Assembly (NCBI RefSeq): GCF_000474945.1
Contig: NZ_KI440838.1
Span: 223,433-287,432 of the forward strand
Direction of reading: 5' to 3'
Length of the DNA: 64,000 bases
Source: Solimonas soli DSM 21787
GTDB lineage: Bacteria > Pseudomonadota > Gammaproteobacteria > Nevskiales > Nevskiaceae
Shown piece after piece: positions 1 to 64,000 of this stretch (within the stretch, counting starts at the first letter, position 1; the number at the start of each line of letters is the position of its first letter). A program made the translations under genes and the position numbers. The notes under the pieces were generated by a model. That model ran no database searches. It was not told where the DNA came from and was given only the letters and a program-made list of their open reading frames with translations.

Positions 1-675
1 CTTGAACAGCGGCGACTCGTTGAGCTGCAGGCGGATGTAGACCGAGATCGCCAGCAGCAGCGCCGAGACGAGGAAGGGAATGCGCCAGCCCCAGGCCTCG
101 AAGGCCTCGGTGCCGAGCGCGAGCCGGCAGCCGAGGATCACCAGCAGCGAGAGGAACAGGCCGCCGGTCGCGGTGGTCTGGATCCAGCTCGTCGCGTAGC
201 CGCGGTTGTCGTCGCGCGAGTGCTCGGCGACGTAGGTCGCGGCGCCGCCGTACTCGCCGCCGAGCGCGAGGCCCTGCAGCAGGCGCAGCGAGATCAGGAT
301 CACCGGCGCGGCGACGCCGATCGAGGCGTAGCTCGGCAGCACGCCGACCAGGAAGGTCGACAGACCCATGATCAGGATGGTGACGAGGAAGGTGTACTTG
401 CGGCCGACCAGATCGCCGAGCCGGCCGAACACCAGCGCGCCGAACGGCCGCACCGCGAAGCCGGCGGCGAAAGCCAGCAGCGCGAAGATGAAGGCGCTGG
501 TGTCGTTGAGGCCGGAGAAGAACTGCCTGGCGATGATCGCCGCCAGCGAGCCGTAGAGGTAGAAGTCGTACCACTCGAAGACGGTGCCGAGCGATGACGC
601 GAAGATCACGCGCCGCGCTTCCGATTTGCCGATCGTGGTCTGCGAGGCACCCAAGGTGCCGGCCGGGCTGCTCAT
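1..675 (-). CDS. MHS-family MFS transporter, C-terminal part outside window
   Basis: Probable proton-coupled uptake permease for a small organic acid in the inner membrane. The reverse strand is open for 225 codons from an ATG at 675 to the window edge, so roughly the second half of a usual 430-residue protein is missing. Visible landmarks of the metabolite:H+ symporter subfamily are FEWYDFYLYG in helix 1, RPFGALVFGRLGDLVGRK (the loop 2-3 signature) and LQGLALGGEYGG. The leader at 676-860 holds a sigma-54-type promoter and an inverted repeat that recur upstream of the porin at 16018, so co-regulation by the response regulator at 11345-12682 is inferred. Substrate is unknown; family assignment is firm. 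Confidence 0.9.
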   Translation of the reverse strand, partial: MSSPAGTLGASQTTIGKSEARRVIFASSLGTVFEWYDFYLYGSLAAIIARQFFSGLNDTSAFIFALLAFAAGFAVRPFGALVFGRLGDLVGRKYTFLVTILIMGLSTFLVGVLPSYASIGVAAPVILISLRLLQGLALGGEYGGAATYVAEHSRDDNRGYATSWIQTTATGGLFLSLLVILGCRLALGTEAFEAWGWRIPFLVSALLLAISVYIRLQLNESPLFK

Positions 676-746
676 ATTGCTGTTCTCCTCGATGTCGTTA
701 TGGCCGTTGCGGATTCCCGCGCGCAGACGGCGTCAGCAGTCTGCAC

Positions 747-762
747 AGCAGGACCGATGCCA
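747..762 (-). promoter_or_regulatory. sigma-54 (-24/-12) promoter of the MHS transporter
   Basis: On the reverse strand the sequence reads TGGCATCGGTCCTGCT, giving the invariant GG-N10-GC spacing of RpoN promoters (consensus TGGCAC-N5-TTGCW). Predicted transcription start is near 736, about 60 bases before the ATG at 675. The match was found by eye. Its weight comes from the companion promoter at 15948-15963 and the shared upstream palindrome. Confidence 0.6.
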
Positions 763-794
763 TGATCGAGAATGAATGAAAACAGGGACTTGAG

Positions 795-841
795 GGTTAC
801 AGCCCGATGACGGCTGTTACGTGACGTAACAGCACGTAACA
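795..841. promoter_or_regulatory. Palindromic enhancer-like site with phased half-sites
   Basis: Positions 814-832 form a perfect 19-base inverted repeat, CTGTTACGT-G-ACGTAACAG. Further half-sites GGTTAC (795-800) and GTAACA (836-841) lie close by. The site is about 85 bases upstream of the predicted sigma-54 start of the MHS gene, where an NtrC-type activator would bind. The half-sites TGTTAC/GTAACA equal those I recall for Pseudomonas CbrB sites, but the spacer here is 5 (or 15 to the outer half-site) instead of 14. Confidence 0.55.
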
Positions 842-928
842 AAACGAAAGCGGCGCGGCTGCCTGGGAGTGCAAGCATGCCGCGCCGCAAGTACCGCAAC
901 TCTCCGGCCGCCCGCACCGGCTGCGGGC

Positions 929-1936
929 TCAGCGCGGGTGCGCGCTGAAGAAGCTCCACATCTCGGCGTTGATGCTGAAATCCTGGCTGGTCTTGCCGAT
1001 CAGCGACTCGGACATGTACTGGCGCCCGCCCGGCCAGGTGTGGCCGCCGTTGTTGACGATGTACTGCCGCACTTCGCCGCCGCTGCCGCAGCCGACATTG
1101 CGCAGCAGGGTCGTCGTCGTGCCGTCGGCGGCGGTGTCGGGCAAGGCCACGCTGCTCGTCGCGCTCGCCGTGCAGTTGTGGCGCGACAGCCAGAACGAGA
1201 AGGCGTCCGGCGCCGACAGCACGCCGACGCGCCCGCCGTTGAACGGCACGATGGGGTCGGCGCTGCCATTGACCAGGATCACCGGCCGCGGCGTGGCCGG
1301 CGCGCAGGCCAGCGACAGGCCCTTGCTGATGGTGCCGGCGACCAGGGCGATCGCCGCGATGCGGTCCGACAGCTCGCAGCCGAGGCGCTCGGCCATGAAC
1401 GCGCCGTCCGACAGGCCGCTGAGATAGAGGCGGTCGGCATCGAGGCCGAGGTAGCCGGTGACGATGTCGATGACCTTGGCGTGGAAGCCGACGTCATCGG
1501 TGCCGTTCGAGTAGCCGGGATCATCGTTCCAGCCGCCGTCCAGCGCTTCCGGCAGGATCGCCCAGTAGCCGTTGGCGACCACGCTCTCGGCGATGACCGT
1601 CAGGTTCGACTGCGCTTCCGGCGTGCCGCCGGTGCCGTGCAGCACGAACACCGCCGGCGCGTTCGCATTGGCCGGCTCCGGCCGCACGACGAGGAAGCGG
1701 CGCGTGGCGCCAGCGTGCGCGAAGCTGATGTCGAAGGCCGCCGAGCCGCGCGGCAGGGTCAGCAGACGACCGTTGATCGTGACGACGGTGTTGGCCGTCA
1801 GCTTGCCGGCCTTCTTGGCGTCGGAGACGGTAAGGTCACCGATGGGGCCGGTGTAAGCACCGACGAAATTGCTGACGGTGGCGGCGAAAGCCGGCGTGGT
1901 GCCAAGCAGGGCGGCGAGCAGTATCAACAGGCGCAT
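929..1936 (-). CDS. Secreted LpqC/PHB-depolymerase-like esterase
   Basis: Predicted exported serine esterase of the COG3509 type (polyhydroxybutyrate depolymerase / feruloyl esterase-like). The 335-residue product begins with a cleavable signal peptide (MRLLILLAALLGTTPAFA). The nucleophile elbow is GLSDG, the acid is the Asp of NGSADPIVPF, and the His is in NNGGHTWPGG, so the catalytic triad looks complete. FVLHGTGG is the oxyanion strand. An ATG two codons upstream (1942) is an equally possible start; GGGAG sits 9 bases before 1936 but only 3 before 1942. It is monocistronic and divergent from the aldo/keto reductase. The natural substrate cannot be told from sequence. Confidence 0.85.
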   Translation of the reverse strand: MRLLILLAALLGTTPAFAATVSNFVGAYTGPIGDLTVSDAKKAGKLTANTVVTINGRLLTLPRGSAAFDISFAHAGATRRFLVVRPEPANANAPAVFVLHGTGGTPEAQSNLTVIAESVVANGYWAILPEALDGGWNDDPGYSNGTDDVGFHAKVIDIVTGYLGLDADRLYLSGLSDGAFMAERLGCELSDRIAAIALVAGTISKGLSLACAPATPRPVILVNGSADPIVPFNGGRVGVLSAPDAFSFWLSRHNCTASATSSVALPDTAADGTTTTLLRNVGCGSGGEVRQYIVNNGGHTWPGGRQYMSESLIGKTSQDFSINAEMWSFFSAHPR

Positions 1937-2073
1937 AGACATTTTCTCCCATGACGCTGTGAGCGTAAGCCGGCCCGGCTCCGCGCGGCGCGCCGTTCGT
2001 CCGCCCCGGACGACGCTTCGGCGTGGTGCGATACTCATGGGCCAACCACGCCGGCGGATCGCGACCGTTCATC

Positions 2074-3024
2074 ATGGAAATGCGCACGCTGGGCCGCTCG
2101 GCCCTCGAGATCGCGCCGCTGGCTTTCGGCGGCAACGTGTTCGGCTGGACCGCCGACGAGAAGACCTCGTTCGCGCTGCTCGACGCCTTCGTCGACGCCG
2201 GCGGCAATCTCGTCGACACCGCCGACAACTACTCGCACTGGGCGCCCGGCAACGCCGGCGGCGAGTCGGAAACGATCATCGGCCGATGGCTCGCGCAGGG
2301 CGGCGCGCGACGTGCGCGCATCGTGCTCGCCAGCAAGCTCGGCAAGCCGATGGGGCCGGGCCTGCAGGGCCTCGCGCCGGACTACGTGCGCAAGGCGGTC
2401 GAGGCGTCGCTGCGGCGCCTGCAGACCGACTGCATCGACCTCTACCAGGCGCACGCCGACGATGCGCACACGCCGCTGGCCGACACGCTCGGCGCCTTCC
2501 AGCGCCTGATCGAGCAGGGCAAGGTGCGTGCGATCGGCGCGTCGAACTACAGCGGCGCGCGCTTCGCCGAGGCTTTGCGCGTGGCGCGCGAACACGGCCT
2601 GCCGCGCTACGAAACGCTGCAGCCCGAGTACAGCCTCTGCGAGCGCACCGCCTACGAGCGCGAATACGAGCCGCTGGTGCTGAAGGAGCAGGTCGGTGTC
2701 ATCCCGTTCTTCGCGCTTGCGAGCGGCTTCCTCACTGGCAAGTACCGCAGCGCCGCCGACTTCGCGGGACGTCCGCGCGCGATGATGCTCGAGCGCTACG
2801 CGACGCCGCGCGGCTGGCGCATCGTCGAGGCGCTGCGCGACATCGCCGCGCGCCTGCGGGCGACGCCGACGCAGGTCGCGCTTGCCTGGCAGCTCGCGCG
2901 TCCGAGCATCAGCGCGCCGATCGCCAGCGCGACGAGCGTCGAGCAGCTACGTGACTTGCTCGGTGCGGCGAGGCTCGCGCTGTCGCCGGACGATCTCGCG
3001 CAACTTGACAAGGCCAGCGCCTGA
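2074..3024 (+). CDS. Aldo/keto reductase
   Basis: NAD(P)H-dependent oxidoreductase with the AKR (beta/alpha)8 barrel, probably soluble. The catalytic tetrad can be read as the Asp and Tyr of DTADNYSHW, the Lys of LASKLGKP and the His of LYQAHADD. GASNYSG and the C-terminal PIASATS segment match the cofactor-binding end. The 316-residue length is typical of the YajO/YghZ-like group. The start at 2074 (MEMRTLGRSALEI) was preferred over an in-frame ATG at 2038 because MxxRxLGxSxLxV is the usual AKR N-terminus; no strong ribosome-binding site precedes either. It shares a short intergenic region with the divergent esterase. Confidence 0.9.
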   Translation: MEMRTLGRSALEIAPLAFGGNVFGWTADEKTSFALLDAFVDAGGNLVDTADNYSHWAPGNAGGESETIIGRWLAQGGARRARIVLASKLGKPMGPGLQGLAPDYVRKAVEASLRRLQTDCIDLYQAHADDAHTPLADTLGAFQRLIEQGKVRAIGASNYSGARFAEALRVAREHGLPRYETLQPEYSLCERTAYEREYEPLVLKEQVGVIPFFALASGFLTGKYRSAADFAGRPRAMMLERYATPRGWRIVEALRDIAARLRATPTQVALAWQLARPSISAPIASATSVEQLRDLLGAARLALSPDDLAQLDKASA

Positions 3025-3066
3025 GCTTCGCTATTGAAGCCGGGCATGTGCGCCGCGCCGCCGCGC

Positions 3067-3492
3067 TCAGAGCGAGCGCCGGATGAAATCGAAGACCTGC
3101 TGCTCGATGGCGGACCAGGCCTGAAACCAGGAGGCCGCGTCGCCCTCGAGCAGCGTGCAGCAGTGGCCGAACTTCAGGCAGCAGCCGGACCCCGCCGGCG
3201 TGACGCGCACGATGCCGGTGTAGTCGGTGATCGGCAGTGCGCCGGTGTCGACGAGTCGATAGCGGTAGTAGAAGTCCTTGGGCACGATCTCCTCGAGCCG
3301 CTCGACGAACGGTGGCCCTTCCGGCAGGTGCACGCGGCGCAGCGCGCCGGGTGCGATCTGCGGGCCGGCCGGGAACTCGGCTCTGGTGAAAAAGCCGCCC
3401 TTCGTCAGTACGGGCATGCCGTCCCAGCTCACGAAGCCCCAGACCTTCTCGGCCGGCGCGTCGAAGCGGGCGGCGATCTCGAAGCTCGCCAT
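3067..3492 (-). CDS. SRPBCC-family (START-like) protein
   Basis: A 141-residue protein with the helix-grip fold pattern: FEIAARFDAPAEKVWGFVSWDGMP at the N-terminus and a closing long helix (WFQAWSAIEQQVFDFI). Such proteins bind hydrophobic ligands or act as cyclases/dehydratases. Two adjacent Cys (GCCLKFGHCCTLL) in the central sheet are unusual. It is the last gene of the Rieske operon, 2 bases after the NTF2-like gene, so it probably handles the substrate or product of the oxygenase. No catalytic residue can be named with certainty. Confidence 0.8.
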   Translation of the reverse strand: MASFEIAARFDAPAEKVWGFVSWDGMPVLTKGGFFTRAEFPAGPQIAPGALRRVHLPEGPPFVERLEEIVPKDFYYRYRLVDTGALPITDYTGIVRVTPAGSGCCLKFGHCCTLLEGDAASWFQAWSAIEQQVFDFIRRSL

Positions 3493-3494
3493 GG

Positions 3495-3896
3495 TCAGAC
3501 CAGCTTGCCGAGCGCGAAGAAATCCGTCTCGACGCGCCAGGTGTCCGCGCAGCGGCGCCAGACGGCGACGTAACGGAATTCCACTTCGTCGCCGCCGGCT
3601 TTTGGCGTCAGGTACGAGTTCGACACCTCGTATGCGAGGTCGCGGTCGGCGCGAATGTAGCGCGGCACTTGGCGGGCCTTGGCGAAGTCCTTGCAGAAGG
3701 CCTCGAACAGGCTCGTCAGCGCGGCGTGCCCGACGACTGTCGGGCCGCTGCCTTCGGAGACGGTCGGCGCGAGCGCGTCGGGGACGTAGTAGTCGCGGAC
3801 GATCGCCGCCGCGTCGCCCGCGGCGAAGTTCTTCTCGAACAGGTCGCTGCGCTCCTTGATGATGCGCCGGATCTCGTCGGGTGCTTCGATGCTCAT
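3495..3896 (-). CDS. NTF2-like (SnoaL/DUF4440-type) protein
   Basis: A 133-residue alpha+beta-cone protein: an N-terminal helix (IRRIIKERSDLFEKNFAAGDAAA), then YVPDALAP and a curved sheet ending WRRCADTWRVETDFFALG. The NTF2 fold is shared by ring-hydroxylating dioxygenase beta subunits, but those are usually longer. It may therefore be either a short beta-subunit-like partner of the Rieske protein or an isomerase/hydrolase of the same pathway. It lies 17 bases after the Rieske gene and 2 bases before the SRPBCC gene, so the three are probably one transcript. Confidence 0.8.
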   Translation of the reverse strand: MSIEAPDEIRRIIKERSDLFEKNFAAGDAAAIVRDYYVPDALAPTVSEGSGPTVVGHAALTSLFEAFCKDFAKARQVPRYIRADRDLAYEVSNSYLTPKAGGDEVEFRYVAVWRRCADTWRVETDFFALGKLV

Positions 3897-3913
3897 GATG
3901 TCGGTCCGGTCTT

Positions 3914-4960
3914 TCAGCGGATGAAGTCGCGCGAGGGATGCGCGCGCGGATAGTTGCGCAGGAAGTCGAAGTAGCGCGCCAGCGCGGTGTCGGCCCTGGT
4001 GAGATAGCCGACCTTGTGGTGGATGCTGTCGAGGATGGGCTTGTCCTCGGCCGCAGTGCGCGCGAGCAGGAACTTGCCGAAGTCGAGTCGCTCGCGCAGT
4101 GTCTTGCCGCCTTCGACGTCGACGTTGCGCACGAGCACGGAGATGAAGACGTAGTGGGTGCCGGGTTTCGGCATCGAGAAGCCGGCGGCGATGCCGAGCC
4201 ACCAGCCGTCGACCGTGCCCTGCTGGAGGAAGGTGCTGCTGCCGTAGATGCCGGCCTCCCAGGCGAGGTCTTCATTGTCCTGGTGGAAGGCGTCGATCTT
4301 CATGCGGAAGCCCCACGGCTCCCATTTGATGCTGTTCATCGGATCGTCGCTCTTGAACTTGAAGCCGTGCACGACGGAGATGTGCTGCGTGTCGGGCGTG
4401 TTGGACGCGAAGATCCACGGATCGCAGGTGTAGAGTTCCGACATGAACGCTTCGGCGACGAGCTGCTCGTCCGGGTACTCGAAGTCGGCGATCTGCCATA
4501 GCGGCTCGTAGCCGTTGAAGACGTAGATGATTCCGAAGCGCTCGGTGACCGGGAAGGTGTAGAGGCAGGCGCCGGGCGGCGGCGGCAGGCCGGCGCCGGT
4601 CTTCACGCACATGCCGTTCTCGTCGTATTCCCAGCGATGGAACGCGCACTGCACGCGGTTGCCGAGCACCTTGCCGACCGAGAGGTCGGCGCCGATATGC
4701 GGGCAATAGGCGCTCTGCACGCGCACCACGCCGTCCTCGCCGCGGTAGATCACCACGCGCCCGTCGAGGAAGTCGCGGCCGATGATGGTGCCGGCGGGCA
4801 CTTCGGTGGACAGCGCGATCGGGAACCACGACTGCGTGAACAGGCCGCCCTCGCCTTCGGCCGGCACGTGCATGCCGGTGAAGCGCCGGCGTTCCGCGAG
4901 CGGGATGGGGTCGCGGCGTGCGACCGGTTCGGTGGGGGCTGCGGGTTTCACGTCATCCAT
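3914..4960 (-). CDS. Rieske [2Fe-2S] oxygenase, catalytic subunit
   Basis: Predicted terminal oxygenase of a non-haem Rieske system that hydroxylates or demethylates an unsaturated or aromatic substrate. The Rieske cluster ligands are Cys86/His88 (YCPHIGADLS) and Cys105/His108 (CAFHRW). The mononuclear iron motif is N-x2-D-x2-H-x4-H, with Asp190 bridging and His193/His198 as ligands (NTPDTQHISVVHGF). The 348-residue length resembles single-chain oxygenases of the KshA/vanillate-demethylase kind. GGAG precedes the ATG. The operon also carries NTF2-like and SRPBCC genes; a ferredoxin that could donate electrons is at 11014. No reductase gene is in the locus. Upstream is the shared element at 5059-5080. 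Confidence 0.92.
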   Translation of the reverse strand: MDDVKPAAPTEPVARRDPIPLAERRRFTGMHVPAEGEGGLFTQSWFPIALSTEVPAGTIIGRDFLDGRVVIYRGEDGVVRVQSAYCPHIGADLSVGKVLGNRVQCAFHRWEYDENGMCVKTGAGLPPPPGACLYTFPVTERFGIIYVFNGYEPLWQIADFEYPDEQLVAEAFMSELYTCDPWIFASNTPDTQHISVVHGFKFKSDDPMNSIKWEPWGFRMKIDAFHQDNEDLAWEAGIYGSSTFLQQGTVDGWWLGIAAGFSMPKPGTHYVFISVLVRNVDVEGGKTLRERLDFGKFLLARTAAEDKPILDSIHHKVGYLTRADTALARYFDFLRNYPRAHPSRDFIR

Positions 4961-5031
4961 GGGGTTCTCCTGTGGCGGTAAGCCGCCCGGGGCGGGAACA
5001 GTCCGGGCTTGTGCGGGTGGATGGTAGGGCC

Positions 5032-5080
5032 GATTGCAGCAGACGCGTTCCGGCTCCGCCCATCCACCAAAAAGGGAGAG
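5032..5080 (-). promoter_or_regulatory. Shared regulon element, copy 1 (Rieske operon promoter)
   Basis: On the reverse strand CTCTCCCTTTTTGGT followed by GGATGGG occupies 5059-5080, and TGCAATC follows 20 bases later (5032-5038) in the place expected for a -10 region. The same 22 bases occur upstream of the TonB receptor at 7458-7479, and the first 15 upstream of the DJ-1 gene at 10211-10225. The TGCAATC to ATG distance (72 bases) is almost the same as in copy 2 (71). Binding by the MalT-like regulator at 7510-10125 is inferred. Confidence 0.55.
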
Positions 5081-5090
5081 CGCGCGGTGC

Positions 5091-7361
5091 TCAGAAGTTG
5101 AAGCCGAGCTCGACGCCGTAGCGGCGCGGACGGCTCGGCAGGCCGAGATCGGAGAGGCCGCCGCTGAATTCGTAGGGTACGAATTCGACGACGTAGCGCT
5201 CGTTGAAGGCGTTGTCGACGAAGCCGGCCAGCGACCAGTGCTCGCCCTTCAGCGTCAGCCGGAAGTTCACGAAGTGCTGCGGCGCGCGCTTGTCCTCGTT
5301 GTCGATCTCCCAGTAGTAGTCGCCGCCCGAGCCATTGATTTCGCCGCGCCCGATCAGCTCGAGCGCGGCGATCGGCTGGTGGTACTCGATGTAGGCGTTG
5401 TACGAGTAGCCGGGCACCTGGTTGAGCTGGTTGCCGTCGAAGTCGCCGCGCGCGACGGTGTTGGCGTAGACGCTCGGATCGTAGGAGTCGATCCGCGAGC
5501 GCAGCAGGCCGAAGCCGGCGCCGATCTGCAGGTGCCGGATCGGCTGCGTCGACAGCTCGAGCTCGAGGCCGGCGACGTGCGATTTGGGGATGGGGTTCGC
5601 GATCAGTTGCGAGACGGTCAGCAGGTCGAGCGTGTAGACCTGCCGGTCCGCGATGTCCATGTAGAAGAAGGAAGCGTTGAAGAAGCTGCGCTTGCCGATC
5701 TGGCTCTTGAATCCGGCCTCGTAGTTCCAGAGCTCTTCCTTCTTGTACTGGCGGCCGACCTTGTCCGTGGGGTTGAAGCCGCCGCTGCGGAAGCCCTTGC
5801 TGACCGTCGCGTACGGCATGAAATGCTGGATGAGGCCGTTGGGCGGCGTGTCGAAGGTATAGCTGAGCGTGAACTGCGGCTGCAGCGAGCGGAACGTCGC
5901 GTCGTTCACGGCGCCGTCGCTGAGCAGGCTCACCTGGTGGCGGTCGTCGATGTCGTAGCGCAGGCCGAGGCTCGCCTGGAATGCCCTACTGATGTCGTAG
6001 TCGAGGTGTCCGAAGGCCGCGTACGAGTGGTTGCTGTCGGCGAAATGCTTGTTGACAAACGGGATCGAGAACGGCAGGCCGAGCGCGTCCGTCAGGTCCT
6101 GCGCGATGTAGGGCTGCGTCAGCGTCTCGCGGTCGACCGAGAGGTAGTAGCCGCCGAGCAGCCAGTGCAGCGCGCCGGAATCGTTCGAGGTGAGGCGCAG
6201 CTCCTGGCTGAACGCCTTGTTGTCGACCGTCTGGATCGCTGTCAGCAGCGGCAGCGGCAGGTAGTCGAGATCCTCGCTCAGATACGAGTCGAGCTTGGAG
6301 TAGGCGCTGACCGAGGACAGCTTCGCGAAGCCCGCGTCGTAGTCGGCGCGCAGCGAGACCTCCTCGATGCGCCGCGTGCCGAGCCCCTTGTGGTCGAGGA
6401 TGACCGGTTTCGGATCGCTGATGTCGCGGTCTTGGCCGAGGCCGCGCAGCAGCGAGTACGGCACGTAGTAGGCGGCACCGGCGCGGATGTCGTCGTAGGT
6501 GCCGGTCAGCGAGAACGTCAGCCGGTCCGTGGGGATGAAGAGCAGGTTGGCGCGCACGCTCTTGGCATGCTCGTCGTCGACCTTTTGGTTGAGCGTCTCG
6601 TCGTTGATGAGGCCGCCGAAGTCGCGGTACTGTCCGGCGATACGGAACAGCAGCACATCGTCCACGATCGGCCCCGACAACTGGGCCGAGACACGCTGAT
6701 CGTCGCCGTTGCCCCAGGTGCCCTTGAGGCGGCCGCTGAAGTCGTTGGTCGGCTGCCGGGTGACGATGTTGATGGCGCCGCCCTCGGCGTTGCGGCCGTA
6801 GATCGAGCCCTGCGGTCCCTTGAGCATCTCGATGCGCTCGACGTCGAACAGCTCCTGCGTGATCTCGTTCGGAATGTTGCTCTGCACGCCGTCGACGACC
6901 ACGGCGATCGGCGCCTCGCCCATGCGGATCTGGCCGATGCCGCGGATGTTGATGAGCACGACGCCAGGCTGCTGGGCCTCGATGAGATTGAAATTCGAGG
7001 TCAGCCGAGTCAGGTCCTTGACCGTGCCGACGCCCGCCTGTTCGAGTGTGTCGCCGGTATAGGCCTGGATCGAGACGGGCACTTCGCTGAGCAGCTCCTC
7101 GCGTTTGCGCGCAGTGACGACGATCGTCTGGACGGCGTCCAGGTCGGCCGCGTCGGCGGCCGGCGTCGCCGGACTGGCCGGCGCCGCGTCAGGAACGGGA
7201 ATGGTTGCGTACGGTGGCGGTATCGCTGTCGTGCCGGCGTCGGCCGGTGGCGTGGCGGCTTCCTGCGCGAACGCGTGGCCGGCGTCGAGCGCGAACAGCA
7301 TCAAGAGCCAATGCGCCGTGCCCCGGCGCATCGCGCGTTGCGGACAACTGGGTGTCCCCAT
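5091..7361 (-). CDS. TonB-dependent outer-membrane receptor
   Basis: Energised outer-membrane uptake channel. The 756-residue product has an N-terminal signal peptide (WLLMLFALDAGHAFA), a proline/alanine-rich stretch, then a TonB-box-like segment (QTIVVTARKR). The plug domain follows (VSIQAYTGDTLEQAGV, NIRGIGQ, VERIEMLKGPQGSIYGRNAEGG), then a long beta-barrel ending in aromatic Phe (VELGFNF). The organisation resembles the receptors common in sphingomonads and Nevskiales for hydrophobic catabolic substrates rather than classical siderophore receptors, but sequence alone does not settle the ligand. The start at 7361 is chosen for GGGG 8 bases upstream and fit to a signal peptide. Single-gene unit between the LuxR-type regulator and the Rieske operon. 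Confidence 0.92.
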   Translation of the reverse strand: MGTPSCPQRAMRRGTAHWLLMLFALDAGHAFAQEAATPPADAGTTAIPPPYATIPVPDAAPASPATPAADAADLDAVQTIVVTARKREELLSEVPVSIQAYTGDTLEQAGVGTVKDLTRLTSNFNLIEAQQPGVVLINIRGIGQIRMGEAPIAVVVDGVQSNIPNEITQELFDVERIEMLKGPQGSIYGRNAEGGAINIVTRQPTNDFSGRLKGTWGNGDDQRVSAQLSGPIVDDVLLFRIAGQYRDFGGLINDETLNQKVDDEHAKSVRANLLFIPTDRLTFSLTGTYDDIRAGAAYYVPYSLLRGLGQDRDISDPKPVILDHKGLGTRRIEEVSLRADYDAGFAKLSSVSAYSKLDSYLSEDLDYLPLPLLTAIQTVDNKAFSQELRLTSNDSGALHWLLGGYYLSVDRETLTQPYIAQDLTDALGLPFSIPFVNKHFADSNHSYAAFGHLDYDISRAFQASLGLRYDIDDRHQVSLLSDGAVNDATFRSLQPQFTLSYTFDTPPNGLIQHFMPYATVSKGFRSGGFNPTDKVGRQYKKEELWNYEAGFKSQIGKRSFFNASFFYMDIADRQVYTLDLLTVSQLIANPIPKSHVAGLELELSTQPIRHLQIGAGFGLLRSRIDSYDPSVYANTVARGDFDGNQLNQVPGYSYNAYIEYHQPIAALELIGRGEINGSGGDYYWEIDNEDKRAPQHFVNFRLTLKGEHWSLAGFVDNAFNERYVVEFVPYEFSGGLSDLGLPSRPRRYGVELGFNF

Positions 7362-7431
7362 GTCGAAATCCCCGTCTGATCGTGAGTGGCGCGGAGATTC
7401 CCGGCCTTGCGAAGGCGCTCTCCGGCAACGG

Positions 7432-7479
7432 GATTGCAACAAAGGGCGGGGACGCTTCCCATCCACCAAAAAGGGAGAG
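7432..7479 (-). promoter_or_regulatory. Shared regulon element, copy 2 (TonB receptor promoter)
   Basis: Reverse-strand CTCTCCCTTTTTGGT plus GGATGGG at 7458-7479, identical over 22 bases to copy 1. TGCAATC lies 19 bases downstream (7432-7438). The element would be centred near -43 if TGCAATC is the -10 region, a position typical for class II activation by MalT/AlkS-type regulators. Confidence 0.55.
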
Positions 7480-7509
7480 AGGTGGCGCACCGGCGCGGCG
7501 CGCGGAGCC

Positions 7510-10125
7510 TCAGAGCAGCCCGAGCTCGCGTGCGCGCGTGATCGCCTGCGAGCGCAGGCCTGCCTTGAGCTTCTCGTAGAGATGCTTGCGGTGCGTCTTG
7601 ATGGTGCCTTCGGCGATCTGCAGCCGCCGCGCCATCTCCTTGCTCGACAGGCCGTCGACGAGGAAGTGCAGGATGTCGAGCTCGCGCTCGGTCAGCAGCA
7701 GGCGTCCGCCGGGCGTCGGCATGCGTCGCGCGGGAGCGTCTGCGCCGGGCGCGGGGCCGGCGAGCGCGCGTGCGCGGCGCAGTACGTCGGCGTCGAAGTT
7801 CATCGGCCGCAGGCGCGCGAGCTCGGCGAGCTCGTCGATCAGGGGCGCGTGCGCGAGGAAGGGGCGCCGCAGGCCGCTGCGCTCGGCCTGCGTCACGGCC
7901 CGCGCGAGATGGCGCGCGGCCTCGCGGTAGCGGCGGCCGCGCATGGCGAGACAGGCCGCGAGCAGCGCGGCTTCGAGATGGATGCCGCCGTCGCGCGGCG
8001 CCGGCTGCAGCGCCTGCAGCGCCGCGAGCGCCTCCGCCGCTGTGTCGAAGCGTGCGCCCGCGAGGGCGAGGCGTGCCGTCTCGAGCCAGGCCGGCGCGAG
8101 GACGCGCACGCCGTCCGGCGTCGCGGGCGGCTGCTGGCGCGCGCGCGCGAGCGCTTCGGCGCAGAGATGGCCGGCGGCCTCGAGATCGCCGTCGGCGCCG
8201 GCGCGCCGTGCGCGATGGAGGCGCACGAGGATGTCGAGGCGCGGCAGGCGTCGGCGCGCGGCGAGATCGGCGAAGCTCTCGAGCACGTGCTCCTCGAGCG
8301 CGCGGTCGCCGCTGGCGCGGCTCAGCGCCGCAGCGGCGTCGAGCGCGCGCGCGTAGGCTTCGAACCACGAGTGCAGGCGGTAGAGGCTCGTGAGGTCGCC
8401 GGCAAGGCACTCGGCGCGTTCGTTCTCGCCGGCGAGGTACGCGGCATGCGCCGCGTCGAGCCGGATCACGCGCCGCTCGTTGCTCGCTTCGCCCAGCACG
8501 TCCCCGGCAAGCGCCGCGGCCCGCTCGTACTCGCCGAGCGCCTCGCCGACGCGGCCGAGCCCGTGCAGCGCCAGTGCGCACTGCCAGCGTCCGTAGAGCT
8601 CGACGTAGGCGCTGTCGAGCGCTTCGGCCTCGAGGATCGCCGCGCGCGCGCTCGGCAGCGTGCGCTCGTACAGTCCGGCGTTGTTGAGGACCGCGCAGGC
8701 GACCGCCGCCGCGCTCGGCGCGAGCAGCGGCGCCTCGCTCGCCGCCGCGTCGCCGGCGCGCTGCTCAAGCTGCGCGAGGCTTTCCTCGGCGAACGGACGG
8801 TCGCGATAGACGTCGACGACGGTGGCGATCACGGCGAGGTCGACGTGCAGGCTCGCGGGCGTCTGGTGCGCGCGCACGGCGTCGAGCGCGCGCTGTGCCT
8901 CGTCGACGCGGCCGGTCTGTGCCTGCCAGTAGATGCGCGCGAGGATCGCGGCCGGGAAGCGCTCCGCGAGGCCCGCGATGTTCGGCGCGCCGCCATCGAG
9001 CGCGCGCAGCCCGTCGTGCCAGATGACGCGCCAGCCGCCGCTGCGCTCGGTGATCTGCGCCGCGAACGAGGGATCGCCGGTGCGGCGCGCGTGCGCGAGC
9101 GCCTGCCGGTAATTCCCGGCGTCGGCGCAGGCTTCGGCGGCGCGCCGCTGTGCGGCCTGATGCAACGCCGGCGCCTGGACGCGCAGGCGGCGCAGCAGGA
9201 AGGCGCGCAGCACGGGATGGAGGACGACGCGGTCGTGGTCCGTCCACCGCGCCGAGACCGGCAGGCCGTCCTCGACGAGGCCGAACAGCCGTGGCAGCGA
9301 AGCCGTCGCATCGAGCGCCTCGAGCATGCCCGGCTCGACGGCATCGAGCACGGCGGCCTGCATCAGCAGGCGCTGGTCGCGCGCCGGAAGCGCCGCCAGC
9401 AGCTCGTGCTCGAAATAGTCGGCGCGATGCTCGGCGAGGCGCGCGACGAGATCGTCGGGCGTCGCGTCGGCGAAGGCCGCGGAGCGCTGGCCGCAGGCGA
9501 GCGGCCAGCCTTCCGTGAGCTCCATCCAGCGCAGCGCGGCGTCGCGGCCGAGTGCCTGCGCGGCGGCGATCTCGTCGACGCCGAAGGCGAGCTCGGCGCT
9601 GCCGTAGCGCTGCACCGGCGCGAACATGGCGATGCGCTCGAGCGGCAGCACGTGCGGATTGCGGCAGGCGAGCACGGCGCGGCCCTGCGTGCAGAATTCG
9701 AGCAGGATCTGGCGCACGAGCGACTTCACCGCGTGTCCCGGCGGCGCGCCATCCATGTCGACGATCAGCGTGCCGAGCCCGCCGGGGCACTGGCTCATGG
9801 CTTCGAGCGCGGTGTCCGCGGCGACGTCGGGATTCAGCGAGGCTGGCATGCCGGCGTGGCCGCAGAGCTCGCAGAATGAGCGCAGTGCCTGCGTGAGGCT
9901 CGTCGCGCTGTGCAGCGTCCAGACGCGCACGCGTTCCGGATTCCGCTCCGACCAGACTTGCGCGAGCTGCCGGGCGAGCCAGGTCTTACCGTAGCCCGCG
10001 GGCGCGGCGAGCACGAGCAGGCCCCTGCCGCCGTCGGGCAGGGCGGCGTCGACCAGTCCCGGACGCGGCAGGAAAGCCTTCGCCTCGGAGCTACGCTGGA
10101 AACTTCGCGCGGCGCGGTTCGACAC
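7510..10125 (-). CDS. LuxR-family LAL (MalT/AlkS-type) transcriptional activator
   Basis: Large ATP-binding LuxR regulator of 871 residues. The N-terminal signal-transduction ATPase starts with a Walker A motif near residue 40 (LAAPAGYGKTWLA), followed by a helical TPR-like sensor region, and a C-terminal LuxR HTH (LTERELDILHFLVDGLSSKE ... TIKTHRKHLYEKLKAG). MalT-type proteins oligomerise with ATP and inducer and activate promoters from sites near -40. The start codon is GTG with GCGAGG five bases ahead. It lies at the centre of three transcription units bearing the shared element and is the obvious candidate to read it. The inducer is unknown; by analogy it should be the substrate or a derivative. 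Confidence 0.9.
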   Translation of the reverse strand: MSNRAARSFQRSSEAKAFLPRPGLVDAALPDGGRGLLVLAAPAGYGKTWLARQLAQVWSERNPERVRVWTLHSATSLTQALRSFCELCGHAGMPASLNPDVAADTALEAMSQCPGGLGTLIVDMDGAPPGHAVKSLVRQILLEFCTQGRAVLACRNPHVLPLERIAMFAPVQRYGSAELAFGVDEIAAAQALGRDAALRWMELTEGWPLACGQRSAAFADATPDDLVARLAEHRADYFEHELLAALPARDQRLLMQAAVLDAVEPGMLEALDATASLPRLFGLVEDGLPVSARWTDHDRVVLHPVLRAFLLRRLRVQAPALHQAAQRRAAEACADAGNYRQALAHARRTGDPSFAAQITERSGGWRVIWHDGLRALDGGAPNIAGLAERFPAAILARIYWQAQTGRVDEAQRALDAVRAHQTPASLHVDLAVIATVVDVYRDRPFAEESLAQLEQRAGDAAASEAPLLAPSAAAVACAVLNNAGLYERTLPSARAAILEAEALDSAYVELYGRWQCALALHGLGRVGEALGEYERAAALAGDVLGEASNERRVIRLDAAHAAYLAGENERAECLAGDLTSLYRLHSWFEAYARALDAAAALSRASGDRALEEHVLESFADLAARRRLPRLDILVRLHRARRAGADGDLEAAGHLCAEALARARQQPPATPDGVRVLAPAWLETARLALAGARFDTAAEALAALQALQPAPRDGGIHLEAALLAACLAMRGRRYREAARHLARAVTQAERSGLRRPFLAHAPLIDELAELARLRPMNFDADVLRRARALAGPAPGADAPARRMPTPGGRLLLTERELDILHFLVDGLSSKEMARRLQIAEGTIKTHRKHLYEKLKAGLRSQAITRARELGLL

Positions 10126-10210
10126 AGTTGCCTCGCTGGCGAAAGATCGCCGTCACAATGCTCGGTCTGCAGAAGCCAGCAAAAGCTGTGCCTCCTTACC
10201 GTACGCCGGC

Positions 10211-10257
10211 CTCTCCCTTTTTGGTAGAGCGCGCCGCGCAGACCGCGTCGCTAGAGT
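10211..10257 (+). promoter_or_regulatory. Shared regulon element, copy 3 (DJ-1/ferredoxin promoter)
   Basis: CTCTCCCTTTTTGGT then AGAG at 10211-10229. CTAGAGT follows 25 bases later (10251-10257) where the -10 region should be. Here the element is a near-dyad (CTCTCCC-TTTTT-GGTAGAG, one mismatch). It points toward the gene at 10299 and lies in the region shared with the divergently read regulator. Confidence 0.5.
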
Positions 10258-10298
10258 GCCGTCACCGCAACGCCGGCGCTCCGCCGCAGGAGGACAAG

Positions 10299-11009
10299 AT
10301 GGCATCGAAGGTTCTGCTGGTCCTGACATCGCAGGCGCATCTCGGCGAAGGCGGCATGGCGGCCGGAAGCTGGCTCGAGGAGCTCGCCGCGCCCTATTGG
10401 GTGCTGCACGACGCGGGCTGCGTGCCCGTGTTCGCCTCGATACGGGGCGGCGCGGCGCCGCTCGATCCGGCGAGCCGCGCGGCGCCGTGGCTCACCGACG
10501 ACGGCCGCCGTCTGCTCGACGACGGCGAGGCGATGGCGCTGCTCGGGGCGACGCCTTCGCTGGCCGCGCTGGACGCCGACGGCTTCGACGCGATCTTCCT
10601 CGTCGGCGGCGCCGCCGTGATGTGGGACTTCCCGCACGACGCGCTGCTCGGCCGCCTGCTGCGCCGCTTCGCCGACAGCGGCCGCGCGTACGGCGGCGTC
10701 TGTCACGGCGTCGCCGGACTGCTCAATCCGCACGCCGGTCCGGATTTCGTCAAAGGCAGGCGGCTCACCTGCATCAGCGACCGCGAGGACGCGCTCGCGG
10801 GATACGACAAGCTCGTGCCGTTCATGCCGGAAGCGCCGCTGCGCGCGGCCGGCGCGATCCTGAGCTTCGCCGCCGAGCCGTTCGGCTCGCACGCCGTGCG
10901 CGACGGCCTGCTCGTGACGGGGCAGAACCCCGCCTCGGCCGGCGCTTGCGGACAGCTGTTGATCGAGGCGCTCGCCACGCGCACGCGCGCTGAGCCGGTC
11001 GGCGCCTGA
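10299..11009 (+). CDS. DJ-1/PfpI-superfamily protein (class I glutamine amidotransferase-like)
   Basis: A 236-residue cytoplasmic protein with the DJ-1/Hsp31-like flavodoxin fold: KVLLVLTSQ at the start, DGFDAIFLVGG before the nucleophile elbow, and the nucleophile Cys135-His136 in YGGVCHGVAGL. Family members are glyoxalase-III-type hydratases, chaperones or amidohydrolases. AGGAGG sits 5 bases before the ATG at 10299. Four bases separate it from the ferredoxin gene, so both are one operon under element copy 3. A repair or ring-opening role in the Rieske pathway is possible but not shown by the sequence. Confidence 0.85.
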   Translation: MASKVLLVLTSQAHLGEGGMAAGSWLEELAAPYWVLHDAGCVPVFASIRGGAAPLDPASRAAPWLTDDGRRLLDDGEAMALLGATPSLAALDADGFDAIFLVGGAAVMWDFPHDALLGRLLRRFADSGRAYGGVCHGVAGLLNPHAGPDFVKGRRLTCISDREDALAGYDKLVPFMPEAPLRAAGAILSFAAEPFGSHAVRDGLLVTGQNPASAGACGQLLIEALATRTRAEPVGA

Positions 11010-11013
11010 GCGC

Positions 11014-11328
11014 ATGCCGCGGATCGTCATCGTCGGCGCCGACGGCGAGGGTCGGGAACACGAGCTGTCCGAAGGCACGCCGCTGATGGAGCCGTTGCGC
11101 GAACTCGGGCTCGTCGACGCGGTCTGCGGCGGCGGCGTCTCCTGCGGCACCTGCGTCGTCAGCATCGACGCGGCGTGGCGGGCGCGCCTGCCCGACGCGC
11201 AGGTCGACGAACTCGCGCTGCTCGACGGTCTCGGCTGCGAGCCCGGAGCGCAGCGGCTGAGCTGCCAGGTGCTGGTCTCGCGCGAGCTCGACGGCATCGT
11301 CGTCCGCGCCGCGTCGCACTGCGGCTGA
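11014..11328 (+). CDS. [2Fe-2S] ferredoxin, adrenodoxin/putidaredoxin type
   Basis: Electron carrier of 104 residues. Cluster ligands are Cys38, Cys44 and Cys47 (C-x5-C-x2-C in VCGGGVSCGTC) and Cys84 (RLSCQ), the vertebrate/adrenodoxin-type spacing. Such ferredoxins feed cytochromes P450 or Rieske oxygenases. As the only electron carrier here, it is the likely donor to the Rieske protein at 3914. No ferredoxin reductase is in the window, so a chromosomally distant one must be used. The gene starts 4 bases after the DJ-1 stop. An extra Cys75 near the fourth ligand is noted. Confidence 0.88.
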   Translation: MPRIVIVGADGEGREHELSEGTPLMEPLRELGLVDAVCGGGVSCGTCVVSIDAAWRARLPDAQVDELALLDGLGCEPGAQRLSCQVLVSRELDGIVVRAASHCG

Positions 11329-11344
11329 GGGTCGGGCGCCGCGC

Positions 11345-12682
<1,338 letters not shown>

Positions 12683-12695
12683 GTGAACGTCTGCC

Positions 12696-15620
12696 TCAGG
12701 TGAGCACGCCGTGCAGCGCGTCGGACGCGACCGGCAGGCGCAGCGTGAAAGTGGTGCCGTGACCGGGCCGGCTGTCGACGCCGATGCTGCCGCCGTGGTC
12801 GGCGACGATGCGGAACACCAGCGGCAGGCCGAGCCCGGTGCCGCGGCCCGGCTCCTTGGTGGTGACGAAGGGCTCGAAGATGCGGTCCTGCAGCTCGGCG
12901 GCGATGCCGGCGCCCCAGTCCTGCACCTCGACCGTCACGCTCGCCGCGCCCTGCGCCGCGCGAATCTCGACGCGCCCGTCCGGCGGCGAGGCGTCGGCGG
13001 CGTTGGCGAGCAGGTTGACGAAGACCTGCGTCAGGCGCGCGCCGTCGCCGTCGACCGACAGCGTCGCCGGCACGGCATTGGCGAAGCGGATGTCGCGGCC
13101 GCTGCGCGACAGGCGCACCAGGCGGATCGCCTCGTCGACCAGAGTCGCCAGGGCGAGGCGGTTGCGCGTGTCGGCCGGCGAGCTGCGCGCGAAGCTGAGC
13201 AGCGACTGCACGATGTCGCTGATGCGTTTCGACTGCTGCAGGATGTCGTCGAGTCCCTGTTCGCGTTCGAGCGGATCGTCCTCGTCGCGCAGGTTCTGCG
13301 CGATGCAGGAAATGCCGGTGAGCGGGTTGCCGATCTCGTGCGCGACGCCGGAGGCCAGCGTGCCGATCGACGCCAGGCGCGCGCTGTGCGCGAGCTCCGC
13401 TTCGAGGCGCTGCTGCTCGGTGAGGTCCTCGACCAGCAGCACGAGACCGCTGGTGTCGCTGCCGGCCTCGCGCACTTCCTCCTTGTGCAGATTGAGCCAG
13501 CGCGTGTGGCCGGCGAGCAGCGCCTGCTGCTTGTAGAGATGCGGCGTGCCGGCTTCGATCAGCTGCGCGAACAGCACCGGCCACGGCGCCGGCAGTTCGG
13601 CGATGCGCGCGCCGAGCACCGCGTCGGCCGGCAGCTGCGTGATCGTCGCCATGCGCTCGTTCCACAGCAGCACTTCGTGTCGCGCGCCGAGCGAGCAGAC
13701 GCCGATCGGCAGGTCCTGCAGGATCTGGCGGTGGAAGCGGCGCAGGTGGTTGAGCTCGGCAGCGAGGCCGCGCAGGCGGTCCTGCGAATGTTCGAGCTCC
13801 TCCTCGACGAGGCGGCGTCGCGGCAGCGCGTCGTCGTCGCTGGCGAGCACCTCGCGCGCCAGCTGCGGGCCGATCAGGCCGGACAGGTTGCGCTGCAGGC
13901 GTTCGAGCACGTAGTGCAGCTGGCGCGGCCGGCGCTCGCGCGCGTCGAGCTTGAGATCGCTGAGCGCGCGCTCGATCTCGGCGTGCGCGGCCTCCTCGCC
14001 GAGCGCGTCGGCCAGACGTCCGCGCAGTTCGCCGACGCCGAGGGTGCGCGGCTGTTCGCTGAGCAGCAGCACGGCATCGAGGCGGCAGGCCTGGTCGGCG
14101 GCCTGCTCCTTGGCGCTCGGCCGCGTCGACAGCGAACCGAGCGCGAACAGCAGGCCGTTGACCGCCAGCGACCAGAAGGTCGCGAACAGCCAGGGATCCT
14201 CGTCGTGCAGCGGCAGCGGCGCGAGCGGCGAAGGCGTGCCGAAGGCGAGCGGCCAGACCAGGATCAGCAGCCACATCGTCATGCCGCCGGACACGCCGGC
14301 GAGAAAGCCGACGCGGTTGGCGCGCGGCCAGACCAGCATCGCCAGCACCGCCGGCAGGAACTGCGTGACGCCGACGAAGGAGATCAGGCCGAGGTGGGCG
14401 AGACCGGCCGTCTGGCGCATGGTCGCGTAGGCGCCGTAGCCGATGAAGATGACGATGCCGATCAGGGCGCGGCGGCCCCACAGCAGGCGACGGTAGAGAT
14501 CGTGCGAGGGCTGCGCGCCGCTGCCGATCCACACCGGCAGGATCAGGTGGTTGAGGCACATCGCGGCGAGCGCGAGGCTCTCGACGATGATCATCGCGCT
14601 GGCCGCGGAGATGCCGCCGATGAAGGTGAGGAACACCAGCCAGCGCTGGCCGGCGTGGCGCGCCAGCGCCAGCGCGTAGTAGTCCGGCGCCACCTGCAGC
14701 TGCGCCGCCTGCCCGGCCCACAGCAGCACCGGCACGGCGAGATTGAGCAGCAGCAGGAACAGCGGGAAGGCCCAGCTCGCGGTGCGCAGGCCGTCGGGAT
14801 TGATGTTCTCGGCGAACAGCATGTGGAACTGCCGCGGCAGCAGGAAGGCCGCCGAGAAGGCGAGCAGCAGCAAGGTCGTCCAGCTGCCCTGGCGCAGCGG
14901 CGTCTGCAGCGCGGCGACGCTCTGCGGGTGCGCGGCGAGCCAGGCGTCGAGCCCGGCCGGACCGCCGAACACGCCGAACAGCGCGACCGCGCTGCAGGCG
15001 GCGAGCGCCAGCAGCTTGATCAGCGATTCGAAGGCGATCGCCACCACCAGGCCTTCGTGCTTCTCGCGCGGCGTGACGTTGCGCGCGCCGAACAGCACCG
15101 CGAACAGCGTCACCGTCGCGCAGAACACCAGCGCCAGCATGCCGGTCGCGGCTTCCTGGGTCAGCACCTGCGCGGAGGTCACCACCGCCTGGATCTGCAG
15201 GGCGATGTACGGCAGCACCGAGGCCAGCATGCAGACCGTGACCAGCATGCCGGTCCACGGGCTTGAGTAGCGGAAGGCGAAGAGATCGGCGAGCGAGGTC
15301 AGCTGGTAGTCGCGCACCAGGCGCAGCAGCGGCTGCAGCAGTACCGGCGCCAGCACGAAAGCGAGCGTGACGCCGACGTAGATGGTCAGGAACAGGTAGC
15401 CCTGCGTGTGCGCGAAGCCGACGCTGCCGTAGAAGCTCCAGGTGGTCGCGTAGACGCCGAGCGACAGCGTGTAGGTCAGCGGATGGCGGATCAGGCGCTG
15501 CGGCAGCGCGCCCCGCTCGGCGGCGTAGGCGACGACGAACAGCACCGCCAGATAGCCGAGCCCGGCGAGCAGCAACTGGCCGAGTTGCGGCTGCCACAGC
15601 GGTGTCGGCAGCGCGCTCAT
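12696..15620 (-). CDS. SLC5/SSS-transporter-fused sensor histidine kinase, CbrA-like
   Basis: A 974-residue membrane sensor. Residues 1 to about 490 are a sodium:solute symporter module of 12-13 membrane helices (YTLSLGVYATTWSFYGSVGF, LASVLPYIALQIQAV, FGARNVTPREKHEGLV). A linker/STAC-like segment and a PAS domain follow (LPIGVCSLGARHEVLLWNERM). The kinase core has His761 in SGVAHEIGNPL, the N box in NLLANAADAS and G boxes DWGAGI and GRGTGLGLPL. The ATG at 15620 overlaps the stop of the upstream small gene (ATGA), which fixes the start and implies translational coupling. A longer reading from 15719 was rejected. The symporter module probably senses or transports the inducing compound. Confidence 0.92.
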   Translation of the reverse strand: MSALPTPLWQPQLGQLLLAGLGYLAVLFVVAYAAERGALPQRLIRHPLTYTLSLGVYATTWSFYGSVGFAHTQGYLFLTIYVGVTLAFVLAPVLLQPLLRLVRDYQLTSLADLFAFRYSSPWTGMLVTVCMLASVLPYIALQIQAVVTSAQVLTQEAATGMLALVFCATVTLFAVLFGARNVTPREKHEGLVVAIAFESLIKLLALAACSAVALFGVFGGPAGLDAWLAAHPQSVAALQTPLRQGSWTTLLLLAFSAAFLLPRQFHMLFAENINPDGLRTASWAFPLFLLLLNLAVPVLLWAGQAAQLQVAPDYYALALARHAGQRWLVFLTFIGGISAASAMIIVESLALAAMCLNHLILPVWIGSGAQPSHDLYRRLLWGRRALIGIVIFIGYGAYATMRQTAGLAHLGLISFVGVTQFLPAVLAMLVWPRANRVGFLAGVSGGMTMWLLILVWPLAFGTPSPLAPLPLHDEDPWLFATFWSLAVNGLLFALGSLSTRPSAKEQAADQACRLDAVLLLSEQPRTLGVGELRGRLADALGEEAAHAEIERALSDLKLDARERRPRQLHYVLERLQRNLSGLIGPQLAREVLASDDDALPRRRLVEEELEHSQDRLRGLAAELNHLRRFHRQILQDLPIGVCSLGARHEVLLWNERMATITQLPADAVLGARIAELPAPWPVLFAQLIEAGTPHLYKQQALLAGHTRWLNLHKEEVREAGSDTSGLVLLVEDLTEQQRLEAELAHSARLASIGTLASGVAHEIGNPLTGISCIAQNLRDEDDPLEREQGLDDILQQSKRISDIVQSLLSFARSSPADTRNRLALATLVDEAIRLVRLSRSGRDIRFANAVPATLSVDGDGARLTQVFVNLLANAADASPPDGRVEIRAAQGAASVTVEVQDWGAGIAAELQDRIFEPFVTTKEPGRGTGLGLPLVFRIVADHGGSIGVDSRPGHGTTFTLRLPVASDALHGVLT

Positions 15621-15820
15621 CGCGGCCGGCGCCCCTGCAGCAGGGCGGTGGCGACGATCACCGCGAACCAGGCCGCGTACAGCCACCACCAGGGCCGGCC
15701 GCCGCCGGTCCACACCCACAGGCCGGGCGGCAGCAGCACGCCGAGCGCGAGCAGGAACAGCACGACGGCGCGGTCATTGCCGCCGCCGCTGCTGGATCCG
15801 CGGTCCGTGTCGCGCTGCAT
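15617..15820 (-). CDS. Small membrane protein preceding the kinase (CbrX-like)
   Basis: A 67-residue protein with two hydrophobic helices (AVVLFLLALGVLLPPGLWVW and WWLYAAWFAVIVATALL) and a charged C-terminus. GGAG lies 6 bases before the ATG. Its TGA overlaps the ATG of the sensor kinase. A small hydrophobic ORF in this place is known upstream of pseudomonad cbrA and in front of many SSS-family transporters, where it couples translation or assists the transporter. The palindrome at 15844-15863 lies about 25 bases upstream of its start, so autoregulation of the system is possible. Confidence 0.8.
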   Translation of the reverse strand: MQRDTDRGSSSGGGNDRAVVLFLLALGVLLPPGLWVWTGGGRPWWWLYAAWFAVIVATALLQGRRPR

Positions 15821-15843
15821 GCGCGTCTCCTCGTTCTCGTGCT

Positions 15844-15863
15844 GCCGTTACGCAGCGTAACAG
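15844..15863. promoter_or_regulatory. Palindromic enhancer-like site between cbrX-like gene and porin
   Basis: CGTTACGCAGCGTAAC and the following AG form an inverted repeat with the core GTTACG-N3-CGTAAC, identical in half-sites and spacing to the site at 814-832. It lies about 95 bases upstream of the -24 box of the porin promoter and just upstream of the small membrane protein gene on the other strand, so it may act in both directions. Confidence 0.55.
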
Positions 15864-15947
15864 TCCGGTTCCGGAAGGTGACAGCGGGATTGCCGCAAGC
15901 CCCGCTGTCTCTGGCGCAAGTGCTTGGCGCGCTTGGCAAAGATGACG

Positions 15948-15963
15948 TGGCACAGCGCTTGCC
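15948..15963 (+). promoter_or_regulatory. sigma-54 (-24/-12) promoter of the porin
   Basis: TGGCACAGCGCTTGCC agrees with the RpoN consensus TGGCAC-N5-TTGCW at all but the last position, with GG at 15949-15950 and GC at 15961-15962. Predicted transcription start is near 15974, leaving a leader of about 44 bases to the ATG at 16018. Confidence 0.75.
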
Positions 15964-16017
15964 CCCGCTGACTCACGCCGGTTCCGTGCCGGTGCCCGAT
16001 AACGATATGGAGGAGTC

Positions 16018-17220
16018 ATGAAGAAGCTAGGCATCGCCGCGGCAGCGGCAGCGCTGTGCGCGGCGCAGGCGGCGCAGGCCGTCGAAACGAAGATCGGCGA
16101 TACGATCCTGGCGATCGGCGGCTACGTGAAGCTCGACGTGCTGGCCAGTCGCTTCTCGGACGGCGAAGTCGGCCAGGGCACGGCGCGCGACTTCTACGTG
16201 CCGAGTTCGATCCCGGTCTCGGACGGCAGCGGCGATTCGCATTCGACGCTCGATTTCCAGGCCAAGGAAACGCGCCTGTTCATCAAGACCGACACGCCGA
16301 TCGACGGCCACAAGCTCGGCACCGTGATCGAGTTCGATTTCATCAGCGGCCAGATCAACCCGACCATCAGCAACGCGGCGAGCGGCGCCGGCAACGAGAA
16401 CGTCACCAACGCCTACAACCCGGCCCTGCGCCGCGCCTACATCACCTTCGACAACTGGCTGTTCGGCCAGGACTGGACCACGTTCGAGAATCTCGGCGCG
16501 ATTCCGGAAACGCTCGACTTCGTCGCTTTCCCGAGCGACGGCACCGTGTTCGCGCGCCAGCCGCAGGTGCGCTACACGCAGGGCGGCTTCGCCATCGCGC
16601 TGGAGAACCCGCAGACCACGGTCGCCGGCGTCGGCAGCACCGACGACAACATCCTGCCGGACCTCACCGCGCGTTACGGCTTCAGGCTCGGCCGCGCCGA
16701 ACTGATGGTCGCCGGCCTGCTGCGCCAGCTGAAGATCGACAACGCCGCCGTCGCCGGCCCGCCGGCGGTGCCGGCGCGCGACGACACGGCGATCGGCGGC
16801 GGCGTCAGCCTGTCGGGCAAGATTCCCTTCGGCCGCGACGACGTCCGCTTCATGCTGACCGGCGGCGACGGCATCGGCCGCTACGTCGCGCTCGGCACCG
16901 GCTCCGACGCCGTGGTCGACGGCAGCGGCACCGGCCTCGATACCGTGCCCCTGGTCGCCGGCTACGTCGCCTACCGCCATCCCTGGACCGAGCGCCTGCG
17001 CAGCACGGTGGCGCTGTCCGGCATCCACATCGACAACGACGAGCACCTCGTCGCCGGCACCACGACCAAGAGCGTCTACAGCGCCGCCGTGAACCTGCTC
17101 TACTCGCCGGTCAAGCCGCTCACCGTCGGCGTCGAGTTCCGCCATGCGCAGCGCAAGGTCGAGAACGGCGACGACGGCGCCCTCGACCGTCTGCAGTTCT
17201 CGGCGAAATACATGTTCTGA
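16018..17220 (+). CDS. DcaP-like outer-membrane porin
   Basis: A 400-residue trimeric-porin-type beta-barrel. It has a signal peptide (MKKLGIAAAAAALCAAQAAQA), then GDTILAIGGYVKLDVLASRFSDG, a long run of alternating strands, the motif DNWLFGQDWTTFEN typical of DcaP family proteins, and a terminal Phe (LQFSAKYMF). DcaP porins admit dicarboxylic acids and related anions. GGAGG precedes the ATG. The sigma-54 promoter and palindrome upstream tie it to the CbrAB-like system and to the MHS permease at 1-675; together they would form the outer and inner steps of one uptake route. Family is well supported, substrate inferred. Confidence 0.88.
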   Translation: MKKLGIAAAAAALCAAQAAQAVETKIGDTILAIGGYVKLDVLASRFSDGEVGQGTARDFYVPSSIPVSDGSGDSHSTLDFQAKETRLFIKTDTPIDGHKLGTVIEFDFISGQINPTISNAASGAGNENVTNAYNPALRRAYITFDNWLFGQDWTTFENLGAIPETLDFVAFPSDGTVFARQPQVRYTQGGFAIALENPQTTVAGVGSTDDNILPDLTARYGFRLGRAELMVAGLLRQLKIDNAAVAGPPAVPARDDTAIGGGVSLSGKIPFGRDDVRFMLTGGDGIGRYVALGTGSDAVVDGSGTGLDTVPLVAGYVAYRHPWTERLRSTVALSGIHIDNDEHLVAGTTTKSVYSAAVNLLYSPVKPLTVGVEFRHAQRKVENGDDGALDRLQFSAKYMF

Positions 17221-17502
17221 TCGCCGCAGCGCCGTTCCCCGCATCGCCAGCCGCCACCTCGCCTCCGGCGCCGGCCGTGTCGCCGCGGTCGCATTGCTCC
17301 CGGAATGCGGCCGCGGCCTTTTTGCGCGCCGCGCAAGCCTGGATTGCCGCCGCGTCGTCGCCCCGGGCGGCCGTCAACAGAAATCCGCCAGAACTCGGCG
17401 AGGCCATCCACAGGACTGGCCGGGAGCGCGCGCCTAGCGTGCTTCGCAGAACCGCGCCGTCGTCCGGCGAGCCGGTCATCGACCACGTCCGGGAGCATCC
17501 TG

Positions 17503-19470
17503 ATGAACGCGCACCGCCTTGCCGGCCGGCCGTACCGGCTCACGCTCATTGCCGCCGCCCTGCTCGGCACCCAGCTCGTCGCCTGCGGCGGCGGCGGCGA
17601 TGACACGCCGCCGCCGGCGACGACCGTCAAGCTCCGGCTGACGGGCAGGGTCACCGACGAGCCGGTCGCCAACGCCGACGTCAGCGTCCATGTCGGCGCC
17701 CGCACCTTCACCGCGACGGCCGATGCCGATGGCGATTACAGCGTCGATGTCGAAGTCCCCGAGGACGAGGCGGACGGCTTCGTCAGCGTCGACGCCAGGG
17801 GCACGGGCGCGCAGTCCTTCGTCGAGTTCACCAGCCTGCTCGGCGATCTCGGCACGCTGGCCGGACAGGCCGGCGACGACGGCACGCTGACGCCGGACGA
17901 GAACTTCGCCACGCAGGTCACCAACGTCAGCACCGCCGAGGCGGCGCTGCTGCGGCAGGCCAACGGCGGCCAGCCGATCACCAGCGCGGCGGTGCTGCAG
18001 AGTCTCGGCTCGGCGATCAACGGCCAGGACGTGCTCGATCTGGCGACGGCCATCAAGCTCGCCGTCGATGCGGCGGCAAGCTATCCGCTGCCCGAGGGCT
18101 ACGCGTCGACGCTCGACCTGGTCAACGATGCGGAGGCGGCGCAGGCCTTCGTCGCCGCCGCCCACGATCAGGACCCGGCGGCCTTCGCCGAAACGCAGAC
18201 CGCGATCAGCAGCGACAGCAGCCTCAACCAGCCGCTGAGCAGCGGCGCCGTGCCGGCCACGCTGACCGCGGCGACGCTGTCGACCGACGCCAACTTCACT
18301 TTCAACTATTTCAACCGCGTGTCGGCCTACACCTTCAACGCCGACGGCAGCGGCACGCTGGCGGCCGGCTCGTTCAGCACCGACATCAGCTGGGCCGTCG
18401 AGGGCTCGACGATCAGGATCAGCTACGCGGCGCCGATCGAAGTCACCGGCTACGACGTCGAGAACTGCAACGGCACGGTGCGCCAAGTGCAGGCGCGCCA
18501 CGTCAGCGACGGCGCCACGCTGTCCCTGCTCAGCGCACGCACGCTGGCCAGCACCGAGACCGAGCAGGTCACGTACCTCGACTGCCCGTCGCTCGAAGCG
18601 CGCACGGCGACCACGACCAGCGCGCGCACCATTCTCGCCGACAGCGACTTCGCCGAAATCGACGGCGCCGATCTCGCCGGCAGCCGCATCACCTTCTACG
18701 TCTACGACGCCGCCCAGCACGCCGTGAAGGCCGACATCGCCGTCTTCAACGCCGACGGCAGCGGCAGCGCCGACGTGCTCGGCAAGGGCTTCGACTGGAG
18801 CGTGGACGCCGGCGGCCGCGCGGTGACGCTGGCATTCGACGACGGCAGCACGGGCCACTACCGCGTGCTGCGCGCCGTCGACGCGCATGCCGACGACCTG
18901 TTCTACGAACTCGACACCGACGACGGCCGCTTCGTCGACGCCGGCGCCGCGCTGGTCGATCTCGACGATGCGGAGGACGTCGACGCCGCGGACGTGCCGG
19001 GCCGCTACTACCAGTTCGGCATCGGCAACGAACAGGCGCCGGACCTGCCGCTGAAGGGCTTCCGCCTGCGCTTCGACGTCGGCGGCAGCGGGGCGCAGGA
19101 AGACGATTTCTACGACGGCGAGGTGCACACCACGCAGACGCCGTTCTTCTGGCGCGTGCAGGGCGACGGCATCGCCGCCGAGCGCACCTACGACATCGGC
19201 AGCGACACGCCGAACTGCCAGCCCGGCACGGCCGGCTGCATCGTCACCGACCGGCGCTGGATCATTCCGCTGGCCGGCGAGGGCCTGCGCAAGTACGTGC
19301 TCGAGCTGCGCTTCACCGACACCGTGCACGGCGTTTCCGACAGCACGCCGAACACCGCGCTGGTGCGCTTCTACGACTACGAGCCGCTCGATGCGGCGGC
19401 GCTGAAGACAGCGCGGGCGCCGCTGCGCCGCGCGCCGCCGGCGCCGGCTGTGATGAACCGTCGCCGCTAG
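17503..19470 (+). CDS. Large lipoprotein of unknown function
   Basis: A 655-residue exported lipoprotein: signal peptide with lipobox LVAC followed by GGGGDD. Residues about 40-120 look like an Ig-like/carboxypeptidase-regulatory beta-sandwich (LRLTGRVTDEPVANADVSVHV, ADADGDYSVDV). The rest contains repeated Asn-Ala-Asp-Gly segments (FNADGSGTL, FNADGSGSADV) suggesting repeated beta-rich modules. No catalytic motif was seen. GGGAG precedes the ATG at 17503. It lies 282 bases after the porin without an obvious terminator between, so it could be co-transcribed, but the gap makes this uncertain. The encoded surface location fits its neighbour. Confidence 0.8.
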   Translation: MNAHRLAGRPYRLTLIAAALLGTQLVACGGGGDDTPPPATTVKLRLTGRVTDEPVANADVSVHVGARTFTATADADGDYSVDVEVPEDEADGFVSVDARGTGAQSFVEFTSLLGDLGTLAGQAGDDGTLTPDENFATQVTNVSTAEAALLRQANGGQPITSAAVLQSLGSAINGQDVLDLATAIKLAVDAAASYPLPEGYASTLDLVNDAEAAQAFVAAAHDQDPAAFAETQTAISSDSSLNQPLSSGAVPATLTAATLSTDANFTFNYFNRVSAYTFNADGSGTLAAGSFSTDISWAVEGSTIRISYAAPIEVTGYDVENCNGTVRQVQARHVSDGATLSLLSARTLASTETEQVTYLDCPSLEARTATTTSARTILADSDFAEIDGADLAGSRITFYVYDAAQHAVKADIAVFNADGSGSADVLGKGFDWSVDAGGRAVTLAFDDGSTGHYRVLRAVDAHADDLFYELDTDDGRFVDAGAALVDLDDAEDVDAADVPGRYYQFGIGNEQAPDLPLKGFRLRFDVGGSGAQEDDFYDGEVHTTQTPFFWRVQGDGIAAERTYDIGSDTPNCQPGTAGCIVTDRRWIIPLAGEGLRKYVLELRFTDTVHGVSDSTPNTALVRFYDYEPLDAAALKTARAPLRRAPPAPAVMNRRR

Positions 19471-19482
19471 CGTTCGGGGGAA

Positions 19483-19544
19483 GGGGGCGGACCCGGGCCG
19501 CCCCCGTGAAGGGGTGCGGCGCCATCACTCCCGGCGCCGCACCC
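19483..19544 (+). terminator. Two tandem stem-loops after the lipoprotein gene
   Basis: GGGGGCGG at 19483-19490 pairs with CCGCCCCC at 19498-19505. GGGTGCGGCGCC at 19512-19523 pairs perfectly with 19533-19544, followed by GTTCTCGTTT. The second stem is a plausible terminator with a weak T tract. Confidence 0.5.
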
Positions 19545-19598
19545 GTTCTCGTTTCACGTCCGGTGTTCCGCGGCGGCGCGAACGCGGGATAATGACCC

Positions 19599-20462
19599 GT
19601 GCACTACCAACACCGCTATCACGCCGGCAACTTCGCCGACGTCTTCAAGCACGTCCTGCTCTGCGGCCTGCTGCGCGCGCTGAACCACAAGGACGCGCCC
19701 TGGGCCTATGTCGAGACGCACGCCGGCGCCGGCGCCTACGAGCTGCGCGACGCGGCGCAGCGCACGGCGGCGGAGCAGACCGGCGAGTTCCACGACGGCA
19801 TCGCGCGCCTGATCGGCGCCGCCGCCGCGCCGGAGCCGGTCGCCGCCTATCTCGACGTGGTGCGCGCCATGAATCCGCGCTGGGCGGACGGCGAGCTGCG
19901 CCGCTATCCGGGTTCGCCGTGGTTCGCGGCGCGCGCCGCGCGCGGCAATGACCGCGTGCTGCTCTGCGAGCGCGAGGCGGCGATCGCCGCCGAGCTGAAG
20001 GGCACGCTGGCCGCCGATCCGCGCGTGGCGATCCACCAGCGCGACGGCTACGAGGCGCCGGCGCTGCTGCCGCCGCGCGAGAAGCGCGGCCTGGTGCTGG
20101 TCGATCCGCCGTTCGAGCGGCCCGACGAGTTCGACGCCGTGGGCGCGTTCATGCAGCGCGCGCTCGGGCGTTTCGCGAACGGCGTCTACGCCGTCTGGTA
20201 TCCGTACAAGAAGCGCTTCGATACCGAGCGCTTCCTGCGCCGCCTGCGCCGCGACTGCGCGCGCGAGGCGATCAACTACATGCTGGAGACCGGCGCGCCG
20301 AGCGAGGGCCAGATGCACGCCTGCGGCGTCGTCGTCGTCAACCCGCCGTTCGCCTTCGTCGGCGAGGCCGACGCGGCGCTGCCGTGGCTGGCGCAGCAGC
20401 TCGCGCAGGGCGCGAAGGCGGCGGCGCGCGCCGAGCAGTGGACGCCCGGCAAAAAATCCTGA
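19599..20462 (+). CDS. rlmJ: 23S rRNA (adenine(2030)-N6)-methyltransferase
   Basis: Methylates the N6 of A2030 in 23S rRNA using S-adenosylmethionine. The product starts MHYQHRYHAGNFADVFKHVLL, the hallmark of RlmJ, and contains ETHAGAGAYEL (AdoMet loop), the catalytic DPPFE motif (LVLVDPPFERPDEF) and VVVNPPF near the C-terminus. The 287-residue length is the family's usual. The start codon is GTG at 19599; no ATG fits the conserved N-terminus. It is followed 40 bases later by the Nudix gene on the same strand. Confidence 0.93.
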   Translation: MHYQHRYHAGNFADVFKHVLLCGLLRALNHKDAPWAYVETHAGAGAYELRDAAQRTAAEQTGEFHDGIARLIGAAAAPEPVAAYLDVVRAMNPRWADGELRRYPGSPWFAARAARGNDRVLLCEREAAIAAELKGTLAADPRVAIHQRDGYEAPALLPPREKRGLVLVDPPFERPDEFDAVGAFMQRALGRFANGVYAVWYPYKKRFDTERFLRRLRRDCAREAINYMLETGAPSEGQMHACGVVVVNPPFAFVGEADAALPWLAQQLAQGAKAAARAEQWTPGKKS

Positions 20463-20502
20463 ACGCCCATCGGCCGCCTGCGGCGCGGCCTTCTCATCGA
20501 CC

Positions 20503-21039
20503 ATGAACGACAGTCACCCGATCGAAGAACTGTACCGCGGCAAGTTCCTGCGCCTGCTGCGCGACCGCCACTGGGAGTACGTGAGCCGCGTCAACAGCAG
20601 CGGCGCCGGCTTCATCGCCGCCGTCACCGATGCGCGCGAGCTGGTGCTCGTCGAGCAATACCGCCTGCCGCTGCGGGCGCGCACCATCGAGCTGCCGGCC
20701 GGCATGATCGGCGACGAGGCGGGCCTCGAGGACGAGAGCATCGAAGCCTCGGCGCTGCGCGAACTCGAGGAGGAGACCGGCTTCCGCGGCGCGCGCGCCG
20801 ACATCCTCGTCTCGGGGCCGGTCGCCGCCGGTCTGACCAGCGAGATGCTGCACCTGGTGCGCATCCGCGGCCTGCGGCGCGTCGGCCAGGGCGGCGGCGT
20901 CGCCGGTGAAAACATCACCGTGCACCTGGTGCCGCTCGGCGCGGTGGACGAGTGGCTGCGCGCCCGCGCCGCCGAAGGCCTGCTGATCGAGCCGCGCGTC
21001 TACGCGGCGCTGTACTTCATCCAGCGCGACGGCGCCTGA
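20503..21039 (+). CDS. Nudix hydrolase, ADP-ribose pyrophosphatase type
   Basis: Hydrolyses a nucleoside diphosphate linked to another moiety, most likely ADP-ribose or ADP-sugars. The 178-residue protein carries an intact Nudix box: G-x5-E-x7-REUxEExGU is read in the stretch from AGMIGDEAGLEDE through ALRELEEETGF, preceded by IELPAG as in ADPRases. Length agrees with the family. Genomic partner RlmJ gives no metabolic clue. Metal coordination by the REEE core is expected. Confidence 0.88.
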   Translation: MNDSHPIEELYRGKFLRLLRDRHWEYVSRVNSSGAGFIAAVTDARELVLVEQYRLPLRARTIELPAGMIGDEAGLEDESIEASALRELEEETGFRGARADILVSGPVAAGLTSEMLHLVRIRGLRRVGQGGGVAGENITVHLVPLGAVDEWLRARAAEGLLIEPRVYAALYFIQRDGA

Positions 21040-21078
21040 CGGGCTGAAGGCCGCGCGGCCGTGCACGCCGCGCTTCCG

Positions 21079-21666
21079 CTAGCGGTCGAAGTTGAGACGC
21101 AGCTCGACGCCGACGGTGTCCTTGTCGATCATCGGCGATACGGTCAGCCCCTGCGGCGCGTAAGGCCTGGTGATCAGCTTGGAGATGCCGTAGGCCAGCG
21201 CGCAGCCGGCGATGACGTCGCGCCAGTGGTGGAAACCCTCGTCGACGCGCGAGTACGCGGTGAAGGCGGCGGTCGCGTACAGCGGCAGGCCGTACTGCCA
21301 GCCGTAGCGGTCGCTGATGAAGGCCGCCGCCGAGCAGGCCGCCGAGGTGTGGCCCGACGGGAAGGAACCGTCGTGGCCGTTCGGCCGCTCGCCCCAGCGG
21401 GTGTTGTTGAAGGCGTACTTCAGTGCCTCGGTGGCCGCGAAGGTCGCCGCGAAATCGTAGGCATATTCCCTGGTGCCCTGATCGTCGCCCTTGTACAGGG
21501 TGATGCCGGCGGCGAGCAGCGGATCGAGGATCTGGAAGATGTCGCCGGCGGCGCGATCGGGGTCGCTCCTGATTTCGTCGGCGATGCCGCTGCCGGCCTG
21601 CGCGCCGGCCGTCGTCAGCAGCGCCAGCGTCGTGGCGATGGCGGCCAGGGCCGGTCGTGCATTCAT
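21079..21666 (-). CDS. Exported PAP2-superfamily phosphatase
   Basis: A 195-residue protein with a signal peptide (ALLTTAGAQA) and the three acid-phosphatase motifs: K-x6-RP (KYAFNNTRWGERP), PSGH (GSFPSGHTSAAC) and SR-x5-H-x3-D (SRVDEGFHHWRDV). Without the multiple membrane helices of lipid phosphatases, it is probably a periplasmic or outer-membrane-associated phosphatase, perhaps releasing lipid A or phospholipid phosphates. It ends RLNFDR. It is transcribed alone and convergent with the Nudix gene. Confidence 0.87.
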   Translation of the reverse strand: MNARPALAAIATTLALLTTAGAQAGSGIADEIRSDPDRAAGDIFQILDPLLAAGITLYKGDDQGTREYAYDFAATFAATEALKYAFNNTRWGERPNGHDGSFPSGHTSAACSAAAFISDRYGWQYGLPLYATAAFTAYSRVDEGFHHWRDVIAGCALAYGISKLITRPYAPQGLTVSPMIDKDTVGVELRLNFDR

Positions 21667-21819
21667 GCGTGGAGGTCCCGCTCCGCCGCGGTCTGCGGCT
21701 GCGGGCGACTGTCAGGCACGCCGCGTCAAAGGCCGGTGCACGGCACGTCAACGCAATGTCGAAAGCCGCGCCGCCCGGCACCGGCGGTAGCGATGCCGCG
21801 GACGAGCGGCGCGCGCGGC

Positions 21820-24333
21820 TCAGCCGGGTGCTGTCGTCAGCAGCGCTTCGATGGCGTCGACCGACACGCCGGGGCTGTAGCGGAAGCCCTGCACCTCGTC
21901 GCAGCCGCGTTCGAGCAGATAGCGCTCCTGCGCCTCGGTCTCCACGCCTTCGGCGATGACGCGGATGTCGAGGCTGTGCGCCATGGCGATGATGGCGTTG
22001 ACGACGGCGGCGTCGGCGCTGTCGTGCGCGAGATCGCGCACGAAGGAGCGGTCGATCTTGATCTTGTCGATCGGGAAGCGCGTGAGATAGGCGAGGCTCG
22101 AATAGCCGGTGCCGAAATCGTCGACGACGATGGCGATGCCGAGACGGCGCAGCGACAGCAGCAGCGCGGCGCTTTCCTTCGGCTCGTCCATCAGCATGCC
22201 TTCGGTGATTTCCAGCTCCAGGCAGGCGGGCGGCAGGCCGCTTTCGAGCAGGGCGCGGCGCAGCGTGCGCATCAGCTCCTTGTGACGGAACTGGCGCGGC
22301 GAGACATTGACCGCCACGCGCAGCGGCTGGCCGGTGCGGCGCTGCAGCTCGGCGCATTCCTGGCAGGCGCGGCGCAGCACCCAGTCGCCGAGCTGCACGA
22401 TGAGGCCGGTCTCCTCGGCGATGGGCACGAAACGGTCCGGCGAAATGTCGCCTTGCGGTCCCTGCCAGCGCAGCAGCGCCTCGATGCCGACGGTGCGCCG
22501 TTCGCGCAGCGAGATCTCGGGCTGGAACACCAGGGTCAGCTCGTTGTTGTGGATGGCGCGGCGCAGCGCCGAGCCGAGCTCGAGCTTGTCCTGCGACTGC
22601 TCGAGCATGCTCTCGGTGAACCAGTGAAAACTGCTGCGCCCGCTCGCCTTGGCGTGATACATGGCCGTGTCGGCGTGCCGGAGCAGGGTGCCGGCGTCGA
22701 GGCCGTCGCGCGGGAACAGCGCGCCGCCGATGCTCGGCGTGACCAGCAGCTCGCGGCCGTCGATCTGCATCGGCGCCGAGATCGCGCGCATCAGCTCGTG
22801 GGCGAGCCACTGCATCTCGTCCGGCGGCCCGGCGTCCGGCAGCACGACGATGAACTCGTCGCCGCCGAGCCGCGCCACGGTGTCGGTGTCGCGCAGGCGG
22901 CGCTGCAGGCGTTGCGAGACCTGCAGCAGCAGCTTGTCGCCGGTCTGGTGGCCGAGCGTGTCGTTGATGCGCTTGAAGTGATCGAGATCGAGCATCAGCA
23001 CGGTCACCGCGGTGCCGTGGCGCAGGGCATGGCGGATCGCGCTCTCGAGGCGGTCGTTGAGCAGCGTGCGGTTGGGCAGGCCGGTCAGCGCGTCGTGATG
23101 CGCCATGTGGCGGATGAAGTCCTCGGCGCGGCGCCGCTCGGTGATGTCGTAGGCCACCTTGAGGAAGCCGTTGACGCGGCCGGCGTCGTCGCGCATGGCG
23201 GTGATGGCGACGTTGACCGGCAGATGCACGCCGTCCTTGCGCACGTAGGTCCACTCGCGCTCGTCGGCCTTGTCGTAGCTGCCGGAAGCGACGATCACCT
23301 GGAAGTCCGGCGGAATGTGCAGGCCGGTCTGGTTCGACAGTTCCTCGGCACGGCGCTCCAGTTCGGCGCCGACGTGCATGACCAGCGTCGACTGGCCGAC
23401 CAGCTCCTGCGGCTGGTAGTGGAGCATGCGCCCCGCCGCCGGATTGACCGAGACGATGCGGCCCTCGGTGTCGGTGGCGATGACGCTGAACGGCAGGCTG
23501 TCGAGGATCGCCTGACGCAGCGATTCGGCCTGCAGCGCGCGCTGCAGGCGTTCCGCGTTGCGCCGCTCGGTGATGTCGATGACGGAGGCGAGCACGAACT
23601 GCGACTGGTCGATGGTCAGCGGGTTGAGGCCTATCTCGATCGGCACCTCGCTGCCGTCCTTGCGCAGGCCGTAGAGGTCGCGGCCGGCGCCCATGGCGCG
23701 CGTATCGGGCTGCGCGAAGAAGGCACCGCGGGCGCGGCGGTGCGCGGTGCGGAAGCGCTGCGGAATCAGCGCTTCGATCGTCATCTGCAGCAGTTCCTCG
23801 CGCCGGTAGCCGAACAGGCGCTCGGCCTGCGAGTTGACGAGCACGATGCCGCCGGCGCTGCCGACCATCAGCATCGCGTTGGGCGCCGCCTCGATGACCA
23901 GGCGCAGGCGCTCCTCGCTGCGCTTGCGCTCGGTGATGTCGATGACCGAGGCCAGCACGAAGATGCCTTCCGGCGTGGTCAGCGGGTTGAGGCCGATCTC
24001 GATCGGCACCTCGCTGCCGTCCTTGCGCAGGCCGTAGAGATCGCGGCCGGCGCCCATCGAGCGCGTGTCCGGCCGCGCGAAGAAGCCGCGCCGCGCGCCG
24101 TGGTGGCCCTCGCGGAAGCGCGCCGGCACCAGGATCTCGACCGACTGGCCGAGCAGCTCGCTGCGCGGATAGCCGAACAGGCGCTCGGTCTGCGAGTTGA
24201 CCAGGATCATCCGGCCGTGGCGGTCGACCATGATCATGGCGTTCGGCGCGGCCTCGATGACGAGGCGCAGGCGCTCCTCTTCGCCGAGTCCCGGGCCCGG
24301 CGTCGACGGTACGTCGTGCGCATTGTCCAGCAT
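21820..24333 (-). CDS. PAS-PAS-PAS-GGDEF-EAL cyclic-di-GMP protein
   Basis: Cytoplasmic c-di-GMP enzyme of 837 residues. Three PAS sensors (about residues 20-140, 141-262 and 275-400) precede a GGDEF domain with an intact active site (ARLGGDEFIVVL) and an EAL domain with EALLRW, NVSPRQF, DDFGTGYSSL and EGVETEAQ. Both catalytic centres look functional, so it may be bifunctional or one domain may be allosteric. No RxxD inhibitory site was noted. PAS1 and PAS2 are near-identical, down to the DNA (see the repeat at 23615-24057). The start MLDNAHDV was chosen over a longer arginine-rich reading from 24447. Confidence 0.93.
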   Translation of the reverse strand: MLDNAHDVPSTPGPGLGEEERLRLVIEAAPNAMIMVDRHGRMILVNSQTERLFGYPRSELLGQSVEILVPARFREGHHGARRGFFARPDTRSMGAGRDLYGLRKDGSEVPIEIGLNPLTTPEGIFVLASVIDITERKRSEERLRLVIEAAPNAMLMVGSAGGIVLVNSQAERLFGYRREELLQMTIEALIPQRFRTAHRRARGAFFAQPDTRAMGAGRDLYGLRKDGSEVPIEIGLNPLTIDQSQFVLASVIDITERRNAERLQRALQAESLRQAILDSLPFSVIATDTEGRIVSVNPAAGRMLHYQPQELVGQSTLVMHVGAELERRAEELSNQTGLHIPPDFQVIVASGSYDKADEREWTYVRKDGVHLPVNVAITAMRDDAGRVNGFLKVAYDITERRRAEDFIRHMAHHDALTGLPNRTLLNDRLESAIRHALRHGTAVTVLMLDLDHFKRINDTLGHQTGDKLLLQVSQRLQRRLRDTDTVARLGGDEFIVVLPDAGPPDEMQWLAHELMRAISAPMQIDGRELLVTPSIGGALFPRDGLDAGTLLRHADTAMYHAKASGRSSFHWFTESMLEQSQDKLELGSALRRAIHNNELTLVFQPEISLRERRTVGIEALLRWQGPQGDISPDRFVPIAEETGLIVQLGDWVLRRACQECAELQRRTGQPLRVAVNVSPRQFRHKELMRTLRRALLESGLPPACLELEITEGMLMDEPKESAALLLSLRRLGIAIVVDDFGTGYSSLAYLTRFPIDKIKIDRSFVRDLAHDSADAAVVNAIIAMAHSLDIRVIAEGVETEAQERYLLERGCDEVQGFRYSPGVSVDAIEALLTTAPG
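23615..24057 (-). repeat. Intragenic tandem duplication of a PAS domain
   Basis: Two 80-base blocks, 23615-23694 and 23978-24057, differ at only two positions and are 363 bases (121 codons) apart, the length of one PAS unit. They encode the shared segment GAGRDLYGLRKDGSEVPIE of PAS1 and PAS2. Flanking parts of the two PAS copies are also similar but more diverged. Confidence 0.85.
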
Positions 24334-24476
24334 ATGGCCGACCCTGGCTGTAAGCGCCGATTCTGTGCGGCGCCCGGGCAACGCTAGCAGAAGCGGTCGC
24401 CGGAAGGGCCCTGCGGGCCGACCAGCGCGGCGCCGCGCCGGTCGCACGGTTTGCGGGGACGGCCGGGCGCACTACA

Positions 24477-26541
<2,065 letters not shown>

Positions 26542-26568
26542 AACGGCGCGGGGGTGCCGGGGGGGGAT

Positions 26569-28431
26569 ATGACGAGGAACGAATTCGACGCGCTCGTCGC
26601 GCGGCTCGAACGCGCACAGCAACAGAACCCGGCGGCGTACCGCCGCCGGGTTCTGTTGCTGGCCTTTGCCGGCTACGCCTATCTCGGTGCGGTGTTGCTG
26701 GCGCTGTTCGCGCTGCTGGTGCTGGCCGCGCTCTCCGTGCTGTTTCTCAAGGCGCTGGCGGTCAAGCTGATCATTCCGCTGGCGGCCTTCATCTGGCTGG
26801 TGCTGCGCGCGGTGTGGGTCAAGTTCGACGCGCCGCCCGGCATTCCGCTGCGGCGCAGCGAAGTGCCGCAGCTGTACGCGATGCTCGATCGCCTCAGCGC
26901 GCGCCTGCGTGCGCCGCGTTTTCATCATGTGCTGCTGGTCGACGAGATGAATGCCGCGGTCGTGCAGTTGCCGCGCCTCGGCCCCTTCGGCGGGCACCGC
27001 AACTATCTCTTGCTCGGGCTGCCGCTGATGCAGAGCCTTACCACGCGGCAGTTCGAGGCGGTGCTGGCACACGAATTCGGACACCTGGCTGGCGGGCATG
27101 CCCGCGTCGGCAACTGGATCTACCGGCTGCGCATGTCCTGGCAGCGTCTCGGCCATGCGCTGCGCCATTCGTCCGGTGCCGGTGGCGTGCTGTTCGGGCC
27201 TTTTCTCAACCGCTATCTGCCGTACTTCGAGGCGTACTCGTTTCCGCTGGCGCGTGCCAACGAGTACGAAGCCGACGCCGTCGCGGCGCGTCTGGTGTCG
27301 CCGCAGGCCGCCGCGCAGGCGCTCACCAACGTCGAGATTTCCGCGCGTTACTTCGGCAGCCGCTTCTGGGCGGGCGTTCATGCGAAGGCGAATGATCTGC
27401 CGCAGCCGTCGCTGACCCCGTATGCGCAGTTCGGCGCGAGCCTGCAGCGCGAGCTCGACATGGCGTCATCGAGCGACTGGTTGCAGCAGGCGCTGCGGCA
27501 GCGCACCACCTCGGACAATACGCACCCGGCGCTCGCCGATCGCCTCCGGGCGTTGGGATGTGAAGCGGAATTCGCGCTGCCGGCGCAGGGCGAAGGCGCC
27601 GAGCAGCTGCTCGGCGACGCTGCGACACGGCTGGCCGCGCAGCTCGACGAGGGCTGGCGCGAGGCCGTGGCCGATGCCTGGCAGCGCCGTCACGCGCAGG
27701 CGCAGCAGGAGCAGCAACGCCATGGCGAGCTCTGCGCATCGGAATCGCAAGGGGCCGAGCTGACGGTGGCCGAGGCGCGCGAGCTGGCGGCGCTCGAGGA
27801 GACCTGGGGCGCGGGCGCTGCGCGGGCACTCGAACGCTTCCGCATCCTGCGCGAACGCGCGCCGCACGACGTCGTGACGGCCTATGAACTGGGCCGCAGG
27901 TTGCTGCGCATCGGCGATGCCGGCGGCGTGGCGCTGATCGAGGAGGCGATGGCGGCCGAGAGCGACGCCGTGGTGCCGGGTTGCGAGCTGCTGATCGAGC
28001 ACTTTCTGGCGATCGGCGACGAGGCGCGGGCGCGTGCCGCGCAGGAGCGTCGCCTGCAGCAACAGGGCGTGCTGGCTGCCGCGCGGGCCGAGCGCGAAAC
28101 GGTTCGCCTGAGCGATGCTTTTATCCCGCACGAACTCGAGGCCGCGGTACGAGCCGGCTTGCGCGAGCAGCTGCAGGCCCTGCGCGGTCTGCGCGCGGCC
28201 TGGCTGATACGCAAGCAGGTTCGCCATCTGCCGGAACGACCCTGCTATGTGCTGGGTTTCACGATCACGCCCTGGTGGTCCTGGCACTCCCGGAAGCGCG
28301 GCCTGGCCATGCAGAAACGCATCGTCGAATCGGTGGCGTTTCCTGGCGAGACTTTCGTCCTCTGCGCGCAGGGCGACAACCGCCGTTTCGCCAGCAAGCT
28401 GAAGCGGGTTCGCGATTCGCGCCTGCTTTGA
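26569..28431 (+). CDS. Membrane-anchored M48 family metalloprotease
   Basis: A 620-residue protein with two N-terminal hydrophobic helices (about residues 25-80: VLLLAFAGYAYLGAVLL, ALAVKLIIPLAAFIWLVL) and a zincin site H168-E-F-G-H172. The third zinc ligand is probably the Glu of NEYEADAVAARL. The C-terminal half is helical and repeat-like and may bind partners. The architecture resembles HtpX/YfgC relatives in envelope quality control, but it is longer. The ATG at 26569 follows a run of G (GGGGGGGAT) acting as ribosome-binding site. Codons 17-31 contain a perfect inverted repeat (see 26617-26661). It lies 27 bases after thiC and may be read through from it. Confidence 0.85.
   Translation: MTRNEFDALVARLERAQQQNPAAYRRRVLLLAFAGYAYLGAVLLALFALLVLAALSVLFLKALAVKLIIPLAAFIWLVLRAVWVKFDAPPGIPLRRSEVPQLYAMLDRLSARLRAPRFHHVLLVDEMNAAVVQLPRLGPFGGHRNYLLLGLPLMQSLTTRQFEAVLAHEFGHLAGGHARVGNWIYRLRMSWQRLGHALRHSSGAGGVLFGPFLNRYLPYFEAYSFPLARANEYEADAVAARLVSPQAAAQALTNVEISARYFGSRFWAGVHAKANDLPQPSLTPYAQFGASLQRELDMASSSDWLQQALRQRTTSDNTHPALADRLRALGCEAEFALPAQGEGAEQLLGDAATRLAAQLDEGWREAVADAWQRRHAQAQQEQQRHGELCASESQGAELTVAEARELAALEETWGAGAARALERFRILRERAPHDVVTAYELGRRLLRIGDAGGVALIEEAMAAESDAVVPGCELLIEHFLAIGDEARARAAQERRLQQQGVLAAARAERETVRLSDAFIPHELEAAVRAGLREQLQALRGLRAAWLIRKQVRHLPERPCYVLGFTITPWWSWHSRKRGLAMQKRIVESVAFPGETFVLCAQGDNRRFASKLKRVRDSRLL
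26617..26661. repeat. Perfect 21-bp inverted repeat with 3-base loop inside the M48 gene
   Basis: 26617-26637 is the exact reverse complement of 26641-26661, with TAC between. The arms begin CAGCAACAG and end CTGTTGCTG, with a GGCGGCG/CGCCGCC inner stem. It encodes QQQNPAA-Y-RRRVLLL at the cytoplasm/membrane border. In mRNA it would form an extremely stable hairpin about 50 bases after the start codon. Confidence 0.95.
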
Positions 28432-28567
28432 GGCGCGCCCTTGCGGTGCCGTCTGCCGATGCGCGAAGGCCGGTACGCCCGGCCATCCTGCCGCCGGCGT
28501 CCCGCGCTATTTCCGCTTCGCGGCGTCGCTCCGTTATGGTTGCAGTCCCTCCGGATCGGCATCGGGC

Positions 28568-30334
28568 ATGAGCAACACAATCCTGCGGTGCGCAGTGGCA
28601 TTCCTGGCGATCGCGGCCGGCTCGCTGTCGGCGGCCGCCGGTGCGCAGGGCGGCATTTCATCGCGCGCGCTCGACGCCACGGCGCCGCCGGCGACGCTCG
28701 CGCAGCTCGCGTCGGCGCAGCCGGTGGCGGCGAAGCACGCGATGGTCGTGACCTCGCAGCATCTCGCCACCGAGGTCGGCGTGCGCGTGCTGAAGGCCGG
28801 CGGCAACGCGATCGATGCGGCGGTGGCGGTCGGCTATGCGCTTGCCGTCGTCGAGCCGTGCTGCGGCAACATCGGCGGCGGCGGTTTCATGCTGATCCAT
28901 CTCGCCGACGGCAAGGCGGCGTTCCTCGACTTCCGCGAGAAGGCGCCGGCCAAGGCGACGCCGACCATGATGCAGGACGACCAGGGCACGGTCGTCAAGG
29001 GCCGCAGTACCGACACATATCTTTCGGTGGGCGTGCCCGGCACGGTACTGGGCCTCGAAACGGCGCGCGCGAAGTACGGCACGATGAGCCGCGCGCAACT
29101 GATGCAGCCGGCGATCGATCTCGCACGCGAGGGTTATGTGCTGCAGCAGGGCGACGTCAATGTGCTCGGTTCGCGCACGGCCGATTTCGCGCGGACCCGC
29201 AACGTCGCGGCGATCTTTCTCAACGACGGCAAGCCCTGGCAGGTCGGCGAGCGTCTGCGGCAGCCGCAGCTCGCGCGCACGCTGGAGCTGATCCGCAAGG
29301 AAGGTCCCGACGCGTTCTATCGCGGCCCGATCGCGCGCACTTTGGTGCTCGACAGCATCGCCCGCGGCGGCATTCTGTCGATGCAGGATTTCGCGAACTA
29401 CGACGTGCGGTGGGACGCGCCGGTGCGCTGCGACTATCGCGGCTACGCGGTGCTGTCGTCACCGCCGCCGAGCTCCGGCGGCACGACGGTCTGCCAGATC
29501 CTGCAGATCGTCGAACCGTATCCCCTGCAGCAGTGGGGCTACGGCGCGGCGCAGAGCCTGCACGTTTTTGCCGAGGCGTCGCGCCGCGCGTATGCCGATC
29601 GCAATACTTACCTCGGCGATCCGGCGTTCGTGACGAATCCGCTGGCGCAGTTGCTGGCGCCGGCGCATGCGGCGGCGCTGCGGCGCACGATTCGCGACGA
29701 TCGCGCGACACCCTCGAGCGAGATCAAGGGCAATCTGTTTGCCGATGAAGGCGAGCACACGACGCACTATTCGATCGTCGACGCGCAGGGCAATGCGGTC
29801 GGCGTGACGTACACGATCAACTATCTGTTCGGCAATGCGCTGATCGCCGGCGATACCGGCTTCTTCCTCAACAACGAGATGGACGATTTCACGGCCAAGC
29901 CCGGTGTGCCGAACGGCTTCGGTCTGGTGCAGGGCACGGCGAACCAGATCGAAGCCGGCAAGCGGCCGCTCAGCTCGATGGCGCCGACCATCGTGCTCGA
30001 CAAGGGCAAGCCGTTCATGGTCACCGGCAGCCCCGGCGGCTCGACGATCATCACGACGGTGGCGCAAAGCATCGTCAACGTCATCGCCTACGGGATGAAC
30101 GCCCAGCAGGCCGTCGATGCGCCGCGCCTGCACATGCAGTGGTTGCCGGATCAGATCATGGTCGAGCCGGGCCTGCTGACGCCGGAGGTGCGCGCGCAGC
30201 TGCAGGCGCTCGGCCATACCATCAGGGACGGCAAATCCTGGGGTGCCGACGCGGCGATCGTCGTCGATGCCGACGGCACGCTCACCGGCGCCAACGACCG
30301 GCGCCGGCCGGCGGGACTGGCGGCCGGCTACTGA
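28568..30334 (+). CDS. ggt: Gamma-glutamyltransferase
   Basis: Periplasmic N-terminal-nucleophile hydrolase that cleaves gamma-glutamyl bonds of glutathione. The 588-residue precursor has a signal peptide (AFLAIAAGSLSAAAGAQ). Autoprocessing should occur before Thr398 in EHTTHYSIVD, generating large and small subunits. GNAIDAAVAVGYAL, CGNIGGGGFM, GVPGTVLGL, PLSSMAPTIV and TGSPGGSTIITT are further family signatures. Length and motifs match bacterial GGT. It stands alone between the M48 gene and the toxin-antitoxin pair; no regulatory site was recognised. Confidence 0.96.
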   Translation: MSNTILRCAVAFLAIAAGSLSAAAGAQGGISSRALDATAPPATLAQLASAQPVAAKHAMVVTSQHLATEVGVRVLKAGGNAIDAAVAVGYALAVVEPCCGNIGGGGFMLIHLADGKAAFLDFREKAPAKATPTMMQDDQGTVVKGRSTDTYLSVGVPGTVLGLETARAKYGTMSRAQLMQPAIDLAREGYVLQQGDVNVLGSRTADFARTRNVAAIFLNDGKPWQVGERLRQPQLARTLELIRKEGPDAFYRGPIARTLVLDSIARGGILSMQDFANYDVRWDAPVRCDYRGYAVLSSPPPSSGGTTVCQILQIVEPYPLQQWGYGAAQSLHVFAEASRRAYADRNTYLGDPAFVTNPLAQLLAPAHAAALRRTIRDDRATPSSEIKGNLFADEGEHTTHYSIVDAQGNAVGVTYTINYLFGNALIAGDTGFFLNNEMDDFTAKPGVPNGFGLVQGTANQIEAGKRPLSSMAPTIVLDKGKPFMVTGSPGGSTIITTVAQSIVNVIAYGMNAQQAVDAPRLHMQWLPDQIMVEPGLLTPEVRAQLQALGHTIRDGKSWGADAAIVVDADGTLTGANDRRRPAGLAAGY

Positions 30335-30340
30335 GGCGTC

Positions 30341-30811
30341 TCAGCGCGGCCCGCGTTTCGCGGTCATCGGCCGGCTCTTGCCGGGACTTGCGTACGCGGC
30401 TGTTGCTTCCTGCACCTGGGCGGGCGGATTCAGGCGCGTGTGCTCGCGCAGCCAGGCGGCGAAATCGGCTTCAGTGATGCGGCCTTCGGCGAGGCCGAGG
30501 ATGGTCGTGTACTTGGCCTCGGCGGAGGCCTCCAGCACCGCATCATTGAGCGCGAGGAAGGTACGGTAGGCGACGAAGGCGGTGCGCTTGTTGCCGTCGA
30601 CGAAGGCATGGTTCTTGGCGATGCCGAACGCGAGGCTCGCGGCGAGCGCCGCCAGATCGGGCGGCGGATCGCCGTAGGCATACAATTGCCGCGGTCGCGC
30701 GAGTGCCGGATCGAGCAGGTTTTCGTCGCGCAGGCCGGCGCTGCCGCCGTGTTCGGCGATCTGCCGGTCGTGCAGCATCAGCACCAGCGGCTTCTCGATC
30801 CGGACGATCAT
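30341..30811 (-). CDS. doc: Doc-type Fic toxin (death on curing)
   Basis: Type II toxin that phosphorylates EF-Tu in the P1 prototype. The 156-residue product starts IEKPLVLMLHDRQIAEHGGS, as in Doc, and has the Fic core H68-A-F-x-D-G-N-K-R-T (HAFVDGNKRTAF). GNKR in place of GNGR is the Doc-specific variant linked to kinase activity. The protein is about 30 residues longer than phage P1 Doc; the extra tail (NPPAQVQEATAAYASPGKSR) is low in structure. It follows the antitoxin by 9 bases, the normal antitoxin-first order. Confidence 0.93.
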   Translation of the reverse strand: MIVRIEKPLVLMLHDRQIAEHGGSAGLRDENLLDPALARPRQLYAYGDPPPDLAALAASLAFGIAKNHAFVDGNKRTAFVAYRTFLALNDAVLEASAEAKYTTILGLAEGRITEADFAAWLREHTRLNPPAQVQEATAAYASPGKSRPMTAKRGPR

Positions 30812-30820
30812 GGCCGGTGC

Positions 30821-31045
30821 TCAGCTGTCGGCGAGCTTGCGCAGGACGGCACGATCCTCACGCATGACCTGCTCGGCTACCGCCATCTGCGCCGCCAGCT
30901 GCGGGTCGTGCGGCATCAGCTTGATGCCGTCCGGCGTTTCGGCCACGTACAGCGTGTCGCCCTTGTCGACGCGCAGGCGCGCCAGCAGTTCCTTCGGCAG
31001 CAATACGCCGGCGGAATTGCCGACGGCGATGATCTTCAGTTCCAT
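30821..31045 (-). CDS. AbrB/MazE-type antitoxin
   Basis: A 74-residue antitoxin with an N-terminal swapped-hairpin AbrB DNA-binding domain (KIIAVGNSAGVLLPKELLARL, the NSxGVxLP signature) and a C-terminal tail (DPQLAAQMAVAEQVMRED) expected to cover the Doc active site. P1 Phd is of another fold, so this is a MazE-type/Doc combination, which is frequent in chromosomal loci. It is preceded by an inverted repeat at 31060-31081, its likely operator for conditional autoregulation. Confidence 0.92.
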   Translation of the reverse strand: MELKIIAVGNSAGVLLPKELLARLRVDKGDTLYVAETPDGIKLMPHDPQLAAQMAVAEQVMREDRAVLRKLADS

Positions 31046-31059
31046 GGCGGCCTCCGCGA

Positions 31060-31081
31060 CGTTTTAACGAATGTTATAACG
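31060..31081. promoter_or_regulatory. Operator/promoter of the toxin-antitoxin operon
   Basis: CGTTTTAAC-GAAT-GTTATAACG is an inverted repeat with 9-base arms and one mismatch, 15 bases upstream of the antitoxin ATG. It is strikingly AT-rich for this genome. On the reverse strand it contains TATAAC, a possible -10 box. Confidence 0.6.
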
Positions 31082-31107
31082 CTGCGGCTGCCATCGCCAG
31101 AGCGGGC

Positions 31108-32328
31108 TCAGGCAGGTGCCGCCGCCGGCAGCGGCCGGGCCTCGCGGATCGGCACATTGATCAGCGCGGCGGCGAGCGCGAAGGCCATGTCGGCATACCA
31201 CATCCAGTTGTAATCACCGAAGCGCGCCAGCGTCACGCCGCCGAGCCAGGCGCCGAAGAAACCGCCGAGCTGATGGCTGAGCAGCGTCATGCCGAACAGC
31301 GTCGCGAGGTAACGGGTGCCGAACAGCTTGCCGACCAGGCCCGCGGTCGGCGGCACGGTGGCGAGCCAGGTGAAGCCGAGTCCGGCGGCGAACAGATAGA
31401 AGGTCAGCGGCGTGCGCGGTGAGACCAGATACAGGGCGATCATCAGCGCGCGGCTCGCGTAGATCGCCGCCAGCGTCCACTTCATGCGGTAGCGCTGGCC
31501 GAGCCAGCCGGCGAACAGGCTGCCGGCGATGTTGAACAGGCCGATCAGCGCCAGCGCGTTCGACGACACCTTCGCCGGCAGGCCGCAGAGCTGCACCTCG
31601 CCCGGCAAATGCGTGACGAGAAAGGCGATGTGCAGCCCGCAGGTGAAGAAGCCGGCGTGCAGGAACCAGTAGTTGCGATCGGCGAAGGCGCGGCGCAGCT
31701 CGGCTTTCAGTCCGTCGTCGGCTGTGCCTGCGACGGTTGCCGGTTCGTCCCGAGGCGGCGCACGCAGCGCACGCGCCAGCGGCAAGGTCAGCAGGCTGCT
31801 CGCGGCGAGCGCGTACAGCGCCGCTGCCCAGCCGGCCACGGCGATCACCGCCTGCGCCAGCGGCGCGAACAGGAACTGGCCGAAGGAGCCGCCGGCGTTG
31901 ATGAAGCCGGCCGCGAACGCGCGATGCTCGGCCGGCAGCTGGCGCGCGGTGGCGCCGATCAGGATCGAGAAGCTGCCGGCGCCGGCGCCCGCCGCCGCCA
32001 GCAGGCCGAGGCACAGCGTCAGTCCGAATTGGCCCGGAACGAAGGGCGTCAGCACCAGCCCGAAGGCGAGCAGCAGACCGCCAGCCTGCACGACGCCGAC
32101 CGCGCCGCGCCGGTCGGCGAGCATGCCGAACAGCGGCTGCGCGACGCCCCACATGAGCTGGCCGACGGCGAGCGCGAAGCTGATGCCGACGATGCCGACG
32201 CCGCTCGACGCGTGGATCGGCGCAACGAACAGGCCCAGCGACTGGCGCACGCCCATGGTCAGCGTGAGGATGGTCGCCGCGGCGATCATCAGGCACCACT
32301 GCGCGCGCGCGGAATTTCCTGTCTCCAT
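31108..32328 (-). CDS. MFS transporter (monocarboxylate/OFA-like)
   Basis: A 406-residue, 12-helix major facilitator. The start METGNSARAQWCLMIAAATIL and the segment GVRQSLGLFVAPI resemble oxalate/formate- and monocarboxylate-type antiporters. GMLADRRGAVGV is the loop 2-3 motif, and FAAGFINAGGSFGQFLFAP is helix 5. An AAGGA site lies six bases before the ATG. It closes the GST-RarD-ABM-MFS operon, starting 14 bases after the ABM gene. Export or import of a metabolite handled by that operon is expected; direction cannot be told. Confidence 0.88.
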   Translation of the reverse strand: METGNSARAQWCLMIAAATILTLTMGVRQSLGLFVAPIHASSGVGIVGISFALAVGQLMWGVAQPLFGMLADRRGAVGVVQAGGLLLAFGLVLTPFVPGQFGLTLCLGLLAAAGAGAGSFSILIGATARQLPAEHRAFAAGFINAGGSFGQFLFAPLAQAVIAVAGWAAALYALAASSLLTLPLARALRAPPRDEPATVAGTADDGLKAELRRAFADRNYWFLHAGFFTCGLHIAFLVTHLPGEVQLCGLPAKVSSNALALIGLFNIAGSLFAGWLGQRYRMKWTLAAIYASRALMIALYLVSPRTPLTFYLFAAGLGFTWLATVPPTAGLVGKLFGTRYLATLFGMTLLSHQLGGFFGAWLGGVTLARFGDYNWMWYADMAFALAAALINVPIREARPLPAAAPA

Positions 32329-32341
32329 CGTTCTTCCTTTT

Positions 32342-32680
32342 TCAGGTCGTTTCCTGCCGCTTGTCGAGCGTCAGCGCTGCGCAGGCTTCGTCGAGCAGGG
32401 CGTAGACCGGCGCGAAGCGCGCGCGGAAATGCCGGTAGTCGTCCGGCGAGCGCCAGCGGTCGATCGTGCGGTAGGTGCCGTCGGCCAGCGACCGCAGCTC
32501 GGTGCCGAGATAGCCGTCGGCCTGGCGGAACAGCTCGGCCCAGACGCCGTCGCTGGCGTAGGTGGCGAGAAATTCCGGCAGCCGTTGCGGGTCCGGCGTG
32601 TAGCGCCAGACGATCCGCAACTCGCGCGCCGGCGCGCTTACGCCGTTGCCAGCGCGGGCCGCACGCGGCGCGCGCGCCAC
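32342..32680 (-). CDS. Antibiotic-biosynthesis-monooxygenase (ABM) fold protein
   Basis: Small ferredoxin-like-fold protein of the dimeric alpha+beta barrel superfamily. The core is LRIVWRYTPDPQRLPEFLATYASDGVWAELFRQADGYLG (cut here) followed by TYRTIDRWRSPDDYRHFRARF, a usual ABM pattern; members are haem-degrading or quinol monooxygenases or simple dimers. The start is uncertain. The GTG at 32680 follows GGAGAAGG by a few bases but overlaps the rarD 3' end by 43 bases. A TTG at 32620 would give only the 92-residue core. Either way it is coupled to rarD. Confidence 0.7.
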   Translation of the reverse strand: MARAPRAARAGNGVSAPARELRIVWRYTPDPQRLPEFLATYASDGVWAELFRQADGYLGTELRSLADGTYRTIDRWRSPDDYRHFRARFAPVYALLDEACAALTLDKRQETT

Positions 32681-33555
32681 AGGCCTTCTCCGGCATAGAC
32701 GAACAGCGCCGACCAGATCAGACCGAAGCCGATGGCCTGCGTCGACGGGAACGACTCGTGGAACACGAACACGCCCGACAGCAGCTGCAGGGTCGGCGCC
32801 ACGTACTGCATGAGGCCGATCGTCGACAGCGGCACGCGGCGCACGCCGTAGGCGAACAGCACCAGCGGCACGGCGGTGACGACGCCGCTGGCGACGAGCA
32901 GCGTCGCCAACAGGCTGCCGTGCTGCAGGAACTGCAGGGTGCCGGCCTGCCATTCCCAGCCGAGGTAGACGAGCATCAGCGGCGCGATCAGCAGCGTCTC
33001 GACGCCGAGCCCGGCGATCGCGTCGACCACCGCCATCTTGCGCACCAGGCCGTAGAGCGCGAACGACATGGCCAGGCTCAGCGCGATCCACGGCAGGCGG
33101 CCGACCTGCCAGGTCAGCCAGACCACGCCGAGCGCGGCGATCATCACGGCGAGCCACTGCGCCCGCGTCAGGCGTTCGCGCAGCACGAACACCCCGAGCA
33201 GCACGCTGACCAGCGGATTGATGAAGTAGCCGAGGCTGGTTTCGATGACGTGGCCGGCGCCGATCGCCCAGACGTAGAGCAGCCAGTTGCAGCTGATCAT
33301 CGCCGCCGAGAGGGCGAGCTTGATCAGCATGGCGCGGTCGCGCAGCACTGCGCGCACCTTGCCGAGCTGGCCGCGCAGTGCCAGCCAGCCGAACACGAAC
33401 AGGCAGGCCCAGACCACGCGGTGCGCCATGATCTCCACGGCGCCGGCCGCCTTCAGCAGACCGATGAACAGCGGCAGCATGCCCCAGGTGAGGAAGGCGC
33501 CGAAGGCGGCGGAAAAGCCGCGCCGCGATTCCGCCTCGTTGACGGTGGCACTCAT
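32638..33555 (-). CDS. rarD: EamA-family transporter RarD
   Basis: Inner-membrane protein of 305 residues with ten predicted helices. The N-terminus (GFSAAFGAFLTWGMLPLFIGLLK) and NWLLYVWAIGAGHVIETSLGYFINPL are hallmarks of RarD, as is ALPLVLFAYG-like TAVPLVLFAYGVRRVPLSTIGLMQY. RarD was named for chloramphenicol sensitivity in Pseudomonas; its substrate remains unknown. Its ATG overlaps the stop of the GST gene (ATGA), so translation is coupled. Confidence 0.93.
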   Translation of the reverse strand: MSATVNEAESRRGFSAAFGAFLTWGMLPLFIGLLKAAGAVEIMAHRVVWACLFVFGWLALRGQLGKVRAVLRDRAMLIKLALSAAMISCNWLLYVWAIGAGHVIETSLGYFINPLVSVLLGVFVLRERLTRAQWLAVMIAALGVVWLTWQVGRLPWIALSLAMSFALYGLVRKMAVVDAIAGLGVETLLIAPLMLVYLGWEWQAGTLQFLQHGSLLATLLVASGVVTAVPLVLFAYGVRRVPLSTIGLMQYVAPTLQLLSGVFVFHESFPSTQAIGFGLIWSALFVYAGEGLWRARRVRPALATA

Positions 33556-34301
33556 GCGGCGTTCTCCCCGAACGAGCTCATGGACACGGCCGGCTTCGAC
33601 CGTGCCGGCAGCGGATCGTCGAGCGTGATGTGCTCGTCGGCGAACACGCGCTGCACGGACGGCCGCGCCAGCGTGCGCTGCGTCAGCGCCGTCCAGCGCG
33701 GATAGTGTTCCTGCGGCGCGAAGCCGTAGCGCCGCGCCCAGCGGAAGAAGACGATCAGGCAGGCGTCGACGAGGCTGAAGGCGCCGAGCGCGTAGCCCTG
33801 CGCACCGGCACCGGCGTCCAGCACCTGTCGCGGCAGGCGCGCTTCGAGGTCCTGCCAGCAGTGCCTCAGCAGCGCGCGGCCGCTGGCTTCGACCGCGGCC
33901 TGCGCCGCCGCCTCGGCCGCGTAGCGAGCCGGATAGAAGACCTGCATGAAGGCGTGGGCGTGCACGTCGGTGGCGAGCCACGACAGCCATTCCCAGGCGC
34001 GCGCCGCGCCGACGGCGTCGGCCGGCAGCAGCTTCGCCTGCGGATGCCGCCCGGCGAGCAGGCGCAGGATCGCCAGATTCTCGGTCAGCGTCTGCGCCTC
34101 GCCGTCGACGCGGAAGCTCAGCACCGGCACGTGGCCGCGCGCATTGACGGCGAGGAATTCCGGCTTGCGCTGGTCGCCGGCCGCCAGCAGCAGGCGCGTC
34201 GTCGCGTAATCGCCGAGCCCGGCGAGCTGGATTTCCTCGAGCGCGATGTGGGCGGCAAGCGAACAGGCGCCGGGTGCGTAGTAGAGGCGGTAGTGCGGCA
34301 T
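33552..34301 (-). CDS. Glutathione S-transferase-like protein
   Basis: Cytosolic GST fold of 249 residues: thioredoxin-like N-domain starting MPHYRLYYAPGACSLAAHIALEE (the CSLA pattern of beta/theta-class bacterial enzymes, with Ser/Cys as candidate catalytic residues), GHVPVLSF (cis-Pro) and TLTENLAILRLLA (glutathione-binding Glu), then an all-helical C-domain (FSLVDACLIVFFRWARRYGF). The C-terminus is about 40 residues longer than usual. It is first in a four-gene operon and divergent from a LysR regulator, which suggests detoxification plus efflux of an electrophile. Confidence 0.88.
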   Translation of the reverse strand: MPHYRLYYAPGACSLAAHIALEEIQLAGLGDYATTRLLLAAGDQRKPEFLAVNARGHVPVLSFRVDGEAQTLTENLAILRLLAGRHPQAKLLPADAVGAARAWEWLSWLATDVHAHAFMQVFYPARYAAEAAAQAAVEASGRALLRHCWQDLEARLPRQVLDAGAGAQGYALGAFSLVDACLIVFFRWARRYGFAPQEHYPRWTALTQRTLARPSVQRVFADEHITLDDPLPARSKPAVSMSSFGENAA

Positions 34302-34380
34302 GACGATCTCGTCCGGCTTTTCGACGCCGCGCAGTGTGAGCGCGCCGCCGCGACCAGGGAATCGAAAGGTTTTGCCCGCC

Positions 34381-34401
34381 GCTGTGAGCCGAATTCACAG
34401 C
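34381..34401. promoter_or_regulatory. LysR-type operator between GST operon and LysR gene
   Basis: GCTGTGA-GCCGAAT-TCACAGC is a perfect inverted repeat with 7-base arms and 7-base spacer, containing the T-N11-A pattern of LysR recognition sites. It lies 32 bases before the regulator's ATG and 80 bases before that of the GST gene, as expected for joint autoregulation and activation. Confidence 0.65.
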
Positions 34402-34432
34402 GCTGCCGCGTGCGGCATACACTCCTGCCGCC

Positions 34433-35329
34433 ATGCCGACCCGTCTGCCGCCGCTCGCAACCCTGCAAGCCTTCGAAGCCGCCGTGCGCCACCAGTCGTA
34501 CACGCGCGCCGCGAAGGAACTGGCGCTGACCCATGGCGCGATCAGCCATCACATCGCCATGCTCGAAGAACGCCTCGGCCTGCGCCTGTTCGTGCGCGAC
34601 CGCAACCGCATGGTGCCGACCGACCACGGCCGCATCCTCGTCATCAAGGTCCGCCAGGCGCTCGGCCTGCTCGAACGCGGCTTCGCCCGCGCCGGCCAGA
34701 ACGAGCACGTCAGCCTCACGCTCAGCGTGCTGTCGTCACTGGCGAGCCGCTGGCTGGTGCCGCGCATGGCCAGCTTCGTCGAGCAGTACCCGGACATCGA
34801 TCTGTGCATCGACGTGCGCGCCGGCCTCGCCGACCTGATGGCCGGCGAAGCCGACGCGGCGATCCGCTACGGCACCGGCGGCTGGCCCGACGTGCAGCAA
34901 GTCCGCCTGATGGGCGACGAACTGCTGCCGGTCTGCGCGCCGCACTACCGCGGCGGCGCCCTGCCGAAGACGCTGGACGAGCTCGCCGGCTGCACGCTGC
35001 TGCGCAATCCGTGGGTGCCGTGGGAGCCCTGGCTGCACGCGGCCGGGGCCGACATCCGCGAGCCGAAGCGCGGCCCGGTGTTCACCGATTCCGCCGTGCT
35101 GCTCGACGCCGCCGCCCACGGCCTCGGCGTGGCGCTGGCGCGCCGCGTGTTCGCCGAAGGCGATCTGCAGAGCGGCCGCCTCGTCCGCCTGTTCGATATC
35201 TTCGCGCCCGACCCGTCCTCGTATTTCTTCGTGTGGCGCACCGATCATCCGCAGATCGACGCCATCGACTCGCTGCGCGAGTGGCTGGTCGAGCAGGTGG
35301 GGCGCGGCGCGTCGGCGCTCAGGGCCTGA
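34433..35329 (+). CDS. LysR-family transcriptional regulator (GcvA-like)
   Basis: A 298-residue regulator. The N-terminal winged helix is LPPLATLQAFEAAVRHQSYTRAAKELALTHGAISHHIAMLEERLG (cut from residues 5-49), and the PBP2-like effector domain has FEQYPDIDLCID-type and EADAAIRYGTGGWPDV segments characteristic of GcvA-like proteins. DSAVLLDAAAHGLGVAL is the ligand cleft. It is divergent from the GST-RarD-ABM-MFS operon and likely controls it through the inverted repeat at 34381-34401. Confidence 0.92.
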   Translation: MPTRLPPLATLQAFEAAVRHQSYTRAAKELALTHGAISHHIAMLEERLGLRLFVRDRNRMVPTDHGRILVIKVRQALGLLERGFARAGQNEHVSLTLSVLSSLASRWLVPRMASFVEQYPDIDLCIDVRAGLADLMAGEADAAIRYGTGGWPDVQQVRLMGDELLPVCAPHYRGGALPKTLDELAGCTLLRNPWVPWEPWLHAAGADIREPKRGPVFTDSAVLLDAAAHGLGVALARRVFAEGDLQSGRLVRLFDIFAPDPSSYFFVWRTDHPQIDAIDSLREWLVEQVGRGASALRA

Positions 35330-35365
35330 GCTCGTCGCAGAAGACGCGCCGCTTGCCGGCCGCGA

Positions 35366-38300
35366 TCAGCGAGCGTTCTGCTCCGGCGCGACCGGCGTGT
35401 CGTCGCCGTCCGCGCCGGCCTCGGGCTCGGCGTCGGCCGCCGCGCCGCCGCCGCCGCGGCGCAGCAGCTTGTTGCGCCAGTCCCACTGTGTCTCCGCATC
35501 GGCGTCGACGAGAAACTTCGGTTTGCCGCCGATGCTGGCGGCGACCGGCACGCCGCCACGGAGCAGCACGCGGTTGCCGGGCAGCGCCGGCACGCGTTCG
35601 CCCGGCACGATGAGGCCGGTGAGGTTGAGCGGATCGCAGCCGGAGACGGCGACCAGGGCGCCGTCGCGGTCCTCGCGCTGGCGCATCAGGTTCGCCGCCG
35701 CTTCCGGCAGGGCGAACTGCTCGCCGGCGAAACCGCTGACGAAGCGGCCGCCGCGAATCTCGCCGCGCGCTTCGAGGCGGCGCAGCACGTAGAACAGCTC
35801 GCGCCACGGCGGCAGTTGCGGCTCGCGTTCGACGAGCCTTCGGAACACGACGCCGTAGCGCCTGAGCAGCACGCGGGCGATGTACTCGGTCTGGCTGGCG
35901 GTCTCCCCGCTGTCGGCTTCCTCGTCGCGGCGCCGCGCGCGCACCAGGCTCCAGCGGCCGGCGCCTTCGAGATTCTCGAACGCCGCGCGCACACCGCCGC
36001 GACGCAGGCGCCGCGCCTTGATCTCGGCCGGCGCGATCAGCGCGCGCAGGCCGGCGAAGCCGTCGGCGGTGACGAGGCCGTGGCTGACCAGTTCGCCGAG
36101 CGCGGCCTCGACTTCGCTGCGCAGGCGCCGCGTATCGCTGACCAGATCGACGAAGAACGAGGCGCCGTGCGTGCGCAAGGCCTCCAGCACGTCGCGCGCC
36201 GCACCGGACAGGTCCGGATCGCTGTCCGGCGGTGACTGCCAGTACGCGGCGTGTTCGCGGCGCAGGAGCACCACCGGCGTGGCGCGCACCGGCGCACTCT
36301 TGCGCGGACGGACATGTTCGTCGCATCGCGACGCGACCTCCCCTCCTCCTTCTTGCGGGGGAGGGGAGGACCCCGGGCGGATGCCCGTGGCGGGCAGAGG
36401 GCGGCCGTTGCTGTTCGGCAGGCGTTGCCAGATGACGCGGCCGGTCGCGCAGAGCTGGTCGAGCCAGTGCGGCTCGTACCAGCGCATACGCGCCGGCAGG
36501 ATTTCGCTTTCCCAGGCGCTGGCGGCGACGGGAAAGCCTTCGAGCTGCGCGAGCACCGCTTCGAGCGCGACCGGGCCTTCGCGCTGCTCGCCGCCGGCGA
36601 GACCCTGCCAGTGCAAGAGGAAGCGCATCAGCGCCGCCGGCGGCACCGGCGCGTATTCGGCGCGCTTGCGGTCGCGCGTGTAGCGGTGGATGCGCGCGAG
36701 ACGACGGCGCTCGCACCATTCCAGACGTTCCGTCTGGAATGGTGCTGGCGCACATGTGTCTGTCCCCCCCAAAAGCTCCCCCCCAAGGGGGAGCGGAGAG
36801 GAGAACCCGCCGCGCATCACGTAACCTTGCTGTTCGAGCGCGAGCAAAGCCACGTCGACCTCGGAGACGTCGACGCCGAGCGGCGCGGCGAGTTCCGCCG
36901 CGGTGACCGGACCGAGCCCTTCGAGGCGGCTGCGCATCAGCTCGCGCAGCGCGATTCCGCGCTCGACCGCCGCGCCGAGACGCGGCGCATCGCCGGCGAC
37001 GCCGGCATCGGGCAGCACGGCGAGCAGTTCGCGCAGGCGTTCGGCGGCGACCCACAGCTCGATTTCTCCCTCTACCCCCGCAGCGAGGGGGGCAGTCGAT
37101 TCGGCGCCGTCCTGCGCTGATGGCAGCCGCCCCCTCACCCCAACCCTCTCCCCCGCAAGCGGGGGCGAGGGAGAGGAATTCGGCGCGGCGACACGCGCGA
37201 CGCGGCGCGCCGCCATCAGGCTCATCAGCATGTCTGTCCACGGCCGCGCTTCGGCGGCGGTGAGGAAGCCGTGCACGACGAGCGCGTCGTGGACTTCGTC
37301 CTCGCTCGCCGGGTCCGGCCACATTTCCGTGCGCACGCGGGCGATCGCTTCCGGATCGAGGCGGCCGAGATCGACGGCGCTTTGTGGTTCGAGGCTGCTG
37401 CGGCTTTTCACCGCCAGCGTGCGGCGTTCCTCGGCGGCTGCGTCGTCGAGGAAGGCGTAGGGCCTGGCGTTGAGGATCGATTCCGACAGCGGTGACGGCG
37501 CGGTCAGATCGCGGCAGATCACCTGCACGGCGCCCGATTCGAGACGACGCAGCAGGGCGATGAAACCGTCCTCGTCCATCAGCTCGTGCAGGCAGTCGTC
37601 GAGCGCCTGCTGCACGAGCGGATGATCGGGGACCTCGCGATCGCCGGGCAGGTTGTCCTGGCAGGCGAGCGCATCGGGAAACGCATGCGTCAGCAGGTCT
37701 TCGGCATCGGCGCGCTGAAACTGCGGCGGCACGCGTTTGCCGTTGCGGTTGCGCGCGACAGCCAGCGCGATCGACGCCGCCCAGCGCCAGCGCGTACCGA
37801 ACATCGGCGCCTGCAGCACCGCCTGCACGAGCACGTCGTGCGCGCTGTTCGAATGCAGGTAATGCGTGACGTCTTCCAGCGGAAAGCTGTGCGTCGGGCC
37901 CAGCGACAGCACCAGAGAATCGTCGAGCGCGGCGGCCTGCAGCTCGAAGTTGAACTGGCGGCAGAAACGCTTGCGCAGCGCCAGACCCCAGGCGCGCATG
38001 ATGCGCGAGCCGAGCGGTGCATGAATGACGAGGTGCGTGTCGCCGACTTCGTCGAAGAAGCGTTCGAAGATGATCTTCTCGCGGGTCGGCAACAGGCCGA
38101 GCGCGGTCTTCGCCGCTGCCAGGTAATTCGCGAGCTGCACGGCCGCGCCACCGCGGACCTCCAGTTCGTCGACGAGCCAATGGACCAGTGCGTCGACCGC
38201 AGCATCGCTGTTTTCGTCGATGATCGCATCGGCCTTCGCGCGCAGTTTCGAGACCGCGACCGACAGCTCGTCAGTACGACCCAGGCCCTCGCCGAGCCAG

Positions 38301-40021
38301 AACGGCATGCTCGGCGGCTGGCCCTTGGCGCTCTCGACGATGACGCGCCCGGTTTCGACCTTGAGCACGCGATACGAGGTGTTGCCGAGCTGCACGATAT
38401 CGCCGGGCAGCGACTCGAACGCGAAATCCTCGTTCAAGGTGCCGATGCGCAGGTCCTCCGGGGCCAGCACGACTTCGTAGTCGAACTGGTCGGGAATCGT
38501 GCCGGCGTTCGTCACCGTCGTCAGCTTGGCGCCGCGGCGGCCGCGCAGGCGGCGGTTGACCTGGTCGTAGTGCAGCAGCGCACCGCGTCGGCCACGCCGC
38601 GTCGCGTAGCCGTCGGCGAGCATCTGCACGATTTCCTCGAAGCGTTCGAGCTTGAGTTCGCGATACGGCCGCGCACGCGTGTAGAGCGCGTGCAACTCGT
38701 CGAGCGACCAGTCCTGGCAGGCGACTTCGGCGACGATCTGCTGCGCGAGCACGTCGAGCGGCGCCGGCAAGATCGTCGCGCGGTCGAGCTCGCCGCGCTT
38801 GACACAGTCGAGCAGGGCGACGCATTCGGCGAGATCGTCGAGCGAGACCGGGAACAGCCGGCCTTTCGGCGTCGCGCGCACGGCATGGCCGGCACGACCG
38901 ACGCGTTGCAGGAAGGCGTTGACGCCGCGCGGCGAGCCGATCTGGCAGACCAGATCGATGTCGCCGATGTCGATGCCGAGTTCGAGCGACGAGGTCGCGA
39001 CCAATGCTTTTAGCTCGCCCGACTTCAGGCGCTGCTCGGCTTTCAGGCGGTGTTCGCGCGCGAGACTGCCGTGATGCGCGGTGACGTGCTCCTCGCCGAT
39101 GCGCTCGGCGAGGTGGTGGGCAATGCGTTCGGCGAGGCGGCGCTGGTTGACGAAGATCAGCGTCGTGCGGTGTTCGTGCACGAGCGCCGCGAGGCGATCG
39201 TAGATCTCGCCCCAGACCTCGGTCGCCATCACCGCCGTCAGCGGCGACAGCGGCACTTCGAGCGCGATGTCGCGCCGACGTTTGTGGCCGGTGTCGACGA
39301 TCGTGCAGCGCGCGGCATCAGCGCCGCACAACAGTTCCGCCATCAGGGCGATCGGCTTTTGCGTCGCCGACAGGCCGATGCGCACCGGCGCCCCGCCGCA
39401 CAGCGCGGCGAGGCGTTCGAGCGTCAGCGCCAGATGCGCGCCACGCTTGCTGCCGGCCACCGCGTGCAGTTCGTCGACGATGACGGTGCGCACCTTGCCG
39501 AGCATGGCGCGGCCGGCGTCGGAAGTGAGCAGGATGAACAGCGATTCCGGCGTCGTCACGAGAATGTGCGGCGGCACCTTCTTCATGCGCTCGCGTTCGA
39601 CGCTCGAGGTATCGCCGGTGCGCACCGCGGTGCGGATCGACAGCTCGCGCAGCCCGAGTTCGCGGGCGCGCTGCGCGATGCCGGCCAGCGGCGCTTCGAG
39701 ATTCTTCTGTACGTCGTTCGACAGCGCCTTGAGCGGCGAGATGTACAGCACCTGCGTCTCGTCGGGCAGGCCCTGCTCGATGCCCTCGACGACCAGATCG
39801 TTGATCGCCGCGAGGAACGCGGCGAGCGTCTTGCCGGAGCCGGTGGGCGCGGTGATCAGGGCGTCGCGATGCCGGGACGTGAGCTGCCAGGCGGCGCGCT
39901 GCACCGCCGTCGGCTCGCCGAAGGCGGCCGCGAACCAGCCGGCGACGGCGGGATGGAACAGGCCCGCGAGCGGCCCGTCCTGGGCGGTCGCGGGTGCGGC
40001 GAGGGCAAGCGGCTGCTGCAT
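35366..40021 (-). CDS. lhr: Lhr-type large helicase, with three in-frame repeat insertions
   Basis: Superfamily 2 DNA helicase linked to DNA repair, 1551 residues (E. coli Lhr is of similar size). The Lhr core shows Walker A TAPTGSGKTLAAF, DELH (VDELHAVAGSKRGAHLAL), motif III LSATQKP, ATSSLELGIDIGDIDLV and QRVGRAGH. The winged-helix/CTD part follows with EWCERRRLARIHRYTRD. Three stretches (about residues 949-984, 1067-1103 and 1200-1240) are not Lhr-like. They are proline/glycine-rich and are encoded by palindromic repeat DNA at 37070-37178, 36713-36820 and 36300-36420. All keep the frame, so a full-length protein is still expected. No partner genes of an operon are present. Confidence 0.92.
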   Translation of the reverse strand: MQQPLALAAPATAQDGPLAGLFHPAVAGWFAAAFGEPTAVQRAAWQLTSRHRDALITAPTGSGKTLAAFLAAINDLVVEGIEQGLPDETQVLYISPLKALSNDVQKNLEAPLAGIAQRARELGLRELSIRTAVRTGDTSSVERERMKKVPPHILVTTPESLFILLTSDAGRAMLGKVRTVIVDELHAVAGSKRGAHLALTLERLAALCGGAPVRIGLSATQKPIALMAELLCGADAARCTIVDTGHKRRRDIALEVPLSPLTAVMATEVWGEIYDRLAALVHEHRTTLIFVNQRRLAERIAHHLAERIGEEHVTAHHGSLAREHRLKAEQRLKSGELKALVATSSLELGIDIGDIDLVCQIGSPRGVNAFLQRVGRAGHAVRATPKGRLFPVSLDDLAECVALLDCVKRGELDRATILPAPLDVLAQQIVAEVACQDWSLDELHALYTRARPYRELKLERFEEIVQMLADGYATRRGRRGALLHYDQVNRRLRGRRGAKLTTVTNAGTIPDQFDYEVVLAPEDLRIGTLNEDFAFESLPGDIVQLGNTSYRVLKVETGRVIVESAKGQPPSMPFWLGEGLGRTDELSVAVSKLRAKADAIIDENSDAAVDALVHWLVDELEVRGGAAVQLANYLAAAKTALGLLPTREKIIFERFFDEVGDTHLVIHAPLGSRIMRAWGLALRKRFCRQFNFELQAAALDDSLVLSLGPTHSFPLEDVTHYLHSNSAHDVLVQAVLQAPMFGTRWRWAASIALAVARNRNGKRVPPQFQRADAEDLLTHAFPDALACQDNLPGDREVPDHPLVQQALDDCLHELMDEDGFIALLRRLESGAVQVICRDLTAPSPLSESILNARPYAFLDDAAAEERRTLAVKSRSSLEPQSAVDLGRLDPEAIARVRTEMWPDPASEDEVHDALVVHGFLTAAEARPWTDMLMSLMAARRVARVAAPNSSPSPPLAGERVGVRGRLPSAQDGAESTAPLAAGVEGEIELWVAAERLRELLAVLPDAGVAGDAPRLGAAVERGIALRELMRSRLEGLGPVTAAELAAPLGVDVSEVDVALLALEQQGYVMRGGFSSPLPLGGELLGGTDTCAPAPFQTERLEWCERRRLARIHRYTRDRKRAEYAPVPPAALMRFLLHWQGLAGGEQREGPVALEAVLAQLEGFPVAASAWESEILPARMRWYEPHWLDQLCATGRVIWQRLPNSNGRPLPATGIRPGSSPPPQEGGGEVASRCDEHVRPRKSAPVRATPVVLLRREHAAYWQSPPDSDPDLSGAARDVLEALRTHGASFFVDLVSDTRRLRSEVEAALGELVSHGLVTADGFAGLRALIAPAEIKARRLRRGGVRAAFENLEGAGRWSLVRARRRDEEADSGETASQTEYIARVLLRRYGVVFRRLVEREPQLPPWRELFYVLRRLEARGEIRGGRFVSGFAGEQFALPEAAANLMRQREDRDGALVAVSGCDPLNLTGLIVPGERVPALPGNRVLLRGGVPVAASIGGKPKFLVDADAETQWDWRNKLLRRGGGGAAADAEPEAGADGDDTPVAPEQNAR
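36300..36420 (-). repeat. Palindromic insertion 3 in lhr
   Basis: Contains CCTCCCCTCC (36337-36346) pairing with GGAGGGGAGG (36360-36369), a second hairpin GTCGC-ATC-GCGAC (36320-36332) and a third CGGGC-GGAT-GCCCG (36375-36388). It encodes SSPPPQEGGGEVASR within Lhr. Composition and hairpin layout resemble the other two insertions. Confidence 0.75.
36713..36820 (-). repeat. Palindromic insertion 2 in lhr
   Basis: Two hairpins: GCTCCCCC (36775-36782) with GGGGGAGC (36787-36794), and a perfect 15-base inverted repeat GCACCATTCCAGACG (36713-36727) with 36731-36745 around TTC. It encodes GFSSPLPLGGELLGG and DTCAPAPFQTERLEWCE. The innermost arm coincides with the conserved Lhr codons for RLEWC, so one arm is an inverted copy of native sequence. 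Confidence 0.85.
37070..37178 (-). repeat. Palindromic insertion 1 in lhr
   Basis: Contains CTCTCCCCCGC-AA-GCGGGGG, extended by GAGGGAGAG after a 3-base bulge, in the plus-strand segment 37145-37176, preceded by CCCCTCACCCCAAC. This layout is a known type of intergenic REP-like repeat in proteobacteria (from memory). CTACCCCCGCAGCGAGGGGGG at its other end is a second hairpin. It encodes SSPSPPLAGERVGVRGR within Lhr. Confidence 0.8.
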
Positions 40022-40251
40022 CGTCCTAGCTTACGACCTTCGCCAAGCGGGTGTCGGCGCCCGGCTCCGCGTCGCGGCAAATCAAGGACATGTCGGGCGA
40101 CCGGGCCGCGCGGTGCCGCTGCCGCCGCGCGTCGGCGCGATGGAGGCACCGTTCATCGCGCGACGCCCGGGCGAGGTGACGAACGAGGCCCGTCGTTTGC
40201 TAAGGTCCCGCAACATTCACCGATTCGTCACCAAAAGGACACGCGACTGCA

Positions 40252-41154
40252 ATGAAACTGTGCTGGACCGCCGGCAGCGCCTGCGTCAACGGCCTGCAAC
40301 TGCACTGGGAAGAGACGGGGCCGGCGCACGGCGATCCGCTCCTGCTCGTGATGGGTCTCGGCGGCCAGCTGATCCACTGGCCGGATGCGCTGTGCGCAGC
40401 GCTGGTCGAGCACGGCTTCCGCGTGATCCGCTTCGACAATCGCGATGCCGGCCTGTCCGGCGCCGGTGATCGCGGCGTCAAGGTGAACCTGCCGAAAGCC
40501 TGGCTCGATGCCCGCTTCGGCCGCTCGACGCCGTCGAACTACACGCTCTACGACAACGCCGACGACATCATCGGCCTGCTCGACACGCTCGGCATCCGCC
40601 GCACGCACATCGTCGGCGCGTCGATGGGCGGCATGATTTCGCAGATCGTCGCCGGCCGGCACCCGCAGCGCGTGCGCTCGCTGACCTCGATCATGTCGAG
40701 CACCAATCATCCGAAGCTGCCGGCCGCGCGTCTCGACGTGCTGTGGCGCATGGCCAGCGTGCCGCGCGCGAGATCGCGCGAGGCAGTGATCCGCCGCTCG
40801 ACGGCCATGCTGAACCGCGTCGGCAGCCCGAAATTCCCGACGCCGGCGGAATATCGCCGGGCGCTCGCCGGGCGCGCCTATGACCGCGCGTTCCGTCCGG
40901 AAGGCAGCTTCCGCCAGACGCAGGCGATCCTCGCCACCGGCAGCATCGAGCCGCTGCTGTCGCAGATCCGGGCGCCGACGCAGGTCATTCACGGTCTCGC
41001 CGATCCGCTGCTGCGGCCGGCCTGCGGCCGGCGCAGCGCGCAGCTGATCCGCGGCGCGCGGCTCGAGCTGATCGACGGCATGGGCCACGACGTCGCGCTG
41101 CCGCTGATGCCGCGCTGGGCCGAGCTGATCGCCGCGAACGCCGGGCGCGCCTGA
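40252..41154 (+). CDS. Alpha/beta-fold hydrolase
   Basis: A 300-residue hydrolase, probably cytoplasmic. The oxyanion strand is LLLVMGLGGQLIHWP, and RVIRFDNRDAGLSG is the typical second strand. The nucleophile elbow is GASMGG, the acid Asp is in HGLADPLL and the His in GMGHDVAL, so the triad is complete. The FDNRDxGLS pattern places it with the epoxide-hydrolase/TAP-like group often annotated as 'alpha/beta hydrolase' next to lipid genes. It is divergent from lhr; AAGGA lies about 10 bases before the ATG. Confidence 0.88.
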   Translation: MKLCWTAGSACVNGLQLHWEETGPAHGDPLLLVMGLGGQLIHWPDALCAALVEHGFRVIRFDNRDAGLSGAGDRGVKVNLPKAWLDARFGRSTPSNYTLYDNADDIIGLLDTLGIRRTHIVGASMGGMISQIVAGRHPQRVRSLTSIMSSTNHPKLPAARLDVLWRMASVPRARSREAVIRRSTAMLNRVGSPKFPTPAEYRRALAGRAYDRAFRPEGSFRQTQAILATGSIEPLLSQIRAPTQVIHGLADPLLRPACGRRSAQLIRGARLELIDGMGHDVALPLMPRWAELIAANAGRA

Positions 41155-41157
41155 TGC

Positions 41158-42264
41158 TTATTCGGGCGCGGTAAAGAGGTACTGCCAGGCCAGGTCGCGG
41201 TTCACCGGAAAGCGGTCGCGCGGATCGTTGGTCGCCGTGCTGTTGTGCTGCTGCAAGGGGCCGCCGCTGCTGTCGAGCACGAGGCGATGCGCACCCTGCG
41301 GGTCGCCGCTGCCGTCGCCGATGTTGCGCTCCGCCTCGTCGCGGCCGCCGACGCCGCCGGCATTGGCGCCGCCGAGCTGCGCCCAGTTGCGCGCGATGAA
41401 GCCGCCGAACAGGCCTTCGGCGCCGGCGCGCAAGCCCCAGAAGCGCGTGAGCGGCGTCGACGACGGCTGCGAGATCCAGCTGGCGCTGATCAGGCCGTCG
41501 ACGTTGTCGTTCGGCGCCGACAGCATGACGACACGCCGCAGCGCCGCGCTGTCCGGCAGGTGCATGCCGATGAACGCGGCATCGCCGCCGCCCTGCGAGT
41601 GGCCGGCGACGATGATCTTCGACCAGTCCGGATAGGCCGGGCCTAGATGTCGCGCGGTGTACGGCGAAGACGGATCGGCGATCAGGAACTGGTCCCAGAA
41701 ATCCTGATCCCAGCTGCCGCCGGCATTGGCGAGGTAGTCGACCAGCGCGACCGTGCGGCCGATGATGGAGTTGGCGGCGTCGACGCGGATCAGGGCAAAG
41801 TCGTAGAGCGGCGCGCCGGCGACGTAGGCGGTGTCGGCGCCGAAGATCGTTTCACCGCGCAGCTTCGCGTAGCAGGCATCGCTGGCATTGCACAGCGCGC
41901 CGATCAGGCGTCCGTCCGGATAGCGCAGGTCGACGACCGCGAAGCCGAGGCCGCCGACGTAGTCGGCGAGCGTCGTGTAGTCCGAAGGCTTGCTGTTGGT
42001 GCCGCCGAGAAAGATCACCAGCACATTGCGCCGCTCGCCGCCGGCCGGCTGCACGACGTAGTGCTGGCGCTTCTCGCCGAGCACGTTGCGGATGCCGTCG
42101 CCGGTGTCGGCGGGACTCACGTACAGCGATTCCACCGCCGTCGCCGCCGTCGCCGCGGAATGGCCGGCCGCTGCCGGGTCGCTCGTCCCGCAGGCCGCCA
42201 GCAGCCCGCAGGCCAGCGCTGCCGCCACGATGCCGCATTCCCTTGCCTTGCTCATGATGACCAT
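41158..42264 (-). CDS. Lipoprotein with alpha/beta-hydrolase fold
   Basis: Exported lipoprotein of 368 residues: signal peptide ending in lipobox LAAC-GTSD. The hydrolase core shows NVLVIFLGGTNSKP (oxyanion region) and the nucleophile elbow GHSQGGGDAAF; the acid and His are less clear (VMLSAPNDNVDG and GAHRLVLD are candidates). PBP-like extras were not seen. The start may be three codons later (42255, MSKARECG). It is convergent with the cytoplasmic hydrolase at 40252. The substrate is unknown; attachment to the outer membrane is expected because Gly, not Asp, follows the lipidated Cys. Confidence 0.8.
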   Translation of the reverse strand: MVIMSKARECGIVAAALACGLLAACGTSDPAAAGHSAATAATAVESLYVSPADTGDGIRNVLGEKRQHYVVQPAGGERRNVLVIFLGGTNSKPSDYTTLADYVGGLGFAVVDLRYPDGRLIGALCNASDACYAKLRGETIFGADTAYVAGAPLYDFALIRVDAANSIIGRTVALVDYLANAGGSWDQDFWDQFLIADPSSPYTARHLGPAYPDWSKIIVAGHSQGGGDAAFIGMHLPDSAALRRVVMLSAPNDNVDGLISASWISQPSSTPLTRFWGLRAGAEGLFGGFIARNWAQLGGANAGGVGGRDEAERNIGDGSGDPQGAHRLVLDSSGGPLQQHNSTATNDPRDRFPVNRDLAWQYLFTAPE

Positions 42265-42480
42265 TCGTTGCTCGTGTCCGCATCGCTGCCGCCGCCCCGC
42301 AGGGCGGCGCTGGTGGCGGTCCGGACCGATGCCGGATCGTCATGCACGATCGGTGCCGTGCCTTCAGCACCGCCGACGCCGGCGGCCGCGCAGTGTAGCC
42401 GCATGCCCGGATGGCGGGCGCATCAATTGAGCCGGCATGCGCGCACAATACGTGCAACCGCATGCGTAGCTGGAGCCGTC

Positions 42481-43392
42481 ATGGGCGTCACTCTCGACAA
42501 CAAGCTGGTCGTCGCGCTGTCCTCGCGCGCGCTGTTCGATTTCGAAGCGGAGAACCGCGTGTTCGACGAACAGGGTGACGACGCCTACGAGCAATTCCAG
42601 CTGGAGCGCATCGACCAGCCGGCCAGGCCCGGCGTCGCGTTTCCGCTGGTGAAGAAGCTGCTCGCCTTCAACGACGACGGCGAGCATCGCGTCGAGGTCG
42701 TGATCCTCTCGCGCAACGACCCGGCCTCCGGCCTGCGCGTGTTCAATTCGGCGAAGGCGGAGGGCCTGAAGCTGGAACGCGGCGTCTTCACCAAGGGCGC
42801 GCCGCCGTACCGCTATCTCAAGCCGCTCGGCGCGCACCTGTTCCTGTCGGCGAATCCGGACGACGTGCACGGCGCGCTGGACTCGAACTTCCCGGCCGCG
42901 CGCGTGTTCTCGAAATCACTGATCGACGCCGCGCGTCATCCGAACGAACTGCGCATCGCCTTCGACGGCGACGCCGTGCTGTTCTCCGACGAGGCCGAGC
43001 GCGTGTTCCAGGCCAGCGGCCTCGACGCCTTCCAGAATCACGAGACGACCAACGCCGCGCTGCCGCTGCCGCCGGGGCCGTTCAAGCCGCTGCTCGAAGC
43101 GCTGCACCGCCTGCAGCGCGCCGCCGGTTCGAAAGTGCCGGTCAAGCTGCGCACCGCGCTGGTCACCGCGCGCAGCGCGCCGGCCCACGAGCGCGCGATC
43201 CGCACGCTGATGCACTGGGGCATCGAAGTCGACGAGGCGATGTTCCTCGGCGGCCTGCAGAAGGGGCCGTTCCTGAAGGAGTTCGAACCGGATTTCTTCT
43301 TCGACGACCAGCTCACGCACTGCGAGTCGGCGGTCGTCGCCGGCCCCACCGGGCATGTGTCGGCGGGCGTGGTGAATATCCGCCGCGCCTAG
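42481..43392 (+). CDS. 5'-nucleotidase (cytosolic NT5C1-like family)
   Basis: HAD-superfamily nucleotidase of 303 residues that dephosphorylates nucleoside monophosphates. LVVALSSRALFDFEAENRVF at the N-terminus and LRIAFDGDAVLFSDEAE (the D-x-D nucleophile pair) are the family's defining blocks, and DFFFDDQLTHC is motif IV. The length is standard. It is transcribed alone, 216 bases after the divergent lipoprotein gene. Confidence 0.9.
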   Translation: MGVTLDNKLVVALSSRALFDFEAENRVFDEQGDDAYEQFQLERIDQPARPGVAFPLVKKLLAFNDDGEHRVEVVILSRNDPASGLRVFNSAKAEGLKLERGVFTKGAPPYRYLKPLGAHLFLSANPDDVHGALDSNFPAARVFSKSLIDAARHPNELRIAFDGDAVLFSDEAERVFQASGLDAFQNHETTNAALPLPPGPFKPLLEALHRLQRAAGSKVPVKLRTALVTARSAPAHERAIRTLMHWGIEVDEAMFLGGLQKGPFLKEFEPDFFFDDQLTHCESAVVAGPTGHVSAGVVNIRRA

Positions 43393-43436
43393 CTCGCCGT
43401 GCCCGGTGCGCGGCAACGCGGCGCCCGGGCGGACGC

Positions 43437-43568
43437 CTAGCCGCGCGGCTGCAGCTTCGCCATCGCCCGCGAGCGCTGCAGGGCGACGAATTCGAGCGTG
43501 CCGAGCACGACGGCGCCGCCGAGGGTGACGGGAGCCGAGGTCATTACTTTGCGGACGATGCGGGCCAT
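43437..43568 (-). CDS. Small hydrophobic protein, 43 residues
   Basis: A short frame with GGAG six bases before the ATG (43568). The product MARIVRKVMTSAPVTLGGAV continues into a hydrophobic run and a basic tail ending KLQPRG, suggesting a single membrane helix with a positively charged N-terminus. No family recognised. Support is the ribosome-binding site and composition; it might not be expressed. Confidence 0.4.
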   Translation of the reverse strand: MARIVRKVMTSAPVTLGGAVVLGTLEFVALQRSRAMAKLQPRG

Positions 43569-43730
43569 CGGAAGCTCCAGACCGGCCTTGCCTGAATGCC
43601 GGGGTTGCGAAGTCTGGAGCCACCGTAGCAAGACTTTGTGACGGCCCGATGGAGCTTGCATGACAGGCGCTCCTGTGACGGCGGCATGTCAAAGGGATGA
43701 CATGTTGCGGCGCGACACTGGCGCACTGCC

Positions 43731-44768
43731 ATGACCGCACTTCTCACCTCCGCGCCTCCGGCCGAACTGGCCGAACTGCAGCGCCTGATCGACACCACGC
43801 CGGCGCCGCTCGAGGCGCGTGTGCTGTGCGAGGTGCGCGTGCGCGACCGCGTGTTTCCGGTGCATGCGCTGACGCTCGGCAATCCGTCGCCGGAAGCGCC
43901 GGCGGTCGGTTTCTTCGGCGGCGTGCACGGGCTCGAACGCATCGGCGCGGAAGTGGTCATCGCCTACCTGCGCAGCCTGGTGTCGCGCCTGTCCTGGGAC
44001 GCCTCGCTGCACCAGCAGCTCGAGCACGTGCGCCTGGTCTTCATGCCGCTCGTCAATCCGGGCGGCCTGTGGCTCGGCACGCGCGCCAATCCGCGCGGCG
44101 TGGATCTGATGCGCAACGCGCCGATCGACGCCGTCGAGTCGGTGCCGTTCATGGTCGGCGGCCAGCGCCTCAGCGCCGGCCTGCCCTGGTACCGCGGCGC
44201 CAGCGGCGCACCGATGGAGAGCGAGAGTGCGGCGCTGTGCGCGCTCGTCGAGCAGGAATTGCTCGGCCGGCCCTTGAGCATCGCCATCGACTGCCATTCC
44301 GGATTCGGCGTCGACGATCGCCTGTGGTTTCCGTACGCGCACACGCGCGCGCCGATTCCGCATCTCGCCGAAATGCATGCGCTGAGCCAGATCTTCGCCA
44401 ACAGCCATGCGCATCATCGCTACGTGTTCGAGCCGCAGAGCCTGCAATACCTGACGCACGGCGATCTCTGGGATTACCTCTATCGGCGCGCGCTCGACAC
44501 GCCGGCGTCGACCTTCCTGCCGCTGACCCTGGAGATGGGCTCCTGGCTGTGGGTCAAGAAGAATCCGCGGCAGATCTTCACGCGCTACGGCATCTTCAAT
44601 CCGCTGATCGCGCATCGCCAGCAGCGCGTCATGCGCCGCCACCATGCGCTGCTCGATTTCTTCGTGCGCGCGGCGATCGGCCATGCGCGCTGGCTGCCGC
44701 GCGGTCCGGCGCGCGAGCAGCACCGCGCGGACGCGATGGCGCGCTGGTATGCGAAAGTGCCGGCATGA
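43731..44768 (+). CDS. M14-family zinc carboxypeptidase-like protein
   Basis: A 345-residue zinc hydrolase. The M14 metal site is H-x2-E (GGVHGLERIG) and a distal His (DCHSGFG); the general base Glu is in PLTLEMGSW; PLVNPGGLWLGTRANPRGVDLMRN is the substrate-binding block (Asn-Arg). There is no signal peptide, so it acts in the cytoplasm, possibly on peptidoglycan peptides, amino-acid conjugates or succinylglutamate-like amides. The TGA overlaps the ATG of the next hydrolase gene, implying a two-gene unit with coupled translation. Confidence 0.87.
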   Translation: MTALLTSAPPAELAELQRLIDTTPAPLEARVLCEVRVRDRVFPVHALTLGNPSPEAPAVGFFGGVHGLERIGAEVVIAYLRSLVSRLSWDASLHQQLEHVRLVFMPLVNPGGLWLGTRANPRGVDLMRNAPIDAVESVPFMVGGQRLSAGLPWYRGASGAPMESESAALCALVEQELLGRPLSIAIDCHSGFGVDDRLWFPYAHTRAPIPHLAEMHALSQIFANSHAHHRYVFEPQSLQYLTHGDLWDYLYRRALDTPASTFLPLTLEMGSWLWVKKNPRQIFTRYGIFNPLIAHRQQRVMRRHHALLDFFVRAAIGHARWLPRGPAREQHRADAMARWYAKVPA

Positions 44769-45535
44769 GCGAACCGCCGCAAAAATCCGCGACCTGGGTC
44801 CTGCTGCGCGGCCTGATCCGCGACCGCCGGCACTGGGGCGAGTTTGCGCAGCGCTTCGCGGCCGGCCTCGGCGGCGCGGACGTCCTCGCCCTCGACCTGC
44901 CGGGCAACGGCGAGCTGAATCACCAAGACAGTCCGACGACGATCGCCGGCATGGTCGCCTACGCGCGCGCCGAACTCGGGCGCCGCGGCATCGCGCCGCC
45001 GTATCGCCTGTTGGCGATGTCGCTCGGCGGCATGGTGGCGACGGCCTGGGCCGACGCGCATCCGCAGGAGATCGCCGCGATGGTGCTGGTCAACACCAGC
45101 CTGCGGCCGCTGAGCCCGTTCTGGCAGCGCCTGCGCCCGCAGGCCTATCCGACCGTCGTGCGCCTGCTGCTCAATCCCGACGCGCGCCATGGCGAAGCGG
45201 CCATCCTGCGCCTGACCAGCAGTCGCGCCGCCGAGCGCAGCGTGGTGCTCGACGACTGGATCGCCTGGCGCCTCGCGCGGCCGGTATCGCGCGGCAACGC
45301 GCTGCGCCAGCTGCTGGCGGCCTTGCGTTTTCGCGCGCCGCGTCGCGCGCCGGCGCCGCCGACGCTGGTGCTGGTCGGGCTCGGCGATCGCCTCGTCGAT
45401 CCGCGCTGCTCGCAGCGCCTGGCGCGGCGCTGGCAATGCGCGATCGCCGCGCATCCGGACGCCGGGCACGATCTGCCGCTCGACGACGCCGACTGGGTGA
45501 TCGCGCAGGTGCGCGGCTGGACGCACGCCGTCTGA
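44765..45535 (+). CDS. Alpha/beta hydrolase (BioH/MenH-like)
   Basis: A 256-residue hydrolase: WVLLRGLIRDRRHWGEF (oxyanion region), LALDLPGNGELN, nucleophile elbow AMSLGGM (Ser), acid Asp in LGDRLVDPR and His in DAGHDLPLDD. The triad looks complete. The LPGNGE pattern is common in a group found next to M14-type peptidases. It starts inside the stop codon of the peptidase gene (ATGA). A role in biotin synthesis is unlikely because no bio genes are near. Confidence 0.88.
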   Translation: MSEPPQKSATWVLLRGLIRDRRHWGEFAQRFAAGLGGADVLALDLPGNGELNHQDSPTTIAGMVAYARAELGRRGIAPPYRLLAMSLGGMVATAWADAHPQEIAAMVLVNTSLRPLSPFWQRLRPQAYPTVVRLLLNPDARHGEAAILRLTSSRAAERSVVLDDWIAWRLARPVSRGNALRQLLAALRFRAPRRAPAPPTLVLVGLGDRLVDPRCSQRLARRWQCAIAAHPDAGHDLPLDDADWVIAQVRGWTHAV

Positions 45536-45573
45536 GACTTGCGCCGCCGGCGCCGCGCCGCGAAGCTGCGGCG

Positions 45574-46170
45574 ATGGACAAACCGCATGCTCCCTCCTGC
45601 GAGCGCAATCGCGAGCCGATCCTCGCCGTGCTGCGCGAGCATTTCGCCGATCGGCGCCGCGTGCTCGAGATCGGCAGCGGCACCGGCCAGCACGCGGTGT
45701 ACTTCGGCGCCGCGCTGCCGTGGCTGCAATGGCAGACCTCGGACCGCCGCGAACACCACGCGGGCATCCGCGCCTGGCTCGACGAGGCCGCGCTGCCGAA
45801 CGTGCTCGCGCCGCTGGCGCTCGACGTCGGCGCCGACACCTGGCCGGACGCCCGCTACGACGCCGCCTTCAGCGCCAATACCCTGCACATCATGAGCTGG
45901 ACGGACATCGAGGCACTGTTCGCCGGCCTCGCGCGCGTGCTCGATGCCGACGACGCGACGCTCGTCGTCTACGGACCTTTCAACCAGGGCGGCACTTACA
46001 CGAGCCCGGGCAACGCCGATTTCGACGGCTGGCTGAAGGCGCGCGGCGCGCACATGGGTATCCGCGACGCCGAGGCGGTCGACGCGCTCGCCGCCCGGCA
46101 CGGCCTCGCGCTCGCCGCCGACCTGGCGATGCCGGCCCACAACCGCTGCCGCGTCTGGCGGCGCGGCTGA
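45574..46170 (+). CDS. DUF938 family AdoMet-dependent methyltransferase-like protein
   Basis: A 198-residue Rossmann methyltransferase-like protein. SCERNREPILAVLREHF, RRVLEIGSGTGQHAVYF (AdoMet loop), LQWQTSDRR, AANTLHIMSW-like SANTLHIMSWTDIE and LVVYGPFNQGGTYTSPGNADFD are characteristic of the DUF938 family, whose substrate is not known. It follows the hydrolase by 38 bases and converges with the kinase gene 4 bases away. Confidence 0.92.
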   Translation: MDKPHAPSCERNREPILAVLREHFADRRRVLEIGSGTGQHAVYFGAALPWLQWQTSDRREHHAGIRAWLDEAALPNVLAPLALDVGADTWPDARYDAAFSANTLHIMSWTDIEALFAGLARVLDADDATLVVYGPFNQGGTYTSPGNADFDGWLKARGAHMGIRDAEAVDALAARHGLALAADLAMPAHNRCRVWRRG

Positions 46171-46174
46171 GCGA

Positions 46175-48898
46175 TCAGGCGCGGCCCGGCTTCATGTCCG
46201 TCTGCCATTGGCGGGCGCGCTGCAGATAGCGCGGGTTGGCCTGCGGCACGCGCTCCAGCTCGGCGATCGCCGCGCCGAACAGCTGCGCGGCTTCCTCGTC
46301 CTCGCCGAGCTTGTCGAGGCTGTGCGCCAGCGCCGACAGCACGGTCGCGTGCAGCCAGTGGTCCTGGCGGCCGTAGATCTGCTCCATGACCCGCAGCGCG
46401 CGCCGCTGCATGTCGGCGGCGTCCTGCCATTCGCCGAGATCCTGCAGCATGCGGCCGATGTTGTGCATGGCCACCAGCACCTGGCTGTCGCGCTCGCCGA
46501 ACTTCGCGGTCTGCGCGGCGAGCACCTCGCGATAGATGGCGATCGCCTTGCGCGGCTCGCCCATGTCGCTGTAGAGGTAGGCCATGCCGCTGCGCGTGAC
46601 TAGCGTGTCGGTGTGCAGCTCGCCGAGCACCCGGCGCTGCCGCGCGTAGACACCCTCGAAGACCCGCATGGCGCCGGCGTAGTCCTTGCCGTAGTGCAGC
46701 GTGGTGCCGAGCGCCTGTTCGATGTTCATCGTCAGGCGATGGTCGGCGCCGAGCGCGCGCGTCGCGTCGGCCAGCAGCGGTGCGAGCAGGTCGTGCGCTT
46801 CGCCGATGCGGCCGGCCTGGATCAGCGCGCCGGCCATCGAGCGCCGCGACATGAAGACTTCCGGATGCAGCGGCGGATGCAGGCGCAGATTGACGGCGAC
46901 CGCCTCGCGGTTGGCGGCCAGGCATTCATCCATGCGGCTGGTGTCGCAGAGCAGGTCGGCGTGATAGCGGCGCAGGCGCGCCTGGATCGGATCGTTGGCG
47001 GCCAGCTCGCGTTCGATCTGCGGCGTCAGCGCCTCGATCGCCGCGAGCGCATCGCCGGGACGGTTGTCCATGTGACTCAGGCGCGCCACTTCCACCTGCG
47101 CGGCCAGCGACAGGGCGCGCAGGCCGGCGCCGTCGGCCAGCACGCGCGCCTGTTCGGCCTCCCGGCGCGATTCGCCGAAAGCCTCGGTGTCGAGCAGGCA
47201 GCGGCTGATCTGCAGATGCAGATCGGCGGCGAGGCCGGGCTGCTCGGCGGCCGCATCGCCAAGCAACTGCAGGCCGCGGCGGAACTGCGCCTCGGCGGCG
47301 GTCCACTGGCCGAAGCCGAACAGCGCGTTGCCGAGTGAACGGCGGATCGACGCCTCGATGAGCGGCTGTCCCTGCAGACGGTCGCCGAGCTTGCCGGCGG
47401 CGACCTGCAGCAGTTCCTTCACCGTGATGTCGGGCCGGCCGCTCAGTTCGGGATCGGTCGCCGCCAGCACGTCGTCGAGCAGGAACTGGTTGACGGCGCC
47501 GGCCGCCAGCTCGGCGCGCTGCGCCTGGTCGCGCGCGCGCCGTGCGTCGACGTATAGCCAGGTGCTGACGGCGAGGCCGACGGCCAGGGCCGCGAACGCG
47601 ACGGCGATCCAGCCGCGCTGCGCGCGCCAGCGTTCGATCTGCCGGCGCGCCGCGTCGGCGCGCGCCTGCTCGACGCGTTCGTGCTCCAGCTGCAGGCGAC
47701 GACCGTCGAGCGCGCGCAGGCGCTGCGCGAGCTGCGCGGCGTCGGCGAGGCGGCGCGCCGGATCGAGCTGCGCGGCGGCGGCGATGTCCTCGCGCAGCAG
47801 CGGCTCGTCGACATCGCGCTCCCAGCCCGGCGCCAGCGGCCGGCGCAGATCGCCGACGATCAGCTGATACAGCAGCACGCCGAGCGCGTAAACATCGCTC
47901 TTCAGCGTCGCCGGCTGGCCGGCGATCACCTCCGGCGCGAGATACATGAGCGAGCCGGAGGAATCACCGTCGCCGATCTCGCGCGTCAGGCCGAGGCGGG
48001 TGATCGACAGCGCCTGCAGGCGCGTGTCGTCGATCAGCATGCCGCTGCCGAAATCGGCGAGCCGCACCCCCGGCCGGCCGGCGGCGTCGCCGACGATCAG
48101 CAGGTTCGCCGGCTTGACGTCCTTGTGCAGCACGCCGACGCCGTGCGCGGCGGCCAGCGCCTCGGCGGCCTGCGCGACCAGCTCGATGCGCGTCTGCAGC
48201 GGCACGTGCGGATGCTCGCCGAGCCAGCGTTCGAGGCTGCCGGCCGGGCACCATTCGGTCTCGATGAAGTAGGGCGCCTCCTGCAGATTCCAGTCGAGCA
48301 CCGGCACCACGGCGGCGCGCTCGCCGAGACTCTCGGTGAGCAGGCGCTGCAGGGTGATCTCGCGCTTGAGCGTCGAGAGCCCGGCACCGTCGCCGGCGAA
48401 CTTGAGGACGCGGCGCTCGCGCGTCTTGGCCTGCTCGATCAGCCAGGTTTCGTTGCGGCCTTCGCCGAGGCGTTCGACCAGCGTCCAGTTCGGGCGCAGC
48501 GGTGGCACCTCGCCGGCGCGCAGGTGCAGGGTCGCCGGCGATTGCGTCTTCAGCGGCGTCAGGCGCTCGACGGCGGCGTCGAAGCGGTAGCCGTAGCCGT
48601 GCACGGTGCGGATGACGCGCTGCTCGCCGTCGCCGATCGCGCGGCGCAGCAGCGAGACGGAGCGGGCCAGCACCGACTCGCTGAGCACGCGGCCGGGCCA
48701 CACGGCGTCGAGCAGCTCGTCCTTGGTCAGCACCTCGCCCGGATGGCGCACGAAGACGCGCAGCAATTCGAGCGACTTCGATTCGACCGGGACGCTTGCG
48801 CCGGCCAGCAGGATCTCGAGCCGGAACTCGTCCAGCTCCACCACGCCGAAACGCCAGCGCGCCGGCTGCAGATTCGGTTCCGGAATCGGTGCGTTCAT
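46175..48898 (-). CDS. Winged-helix / Ser-Thr kinase / TM / TPR fusion regulator
   Basis: Membrane signal protein of 907 residues combining four modules. Residues about 14-110 form an OmpR/CadC-type winged helix (LELLRVFVRHPGEVLTKDEL, VIRTVHGYGYRF). Residues about 138-400 form an apparently active Hanks kinase: GEGRNETW glycine loop, Lys166 (RRVLKF), HKDVKPANLL with Asp260, DFG at 282-284 and APE at 321-323. One membrane helix spans about 429-450. The C-terminal half has TPR-type repeats, probably periplasmic. The topology is that of a CadC-like one-component regulator with a kinase inserted between DNA-binding domain and membrane. It is divergent from the HTH gene at 49094. Confidence 0.92.
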   Translation of the reverse strand: MNAPIPEPNLQPARWRFGVVELDEFRLEILLAGASVPVESKSLELLRVFVRHPGEVLTKDELLDAVWPGRVLSESVLARSVSLLRRAIGDGEQRVIRTVHGYGYRFDAAVERLTPLKTQSPATLHLRAGEVPPLRPNWTLVERLGEGRNETWLIEQAKTRERRVLKFAGDGAGLSTLKREITLQRLLTESLGERAAVVPVLDWNLQEAPYFIETEWCPAGSLERWLGEHPHVPLQTRIELVAQAAEALAAAHGVGVLHKDVKPANLLIVGDAAGRPGVRLADFGSGMLIDDTRLQALSITRLGLTREIGDGDSSGSLMYLAPEVIAGQPATLKSDVYALGVLLYQLIVGDLRRPLAPGWERDVDEPLLREDIAAAAQLDPARRLADAAQLAQRLRALDGRRLQLEHERVEQARADAARRQIERWRAQRGWIAVAFAALAVGLAVSTWLYVDARRARDQAQRAELAAGAVNQFLLDDVLAATDPELSGRPDITVKELLQVAAGKLGDRLQGQPLIEASIRRSLGNALFGFGQWTAAEAQFRRGLQLLGDAAAEQPGLAADLHLQISRCLLDTEAFGESRREAEQARVLADGAGLRALSLAAQVEVARLSHMDNRPGDALAAIEALTPQIERELAANDPIQARLRRYHADLLCDTSRMDECLAANREAVAVNLRLHPPLHPEVFMSRRSMAGALIQAGRIGEAHDLLAPLLADATRALGADHRLTMNIEQALGTTLHYGKDYAGAMRVFEGVYARQRRVLGELHTDTLVTRSGMAYLYSDMGEPRKAIAIYREVLAAQTAKFGERDSQVLVAMHNIGRMLQDLGEWQDAADMQRRALRVMEQIYGRQDHWLHATVLSALAHSLDKLGEDEEAAQLFGAAIAELERVPQANPRYLQRARQWQTDMKPGRA

Positions 48899-49093
48899 TC
48901 AGGACTCCCCGCGGCGGGCGGACGCGGCGCGGCGCGCCGGGGCGAGGCCGCGCACGCCGCACATCCTGGTCGCCGCAAAAAAATTTTCTGCCTCACGAAA
49001 ACCTCAGGAAAGCCTCAGTGCGTCCTAAGGACGCCCGCCGGCCCGCTGCGCAGGATGCCGCCCGACCACTCCTGTTTTCGACGAGGCACGCAG

Positions 49094-49384
49094 ATGAAAT
49101 GTCGTCACTCCAAAGCGCAGATTCTGGCCATCCTCCGCGAGTATGACAGCGGCGAGGCGCCATCCGTGGTCAGCCTCTGCGCCAGGCACCGGATCTCGCG
49201 GCAGGCCTACTACTACTGGCGCGCCAAGTACGGCACCGAGTCGGCCGCCGAACAGCGCCTCGCCGCGCTCGAGCACGAGGTCCGCGCCCTGCGCGCGCTG
49301 ATCGACGCCCGCGTCTACGGCAATCCGGACATGCGCCTGCCGGGCTACGGCCCGGCCCGTTATCCGGCGCGCATCGCCGCCTGA
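49094..49384 (+). CDS. Solitary IS3/IS2-type transposase OrfA-like HTH protein
   Basis: A 96-residue protein whose N-terminus reads like the HTH of IS3-group OrfA (SKAQILAILREYDSGEAPSV, RHRISRQAYYYWRAKYG), followed by a leucine-zipper-like segment (LAALEHEVRALRALID). No OrfB, inverted repeats or target duplication were seen around it. GAGG lies seven bases before the ATG. It sits between the divergent kinase regulator and the Oar-like receptor. It may be an insertion-sequence relic or a domesticated DNA-binding protein; intact coding, a good start site and the setting favour the latter slightly. Confidence 0.75.
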   Translation: MKCRHSKAQILAILREYDSGEAPSVVSLCARHRISRQAYYYWRAKYGTESAAEQRLAALEHEVRALRALIDARVYGNPDMRLPGYGPARYPARIAA

Positions 49385-49408
49385 GAACCGATCCGAAACC
49401 TCGGGACC

Positions 49409-49435
49409 GCGCGCCGGTGTGGGGCACCGGCGCGC
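49409..49435 (+). terminator. Strong GC hairpin between HTH gene and Oar-like gene
   Basis: GCGCGCCGGTG (49409-49419) pairs perfectly with 49425-49435 around TGGGG. There is no T tract, so it may attenuate transcription or protect mRNA ends rather than be a classical terminator. Confidence 0.45.
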
Positions 49436-49502
49436 GCTGATTACCGCGCTGGAAGCCGTCCGGCTCCTGCCCGCAATCATCTAACGCACTTGGGAGATTT
49501 CA

Positions 49503-52500
49503 ATGACGGATTCCTTACATGCGCGGCCGGCGCGCCACCGGCTTTCGGGCCAGGCACGGCATCGCGCGGCAGAGCGGCCCTGGCGGAAGAGCGCGCTCGC
49601 GCTTGCCCTGAGCAGCCCGCTGGCCCTCACGGCGCTGGAGAGCGGCCTGATGCTGACCGTGCTGGCGCCCGGCGCGGCGCGCGCCGCGAGCAATTCCGAA
49701 GGCTATGTCTACGGCATCGCACCGGCAGGCGCGAACATCACCCTGCGCAGTGCGGAAACCGGCTACGTCCGCGGCACCGTGGCCGGCGCGAACGGCAGCT
49801 TCCAGATCACCGCGGTTCCGGTCGGCAGCTATGAGGTCACGGCCGTCGTCGAGGGCGGCGAGCAGAAACAGACCGTGACGGTGTCGATCGGCGAAGGCGC
49901 GCAGCTGCGCTTCGTCGCCGAGGAGATCGCCGAAGTCACGGTCACGGGCCAGCGCAGCAATGTCGACACGACTGCCGTGGAAACCTCGACGAATCTCAGC
50001 GCGGAGGAACTCGAAAGGCTTCCCGTGCAGCGCCACATCAGTGCCGTGCAGATGCTGGCGCCCGACGCCAGCGCCGGATCGAGCGACTACGAGACCAAGC
50101 AGGGCAACCATCTGGTGGCCTTCGGCGGCGCCTCGCCGCTCGAGAACGGCTTCTTCCTCAACGGTTTCAACATCACCGACTTCCGCCTCGGCCTCGGCGG
50201 CAGCGAAGTGCCCTTCCAGTTTCTGCAGGAGACGCAGATCAAGACCGGCGGCTACTCCGCGGCCTTCGGGCGCTCGCTCGGCGGCGTCGTCAACATGGTC
50301 AGCAAGACCGGCACCAACAGCTTCCTGGCCGGCGGCAATCTGTTCTGGGAACCGGAATGGGCGCGCGGGCACTCGCCCGACGTGGATTTCGTCGACAACG
50401 CGGGCAAGGTCGTCCACAAGGTCTACAACAGTGCCGACGAAGACGACGGCGTCGAAGGCAATCTGTTCGCGGGCGGGCCGCTCATCAAGGACCGCCTGTT
50501 CTTCTATGGCGTGGTCGGGATGAAGGACATCTCGAGCCAGTACGTCGGCGCGCGAGGCGACACGTATTCGAAGGAGAAGTCGGACGGCCCGCTCTACTAC
50601 GCGCTCAATCTCGCCGCCAATCTCGCGCCGGGCCACCGCCTGCAGTTCACCACCTTCTCCGACGAGCGCGACTCGGAAATCGCCGTTTACGACTATGACT
50701 TCGACGACAAGGCGGTCGGCGCGGCGAGTTCGAGGACGCAAGCGACCACCGGCGGTCAGGCCTACATCGCCAACTACGACGGACAGGTCGCCGACTGGTT
50801 CAGCCTCTCCGCGCTGTACGGCCATGGCGAAATCAAGGACAAGTCGTCCGCGCTGGCGGGCGACGGCGGGCCGTGCACGGCGGTGATCGACAACCGCACC
50901 GGCTCCAACGAGCGTCTCGGCTGTGTCTCGGCCGAGACGCGCAATCGCGACATCCTGGACACGCGTGAATCCTGGCGCCTGGAAGGCACGTTCTTCTTCT
51001 CGCTGCTCGGCGAGCACCAGGTCAAGGCCGGCTACGAAGTCGAGGACCTGACGACGGACATCACGCAGGCCTACGTCGGCAACGGCACGGTCTATACCTA
51101 CTCGCGCTGCCACAACGAGGAAGATCCCGAGGCGGGATGCTCCGTGGGTGGCGAGACCATCGCCGAAGGCGCCGATTTCGTGCGTCTGCGCACGTATCCG
51201 ATCTTCGGTAAGTTCGACAACGACCTGAGCGCGTACTACATCGAGGATCGCTGGCAGATCCATCGGCAGCTGCTGCTGTCGCTCGGCCTGCGCAACGACA
51301 CCTTCGACCTCAAGAACCGCCAGGGCCGGTCCTGGACCAGGCAGGACGAGCAGTGGGGTCCGCGCCTCGGCATCGCCTTCGATCCGCTCGACGACGGCCG
51401 TTCGAGGATCTATGCGAACTACGGGCGCTACTACATGCCCATCGAGACCAACACCGCGACGCGCACGCTTTCGGGCGGCGTCGACGAGAGCTCGTACTAC
51501 GAGTTCACCGCGATCGATCCGCTGACCGGCATCCCGACGCTCGGCGACAAGATCGGTGCGACCACGTCCGCCGCGGTCTCGAACGACTATCCGCGCGCCG
51601 CGAACCTCAAGCCGTCCTCGCAGGACGAGTTCATCCTCGGCTACGAGATGGAAGTCGCGCCGTCGTGGAGCGCCGGCATCAAGGGTCTGCATCGCCGCCT
51701 GAACGAGGTCATCGAAGACACCTGCGGTTACTTCCCGACGGAAGAAGGCGATCTCACCTATGGCTGCGTCCTGCTGAATCCGGGCCGCGATGCGGTGATC
51801 AGGAATCAGGACTGGAACTTCGACGGCGAGATCGACAACGTCACGCTGACGTCCGACTTCCTCGGCCTGCCGAAGGCGGAACGCAAGTACTACGCCCTCA
51901 CGCTGAACCTCGATCGCGCGTTCGACGGCAAGTGGTTCGTCAAGAGCAGCTATACCTGGTCGCACACCTACGGCAACTTCGAAGGCTACGCGCGCTCCGA
52001 TACGGGCCAGGCCGATCCAGGCATCTCGTCGACCTTCGATCTCCCGCAGCTCATTTCCTACGGCGACCTGCCGCAGGATCACCGCCACAACGTCAAGATC
52101 TCCGGGGCCTATGCGATCACCGACGAGTGGATGGTGGGTCTCAGCTTCTCGGCCATCAGCGGCCGGCCGAAGAACGCCTATGGCCGCATCCCGCCCGGCA
52201 CGCCGCTGGGTGATTACGACCCGCAGACCAATCAGGCCATCATCGACGCGTACAACGAGCAGTACGAGGGGGAGTTCTCGTATGTCGACGGCAAGCGGGT
52301 CGGTCGCGGCAGCGAGGGACGCCTGGGCTGGATCATCGATCTCAACGCGTCGGTCAGCTACAGCCCGAAGTTCGTGCCCGGCCTGACGCTCGGCATGGAT
52401 GTCTTCAACGTGCTCAATGGCGACACCGTCACCAACATCGACGAGTCGAAGGAACTGCTGACGATCGACAACCCGGCCTACGGCACGCCGCGCGACTCCG

Positions 52501-52556
52501 ATTCGTTCCAGAAGCCGCGCTACTTCCGCTTCAGTCTCGGCTACGAGTTCAAGTAA
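49503..52556 (+). CDS. Oar-like TonB-dependent receptor with N-terminal carboxypeptidase-regulatory domain
   Basis: Outer-membrane protein of 1017 residues. An unusually long, Arg-rich n-region precedes the signal peptide core (ALALALSSPLALTALESGLM ... AARA, about 60 residues). A beta-sandwich of the carboxypeptidase-regulatory type follows (GTVAGANGSFQITAVPVGSYEVT), then a TonB-box-like segment (EVTVTGQRSN), a plug domain (GGYSAAFGRSLGGVVNMVSKTGTN) and a 22-strand-type barrel ending FSLGYEFK. Oar proteins take up or secrete peptides or polysaccharides; the ligand here is unknown. GGGAG is six bases before the ATG. A T-rich terminator follows at 52571. Confidence 0.92.
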   Translation: MTDSLHARPARHRLSGQARHRAAERPWRKSALALALSSPLALTALESGLMLTVLAPGAARAASNSEGYVYGIAPAGANITLRSAETGYVRGTVAGANGSFQITAVPVGSYEVTAVVEGGEQKQTVTVSIGEGAQLRFVAEEIAEVTVTGQRSNVDTTAVETSTNLSAEELERLPVQRHISAVQMLAPDASAGSSDYETKQGNHLVAFGGASPLENGFFLNGFNITDFRLGLGGSEVPFQFLQETQIKTGGYSAAFGRSLGGVVNMVSKTGTNSFLAGGNLFWEPEWARGHSPDVDFVDNAGKVVHKVYNSADEDDGVEGNLFAGGPLIKDRLFFYGVVGMKDISSQYVGARGDTYSKEKSDGPLYYALNLAANLAPGHRLQFTTFSDERDSEIAVYDYDFDDKAVGAASSRTQATTGGQAYIANYDGQVADWFSLSALYGHGEIKDKSSALAGDGGPCTAVIDNRTGSNERLGCVSAETRNRDILDTRESWRLEGTFFFSLLGEHQVKAGYEVEDLTTDITQAYVGNGTVYTYSRCHNEEDPEAGCSVGGETIAEGADFVRLRTYPIFGKFDNDLSAYYIEDRWQIHRQLLLSLGLRNDTFDLKNRQGRSWTRQDEQWGPRLGIAFDPLDDGRSRIYANYGRYYMPIETNTATRTLSGGVDESSYYEFTAIDPLTGIPTLGDKIGATTSAAVSNDYPRAANLKPSSQDEFILGYEMEVAPSWSAGIKGLHRRLNEVIEDTCGYFPTEEGDLTYGCVLLNPGRDAVIRNQDWNFDGEIDNVTLTSDFLGLPKAERKYYALTLNLDRAFDGKWFVKSSYTWSHTYGNFEGYARSDTGQADPGISSTFDLPQLISYGDLPQDHRHNVKISGAYAITDEWMVGLSFSAISGRPKNAYGRIPPGTPLGDYDPQTNQAIIDAYNEQYEGEFSYVDGKRVGRGSEGRLGWIIDLNASVSYSPKFVPGLTLGMDVFNVLNGDTVTNIDESKELLTIDNPAYGTPRDSDSFQKPRYFRFSLGYEFK

Positions 52557-52570
52557 GGCGGCGGTGGCGG

Positions 52571-52597
52571 ACGGCGGCCCTGGGGCCGCCGTTTTTT
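52571..52597 (+). terminator. Rho-independent terminator of the Oar-like gene
   Basis: ACGGCGGCCC pairs with GGGCCGCCGT around a short loop and is followed by a run of six T (52592-52597), 15 bases after the stop codon. Confidence 0.85.
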
Positions 52598-52683
52598 CCG
52601 GGCCCAAGGGCAGGCCCGGCGGAGCTTGGCGCCAGTCGGCGGATGCATGCGCACGGTACGCTATGCTGCCCGGCCGTGGCCTG

Positions 52684-53457
52684 ATGGGTCTGCAGATGAA
52701 GGGCGGCTCCCGCGATACCCCATTGCCCGATTACGGCATCGACGCGCCGGACGCGGTGCGCCGCTTTCTCACCATGGGCACGCTGGCGATCGTCGTCGGT
52801 TTCGCCGCACCGAGCCTGGTCGCGATGCTGCCGCCGCAGTACGCGCAGACCCTGCTCGGCACGGCGCGCTCGCTCGGCTGGATGGGTTATGCCTTCGTCG
52901 CCACCGCCTGCGTGATGCTGTGGGGCAGCCGCGTCGGCAAGCTGCGCCTGCGCGACAAGGTGCTGGCGACGCTGCCCTGGCGCGGCGACGAGCAGGTGCT
53001 CGACGTCGGCTGCGGGCATGGCCTGATGCTGATCGGCGCCGCGCAGCGGCTCACGAGCGGCCGGGCGGTCGGCATCGATATCTGGCGCGCGCAGGACCAG
53101 GCGCGCAACAGTCCGCAGGCGACGCTGCGCAACGCGCGCCTCGAAAGTGTCGCCGGGCGGATCGAGGTGCGCAGCGCCGATGCGCGGCGCCTGCCGTTCG
53201 ACGCCGCGAGCTTCGACGTCGTGCTGTCGAGCTGGACGCTGCACAACATCGCCGAGCGCGACGGGCGGCGGCGCGCCATCGAGGAGATCATGCGCGTGCT
53301 GAGGCCCGGCGGGCGCGTCGTGCTGATCGACATCCGCCACGGCGCCGAATACGCGGCGCTGCTGCGCGAGCTGGGATGCGCGCAGGTTCGCGTCGGTGCG
53401 CCGAGCTTCCTGTTCGTGACGCCGACGCGCGTCGTCAGCGCGCAGAAGCCCGCTTGA
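52684..53457 (+). CDS. Membrane-anchored class I AdoMet methyltransferase
   Basis: A 257-residue protein with two N-terminal hydrophobic helices (LTMGTLAIVVGFAAPSLVAML and LGWMGYAFVATACVMLWG) followed by a class I methyltransferase domain: LDVGCGHGLMLIGAA (AdoMet loop), VGIDIWRA, ARRLPFDAASFDVVLSSWTLHN and LRPGGRVVLIDIRH. A UbiE/lipid-type small-molecule acceptor is likely given the membrane anchor. The start may also be the ATG at 52696; neither has a clear ribosome-binding site. It converges with the SDR gene, 6 bases away. Confidence 0.85.
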   Translation: MGLQMKGGSRDTPLPDYGIDAPDAVRRFLTMGTLAIVVGFAAPSLVAMLPPQYAQTLLGTARSLGWMGYAFVATACVMLWGSRVGKLRLRDKVLATLPWRGDEQVLDVGCGHGLMLIGAAQRLTSGRAVGIDIWRAQDQARNSPQATLRNARLESVAGRIEVRSADARRLPFDAASFDVVLSSWTLHNIAERDGRRRAIEEIMRVLRPGGRVVLIDIRHGAEYAALLRELGCAQVRVGAPSFLFVTPTRVVSAQKPA

Positions 53458-53463
53458 ACGCAC

Positions 53464-54224
<761 letters not shown>

Positions 54225-54228
<4 letters not shown>

Positions 54229-55400
54229 GGCGGCACGAGCTTGTAGAGCGCGCCGTTCGCGCCGCTGAGATACAGCTCGCCGTCGCTGTCCTCGCCGAAC
54301 GACGTCGGCTGCGTCGGGAGTGTGGCGAGGCGCGTGCTCGACTGCCGATCGTCGGCCAGCGCCCAGATTTCGCCGGAACAGTAGTCCGCGTAGACATAGC
54401 GGCCCTGCATGCCGGCGAGCGCCGCGCCGCGATACGCGTAGCCGCCGATGATGCTGCAGCGGCCGTTGCTGTGGTCGTACTCGAAGACCGGCATCGTCAC
54501 GCCGGCCGGCGCCGGGTCGCCGCTATTGTAGACGTGCGTGCCCTCGTACTTGCGCCAGCCGTAGTTGGCGCCCCTGGCGCCGATGTCGATTTCCTCCCAG
54601 GCGCTCTGGCCGACGTCGCCGATCCACAGCGTGCCGTTGTCGCGGTCGAAGCTGTTGCGGAAGGGATTGCGCAGGCCGTAGGCCCAGATTTCCGCGCGTG
54701 CGGCGCTCTGGCCGACGAAGGGATTGTCGGCGGGCACGTCGCCGTTGCCGTCGATGCGCAGCAGCTTGCCGAGCAGCGAGCCGAGATCCTGCGCGTGCCT
54801 GTCCGGGTCGCCGGTGCCGCCGCCGTCGCCGACCGCGACGTAGAGCTTGCCGTCCGGACCGAAGCCGATCCAGCCGCCGTTGTGATTTTTGCTGCTGTCC
54901 GCCGGCTGCGTGATCGTCAGCAGCTTCGTTTCCGAAGCCGGATCGGCCTCGTCGGCGCTGCGCGCCGTGTAGCGCGCGACGACCGTGCTGCGCGCGACGC
55001 CGCCGGTGCCGGGGGCGGCGCTGTAGTAGACATAGAAGCGATGGTTCGTGGCGTAGGCCGGATCGAAGGCGAGGCCGAGCAGGCCCTGCTCGCCCGCCGT
55101 GTCGAGGCGAGTGCCGATGTCGAGAAAGAGCTGCTTGCCCGGGCTCGCGCTGCTGCGGTCGATCACGTAGACGCGACCGCCCTGCTCGACGACGAACAGC
55201 CGCCGCGTGTCGCCGGGCGCCGCGGTGACGAACAGCGGCGCGTCGAAGCCGAGGCCGGAGAACGCGCGCTGCGCGGCGACGGCCCCGACGGGCGGCGGCT
55301 CCTCGTCCGGCAGGCCGCCACCGCCGCCGCAGTGCGCGAGCGCTAGGGCCGACACCAGCAGGGCGGCCTGCCAGGCCCGCCGGTTCGCCAATGGCTTCAT
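54225..55400 (-). CDS. PQQ-dependent aldose sugar dehydrogenase (soluble GDH-like) lipoprotein
   Basis: Six-bladed beta-propeller of 391 residues related to soluble glucose dehydrogenase. A signal peptide with lipobox LAHC-GGGG attaches it to an envelope membrane. FEVVEQ-type FVVEQGGRVYVID, GEQGLLGLAFDP, HNGGWIGFGPDGKLYVAVGDGG (catalytic His and calcium site region), AYGLRNPFRNSFD and IGDVGQSAWEEI are family signatures. It would oxidise aldoses in the periplasm and pass electrons to the respiratory chain through PQQ. It is first in a two-gene operon with the SDR at 53464. No PQQ synthesis gene is in the window. Confidence 0.93.
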
Positions 55401-55535
55401 CGTTTTTTTCTCCCGGAGCGACGCGATGCGTGGCCGTCGCCGCCGATTCTCGCATCATGCGCATCGCGGCTGAATGCTTGCCGCGTGCGGGATGCTCGCC
55501 TAGGCTGGCGGCGGTCAAAAAAGGGAGAAGCCGCC

Positions 55536-55937
55536 ATGATCGTCACACCGCTGTACGCCGGACTGCTGGGCCTGTGGTTCCTCGTGCTGAGCGTGCGCGT
55601 GGTGCAGGGGCGGGGAAAGTTCCAGATCCATCTCGGCGACGGCGGCAACGCCGAGATGGCGCGGCGCGTGCGCGGTCATGCCAACTTCGCCGAATACGTG
55701 CCGCTGACGCTGCTGCTGATCGCGATCCTCGAACTCAGTCATTTCTCGATCTACGTGCTGCACGCGCTCGGTGCGGCGCTGCTCGTCGGCCGCGTGCTGC
55801 ACGGCATCGCGCTGTCGTTCACCGCACAGTTCAAGCTCGGCCGCATGCTCGGCATCCTGCTGAGCTTCATCGTGCTGCTGATCGCCGCGGCGCTGTGCGT
55901 CTGGCAGGGCATGCGCGCCGCCAGCCTGCTGGCCTGA
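55536..55937 (+). CDS. MAPEG family membrane protein
   Basis: A 133-residue, four-helix membrane protein of the microsomal glutathione-transferase-like family: PLYAGLLGLWFLVLSVRVV, the segment GNAEMARRVRGHANFAEYVPLTLLLIA (E/N/H-rich MAPEG signature) and LHALGAALLVGRVLHGIAL. Bacterial members are thought to conjugate glutathione to lipophilic electrophiles. GGGAG lies eight bases before the ATG. The YchJ-like gene follows after 7 bases. Confidence 0.9.
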   Translation: MIVTPLYAGLLGLWFLVLSVRVVQGRGKFQIHLGDGGNAEMARRVRGHANFAEYVPLTLLLIAILELSHFSIYVLHALGAALLVGRVLHGIALSFTAQFKLGRMLGILLSFIVLLIAAALCVWQGMRAASLLA

Positions 55938-55944
55938 GCGCGCC

Positions 55945-56340
55945 ATGGTGAAAGCCGGCGCGCCGGCGGACGCGACCTGTGCCTGCGGCTCGGCGCGCGC
56001 CTACGCGCAATGCTGCGGCGCCCTGCATGCCGGCGCCGCGGCGGCCGACGCCGAGGCGCTGATGCGCTCGCGCTACAGCGCCTACGCGCGCGGGCTGGAG
56101 CCGTATCTGCTCGACACCTGGGACGCGGCGACGCGGCCGGCGCGCGTCGCGTTCGATCCGGCGACGCGCTGGCTGGGATTGAAAGTGCTGCGGCATGTCG
56201 CGAACGGCGACGCGGCGGTCGTCGAATTCGTCGCCAAGTTCAAGATCGGCGGCGGCAGCGCGCAAGGCCTGCACGAACGCAGCCGGTTCCGCCGCGAGGC
56301 CGGGCGCTGGTTCTACGTCGACGGCGAATTTCCGGACTGA
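55945..56340 (+). CDS. YchJ-family SEC-C motif protein
   Basis: A 131-residue protein with an N-terminal SEC-C zinc motif (CACGSARAYAQCCG) and the YchJ core fold of NTF2 type: EALMRSRYSAYARGLEPYLLDTW, WLGLKVLRH and HERSRFRREAGRWFYVDG. The C-terminal zinc motif found in E. coli YchJ is absent, as in many short homologues. Function is not known. It is close downstream of the MAPEG gene on the same strand. Confidence 0.92.
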   Translation: MVKAGAPADATCACGSARAYAQCCGALHAGAAAADAEALMRSRYSAYARGLEPYLLDTWDAATRPARVAFDPATRWLGLKVLRHVANGDAAVVEFVAKFKIGGGSAQGLHERSRFRREAGRWFYVDGEFPD

Positions 56341-56430
56341 AGGCGTACCGCTTCATCCGCGGCAAAGGTCGACACTGCGTTCGATATCATTACCATGGTA
56401 CGTCCCGTTGACACCGACAGGACGATACTG

Positions 56431-57543
56431 ATGCTTGAATTCGAGTTTCTCGGCAATTCGCTGCTGCGCTGGCTGTACGCATTCATCGTTGCCGCCGCCA
56501 TCGTCATCCTGGTCTGGGCCGTGCGCGGCCTCGTCGTGCGCCGCCTCGGCGCGATCGCGCGGCGGACCACGACGTCGCTCGACGACTCGCTGATCGCGGT
56601 CGTGCGCCGCACGAAGCTGTGGCTCGCCGGGCTGCCGGCGCTGCTGATCGCCTCGCGCTCGCTGGTGCTGCCGGACAAGCTCGACGGCGGACTCGCGCGC
56701 GCCGCCGAAATCGCCGTGATCGTCCAGCTCGGCCTCTGGCTCGCCGCGCTGCTCGATTTCTGGATCGCGCGCTCGCGCGAGCGCGCGGCGGCCGAGAACC
56801 CCGGCGCGACGACCAGCCTTGGCGCGCTGGCATTCGTCGGCAAGCTGGTGCTGTGGTCGATGCTGACGCTGGTCGTGCTGGACAATCTCGGCATCGACGT
56901 CACCGCCATGATCGCCGGCCTCGGCGTCGGCGGTGTGGCCGTCGCCCTGGCCGTGCAGAACATCCTCGGCGATCTGTTCGCGTCGCTGTCGATCGTCATC
57001 GACAAGCCGTTCGTGGTCGGCGACTTCATCATCGTCGACGACTACATGGGCACCGTCGAGCACGTCGGCCTGAAGACCACGCGCCTGCGCAGCCTCGGCG
57101 GCGAGCAGCTGGTGTTCTCGAACAGCGATCTGCTGAAGTCGCGACTGCGCAACTACAAGCGCATGCGCGAGCGTCGCGTCGTGTTCAAGTTCGGCATCCT
57201 CTATGAAACGCCGGTGGCGAAGCTCGAGAAGATTGCCGACCAGGTGCGCGAGATCGTCGTGGCGCAGCCCACCGTGCGCTTCGATCGCGCGCATTTCGCG
57301 AGCTTCGGCGAATCCTCTTACGACTTCGAGGTCGTGTACTGGATGCTCGATCCGGATTTCAACAAGTACATGGACACCCAGCAGGCCATCAACCTGGCCA
57401 TGGTCCGCAAGTTCGAGGCCGAAGGCATCGGCTTCGCGTATCCGACGCGCATGCTGCACGTCGGCGAGCCGCTGCGTATCCGCAGCGCCAACGATCCGCT
57501 ACAGTCGACCGACGCCGTCACCCAACGATCCGAGTCGCCATGA
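56431..57543 (+). CDS. Mechanosensitive channel of the MscS family
   Basis: Inner-membrane channel of 370 residues that opens on hypo-osmotic stress. Four N-terminal helices precede the pore helix TM3 (AMIAGLGVGGVAVALAVQNILGDLFASL), followed by the cytoplasmic beta domain (DKPFVVGDFIIVDDYMGTVEHVGLKTTRLRS shortened here; GEQLVFSNSDLLKSRLRNY). An extra N-terminal helix pair makes it resemble the YbdG/YnaI size class. The start at 56431 has AGGA eight bases ahead; 56395 is an alternative. Its stop overlaps the next ATG. Confidence 0.92.
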   Translation: MLEFEFLGNSLLRWLYAFIVAAAIVILVWAVRGLVVRRLGAIARRTTTSLDDSLIAVVRRTKLWLAGLPALLIASRSLVLPDKLDGGLARAAEIAVIVQLGLWLAALLDFWIARSRERAAAENPGATTSLGALAFVGKLVLWSMLTLVVLDNLGIDVTAMIAGLGVGGVAVALAVQNILGDLFASLSIVIDKPFVVGDFIIVDDYMGTVEHVGLKTTRLRSLGGEQLVFSNSDLLKSRLRNYKRMRERRVVFKFGILYETPVAKLEKIADQVREIVVAQPTVRFDRAHFASFGESSYDFEVVYWMLDPDFNKYMDTQQAINLAMVRKFEAEGIGFAYPTRMLHVGEPLRIRSANDPLQSTDAVTQRSESP

Positions 57544-58190
57544 GCCTGCGCTGTGAAATCATTCCGGTCACCGCCTTCCAGCAGAACTGCTCGCTGATCT
57601 GGGACACGGAGACGATGCGCGGCGCCTTCGTCGACGCCGGCGGCGAGGTCGAGCGCCTGCTCGAACGCGCGCGCCATCACGGCGTGACGATCGACAAGCT
57701 GCTGGTCACGCACGGCCATCTCGACCATGCCAGCGGCGTCGCCGAGCTCGCCGAACGCCTCGGCGTGCCGATCGAGGGACCGCACGAGGGCGACGGTTTC
57801 TGGATCGACGGCATCCCGGAGGCCGCGGCGCGCTACGGCTTCCCGCCGGCGCGCAGCTTCGTGCCGACGCGCTGGCTGCGGCAGGGCGACACGGTCACGC
57901 TCGGCAGCCTCGCCTTCGAAGTGCTGCACTGCCCGGGACACACGCCCGGCCACGTCGTCTTCCACCACGCGCCTTCGCAACTCGCGTTCGTCGGCGACGT
58001 GCTGTTCGCCGGCAGTATCGGCCGCAGCGATTTTCCGCGCGGCAATCACGAGGACCTGATTCGCTCGATCCGCGAGCGCCTGTTCCCGCTCGGCGATGAC
58101 ATCCGCTTCGTGCCGGGCCACGGGCCGCTGTCGACTTTCGGCGAGGAGCGGCGCGGCAATCCTTTCGTCGCCGATCGCCTGTTCGGCTGA
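57540..58190 (+). CDS. MBL-fold metallohydrolase (glyoxalase-II-like, YcbL type)
   Basis: Zinc hydrolase of 216 residues. The metal motif is T-H-G-H-L-D-H, with a second His in HCPGHTPGHV, Asp in FVGDVLFAGSIGRSDFPRG and a final His in VPGHGPLSTFGEE. This set and length match YcbL-type type II glyoxalases acting on thioesters. It begins inside the stop codon of the MscS gene (ATGA). No obvious functional tie to the channel is known. Confidence 0.92.
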   Translation: MSLRCEIIPVTAFQQNCSLIWDTETMRGAFVDAGGEVERLLERARHHGVTIDKLLVTHGHLDHASGVAELAERLGVPIEGPHEGDGFWIDGIPEAAARYGFPPARSFVPTRWLRQGDTVTLGSLAFEVLHCPGHTPGHVVFHHAPSQLAFVGDVLFAGSIGRSDFPRGNHEDLIRSIRERLFPLGDDIRFVPGHGPLSTFGEERRGNPFVADRLFG

Positions 58191-58295
58191 GCGCCGCCCG
58201 GGCGGCGGCCGTGGCCGCGTAGCGCGCGCCCCTCGCGCCATGTCACATTCCGGCCGGCTGCCTCGTCCAGCGCCGGACGGAATGGAGATTCGGGC

Positions 58296-58529
58296 ATGCC
58301 GGCGCTCATCGCGCTGTTGCTGGGAGCGGGTCTGGCGATCGACGGGCTGTGGACGCTGGCCTTGCCGGCGAGCTGGCATCCGCTCATCCCCGGCGTGCCG
58401 CAGGCCGGGCTGCTGGATGCGCCCATCGTGCGCGCGACATCGGCTGCGCCTGCGCGCTGGCCGGTGTTTCGCCGGCCCGCGCCCGCGCGCCTTCGAGTGC
58501 GCCTTCGGCCACTCGCGGCGCCGGGCTGA
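58296..58529 (+). CDS. Small hypothetical protein with one membrane helix
   Basis: A 77-residue frame with GGAG nine bases before the ATG. The N-terminus MPALIALLLGAGLAIDGLWT is hydrophobic, and the C-terminal 35 residues are Arg/Pro-rich and look like non-coding translation. No family recognised. It lies between the MBL gene and the ferritin-like gene. Confidence 0.4.
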   Translation: MPALIALLLGAGLAIDGLWTLALPASWHPLIPGVPQAGLLDAPIVRATSAAPARWPVFRRPAPARLRVRLRPLAAPG

Positions 58530-58613
58530 GCGGGTCAGGCGCGATTCAGCGCCGCCCGGCAGGCTGATGGGCGGGCACGGAAACGGCCCATCTCACAGCC
58601 AAGGAGTCCTGCC

Positions 58614-59195
58614 ATGGGTAACAGACCGTTCCTCACCGACATCGAGACGATCCGCCGCCGCGCGCGCGAGCACATCGAGCGCGGCGCGGTGACGGAAGGC
58701 TACCGCGCCGACCGCGAAGCGGTGATCCGCATCCTCAACGAAGCGCTGGCCACCGAGATCGTCTGCGTGCTGCGCTACAAGTATCACTACCACGCGGCGA
58801 GCGGCATCCATGCCAAGAGCGTCGCCGCCGAATTCCTCGAACACGCCAACGAGGAGCAGCAGCACGCCGACCAGCTCGCCGAGCGCATCACGCAGCTCGG
58901 CGGCAAGCCGAATCTGTCGCCTGACGGCCTGCTGACGCGCAGCCATTCCGAGTACATCGAGGGCGACGATCTCGTGCAGATGCTCGAGGAAGACTTGATC
59001 GCCGAACGCATCGCCATCGACAGCTACCGCGAGATCGTGCAGTACCTCGGCAACGACGATCCGACCACGCGGCGCATGATGGAGGAAATCCTCGCCAAGG
59101 AAGAGGAGCACGCCGAAGACCTCAGCACGCTGCTCGAGGAGCTCGGCAAGAAGGGCGAGCCGGCCCGCGAGGCCGCGCTGCGCTCAGCGCACTGA
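58614..59195 (+). CDS. Ferritin-like (bacterioferritin/DUF892-type) protein
   Basis: Di-iron four-helix bundle of 193 residues. Two E-x-x-H pairs (HANEEQQHADQL and AKEEEHAEDL) with further Glu in LNEALATEIVCVLRY and LIAERIAIDSYREIV provide the carboxylate-bridged iron ligands of the bacterioferritin-like superfamily. A role in iron storage or oxidative-stress protection is expected. The GGAG ribosome-binding site is about 8 bases ahead. A strong terminator follows at 59215. Confidence 0.9.
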   Translation: MGNRPFLTDIETIRRRAREHIERGAVTEGYRADREAVIRILNEALATEIVCVLRYKYHYHAASGIHAKSVAAEFLEHANEEQQHADQLAERITQLGGKPNLSPDGLLTRSHSEYIEGDDLVQMLEEDLIAERIAIDSYREIVQYLGNDDPTTRRMMEEILAKEEEHAEDLSTLLEELGKKGEPAREAALRSAH

Positions 59196-59214
59196 TCCGT
59201 TCTTTCCCGCGTGC

Positions 59215-59238
59215 AAGGGCCGGCAGCGCCGGCCCTTT
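59215..59238 (+). terminator. Rho-independent terminator of the ferritin-like gene
   Basis: AAGGGCCGGC pairs with GCCGGCCCTT around AGC and ends in TTTT. The stem is the same as that of the terminator at 60484-60510. Confidence 0.85.
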
Positions 59239-59340
59239 TGCGTTGCGGCGCCTCGCGGCGCGCGGCGCGTCGGGAGCCGCGGCCGCTTGCGTTTCGGCCG
59301 CTCAGGCTTCTAGGCTGCATCAGCACCGAAGGAATGCACC

Positions 59341-59772
59341 ATGAACCTGCCGCGCCTGCTGTTCGCCCTCGGCTACGCCGGCCTCCTGCCGTTCATTGCC
59401 GGCCCGCTGTGGCTGACGCTGTCGCCGCAGAGCGCGCCGGTCTGGCTCGACCAGGCCTGGCTGCTCTACGCGGCGCTGATCGCCGCCTTCATGTCGGGCA
59501 CCTTCTGGGGGCTGGCGCTGATCGTCGCCGAGAATCCGGCCGGCCTGTTCGGGCTGGTGGCGTCGGCGCTGCTCATGCTGCTCAGCTGGGGCGCGGTGAT
59601 GCTGCCGTTCTCGCTGGCGCTGCCGGCGCTGGCCGGTGTCTTCATCCTGCTGGCGCTCGCCGAGCTGTGGCGCGAGCGCGTGCTCGATCCGATGAGCAGC
59701 TATTTCCGCCTGCGCGTCGTGCTCACGCTCGGCGTCCTGGTGTGCATCACCTGGCGCCATTGGCTCGGCTGA
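59341..59772 (+). CDS. DUF3429 family inner-membrane protein
   Basis: A 143-residue protein of four or five membrane helices (LFALGYAGLLPFIAGPLWL, LLYAALIAAFMSGTFWGLAL, GLVASALLMLLSWGAVML, LALAELWRER). The motif FMSGTFWG is typical of DUF3429. Function unknown; E. coli-type relatives do not exist, but such proteins are frequent in marine gammaproteobacteria. Monocistronic, between two terminators. Confidence 0.85.
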   Translation: MNLPRLLFALGYAGLLPFIAGPLWLTLSPQSAPVWLDQAWLLYAALIAAFMSGTFWGLALIVAENPAGLFGLVASALLMLLSWGAVMLPFSLALPALAGVFILLALAELWRERVLDPMSSYFRLRVVLTLGVLVCITWRHWLG

Positions 59773-59878
59773 ACGTGCGCGTCGTCACGGCGGCGTCGGC
59801 CGCGCACTGGCCGGCCGCGCCGGCGCATTGCTATCGTGCCCGCTCGTCCCGCGCTCCATCGATTCCGAGAGAGGTCGC

Positions 59879-60454
59879 ATGAAGACATCGTCCCTTGCCC
59901 TTGGCGCCGCCGCGCTGTCCCTGTTCGCCGCCCTGCCGGCCACGGCGCAGATGCCACGCGTGGTTTCGCCGGTGCATTTCGGCTTCGTGCTGGAAGGCGC
60001 GGCCGAGTTCGGCGGCGACGAAGTGGCGCGTGTCTACTACGAGAACGACTCCTCGGACAGCGTCGACGCCGGCCGCGGGCTCGGCGCCGCGCTCGGCTTC
60101 TACGTGCAGCCGGCGGCCGAATGGTCGGTGCGCGCCACGGTCGGCTACAAGTACGAATCGACGCGTGCCTCGAACGCCGACATCTATCTCGACCGCGTGC
60201 CGGTCGACGTCATCGCCACCTGGCATTTCCCGAACGGCGTGCGCCTCGGCGCCGGCGGTGCCTGGCACACGGGCATCAAGTTCCATGGCGACGATATCGC
60301 GCCGAACGTGAAATTCGACGATGCCTTCGGCGTCTCGCTCGAAGCCGGCTGGCGCTGGTTCGTGGCGCGTTACACGAGCATGGATTACAAGGACGAGTTC
60401 GGGAACAAGTACGACGCCGACAGCTACGGCCTGCATCTGGTCTGGGAATTCTGA
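59879..60454 (+). CDS. Small outer-membrane beta-barrel protein
   Basis: A 191-residue exported protein: signal peptide (ALSLFAALPATA), then an eight-strand-type barrel with alternating hydrophobic residues (GAALGFYVQPAAEWSVRATV, VDVIATWHFPNGVRLGAGGAW) and a C-terminal aromatic (LHLVWEF). It resembles opacity/OmpX-like porin-fold proteins; an OmpW assignment is not justified by the visible motifs. GAGAGAGG precedes the ATG. The terminator at 60484 is shared with the convergent acyl-CoA dehydrogenase. Confidence 0.82.
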   Translation: MKTSSLALGAAALSLFAALPATAQMPRVVSPVHFGFVLEGAAEFGGDEVARVYYENDSSDSVDAGRGLGAALGFYVQPAAEWSVRATVGYKYESTRASNADIYLDRVPVDVIATWHFPNGVRLGAGGAWHTGIKFHGDDIAPNVKFDDAFGVSLEAGWRWFVARYTSMDYKDEFGNKYDADSYGLHLVWEF

Positions 60455-60483
60455 GGCGCCGCCGCGGCGGCCGCCGCAAAGCG

Positions 60484-60510
60484 AAAGGGCCGGCGATGCC
60501 GGCCCTTTTT
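60484..60510 (+). terminator. Terminator between beta-barrel gene and acyl-CoA dehydrogenase
   Basis: AAAGGGCCGGC pairs with GCCGGCCCTTT around GAT, followed by TT on the plus strand. It can work in both directions for the two convergent genes. Confidence 0.85.
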
Positions 60511-60526
60511 CGTATGGCAACGACGA

Positions 60527-62320
60527 TCAGAACAGCGCGGCGTCGAGCGCCATCAGGGCGTCGGAACCGGCGCGCGCCGAGCGGATCTGGAACGCGGTTT
60601 CCGGCAGCAGCTTGGCGAAGTAGAAGCGCGCCGTCGCCAGCTTGGCCTTGTAGAAATTGCCTTCCTCGGATTCGCCCTGCCTGGCCAGCGCGATGGCGGC
60701 CATGCGCGCCCACAGGTACGCATAGACGAGGTGGCCGACCACGCGCAGGTACGGCACGGCGGCGGCGCCCATCTCGTCCGGATTCTTCTGCGCCTTCTGG
60801 CCCAGCTCCGCGGTCAGCTTGGTGACCTTGTCGCCGATGTCCATCAGCGGCTCTACGAATTCCTTCATCGGCTCGTTGGCGGCGTGGGCCTTGACGAACT
60901 CCTGCACCAGCTTGCCGAGTTTCATCAGCTTCCTGCCGCCGTCCTGCAGCACCTTGCGGCCGATCAGGTCGAGCGACTGGATGGTGTTGGTGCCTTCGTA
61001 GATCAGGTTGATGCGCGCGTCGCGCACGTACTGCTCGACGCCGGTTTCCTTGATGAAGCCGTGGCCGCCGAACACCTGCATGCCGAGATTGGTGCCCTCG
61101 AAGGTGTTGTCGGTGATGAAAGCCTTGACGATCGGCGTCAGCAGCGCGACCAGCTCGTCGGCATCCTCGCGCACCTGCGCGTCCGGGTGCTTGTGCGACT
61201 GGTCGATCATCAGGCCGACCCAGTAGCACAGCGCGCGCGCCGCCTCGTTGTAGGCCTTCTGCGTCAGCAGCATGCGGCGCACGTCCGGGTGGACGATGAT
61301 CGGATCGGCCGGCTTGTCCTTCAGCTTCGGACCGCTCAGCGAACGCGACTGCAGGCGATCCTTCGCGTAGGCCAGCGAGTTCTGGTAGGCGACTTCGCCG
61401 AGGCCCAGGGACTGCATGCCGACGCCGAGACGCGCGCCGTTCATCATGATGAACATCGCGTTCATGCCCTTGTTGGGCTCGCCGATGATCCAGCCCTTGG
61501 CGCCGTCGAGCTGGATGACGCTGGTCGCGTTGCCGTGGATGCCCATCTTGTGCTCGATCGACGTGCACTTGACGGTGTTGCGTTGGCCCGGCGTGCCGTC
61601 GGCGTTCGGGATGAACTTCGGCACGAGGAACAGGGTGATGCCCTTGGTGCCCTCCGGCGCGTCCGGCAGACGCGCGAGCACGAGGTGGATGATGTTGCCG
61701 GAGAGATCGTGCTCGCCGGCCGAGATGAAGATCTTGGTGCCGCTGATCGCGTAGGAGCCGTCGCCGTTCGGCTCGGCCTTGGTGCGCAGGATGCCGAGGT
61801 CGGTGCCGCAGTGCGGCTCGGTCAGGCACATCGTGCCGGTCCATTCGCCGGAGACGATTTTCGGCAGGTACATCTTCTTCAGCTCGTCGCTGCCGCGCGC
61901 GGTCAGCGCCGCGTAGGCGCCGTGCGACAGGCCCGGGTACATCGTCCAGGCCTGGTTCGACGAGTTGAGCATTTCGTACAGCACATTGTTGACGAGCTCC
62001 GGCAGGCCCTGGCCGCCGAAGGCCGGATCGCAGGACAGCGCCGGCCAGCCCTGCTCGCAGTACTGGGCATACGCCTCCTTGAAGCCTTTCGGCGCCTTGA
62101 CCACGCCGTCGCCGACGTAGGTGCAGCCTTCCTCGTCGCCGGACTGGTTCAGCGGGAACAGCACTTCCGAGGCGAACTTGCCGGCTTCCTCGATGATCGA
62201 GTTGACGGTCTCGCCGTCGAGGTCGGCGTGCGGCGGCAGTTCCTTGAACGCCTGCTCGACGTTGAGCAGTTCGTGCAGGACGAACTGCATGTCGCGCAGC
62301 GGGGGGGTGTATTGCGGCAT
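60527..62320 (-). CDS. Acyl-CoA dehydrogenase (long C-terminal type, DmdC/FadE-like)
   Basis: FAD-dependent dehydrogenase of 597 residues that introduces the alpha-beta double bond in an acyl-CoA. MCLTEPHCGTDLG (FAD/substrate block), the catalytic-base region IYEGTNTIQSLDLIGRKVL (Glu) and GMQVFGGHGFIKETGVEQYVRDARI identify the family. The extra C-terminal domain (about residues 470-597) is that of the large 600-residue subgroup, which includes methylmercaptopropionyl-CoA dehydrogenase DmdC. GGAG sits seven bases before the ATG. An imperfect palindrome at 62383-62398 may be its operator. Confidence 0.93.
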   Translation of the reverse strand: MPQYTPPLRDMQFVLHELLNVEQAFKELPPHADLDGETVNSIIEEAGKFASEVLFPLNQSGDEEGCTYVGDGVVKAPKGFKEAYAQYCEQGWPALSCDPAFGGQGLPELVNNVLYEMLNSSNQAWTMYPGLSHGAYAALTARGSDELKKMYLPKIVSGEWTGTMCLTEPHCGTDLGILRTKAEPNGDGSYAISGTKIFISAGEHDLSGNIIHLVLARLPDAPEGTKGITLFLVPKFIPNADGTPGQRNTVKCTSIEHKMGIHGNATSVIQLDGAKGWIIGEPNKGMNAMFIMMNGARLGVGMQSLGLGEVAYQNSLAYAKDRLQSRSLSGPKLKDKPADPIIVHPDVRRMLLTQKAYNEAARALCYWVGLMIDQSHKHPDAQVREDADELVALLTPIVKAFITDNTFEGTNLGMQVFGGHGFIKETGVEQYVRDARINLIYEGTNTIQSLDLIGRKVLQDGGRKLMKLGKLVQEFVKAHAANEPMKEFVEPLMDIGDKVTKLTAELGQKAQKNPDEMGAAAVPYLRVVGHLVYAYLWARMAAIALARQGESEEGNFYKAKLATARFYFAKLLPETAFQIRSARAGSDALMALDAALF

Positions 62321-62382
62321 GGAAAATCTCCGGATCTGAAAAGGGCTTCTGCGTTCGCGGGAACGCGCGGAAAATCGGCGTC

Positions 62383-62398
62383 CATACTGTACCGTATG
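62383..62398. promoter_or_regulatory. Operator-like palindrome upstream of acyl-CoA dehydrogenase
   Basis: CATACTGTACCGTATG is an inverted repeat matching its own reverse complement at 14 of 16 positions, 63 bases before the ATG. It is AT-richer than its surroundings. A TetR-family repressor of fatty-acid genes would be a likely binder, but none is in the window. Confidence 0.5.
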
Positions 62399-62596
62399 TT
62401 TCTGTTGCAGTGCAGTATCGCGGGATGATTTTTCGACATGGCCGGCGTTCCGACGCTGTCCGCGGCGCGGGCCGGCCGGTCGGGACACAGGCCTTTCCGG
62501 TCCGGTCCGCTCCGCCTGCCGCCGCAACGCCATCATCGCGGTGCGCCGCGGCTGAATCGGCGCTTCGGCGGGAAGGCGCGCGAGGCGCATACAAAA

Positions 62597-62624
62597 AAAG
62601 GGATGGCCTCGCGGCCATCCCTTT
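62597..62624 (-). terminator. Rho-independent terminator of the PKD protein gene
   Basis: AAAGGGATGGCC pairs with GGCCATCCCTTT around TCGC. On the reverse strand a run of seven T follows. It lies 38 bases beyond the stop codon at 62662. Confidence 0.85.
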
Positions 62625-62661
62625 CTTGAAACAGCGCCCGCCGCAGCGGCGCGCGCCGCAG

Positions 62662-64000
62662 TCATTTTCCGTGCGACGCGCCCGTCCGACGCCGACGCCG
62701 CAGCATGCCGAGACCGGCGAGGCCGGCGAGCAGGCCGAAGCCGAGCGCGCCGCCGCCACCGCCGGAGCCGCCGCTGACGTCGCCCGTCGTGCCACCCGTC
62801 GTGCCGCCGCTGCCGCTGCCGGCAACCGCCTTGACCTGGGCGCTGGCCTTTTCCGGCGAGACATTGCCTTCGCTGTCCGTCACCGAGAGCGACGGTGTGT
62901 AGGTGCCTGCCTGGGTGTAGACGTGCGAGGTGGTCGGCGTGGTGGTCGTCAACGTCGCGCCGTCGCCGAAGTCCCAGCTGTAGTGCGTGATGGCTTGGCC
63001 ATAGGCGCCGAAGGAGTGCGAGCCGTCGAACTGCACGGTCAGCGGCACCGAGCCGCTGCTCGGCGAGGCGATCATCGCGGCGACCGCGTGATCCGAGCCG
63101 CCGACGGTGATCGTCGTGGTCGGCGTGATCGTCACGGCGGCGGACGTTGCCGTGTTGCCGTTCACATCGGTCACCACCACCCTGGCGTCGAACGAGCCGG
63201 CCGCCGGATAGGTGTAGCTGAGGCTGGCCGAGCTGCTCTCCACCGGATCCGTGCCGTCACCGAAGAAGAACGTGTACCTGCTCAGCGCCGAGCCATCGCT
63301 GCTCGCCGAAGCGGACGCATCGAACACGACCTGCAGCGGCGCCGGACCAGTGGTCTTGGAAGCCGAGAGCCTTGCCGTCGGCGCCGAGGTCGGGCCGCCG
63401 TCGCCGCCGGTGGTGCTGCCACCCGTGCTATCGCCACCCGTCGTGCCGCCGCCGGTCGTCGAGCCGCCCGCGGTGTCACCGCCGGTGGTGCTGCCGCCGG
63501 TCGTGTCGCCGCCGGTGCTGCCGCCGCTGCAGGTCCTGGTGGTGACGTAGGCCGCGCCGTGGATCGGATAATTCGGCTTGAGGTTGCTGTACGGCGTCAC
63601 CGAGACCGTGTACTGACCGGCTGGCGGTGCCGAGCCGACGCCGTTGCCGGCGGCGAAATTCACTTCCTCGAAATCGGTGCTGCCCTGCGCCGATGACAGC
63701 GTCGCGCCCGAGGGCGGCGTCACCGTCATGTCGAGATCGGTGCGGGTGCTGTCCCAGCTGACGCGCACGCGCAGGCCGCTGATGCTCGCATCGCTCGGCA
63801 GCGTGAAGTCGTGCGTGACCGCGGCGCCGCCGAAACCGGCGACCGCGAGGCCGACCGTCTGATCCCACTCGGCGAGCGTCGTTTCCGTGCTCGTGCAGCC
63901 GTCGTCGCCGCCAGTCGTGCTGCCGTAGCCGACGATGGTCACGCTGCCGGCCGGATCGGCCGCGATCGGATCGGCCGGGCAGCTCGCCGGAGCGGCGGGC
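62662..64000 (-). CDS. Secreted PKD-domain protein with GlyGly-CTERM-type C-terminus, N-terminal part outside window
   Basis: The frame is open to the window edge, so only the last 446 residues or so are seen. They contain a pre-peptidase-like beta domain (LRVRVSWDSTRTDLDMTV), a low-complexity Gly/Ser/Thr linker, and two PKD domains (YTFFFGDGTDPVE and HYSWDFGDGATL). The C-terminal sorting signal is Gly-rich (SGGSGGGGGA), then a hydrophobic helix and RRRRRTG, the pattern recognised by rhombosortase in type II-secreted proteins. A secreted protease or glycanase is expected upstream, by family habit. The linker is encoded by repeats at 63405-63535. Confidence 0.85.
   Translation of the reverse strand, partial: PAAPASCPADPIAADPAGSVTIVGYGSTTGGDDGCTSTETTLAEWDQTVGLAVAGFGGAAVTHDFTLPSDASISGLRVRVSWDSTRTDLDMTVTPPSGATLSSAQGSTDFEEVNFAAGNGVGSAPPAGQYTVSVTPYSNLKPNYPIHGAAYVTTRTCSGGSTGGDTTGGSTTGGDTAGGSTTGGGTTGGDSTGGSTTGGDGGPTSAPTARLSASKTTGPAPLQVVFDASASASSDGSALSRYTFFFGDGTDPVESSSASLSYTYPAAGSFDARVVVTDVNGNTATSAAVTITPTTTITVGGSDHAVAAMIASPSSGSVPLTVQFDGSHSFGAYGQAITHYSWDFGDGATLTTTTPTTSHVYTQAGTYTPSLSVTDSEGNVSPEKASAQVKAVAGSGSGGTTGGTTGDVSGGSGGGGGALGFGLLAGLAGLGMLRRRRRTGASHGK
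63405..63535 (-). repeat. Low-complexity Gly-Ser-Thr repeat
   Basis: Imperfect copies of an 18-21-base unit encode GGSTTGGDTTGGSTTGGD-type segments linking the beta domain to the first PKD domain. Such tracts vary in copy number by slippage. Confidence 0.8.

Follow-up and report, generated by a model that had tools for sequence, protein, structure and literature searches.

Why do three promoters around a single regulator gene in Solimonas soli DSM 21787 carry the same short sequence, and which protein would read it? The window analysed here is a stretch of 64,000 nucleotides of this genome, in which the original prediction had placed a MalT/AlkS-like regulator gene among a Rieske operon, a TonB receptor gene and a DJ-1/ferredoxin operon, each preceded by a copy of a 15-base element. 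Our best explanation, to which we assign a probability of about 0.8, is that a 19-bp dyad containing this element is the operator of a MalT-type (LAL) activator encoded at 7510-10125, which would control the three units as a Rieske-oxygenase regulon. The dyad is predicted to be the binding site of this regulator because it stands at three promoters around the regulator gene and at the matching places in a relative. Below, G000 is the S. soli genome (4.19 Mb, 34 contigs), G062 is a relative of another genus, and L027 is the locus of G062 that carries the regulator ortholog. The features of the locus, in window coordinates, are:

3067-3492, minus strand: SRPBCC (Polyketide_cyc2) protein, third gene of unit 1 (searched as 3067-3495); 74% identity to G062
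3495-3896, minus strand: SnoaL-like/DUF4440 protein, second gene of unit 1 (searched as 3495-3893); 62% identity to G062
3914-4960, minus strand: Rieske oxygenase, 348 aa, first gene of unit 1 (Rieske match 2.6e-18); 78% identity to G062
5033-5038, minus strand: -10-like hexamer TGCAAT of an inferred promoter, preceded by TGn; dyad 1 starts 42 nt away
5062-5080, minus strand: predicted operator dyad 1, CTCTCCCTTTTTGGTGGAT, 5' of the Rieske operon
5091-7361, minus strand: TonB-dependent outer-membrane receptor, unit 2; missing from the G062 locus
7433-7438, minus strand: -10-like hexamer TGCAAT of an inferred promoter; 41 nt from the start of dyad 2
7461-7479, minus strand: predicted operator dyad 2, CTCTCCCTTTTTGGTGGAT, the same 19 bp as dyad 1, 5' of the TonB-dependent receptor
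7510-10125, minus strand: MalT-type (LAL) regulator, 871 aa, with an N-terminal ATPase domain and a C-terminal GerE/LuxR helix-turn-helix
10211-10229, plus strand: predicted operator dyad 3, CTCTCCCTTTTTGGTAGAG, 5' of the DJ-1/ferredoxin operon
10252-10257, plus strand: -10-like hexamer TAGAGT, chosen by eye; 41 nt from the start of dyad 3
10299-11009, plus strand: DJ-1/PfpI-family protein, first gene of unit 3; 68% identity to G062
11014-11328, plus strand: [2Fe-2S] ferredoxin (Fer2), second gene of unit 3; L027 and L028, the two loci searched for it, gave no match
11345-12682: NtrC-type response regulator, beside unit 3 with a sensor kinase; named by eye from translations

Searching the window for the 15-base element CTCTCCCTTTTTGGT returned exact copies at 5066-5080 (minus strand), 7465-7479 (minus strand) and 10211-10225 (plus strand), each oriented toward its transcription unit as had been claimed. 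With up to three mismatches there were four matches in the window, against a mean of 0.32 in 100 shuffles. The whole genome also contains exactly three copies, all of them inside the window, and allowing one or two mismatches adds no further copy. With three mismatches the genome holds twenty-one matches and a reversed control pattern twenty, so we treat these as background. The element is therefore not a dispersed REP-type repeat, the outcome that the genome-wide search had been proposed to detect, and its privacy is consistent with the 'self-contained' regulon originally suggested. Coordinates also bear out the reported agreement of copies 1 and 2 over 22 bases (5059-5080 and 7458-7479), with TGCAATC lying 20 nt downstream of the match at copy 1 and 19 nt at copy 2. 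Three copies alone prove little, since fifteen distinct 15-mers (some overlapping, the element among them) are present at least three times in the window; the other fourteen have, by eye, a higher G+C content. What sets the element apart is that it is private to this locus genome-wide, lies at promoters and is conserved.

A 19-bp outline fits the element better than one of 15. The longer form is an imperfect dyad with the consensus TCYCCC-TTTTT-GGYRGA, and its third copy sits between the DJ-1/ferredoxin operon and the divergent regulator gene. Symmetry is partial (8/19 positions in dyads 1 and 2, 12/19 in dyad 3). Allowing any spacer, TCYCCC-N5-GGYRGA has four matches in G000 and three in G062 (reversed control: one in each), of which the dyad sites account for three and two, respectively.

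The -10-like hexamers were picked by eye, and the spacing was then measured by script. From the start of the dyad to the hexamer the distance is 41-42 nt at all five promoters, three in G000 and two in G062. Each hexamer matches TATAAT at four of six positions; TGCAAT is the identical string at three of the five, while the hexamers of the DJ-1 promoters (TAGAGT, with TAGATT in its place in G062) are less certain. The TGCAAT hexamers are preceded by TGn, a feature of extended -10 promoters. Distances from the dyad start to the ATG are 75, 76, 88, 118 and 120 nt, the last calculated from coordinates 5080 and 4960. The element thus keeps its distance to the hexamer and not to the ATG, which ties it to the promoter rather than the message. 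If the hexamer starts at -12, the dyad would reach from about -53 to -35 (shifted one base upstream at the Rieske promoter) and centre at about -44 or -45, close to the -43 originally proposed. A sigma-70 scan of 4900-10400 found no promoter, with 0.3 expected by chance. We also considered an RNA leader. An Rfam search of window positions 1-18000 at gathering scores matched no family, and on this result and the spacing, fixed to the hexamer rather than to the ATG, the RNA leader was rejected.

Among the fifty-seven other genomes of the family, one, G062, carries an ortholog of the regulator (about 47-48% identity; assembly 90% complete). At E<=1e-25 the regulator was found in four of fifty-eight family genomes, namely its own, G062 and two with distant paralogs at 28-29%, and at E<=1e-60 the Rieske gene was found in two of eighty-five genomes of the order, G000 and G062. 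When twelve proteins of the window were compared with L027, the Rieske, SnoaL, SRPBCC and DJ-1 proteins (identities as listed above) and the regulator (47%) had counterparts there. The TonB receptor, ferredoxin, NtrC-type regulator, aldo/keto reductase, hydrolase and porin-like protein had no match in L027, and the sensor kinase had a partial one (238 residues at 34%). Three of the twelve are regulatory proteins, and the LAL regulator alone is conserved over its length. Across the whole of G062, the best match to the TonB receptor was 31% over part of the protein.

The dyad precedes both the Rieske and the DJ-1 genes of L027, in the same orientation and at the same spacing as in G000, so the single relative found with these genes has also retained the element, in a comparison that the original prediction had called for. 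Upstream of the Rieske gene the element is CTCCCCCTTTTTGGC (15-mer at 10071-10085, minus strand, 41 nt from TGCAAT), and upstream of the DJ-1 gene it is CTCCCCCTTTTTGGT (dyad at 12806-12824, plus strand, 41 nt from TAGATT). Between the two genomes 17/19 dyad positions are kept at each of the two promoters, and the 60 nt just upstream, aligned without gaps, agree at 21 (Rieske) and 15 (DJ-1) positions; both comparisons are anchored on the element. In a gapped global alignment, extra sequence in G062 kept the two elements upstream of the Rieske gene from being paired. As a control, the best ungapped 15-base match between upstream regions was compared with sixty shuffles of each. The Rieske regions reached 15/15 (largest shuffle 12) through their -10 region, TGCTGCAATCGGCCC, which is identical in the two genomes; the element itself reached 13/15. 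The DJ-1 regions reached 14 and their largest shuffle 13, barely outside the shuffles. The strength of the footprint lies in its recurrence at two promoters, with orientation and spacing alike. Two controls were weak, the DJ-1 shuffle margin and the structure search with a single protein described below; neither bears on the genome-wide privacy or the shared spacing, and our probability for the operator is unchanged by them. At arm positions 4 and 16 the DJ-1 dyads have T:A in G000 and C:G in G062. This single event keeps the symmetry, the behaviour expected where two like subunits recognise one site. The privacy, position, orientation and spacing of the dyad, its conservation in one relative and its linkage to the regulator gene are all direct observations. 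L027 also contains, in the interval from the regulator gene to the Rieske element, a nearly perfect inverted repeat (about 10107-10187; arms of about 32 nt), which by eye has no counterpart in the window sequence.

Further orthologs and element copies were also sought. Exact matches to CTCYCCCTTTTTGGY occur in two of the eighty-five order genomes, with three copies in G000 and two in G062; these are the same two genomes that carry the Rieske gene at E<=1e-60. One mismatch added thirty-four copies across these genomes, which we regard as background because the reversed control gave forty-seven. Two of these lie near LAL paralogs (L035, position 8235; L037, position 6248), both without the second arm, and one, in contig C53 of G062, is inside a lysine-rich open frame and looks coding. 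Genome sets for the class and phylum were even draws from larger groups. The Rieske gene was found at E<=1e-60 in its own genome only among 369 class and 398 phylum genomes, and the regulator at E<=1e-40 in its own genome only among the 369 class genomes. Searching genome contigs with the regulator gave one locus, matched through the helix-turn-helix only, and searching plasmids gave no match at E 1e-20. The ortholog evidence is thus one locus, that of G062.

A general dyad operator for LAL paralogs was tried as well, using forty-four sources (window positions 1-18000, L027 and the forty-two paralog loci L029, L030 and L035-L074). Between predicted genes, TCNNCC-N5-GGNNGA had nine matches, two of them dyads 1 and 2; the DJ-1 site and the two in L027 escaped the rough gene caller used here. 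At spacer 5, three control half-sites had eight, one and seven matches, and TCNNCC/GGNNGA at other spacers from 2 to 9 had two to seven. Without enrichment at paralog loci (nine versus eight, one and seven), this candidate was rejected. Shared 13-mers between genes in forty-five sources yielded no convincing second case among the matches listed. At one paralog locus (G001, L038, 13693-17870) there are five copies of G+C-rich dyads, CTCCGCC-N5-GGCGGAG or close to it, which resemble a palindromic repeat family.

The regulator itself, described originally as MalT/AlkS-like and lying between the units, is of MalT (LAL) type. It has 871 aa; LAL proteins are roughly 900 aa long and have a middle helical-repeat sensor. 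Its C-terminus has a GerE match (4.5e-16, residues 811-864), and its N-terminus a weak AAA_22 match (3.7e-5, under the curated cut-off) and a GYGKT motif in the translation; both the N-terminal P-loop ATPase (NOD) and the C-terminal LuxR/GerE helix-turn-helix of LAL/MalT-type regulators are present. The NCBIfam MalT model matched at 2.3e-30 with 105 bits against an equivalog cut-off of 537, so the protein is not a MalT equivalog. Searched alone against solved structures it matched twenty-two sequences, through the helix-turn-helix only, and MalT chains were absent among these. An 18-protein LAL profile that includes the regulator and is dominated by paralogs matched MalT chain 8bob (residues 5-417, E 1.2e-97) and the MalT sensor domain 1hz4 (6.1e-16), the latter without a match to the single protein. 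Regulator-like matches spanning at least 600 query residues were found in at least twenty-five of forty-one genomes. Matches of any length abound in the family, with twenty-two in G015, a count that takes in short ones confined to the helix-turn-helix.

The two orthologs are identical at 49/67 positions in the helix-turn-helix region and at 364/775 elsewhere. T[IV]KTHRKHLYEKL, which we take to be the recognition helix from its position in LuxR-type proteins, is present in both orthologs and in none of the nineteen paralogs compared. Eleven of these read TVK[WF]HLxN[IL] at the same helix, and the remaining paralogs vary. For L030, L052, L060 and L069 the paralog windows are out of register, so their identity counts are meaningless; the helices are legible and differ.

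Three other explanations were weighed against a predicted LAL activator site. The dyad could be the operator of this protein, with the protein acting mainly as a repressor that blocks the -35 region until an inducer is present. A protein bound at the dyad, which covers about -53 to -35, could indeed exclude RNA polymerase, but we find repression unlikely: MalT and AlkS, the characterised relatives, activate transcription from sites that lie on or beside -35 (PMC4381067, PMC7567727, PMC8784404), and the lack of a sigma-70 promoter with a -35 in our scan fits activator-dependent promoters, a weak point because only 0.3 was expected by chance. It is marginally less likely that the LAL gene is a bystander and that the dyad is bound by another regulator, either the neighbouring NtrC-type response regulator or a global factor. 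An NtrC-type regulator and sensor kinase (named by eye) do adjoin unit 3, but L027 keeps the element without an NtrC-type match and with only the short kinase match given above, a global factor should have more than the three sites found, and the dyad has the layout of a MalT operator.

The third alternative, in which the copies stem from duplication of a promoter fragment, or are a small repeat, and play no part in regulation, draws on the identity of copies 1 and 2 over 22 bases. Against it, there are three copies only, none degenerate, and the flanks are unmatched beyond the element (e.g. 19/60 upstream of copy 1 versus copy 2). The element also stands at the matching promoters of another genus, G062, at equal spacing, and we consider simple duplication very improbable.

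For the preferred reading, a LAL activator and its operator, we infer the binding, activation, inducer and transcription starts as follows. An inducer, perhaps the compound that the TonB receptor imports and the Rieske enzyme oxidises, would bind the putative helical sensor of the regulator, and the ATP-bound protein would multimerise. Its LuxR-type helix-turn-helix would then contact TCYCCC-N5-GGYRGA, at roughly -53 to -35, and the protein would recruit RNA polymerase to three promoters that have a -10-like hexamer and no discernible -35. Three functions would be induced at the same time: uptake by the TonB receptor, oxidation by the Rieske, SnoaL and SRPBCC proteins, and, through the ferredoxin and DJ-1, electron supply or detoxification. 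The unit 3 ferredoxin may donate electrons to the unit 1 oxygenase, which would account for their shared control. Weighing against this reading are the single ortholog locus, the TonB and ferredoxin genes missing from it, the partial symmetry of the Rieske and TonB dyads, hexamers chosen by eye, the empty sigma-70 scan, the dyad counts at paralog loci, the narrow DJ-1 shuffle margin and the single-protein structure search. The best solved-structure matches of the Rieske protein include SxtDIOX/SxtT, dicamba O-demethylase, 3-ketosteroid hydroxylase and methylxanthine demethylase, which are too distant to name its substrate. From the plasmid neighbours of its homologs (below), our guess is a demethylase or monooxygenase with reactive products. 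Elsewhere in the window, direct repeats offset by 363 bases (about 23565-24280, e.g. at 23613 and 23976) may be a duplicated domain within one gene, and an inverted repeat at 26617-26661 (about 21 nt per arm, 3-nt loop) is hairpin- or terminator-like.

There is perhaps an even chance that the locus is a sporadic, compact Rieske-oxygenase module with its own regulatory code, made up of a LAL activator, the altered recognition helix T[IV]KTHRKHLYEKL and the matching operator TCYCCC-T5-GGYRGA. As the operator was found nowhere else in the two hosts at the stringency tested, regulator and operator would have moved as a pair and diverged jointly from the other LAL proteins of this bacterial family. 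Large LAL-type proteins are common in this group, and the papers cited here describe operators for MalT and AlkS only. The locus supplies a precise, predicted operator-regulator pair, a natural second version of it in G062 and a defined three-unit regulon, and the inducer would be a route to the substrate of the Rieske enzyme.

We found no description of this Rieske-oxygenase regulatory module among the open-access papers listed by our searches. Two plasmids carry related gene sets. In Sphingomonas paeninsulae (NZ_CP032828.1), a 50% Rieske homolog occurs with a TonB receptor and a LuxR-type gene that differs from our regulator (28% over 442 aligned residues only); its neighbours include a second Rieske gene, two RidA genes and a glyoxalase, with formaldehyde-oxidation genes close by. 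In this plasmid the annotation splits the LuxR-type region (L033, 14367-17137) into two overlapping genes, which may reflect a frameshift or a break in the annotation. In Rhodococcus pyridinivorans (NC_023144.1), a 44% homolog occurs with a VanB-type reductase, RidA and a DJ-1/PfpI gene. The dyad pattern is in neither Rieske locus.

The closer comparisons are with regulators; we found no operator letters in PMC8265627. AlkS of Pseudomonas putida GPo1 recognises inverted repeats, with operators upstream of PalkB and its own PalkS2, and monooxygenase promoters of this kind have repeats as operators, next to the -35 site (PMC8784404). Both systems have a LuxR/MalT-type activator beside an oxygenase gene set and an inverted-repeat operator; AlkS has an operator at its own promoter, PalkS2, whereas none of our three elements points at the regulator gene. 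MalT multimerises and binds MalT boxes cooperatively (PMC4381067). The MalT box of E. coli and Klebsiella has the core GGA(T/G)GA, is described as a repeat of this hexamer and overlaps -35 (PMC7567727). Our sites have the same GGnnGA frame (GGYRGA, or GGGRGA on the other strand) in the -35 region at five of five sites, as positioned from the inferred -10, whereas the MalT box is a core-hexamer repeat and our regulator is not a MalT equivalog.

The nearest precedent is MalT of Actinoplanes sp. SE50/110, with a palindrome, TCATCC-5 nt-GGATGA, that overlaps -35 and has its 3' end 34.4 +/- 1.0 nt from the start site (PMC7567727). There, too, a MalT-type regulator lies inside its own regulated region, and the 6-5-6 layout and GGnnGA frame are those of TCYCCC-5 nt-GGYRGA. 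From the 3' end of our dyads it is 23-24 nt to the -10-like hexamer and about 35-37 nt to the inferred start, near the 34.4 nt of Actinoplanes. The two differ in the middle bases of the half-sites, in the spacer (T5 at five of five sites here), in the genes controlled and in number, with seventeen start sites there and three promoters here. By analogy with this MalT operator layout, the predicted regulator-operator arrangement is of an already known type.
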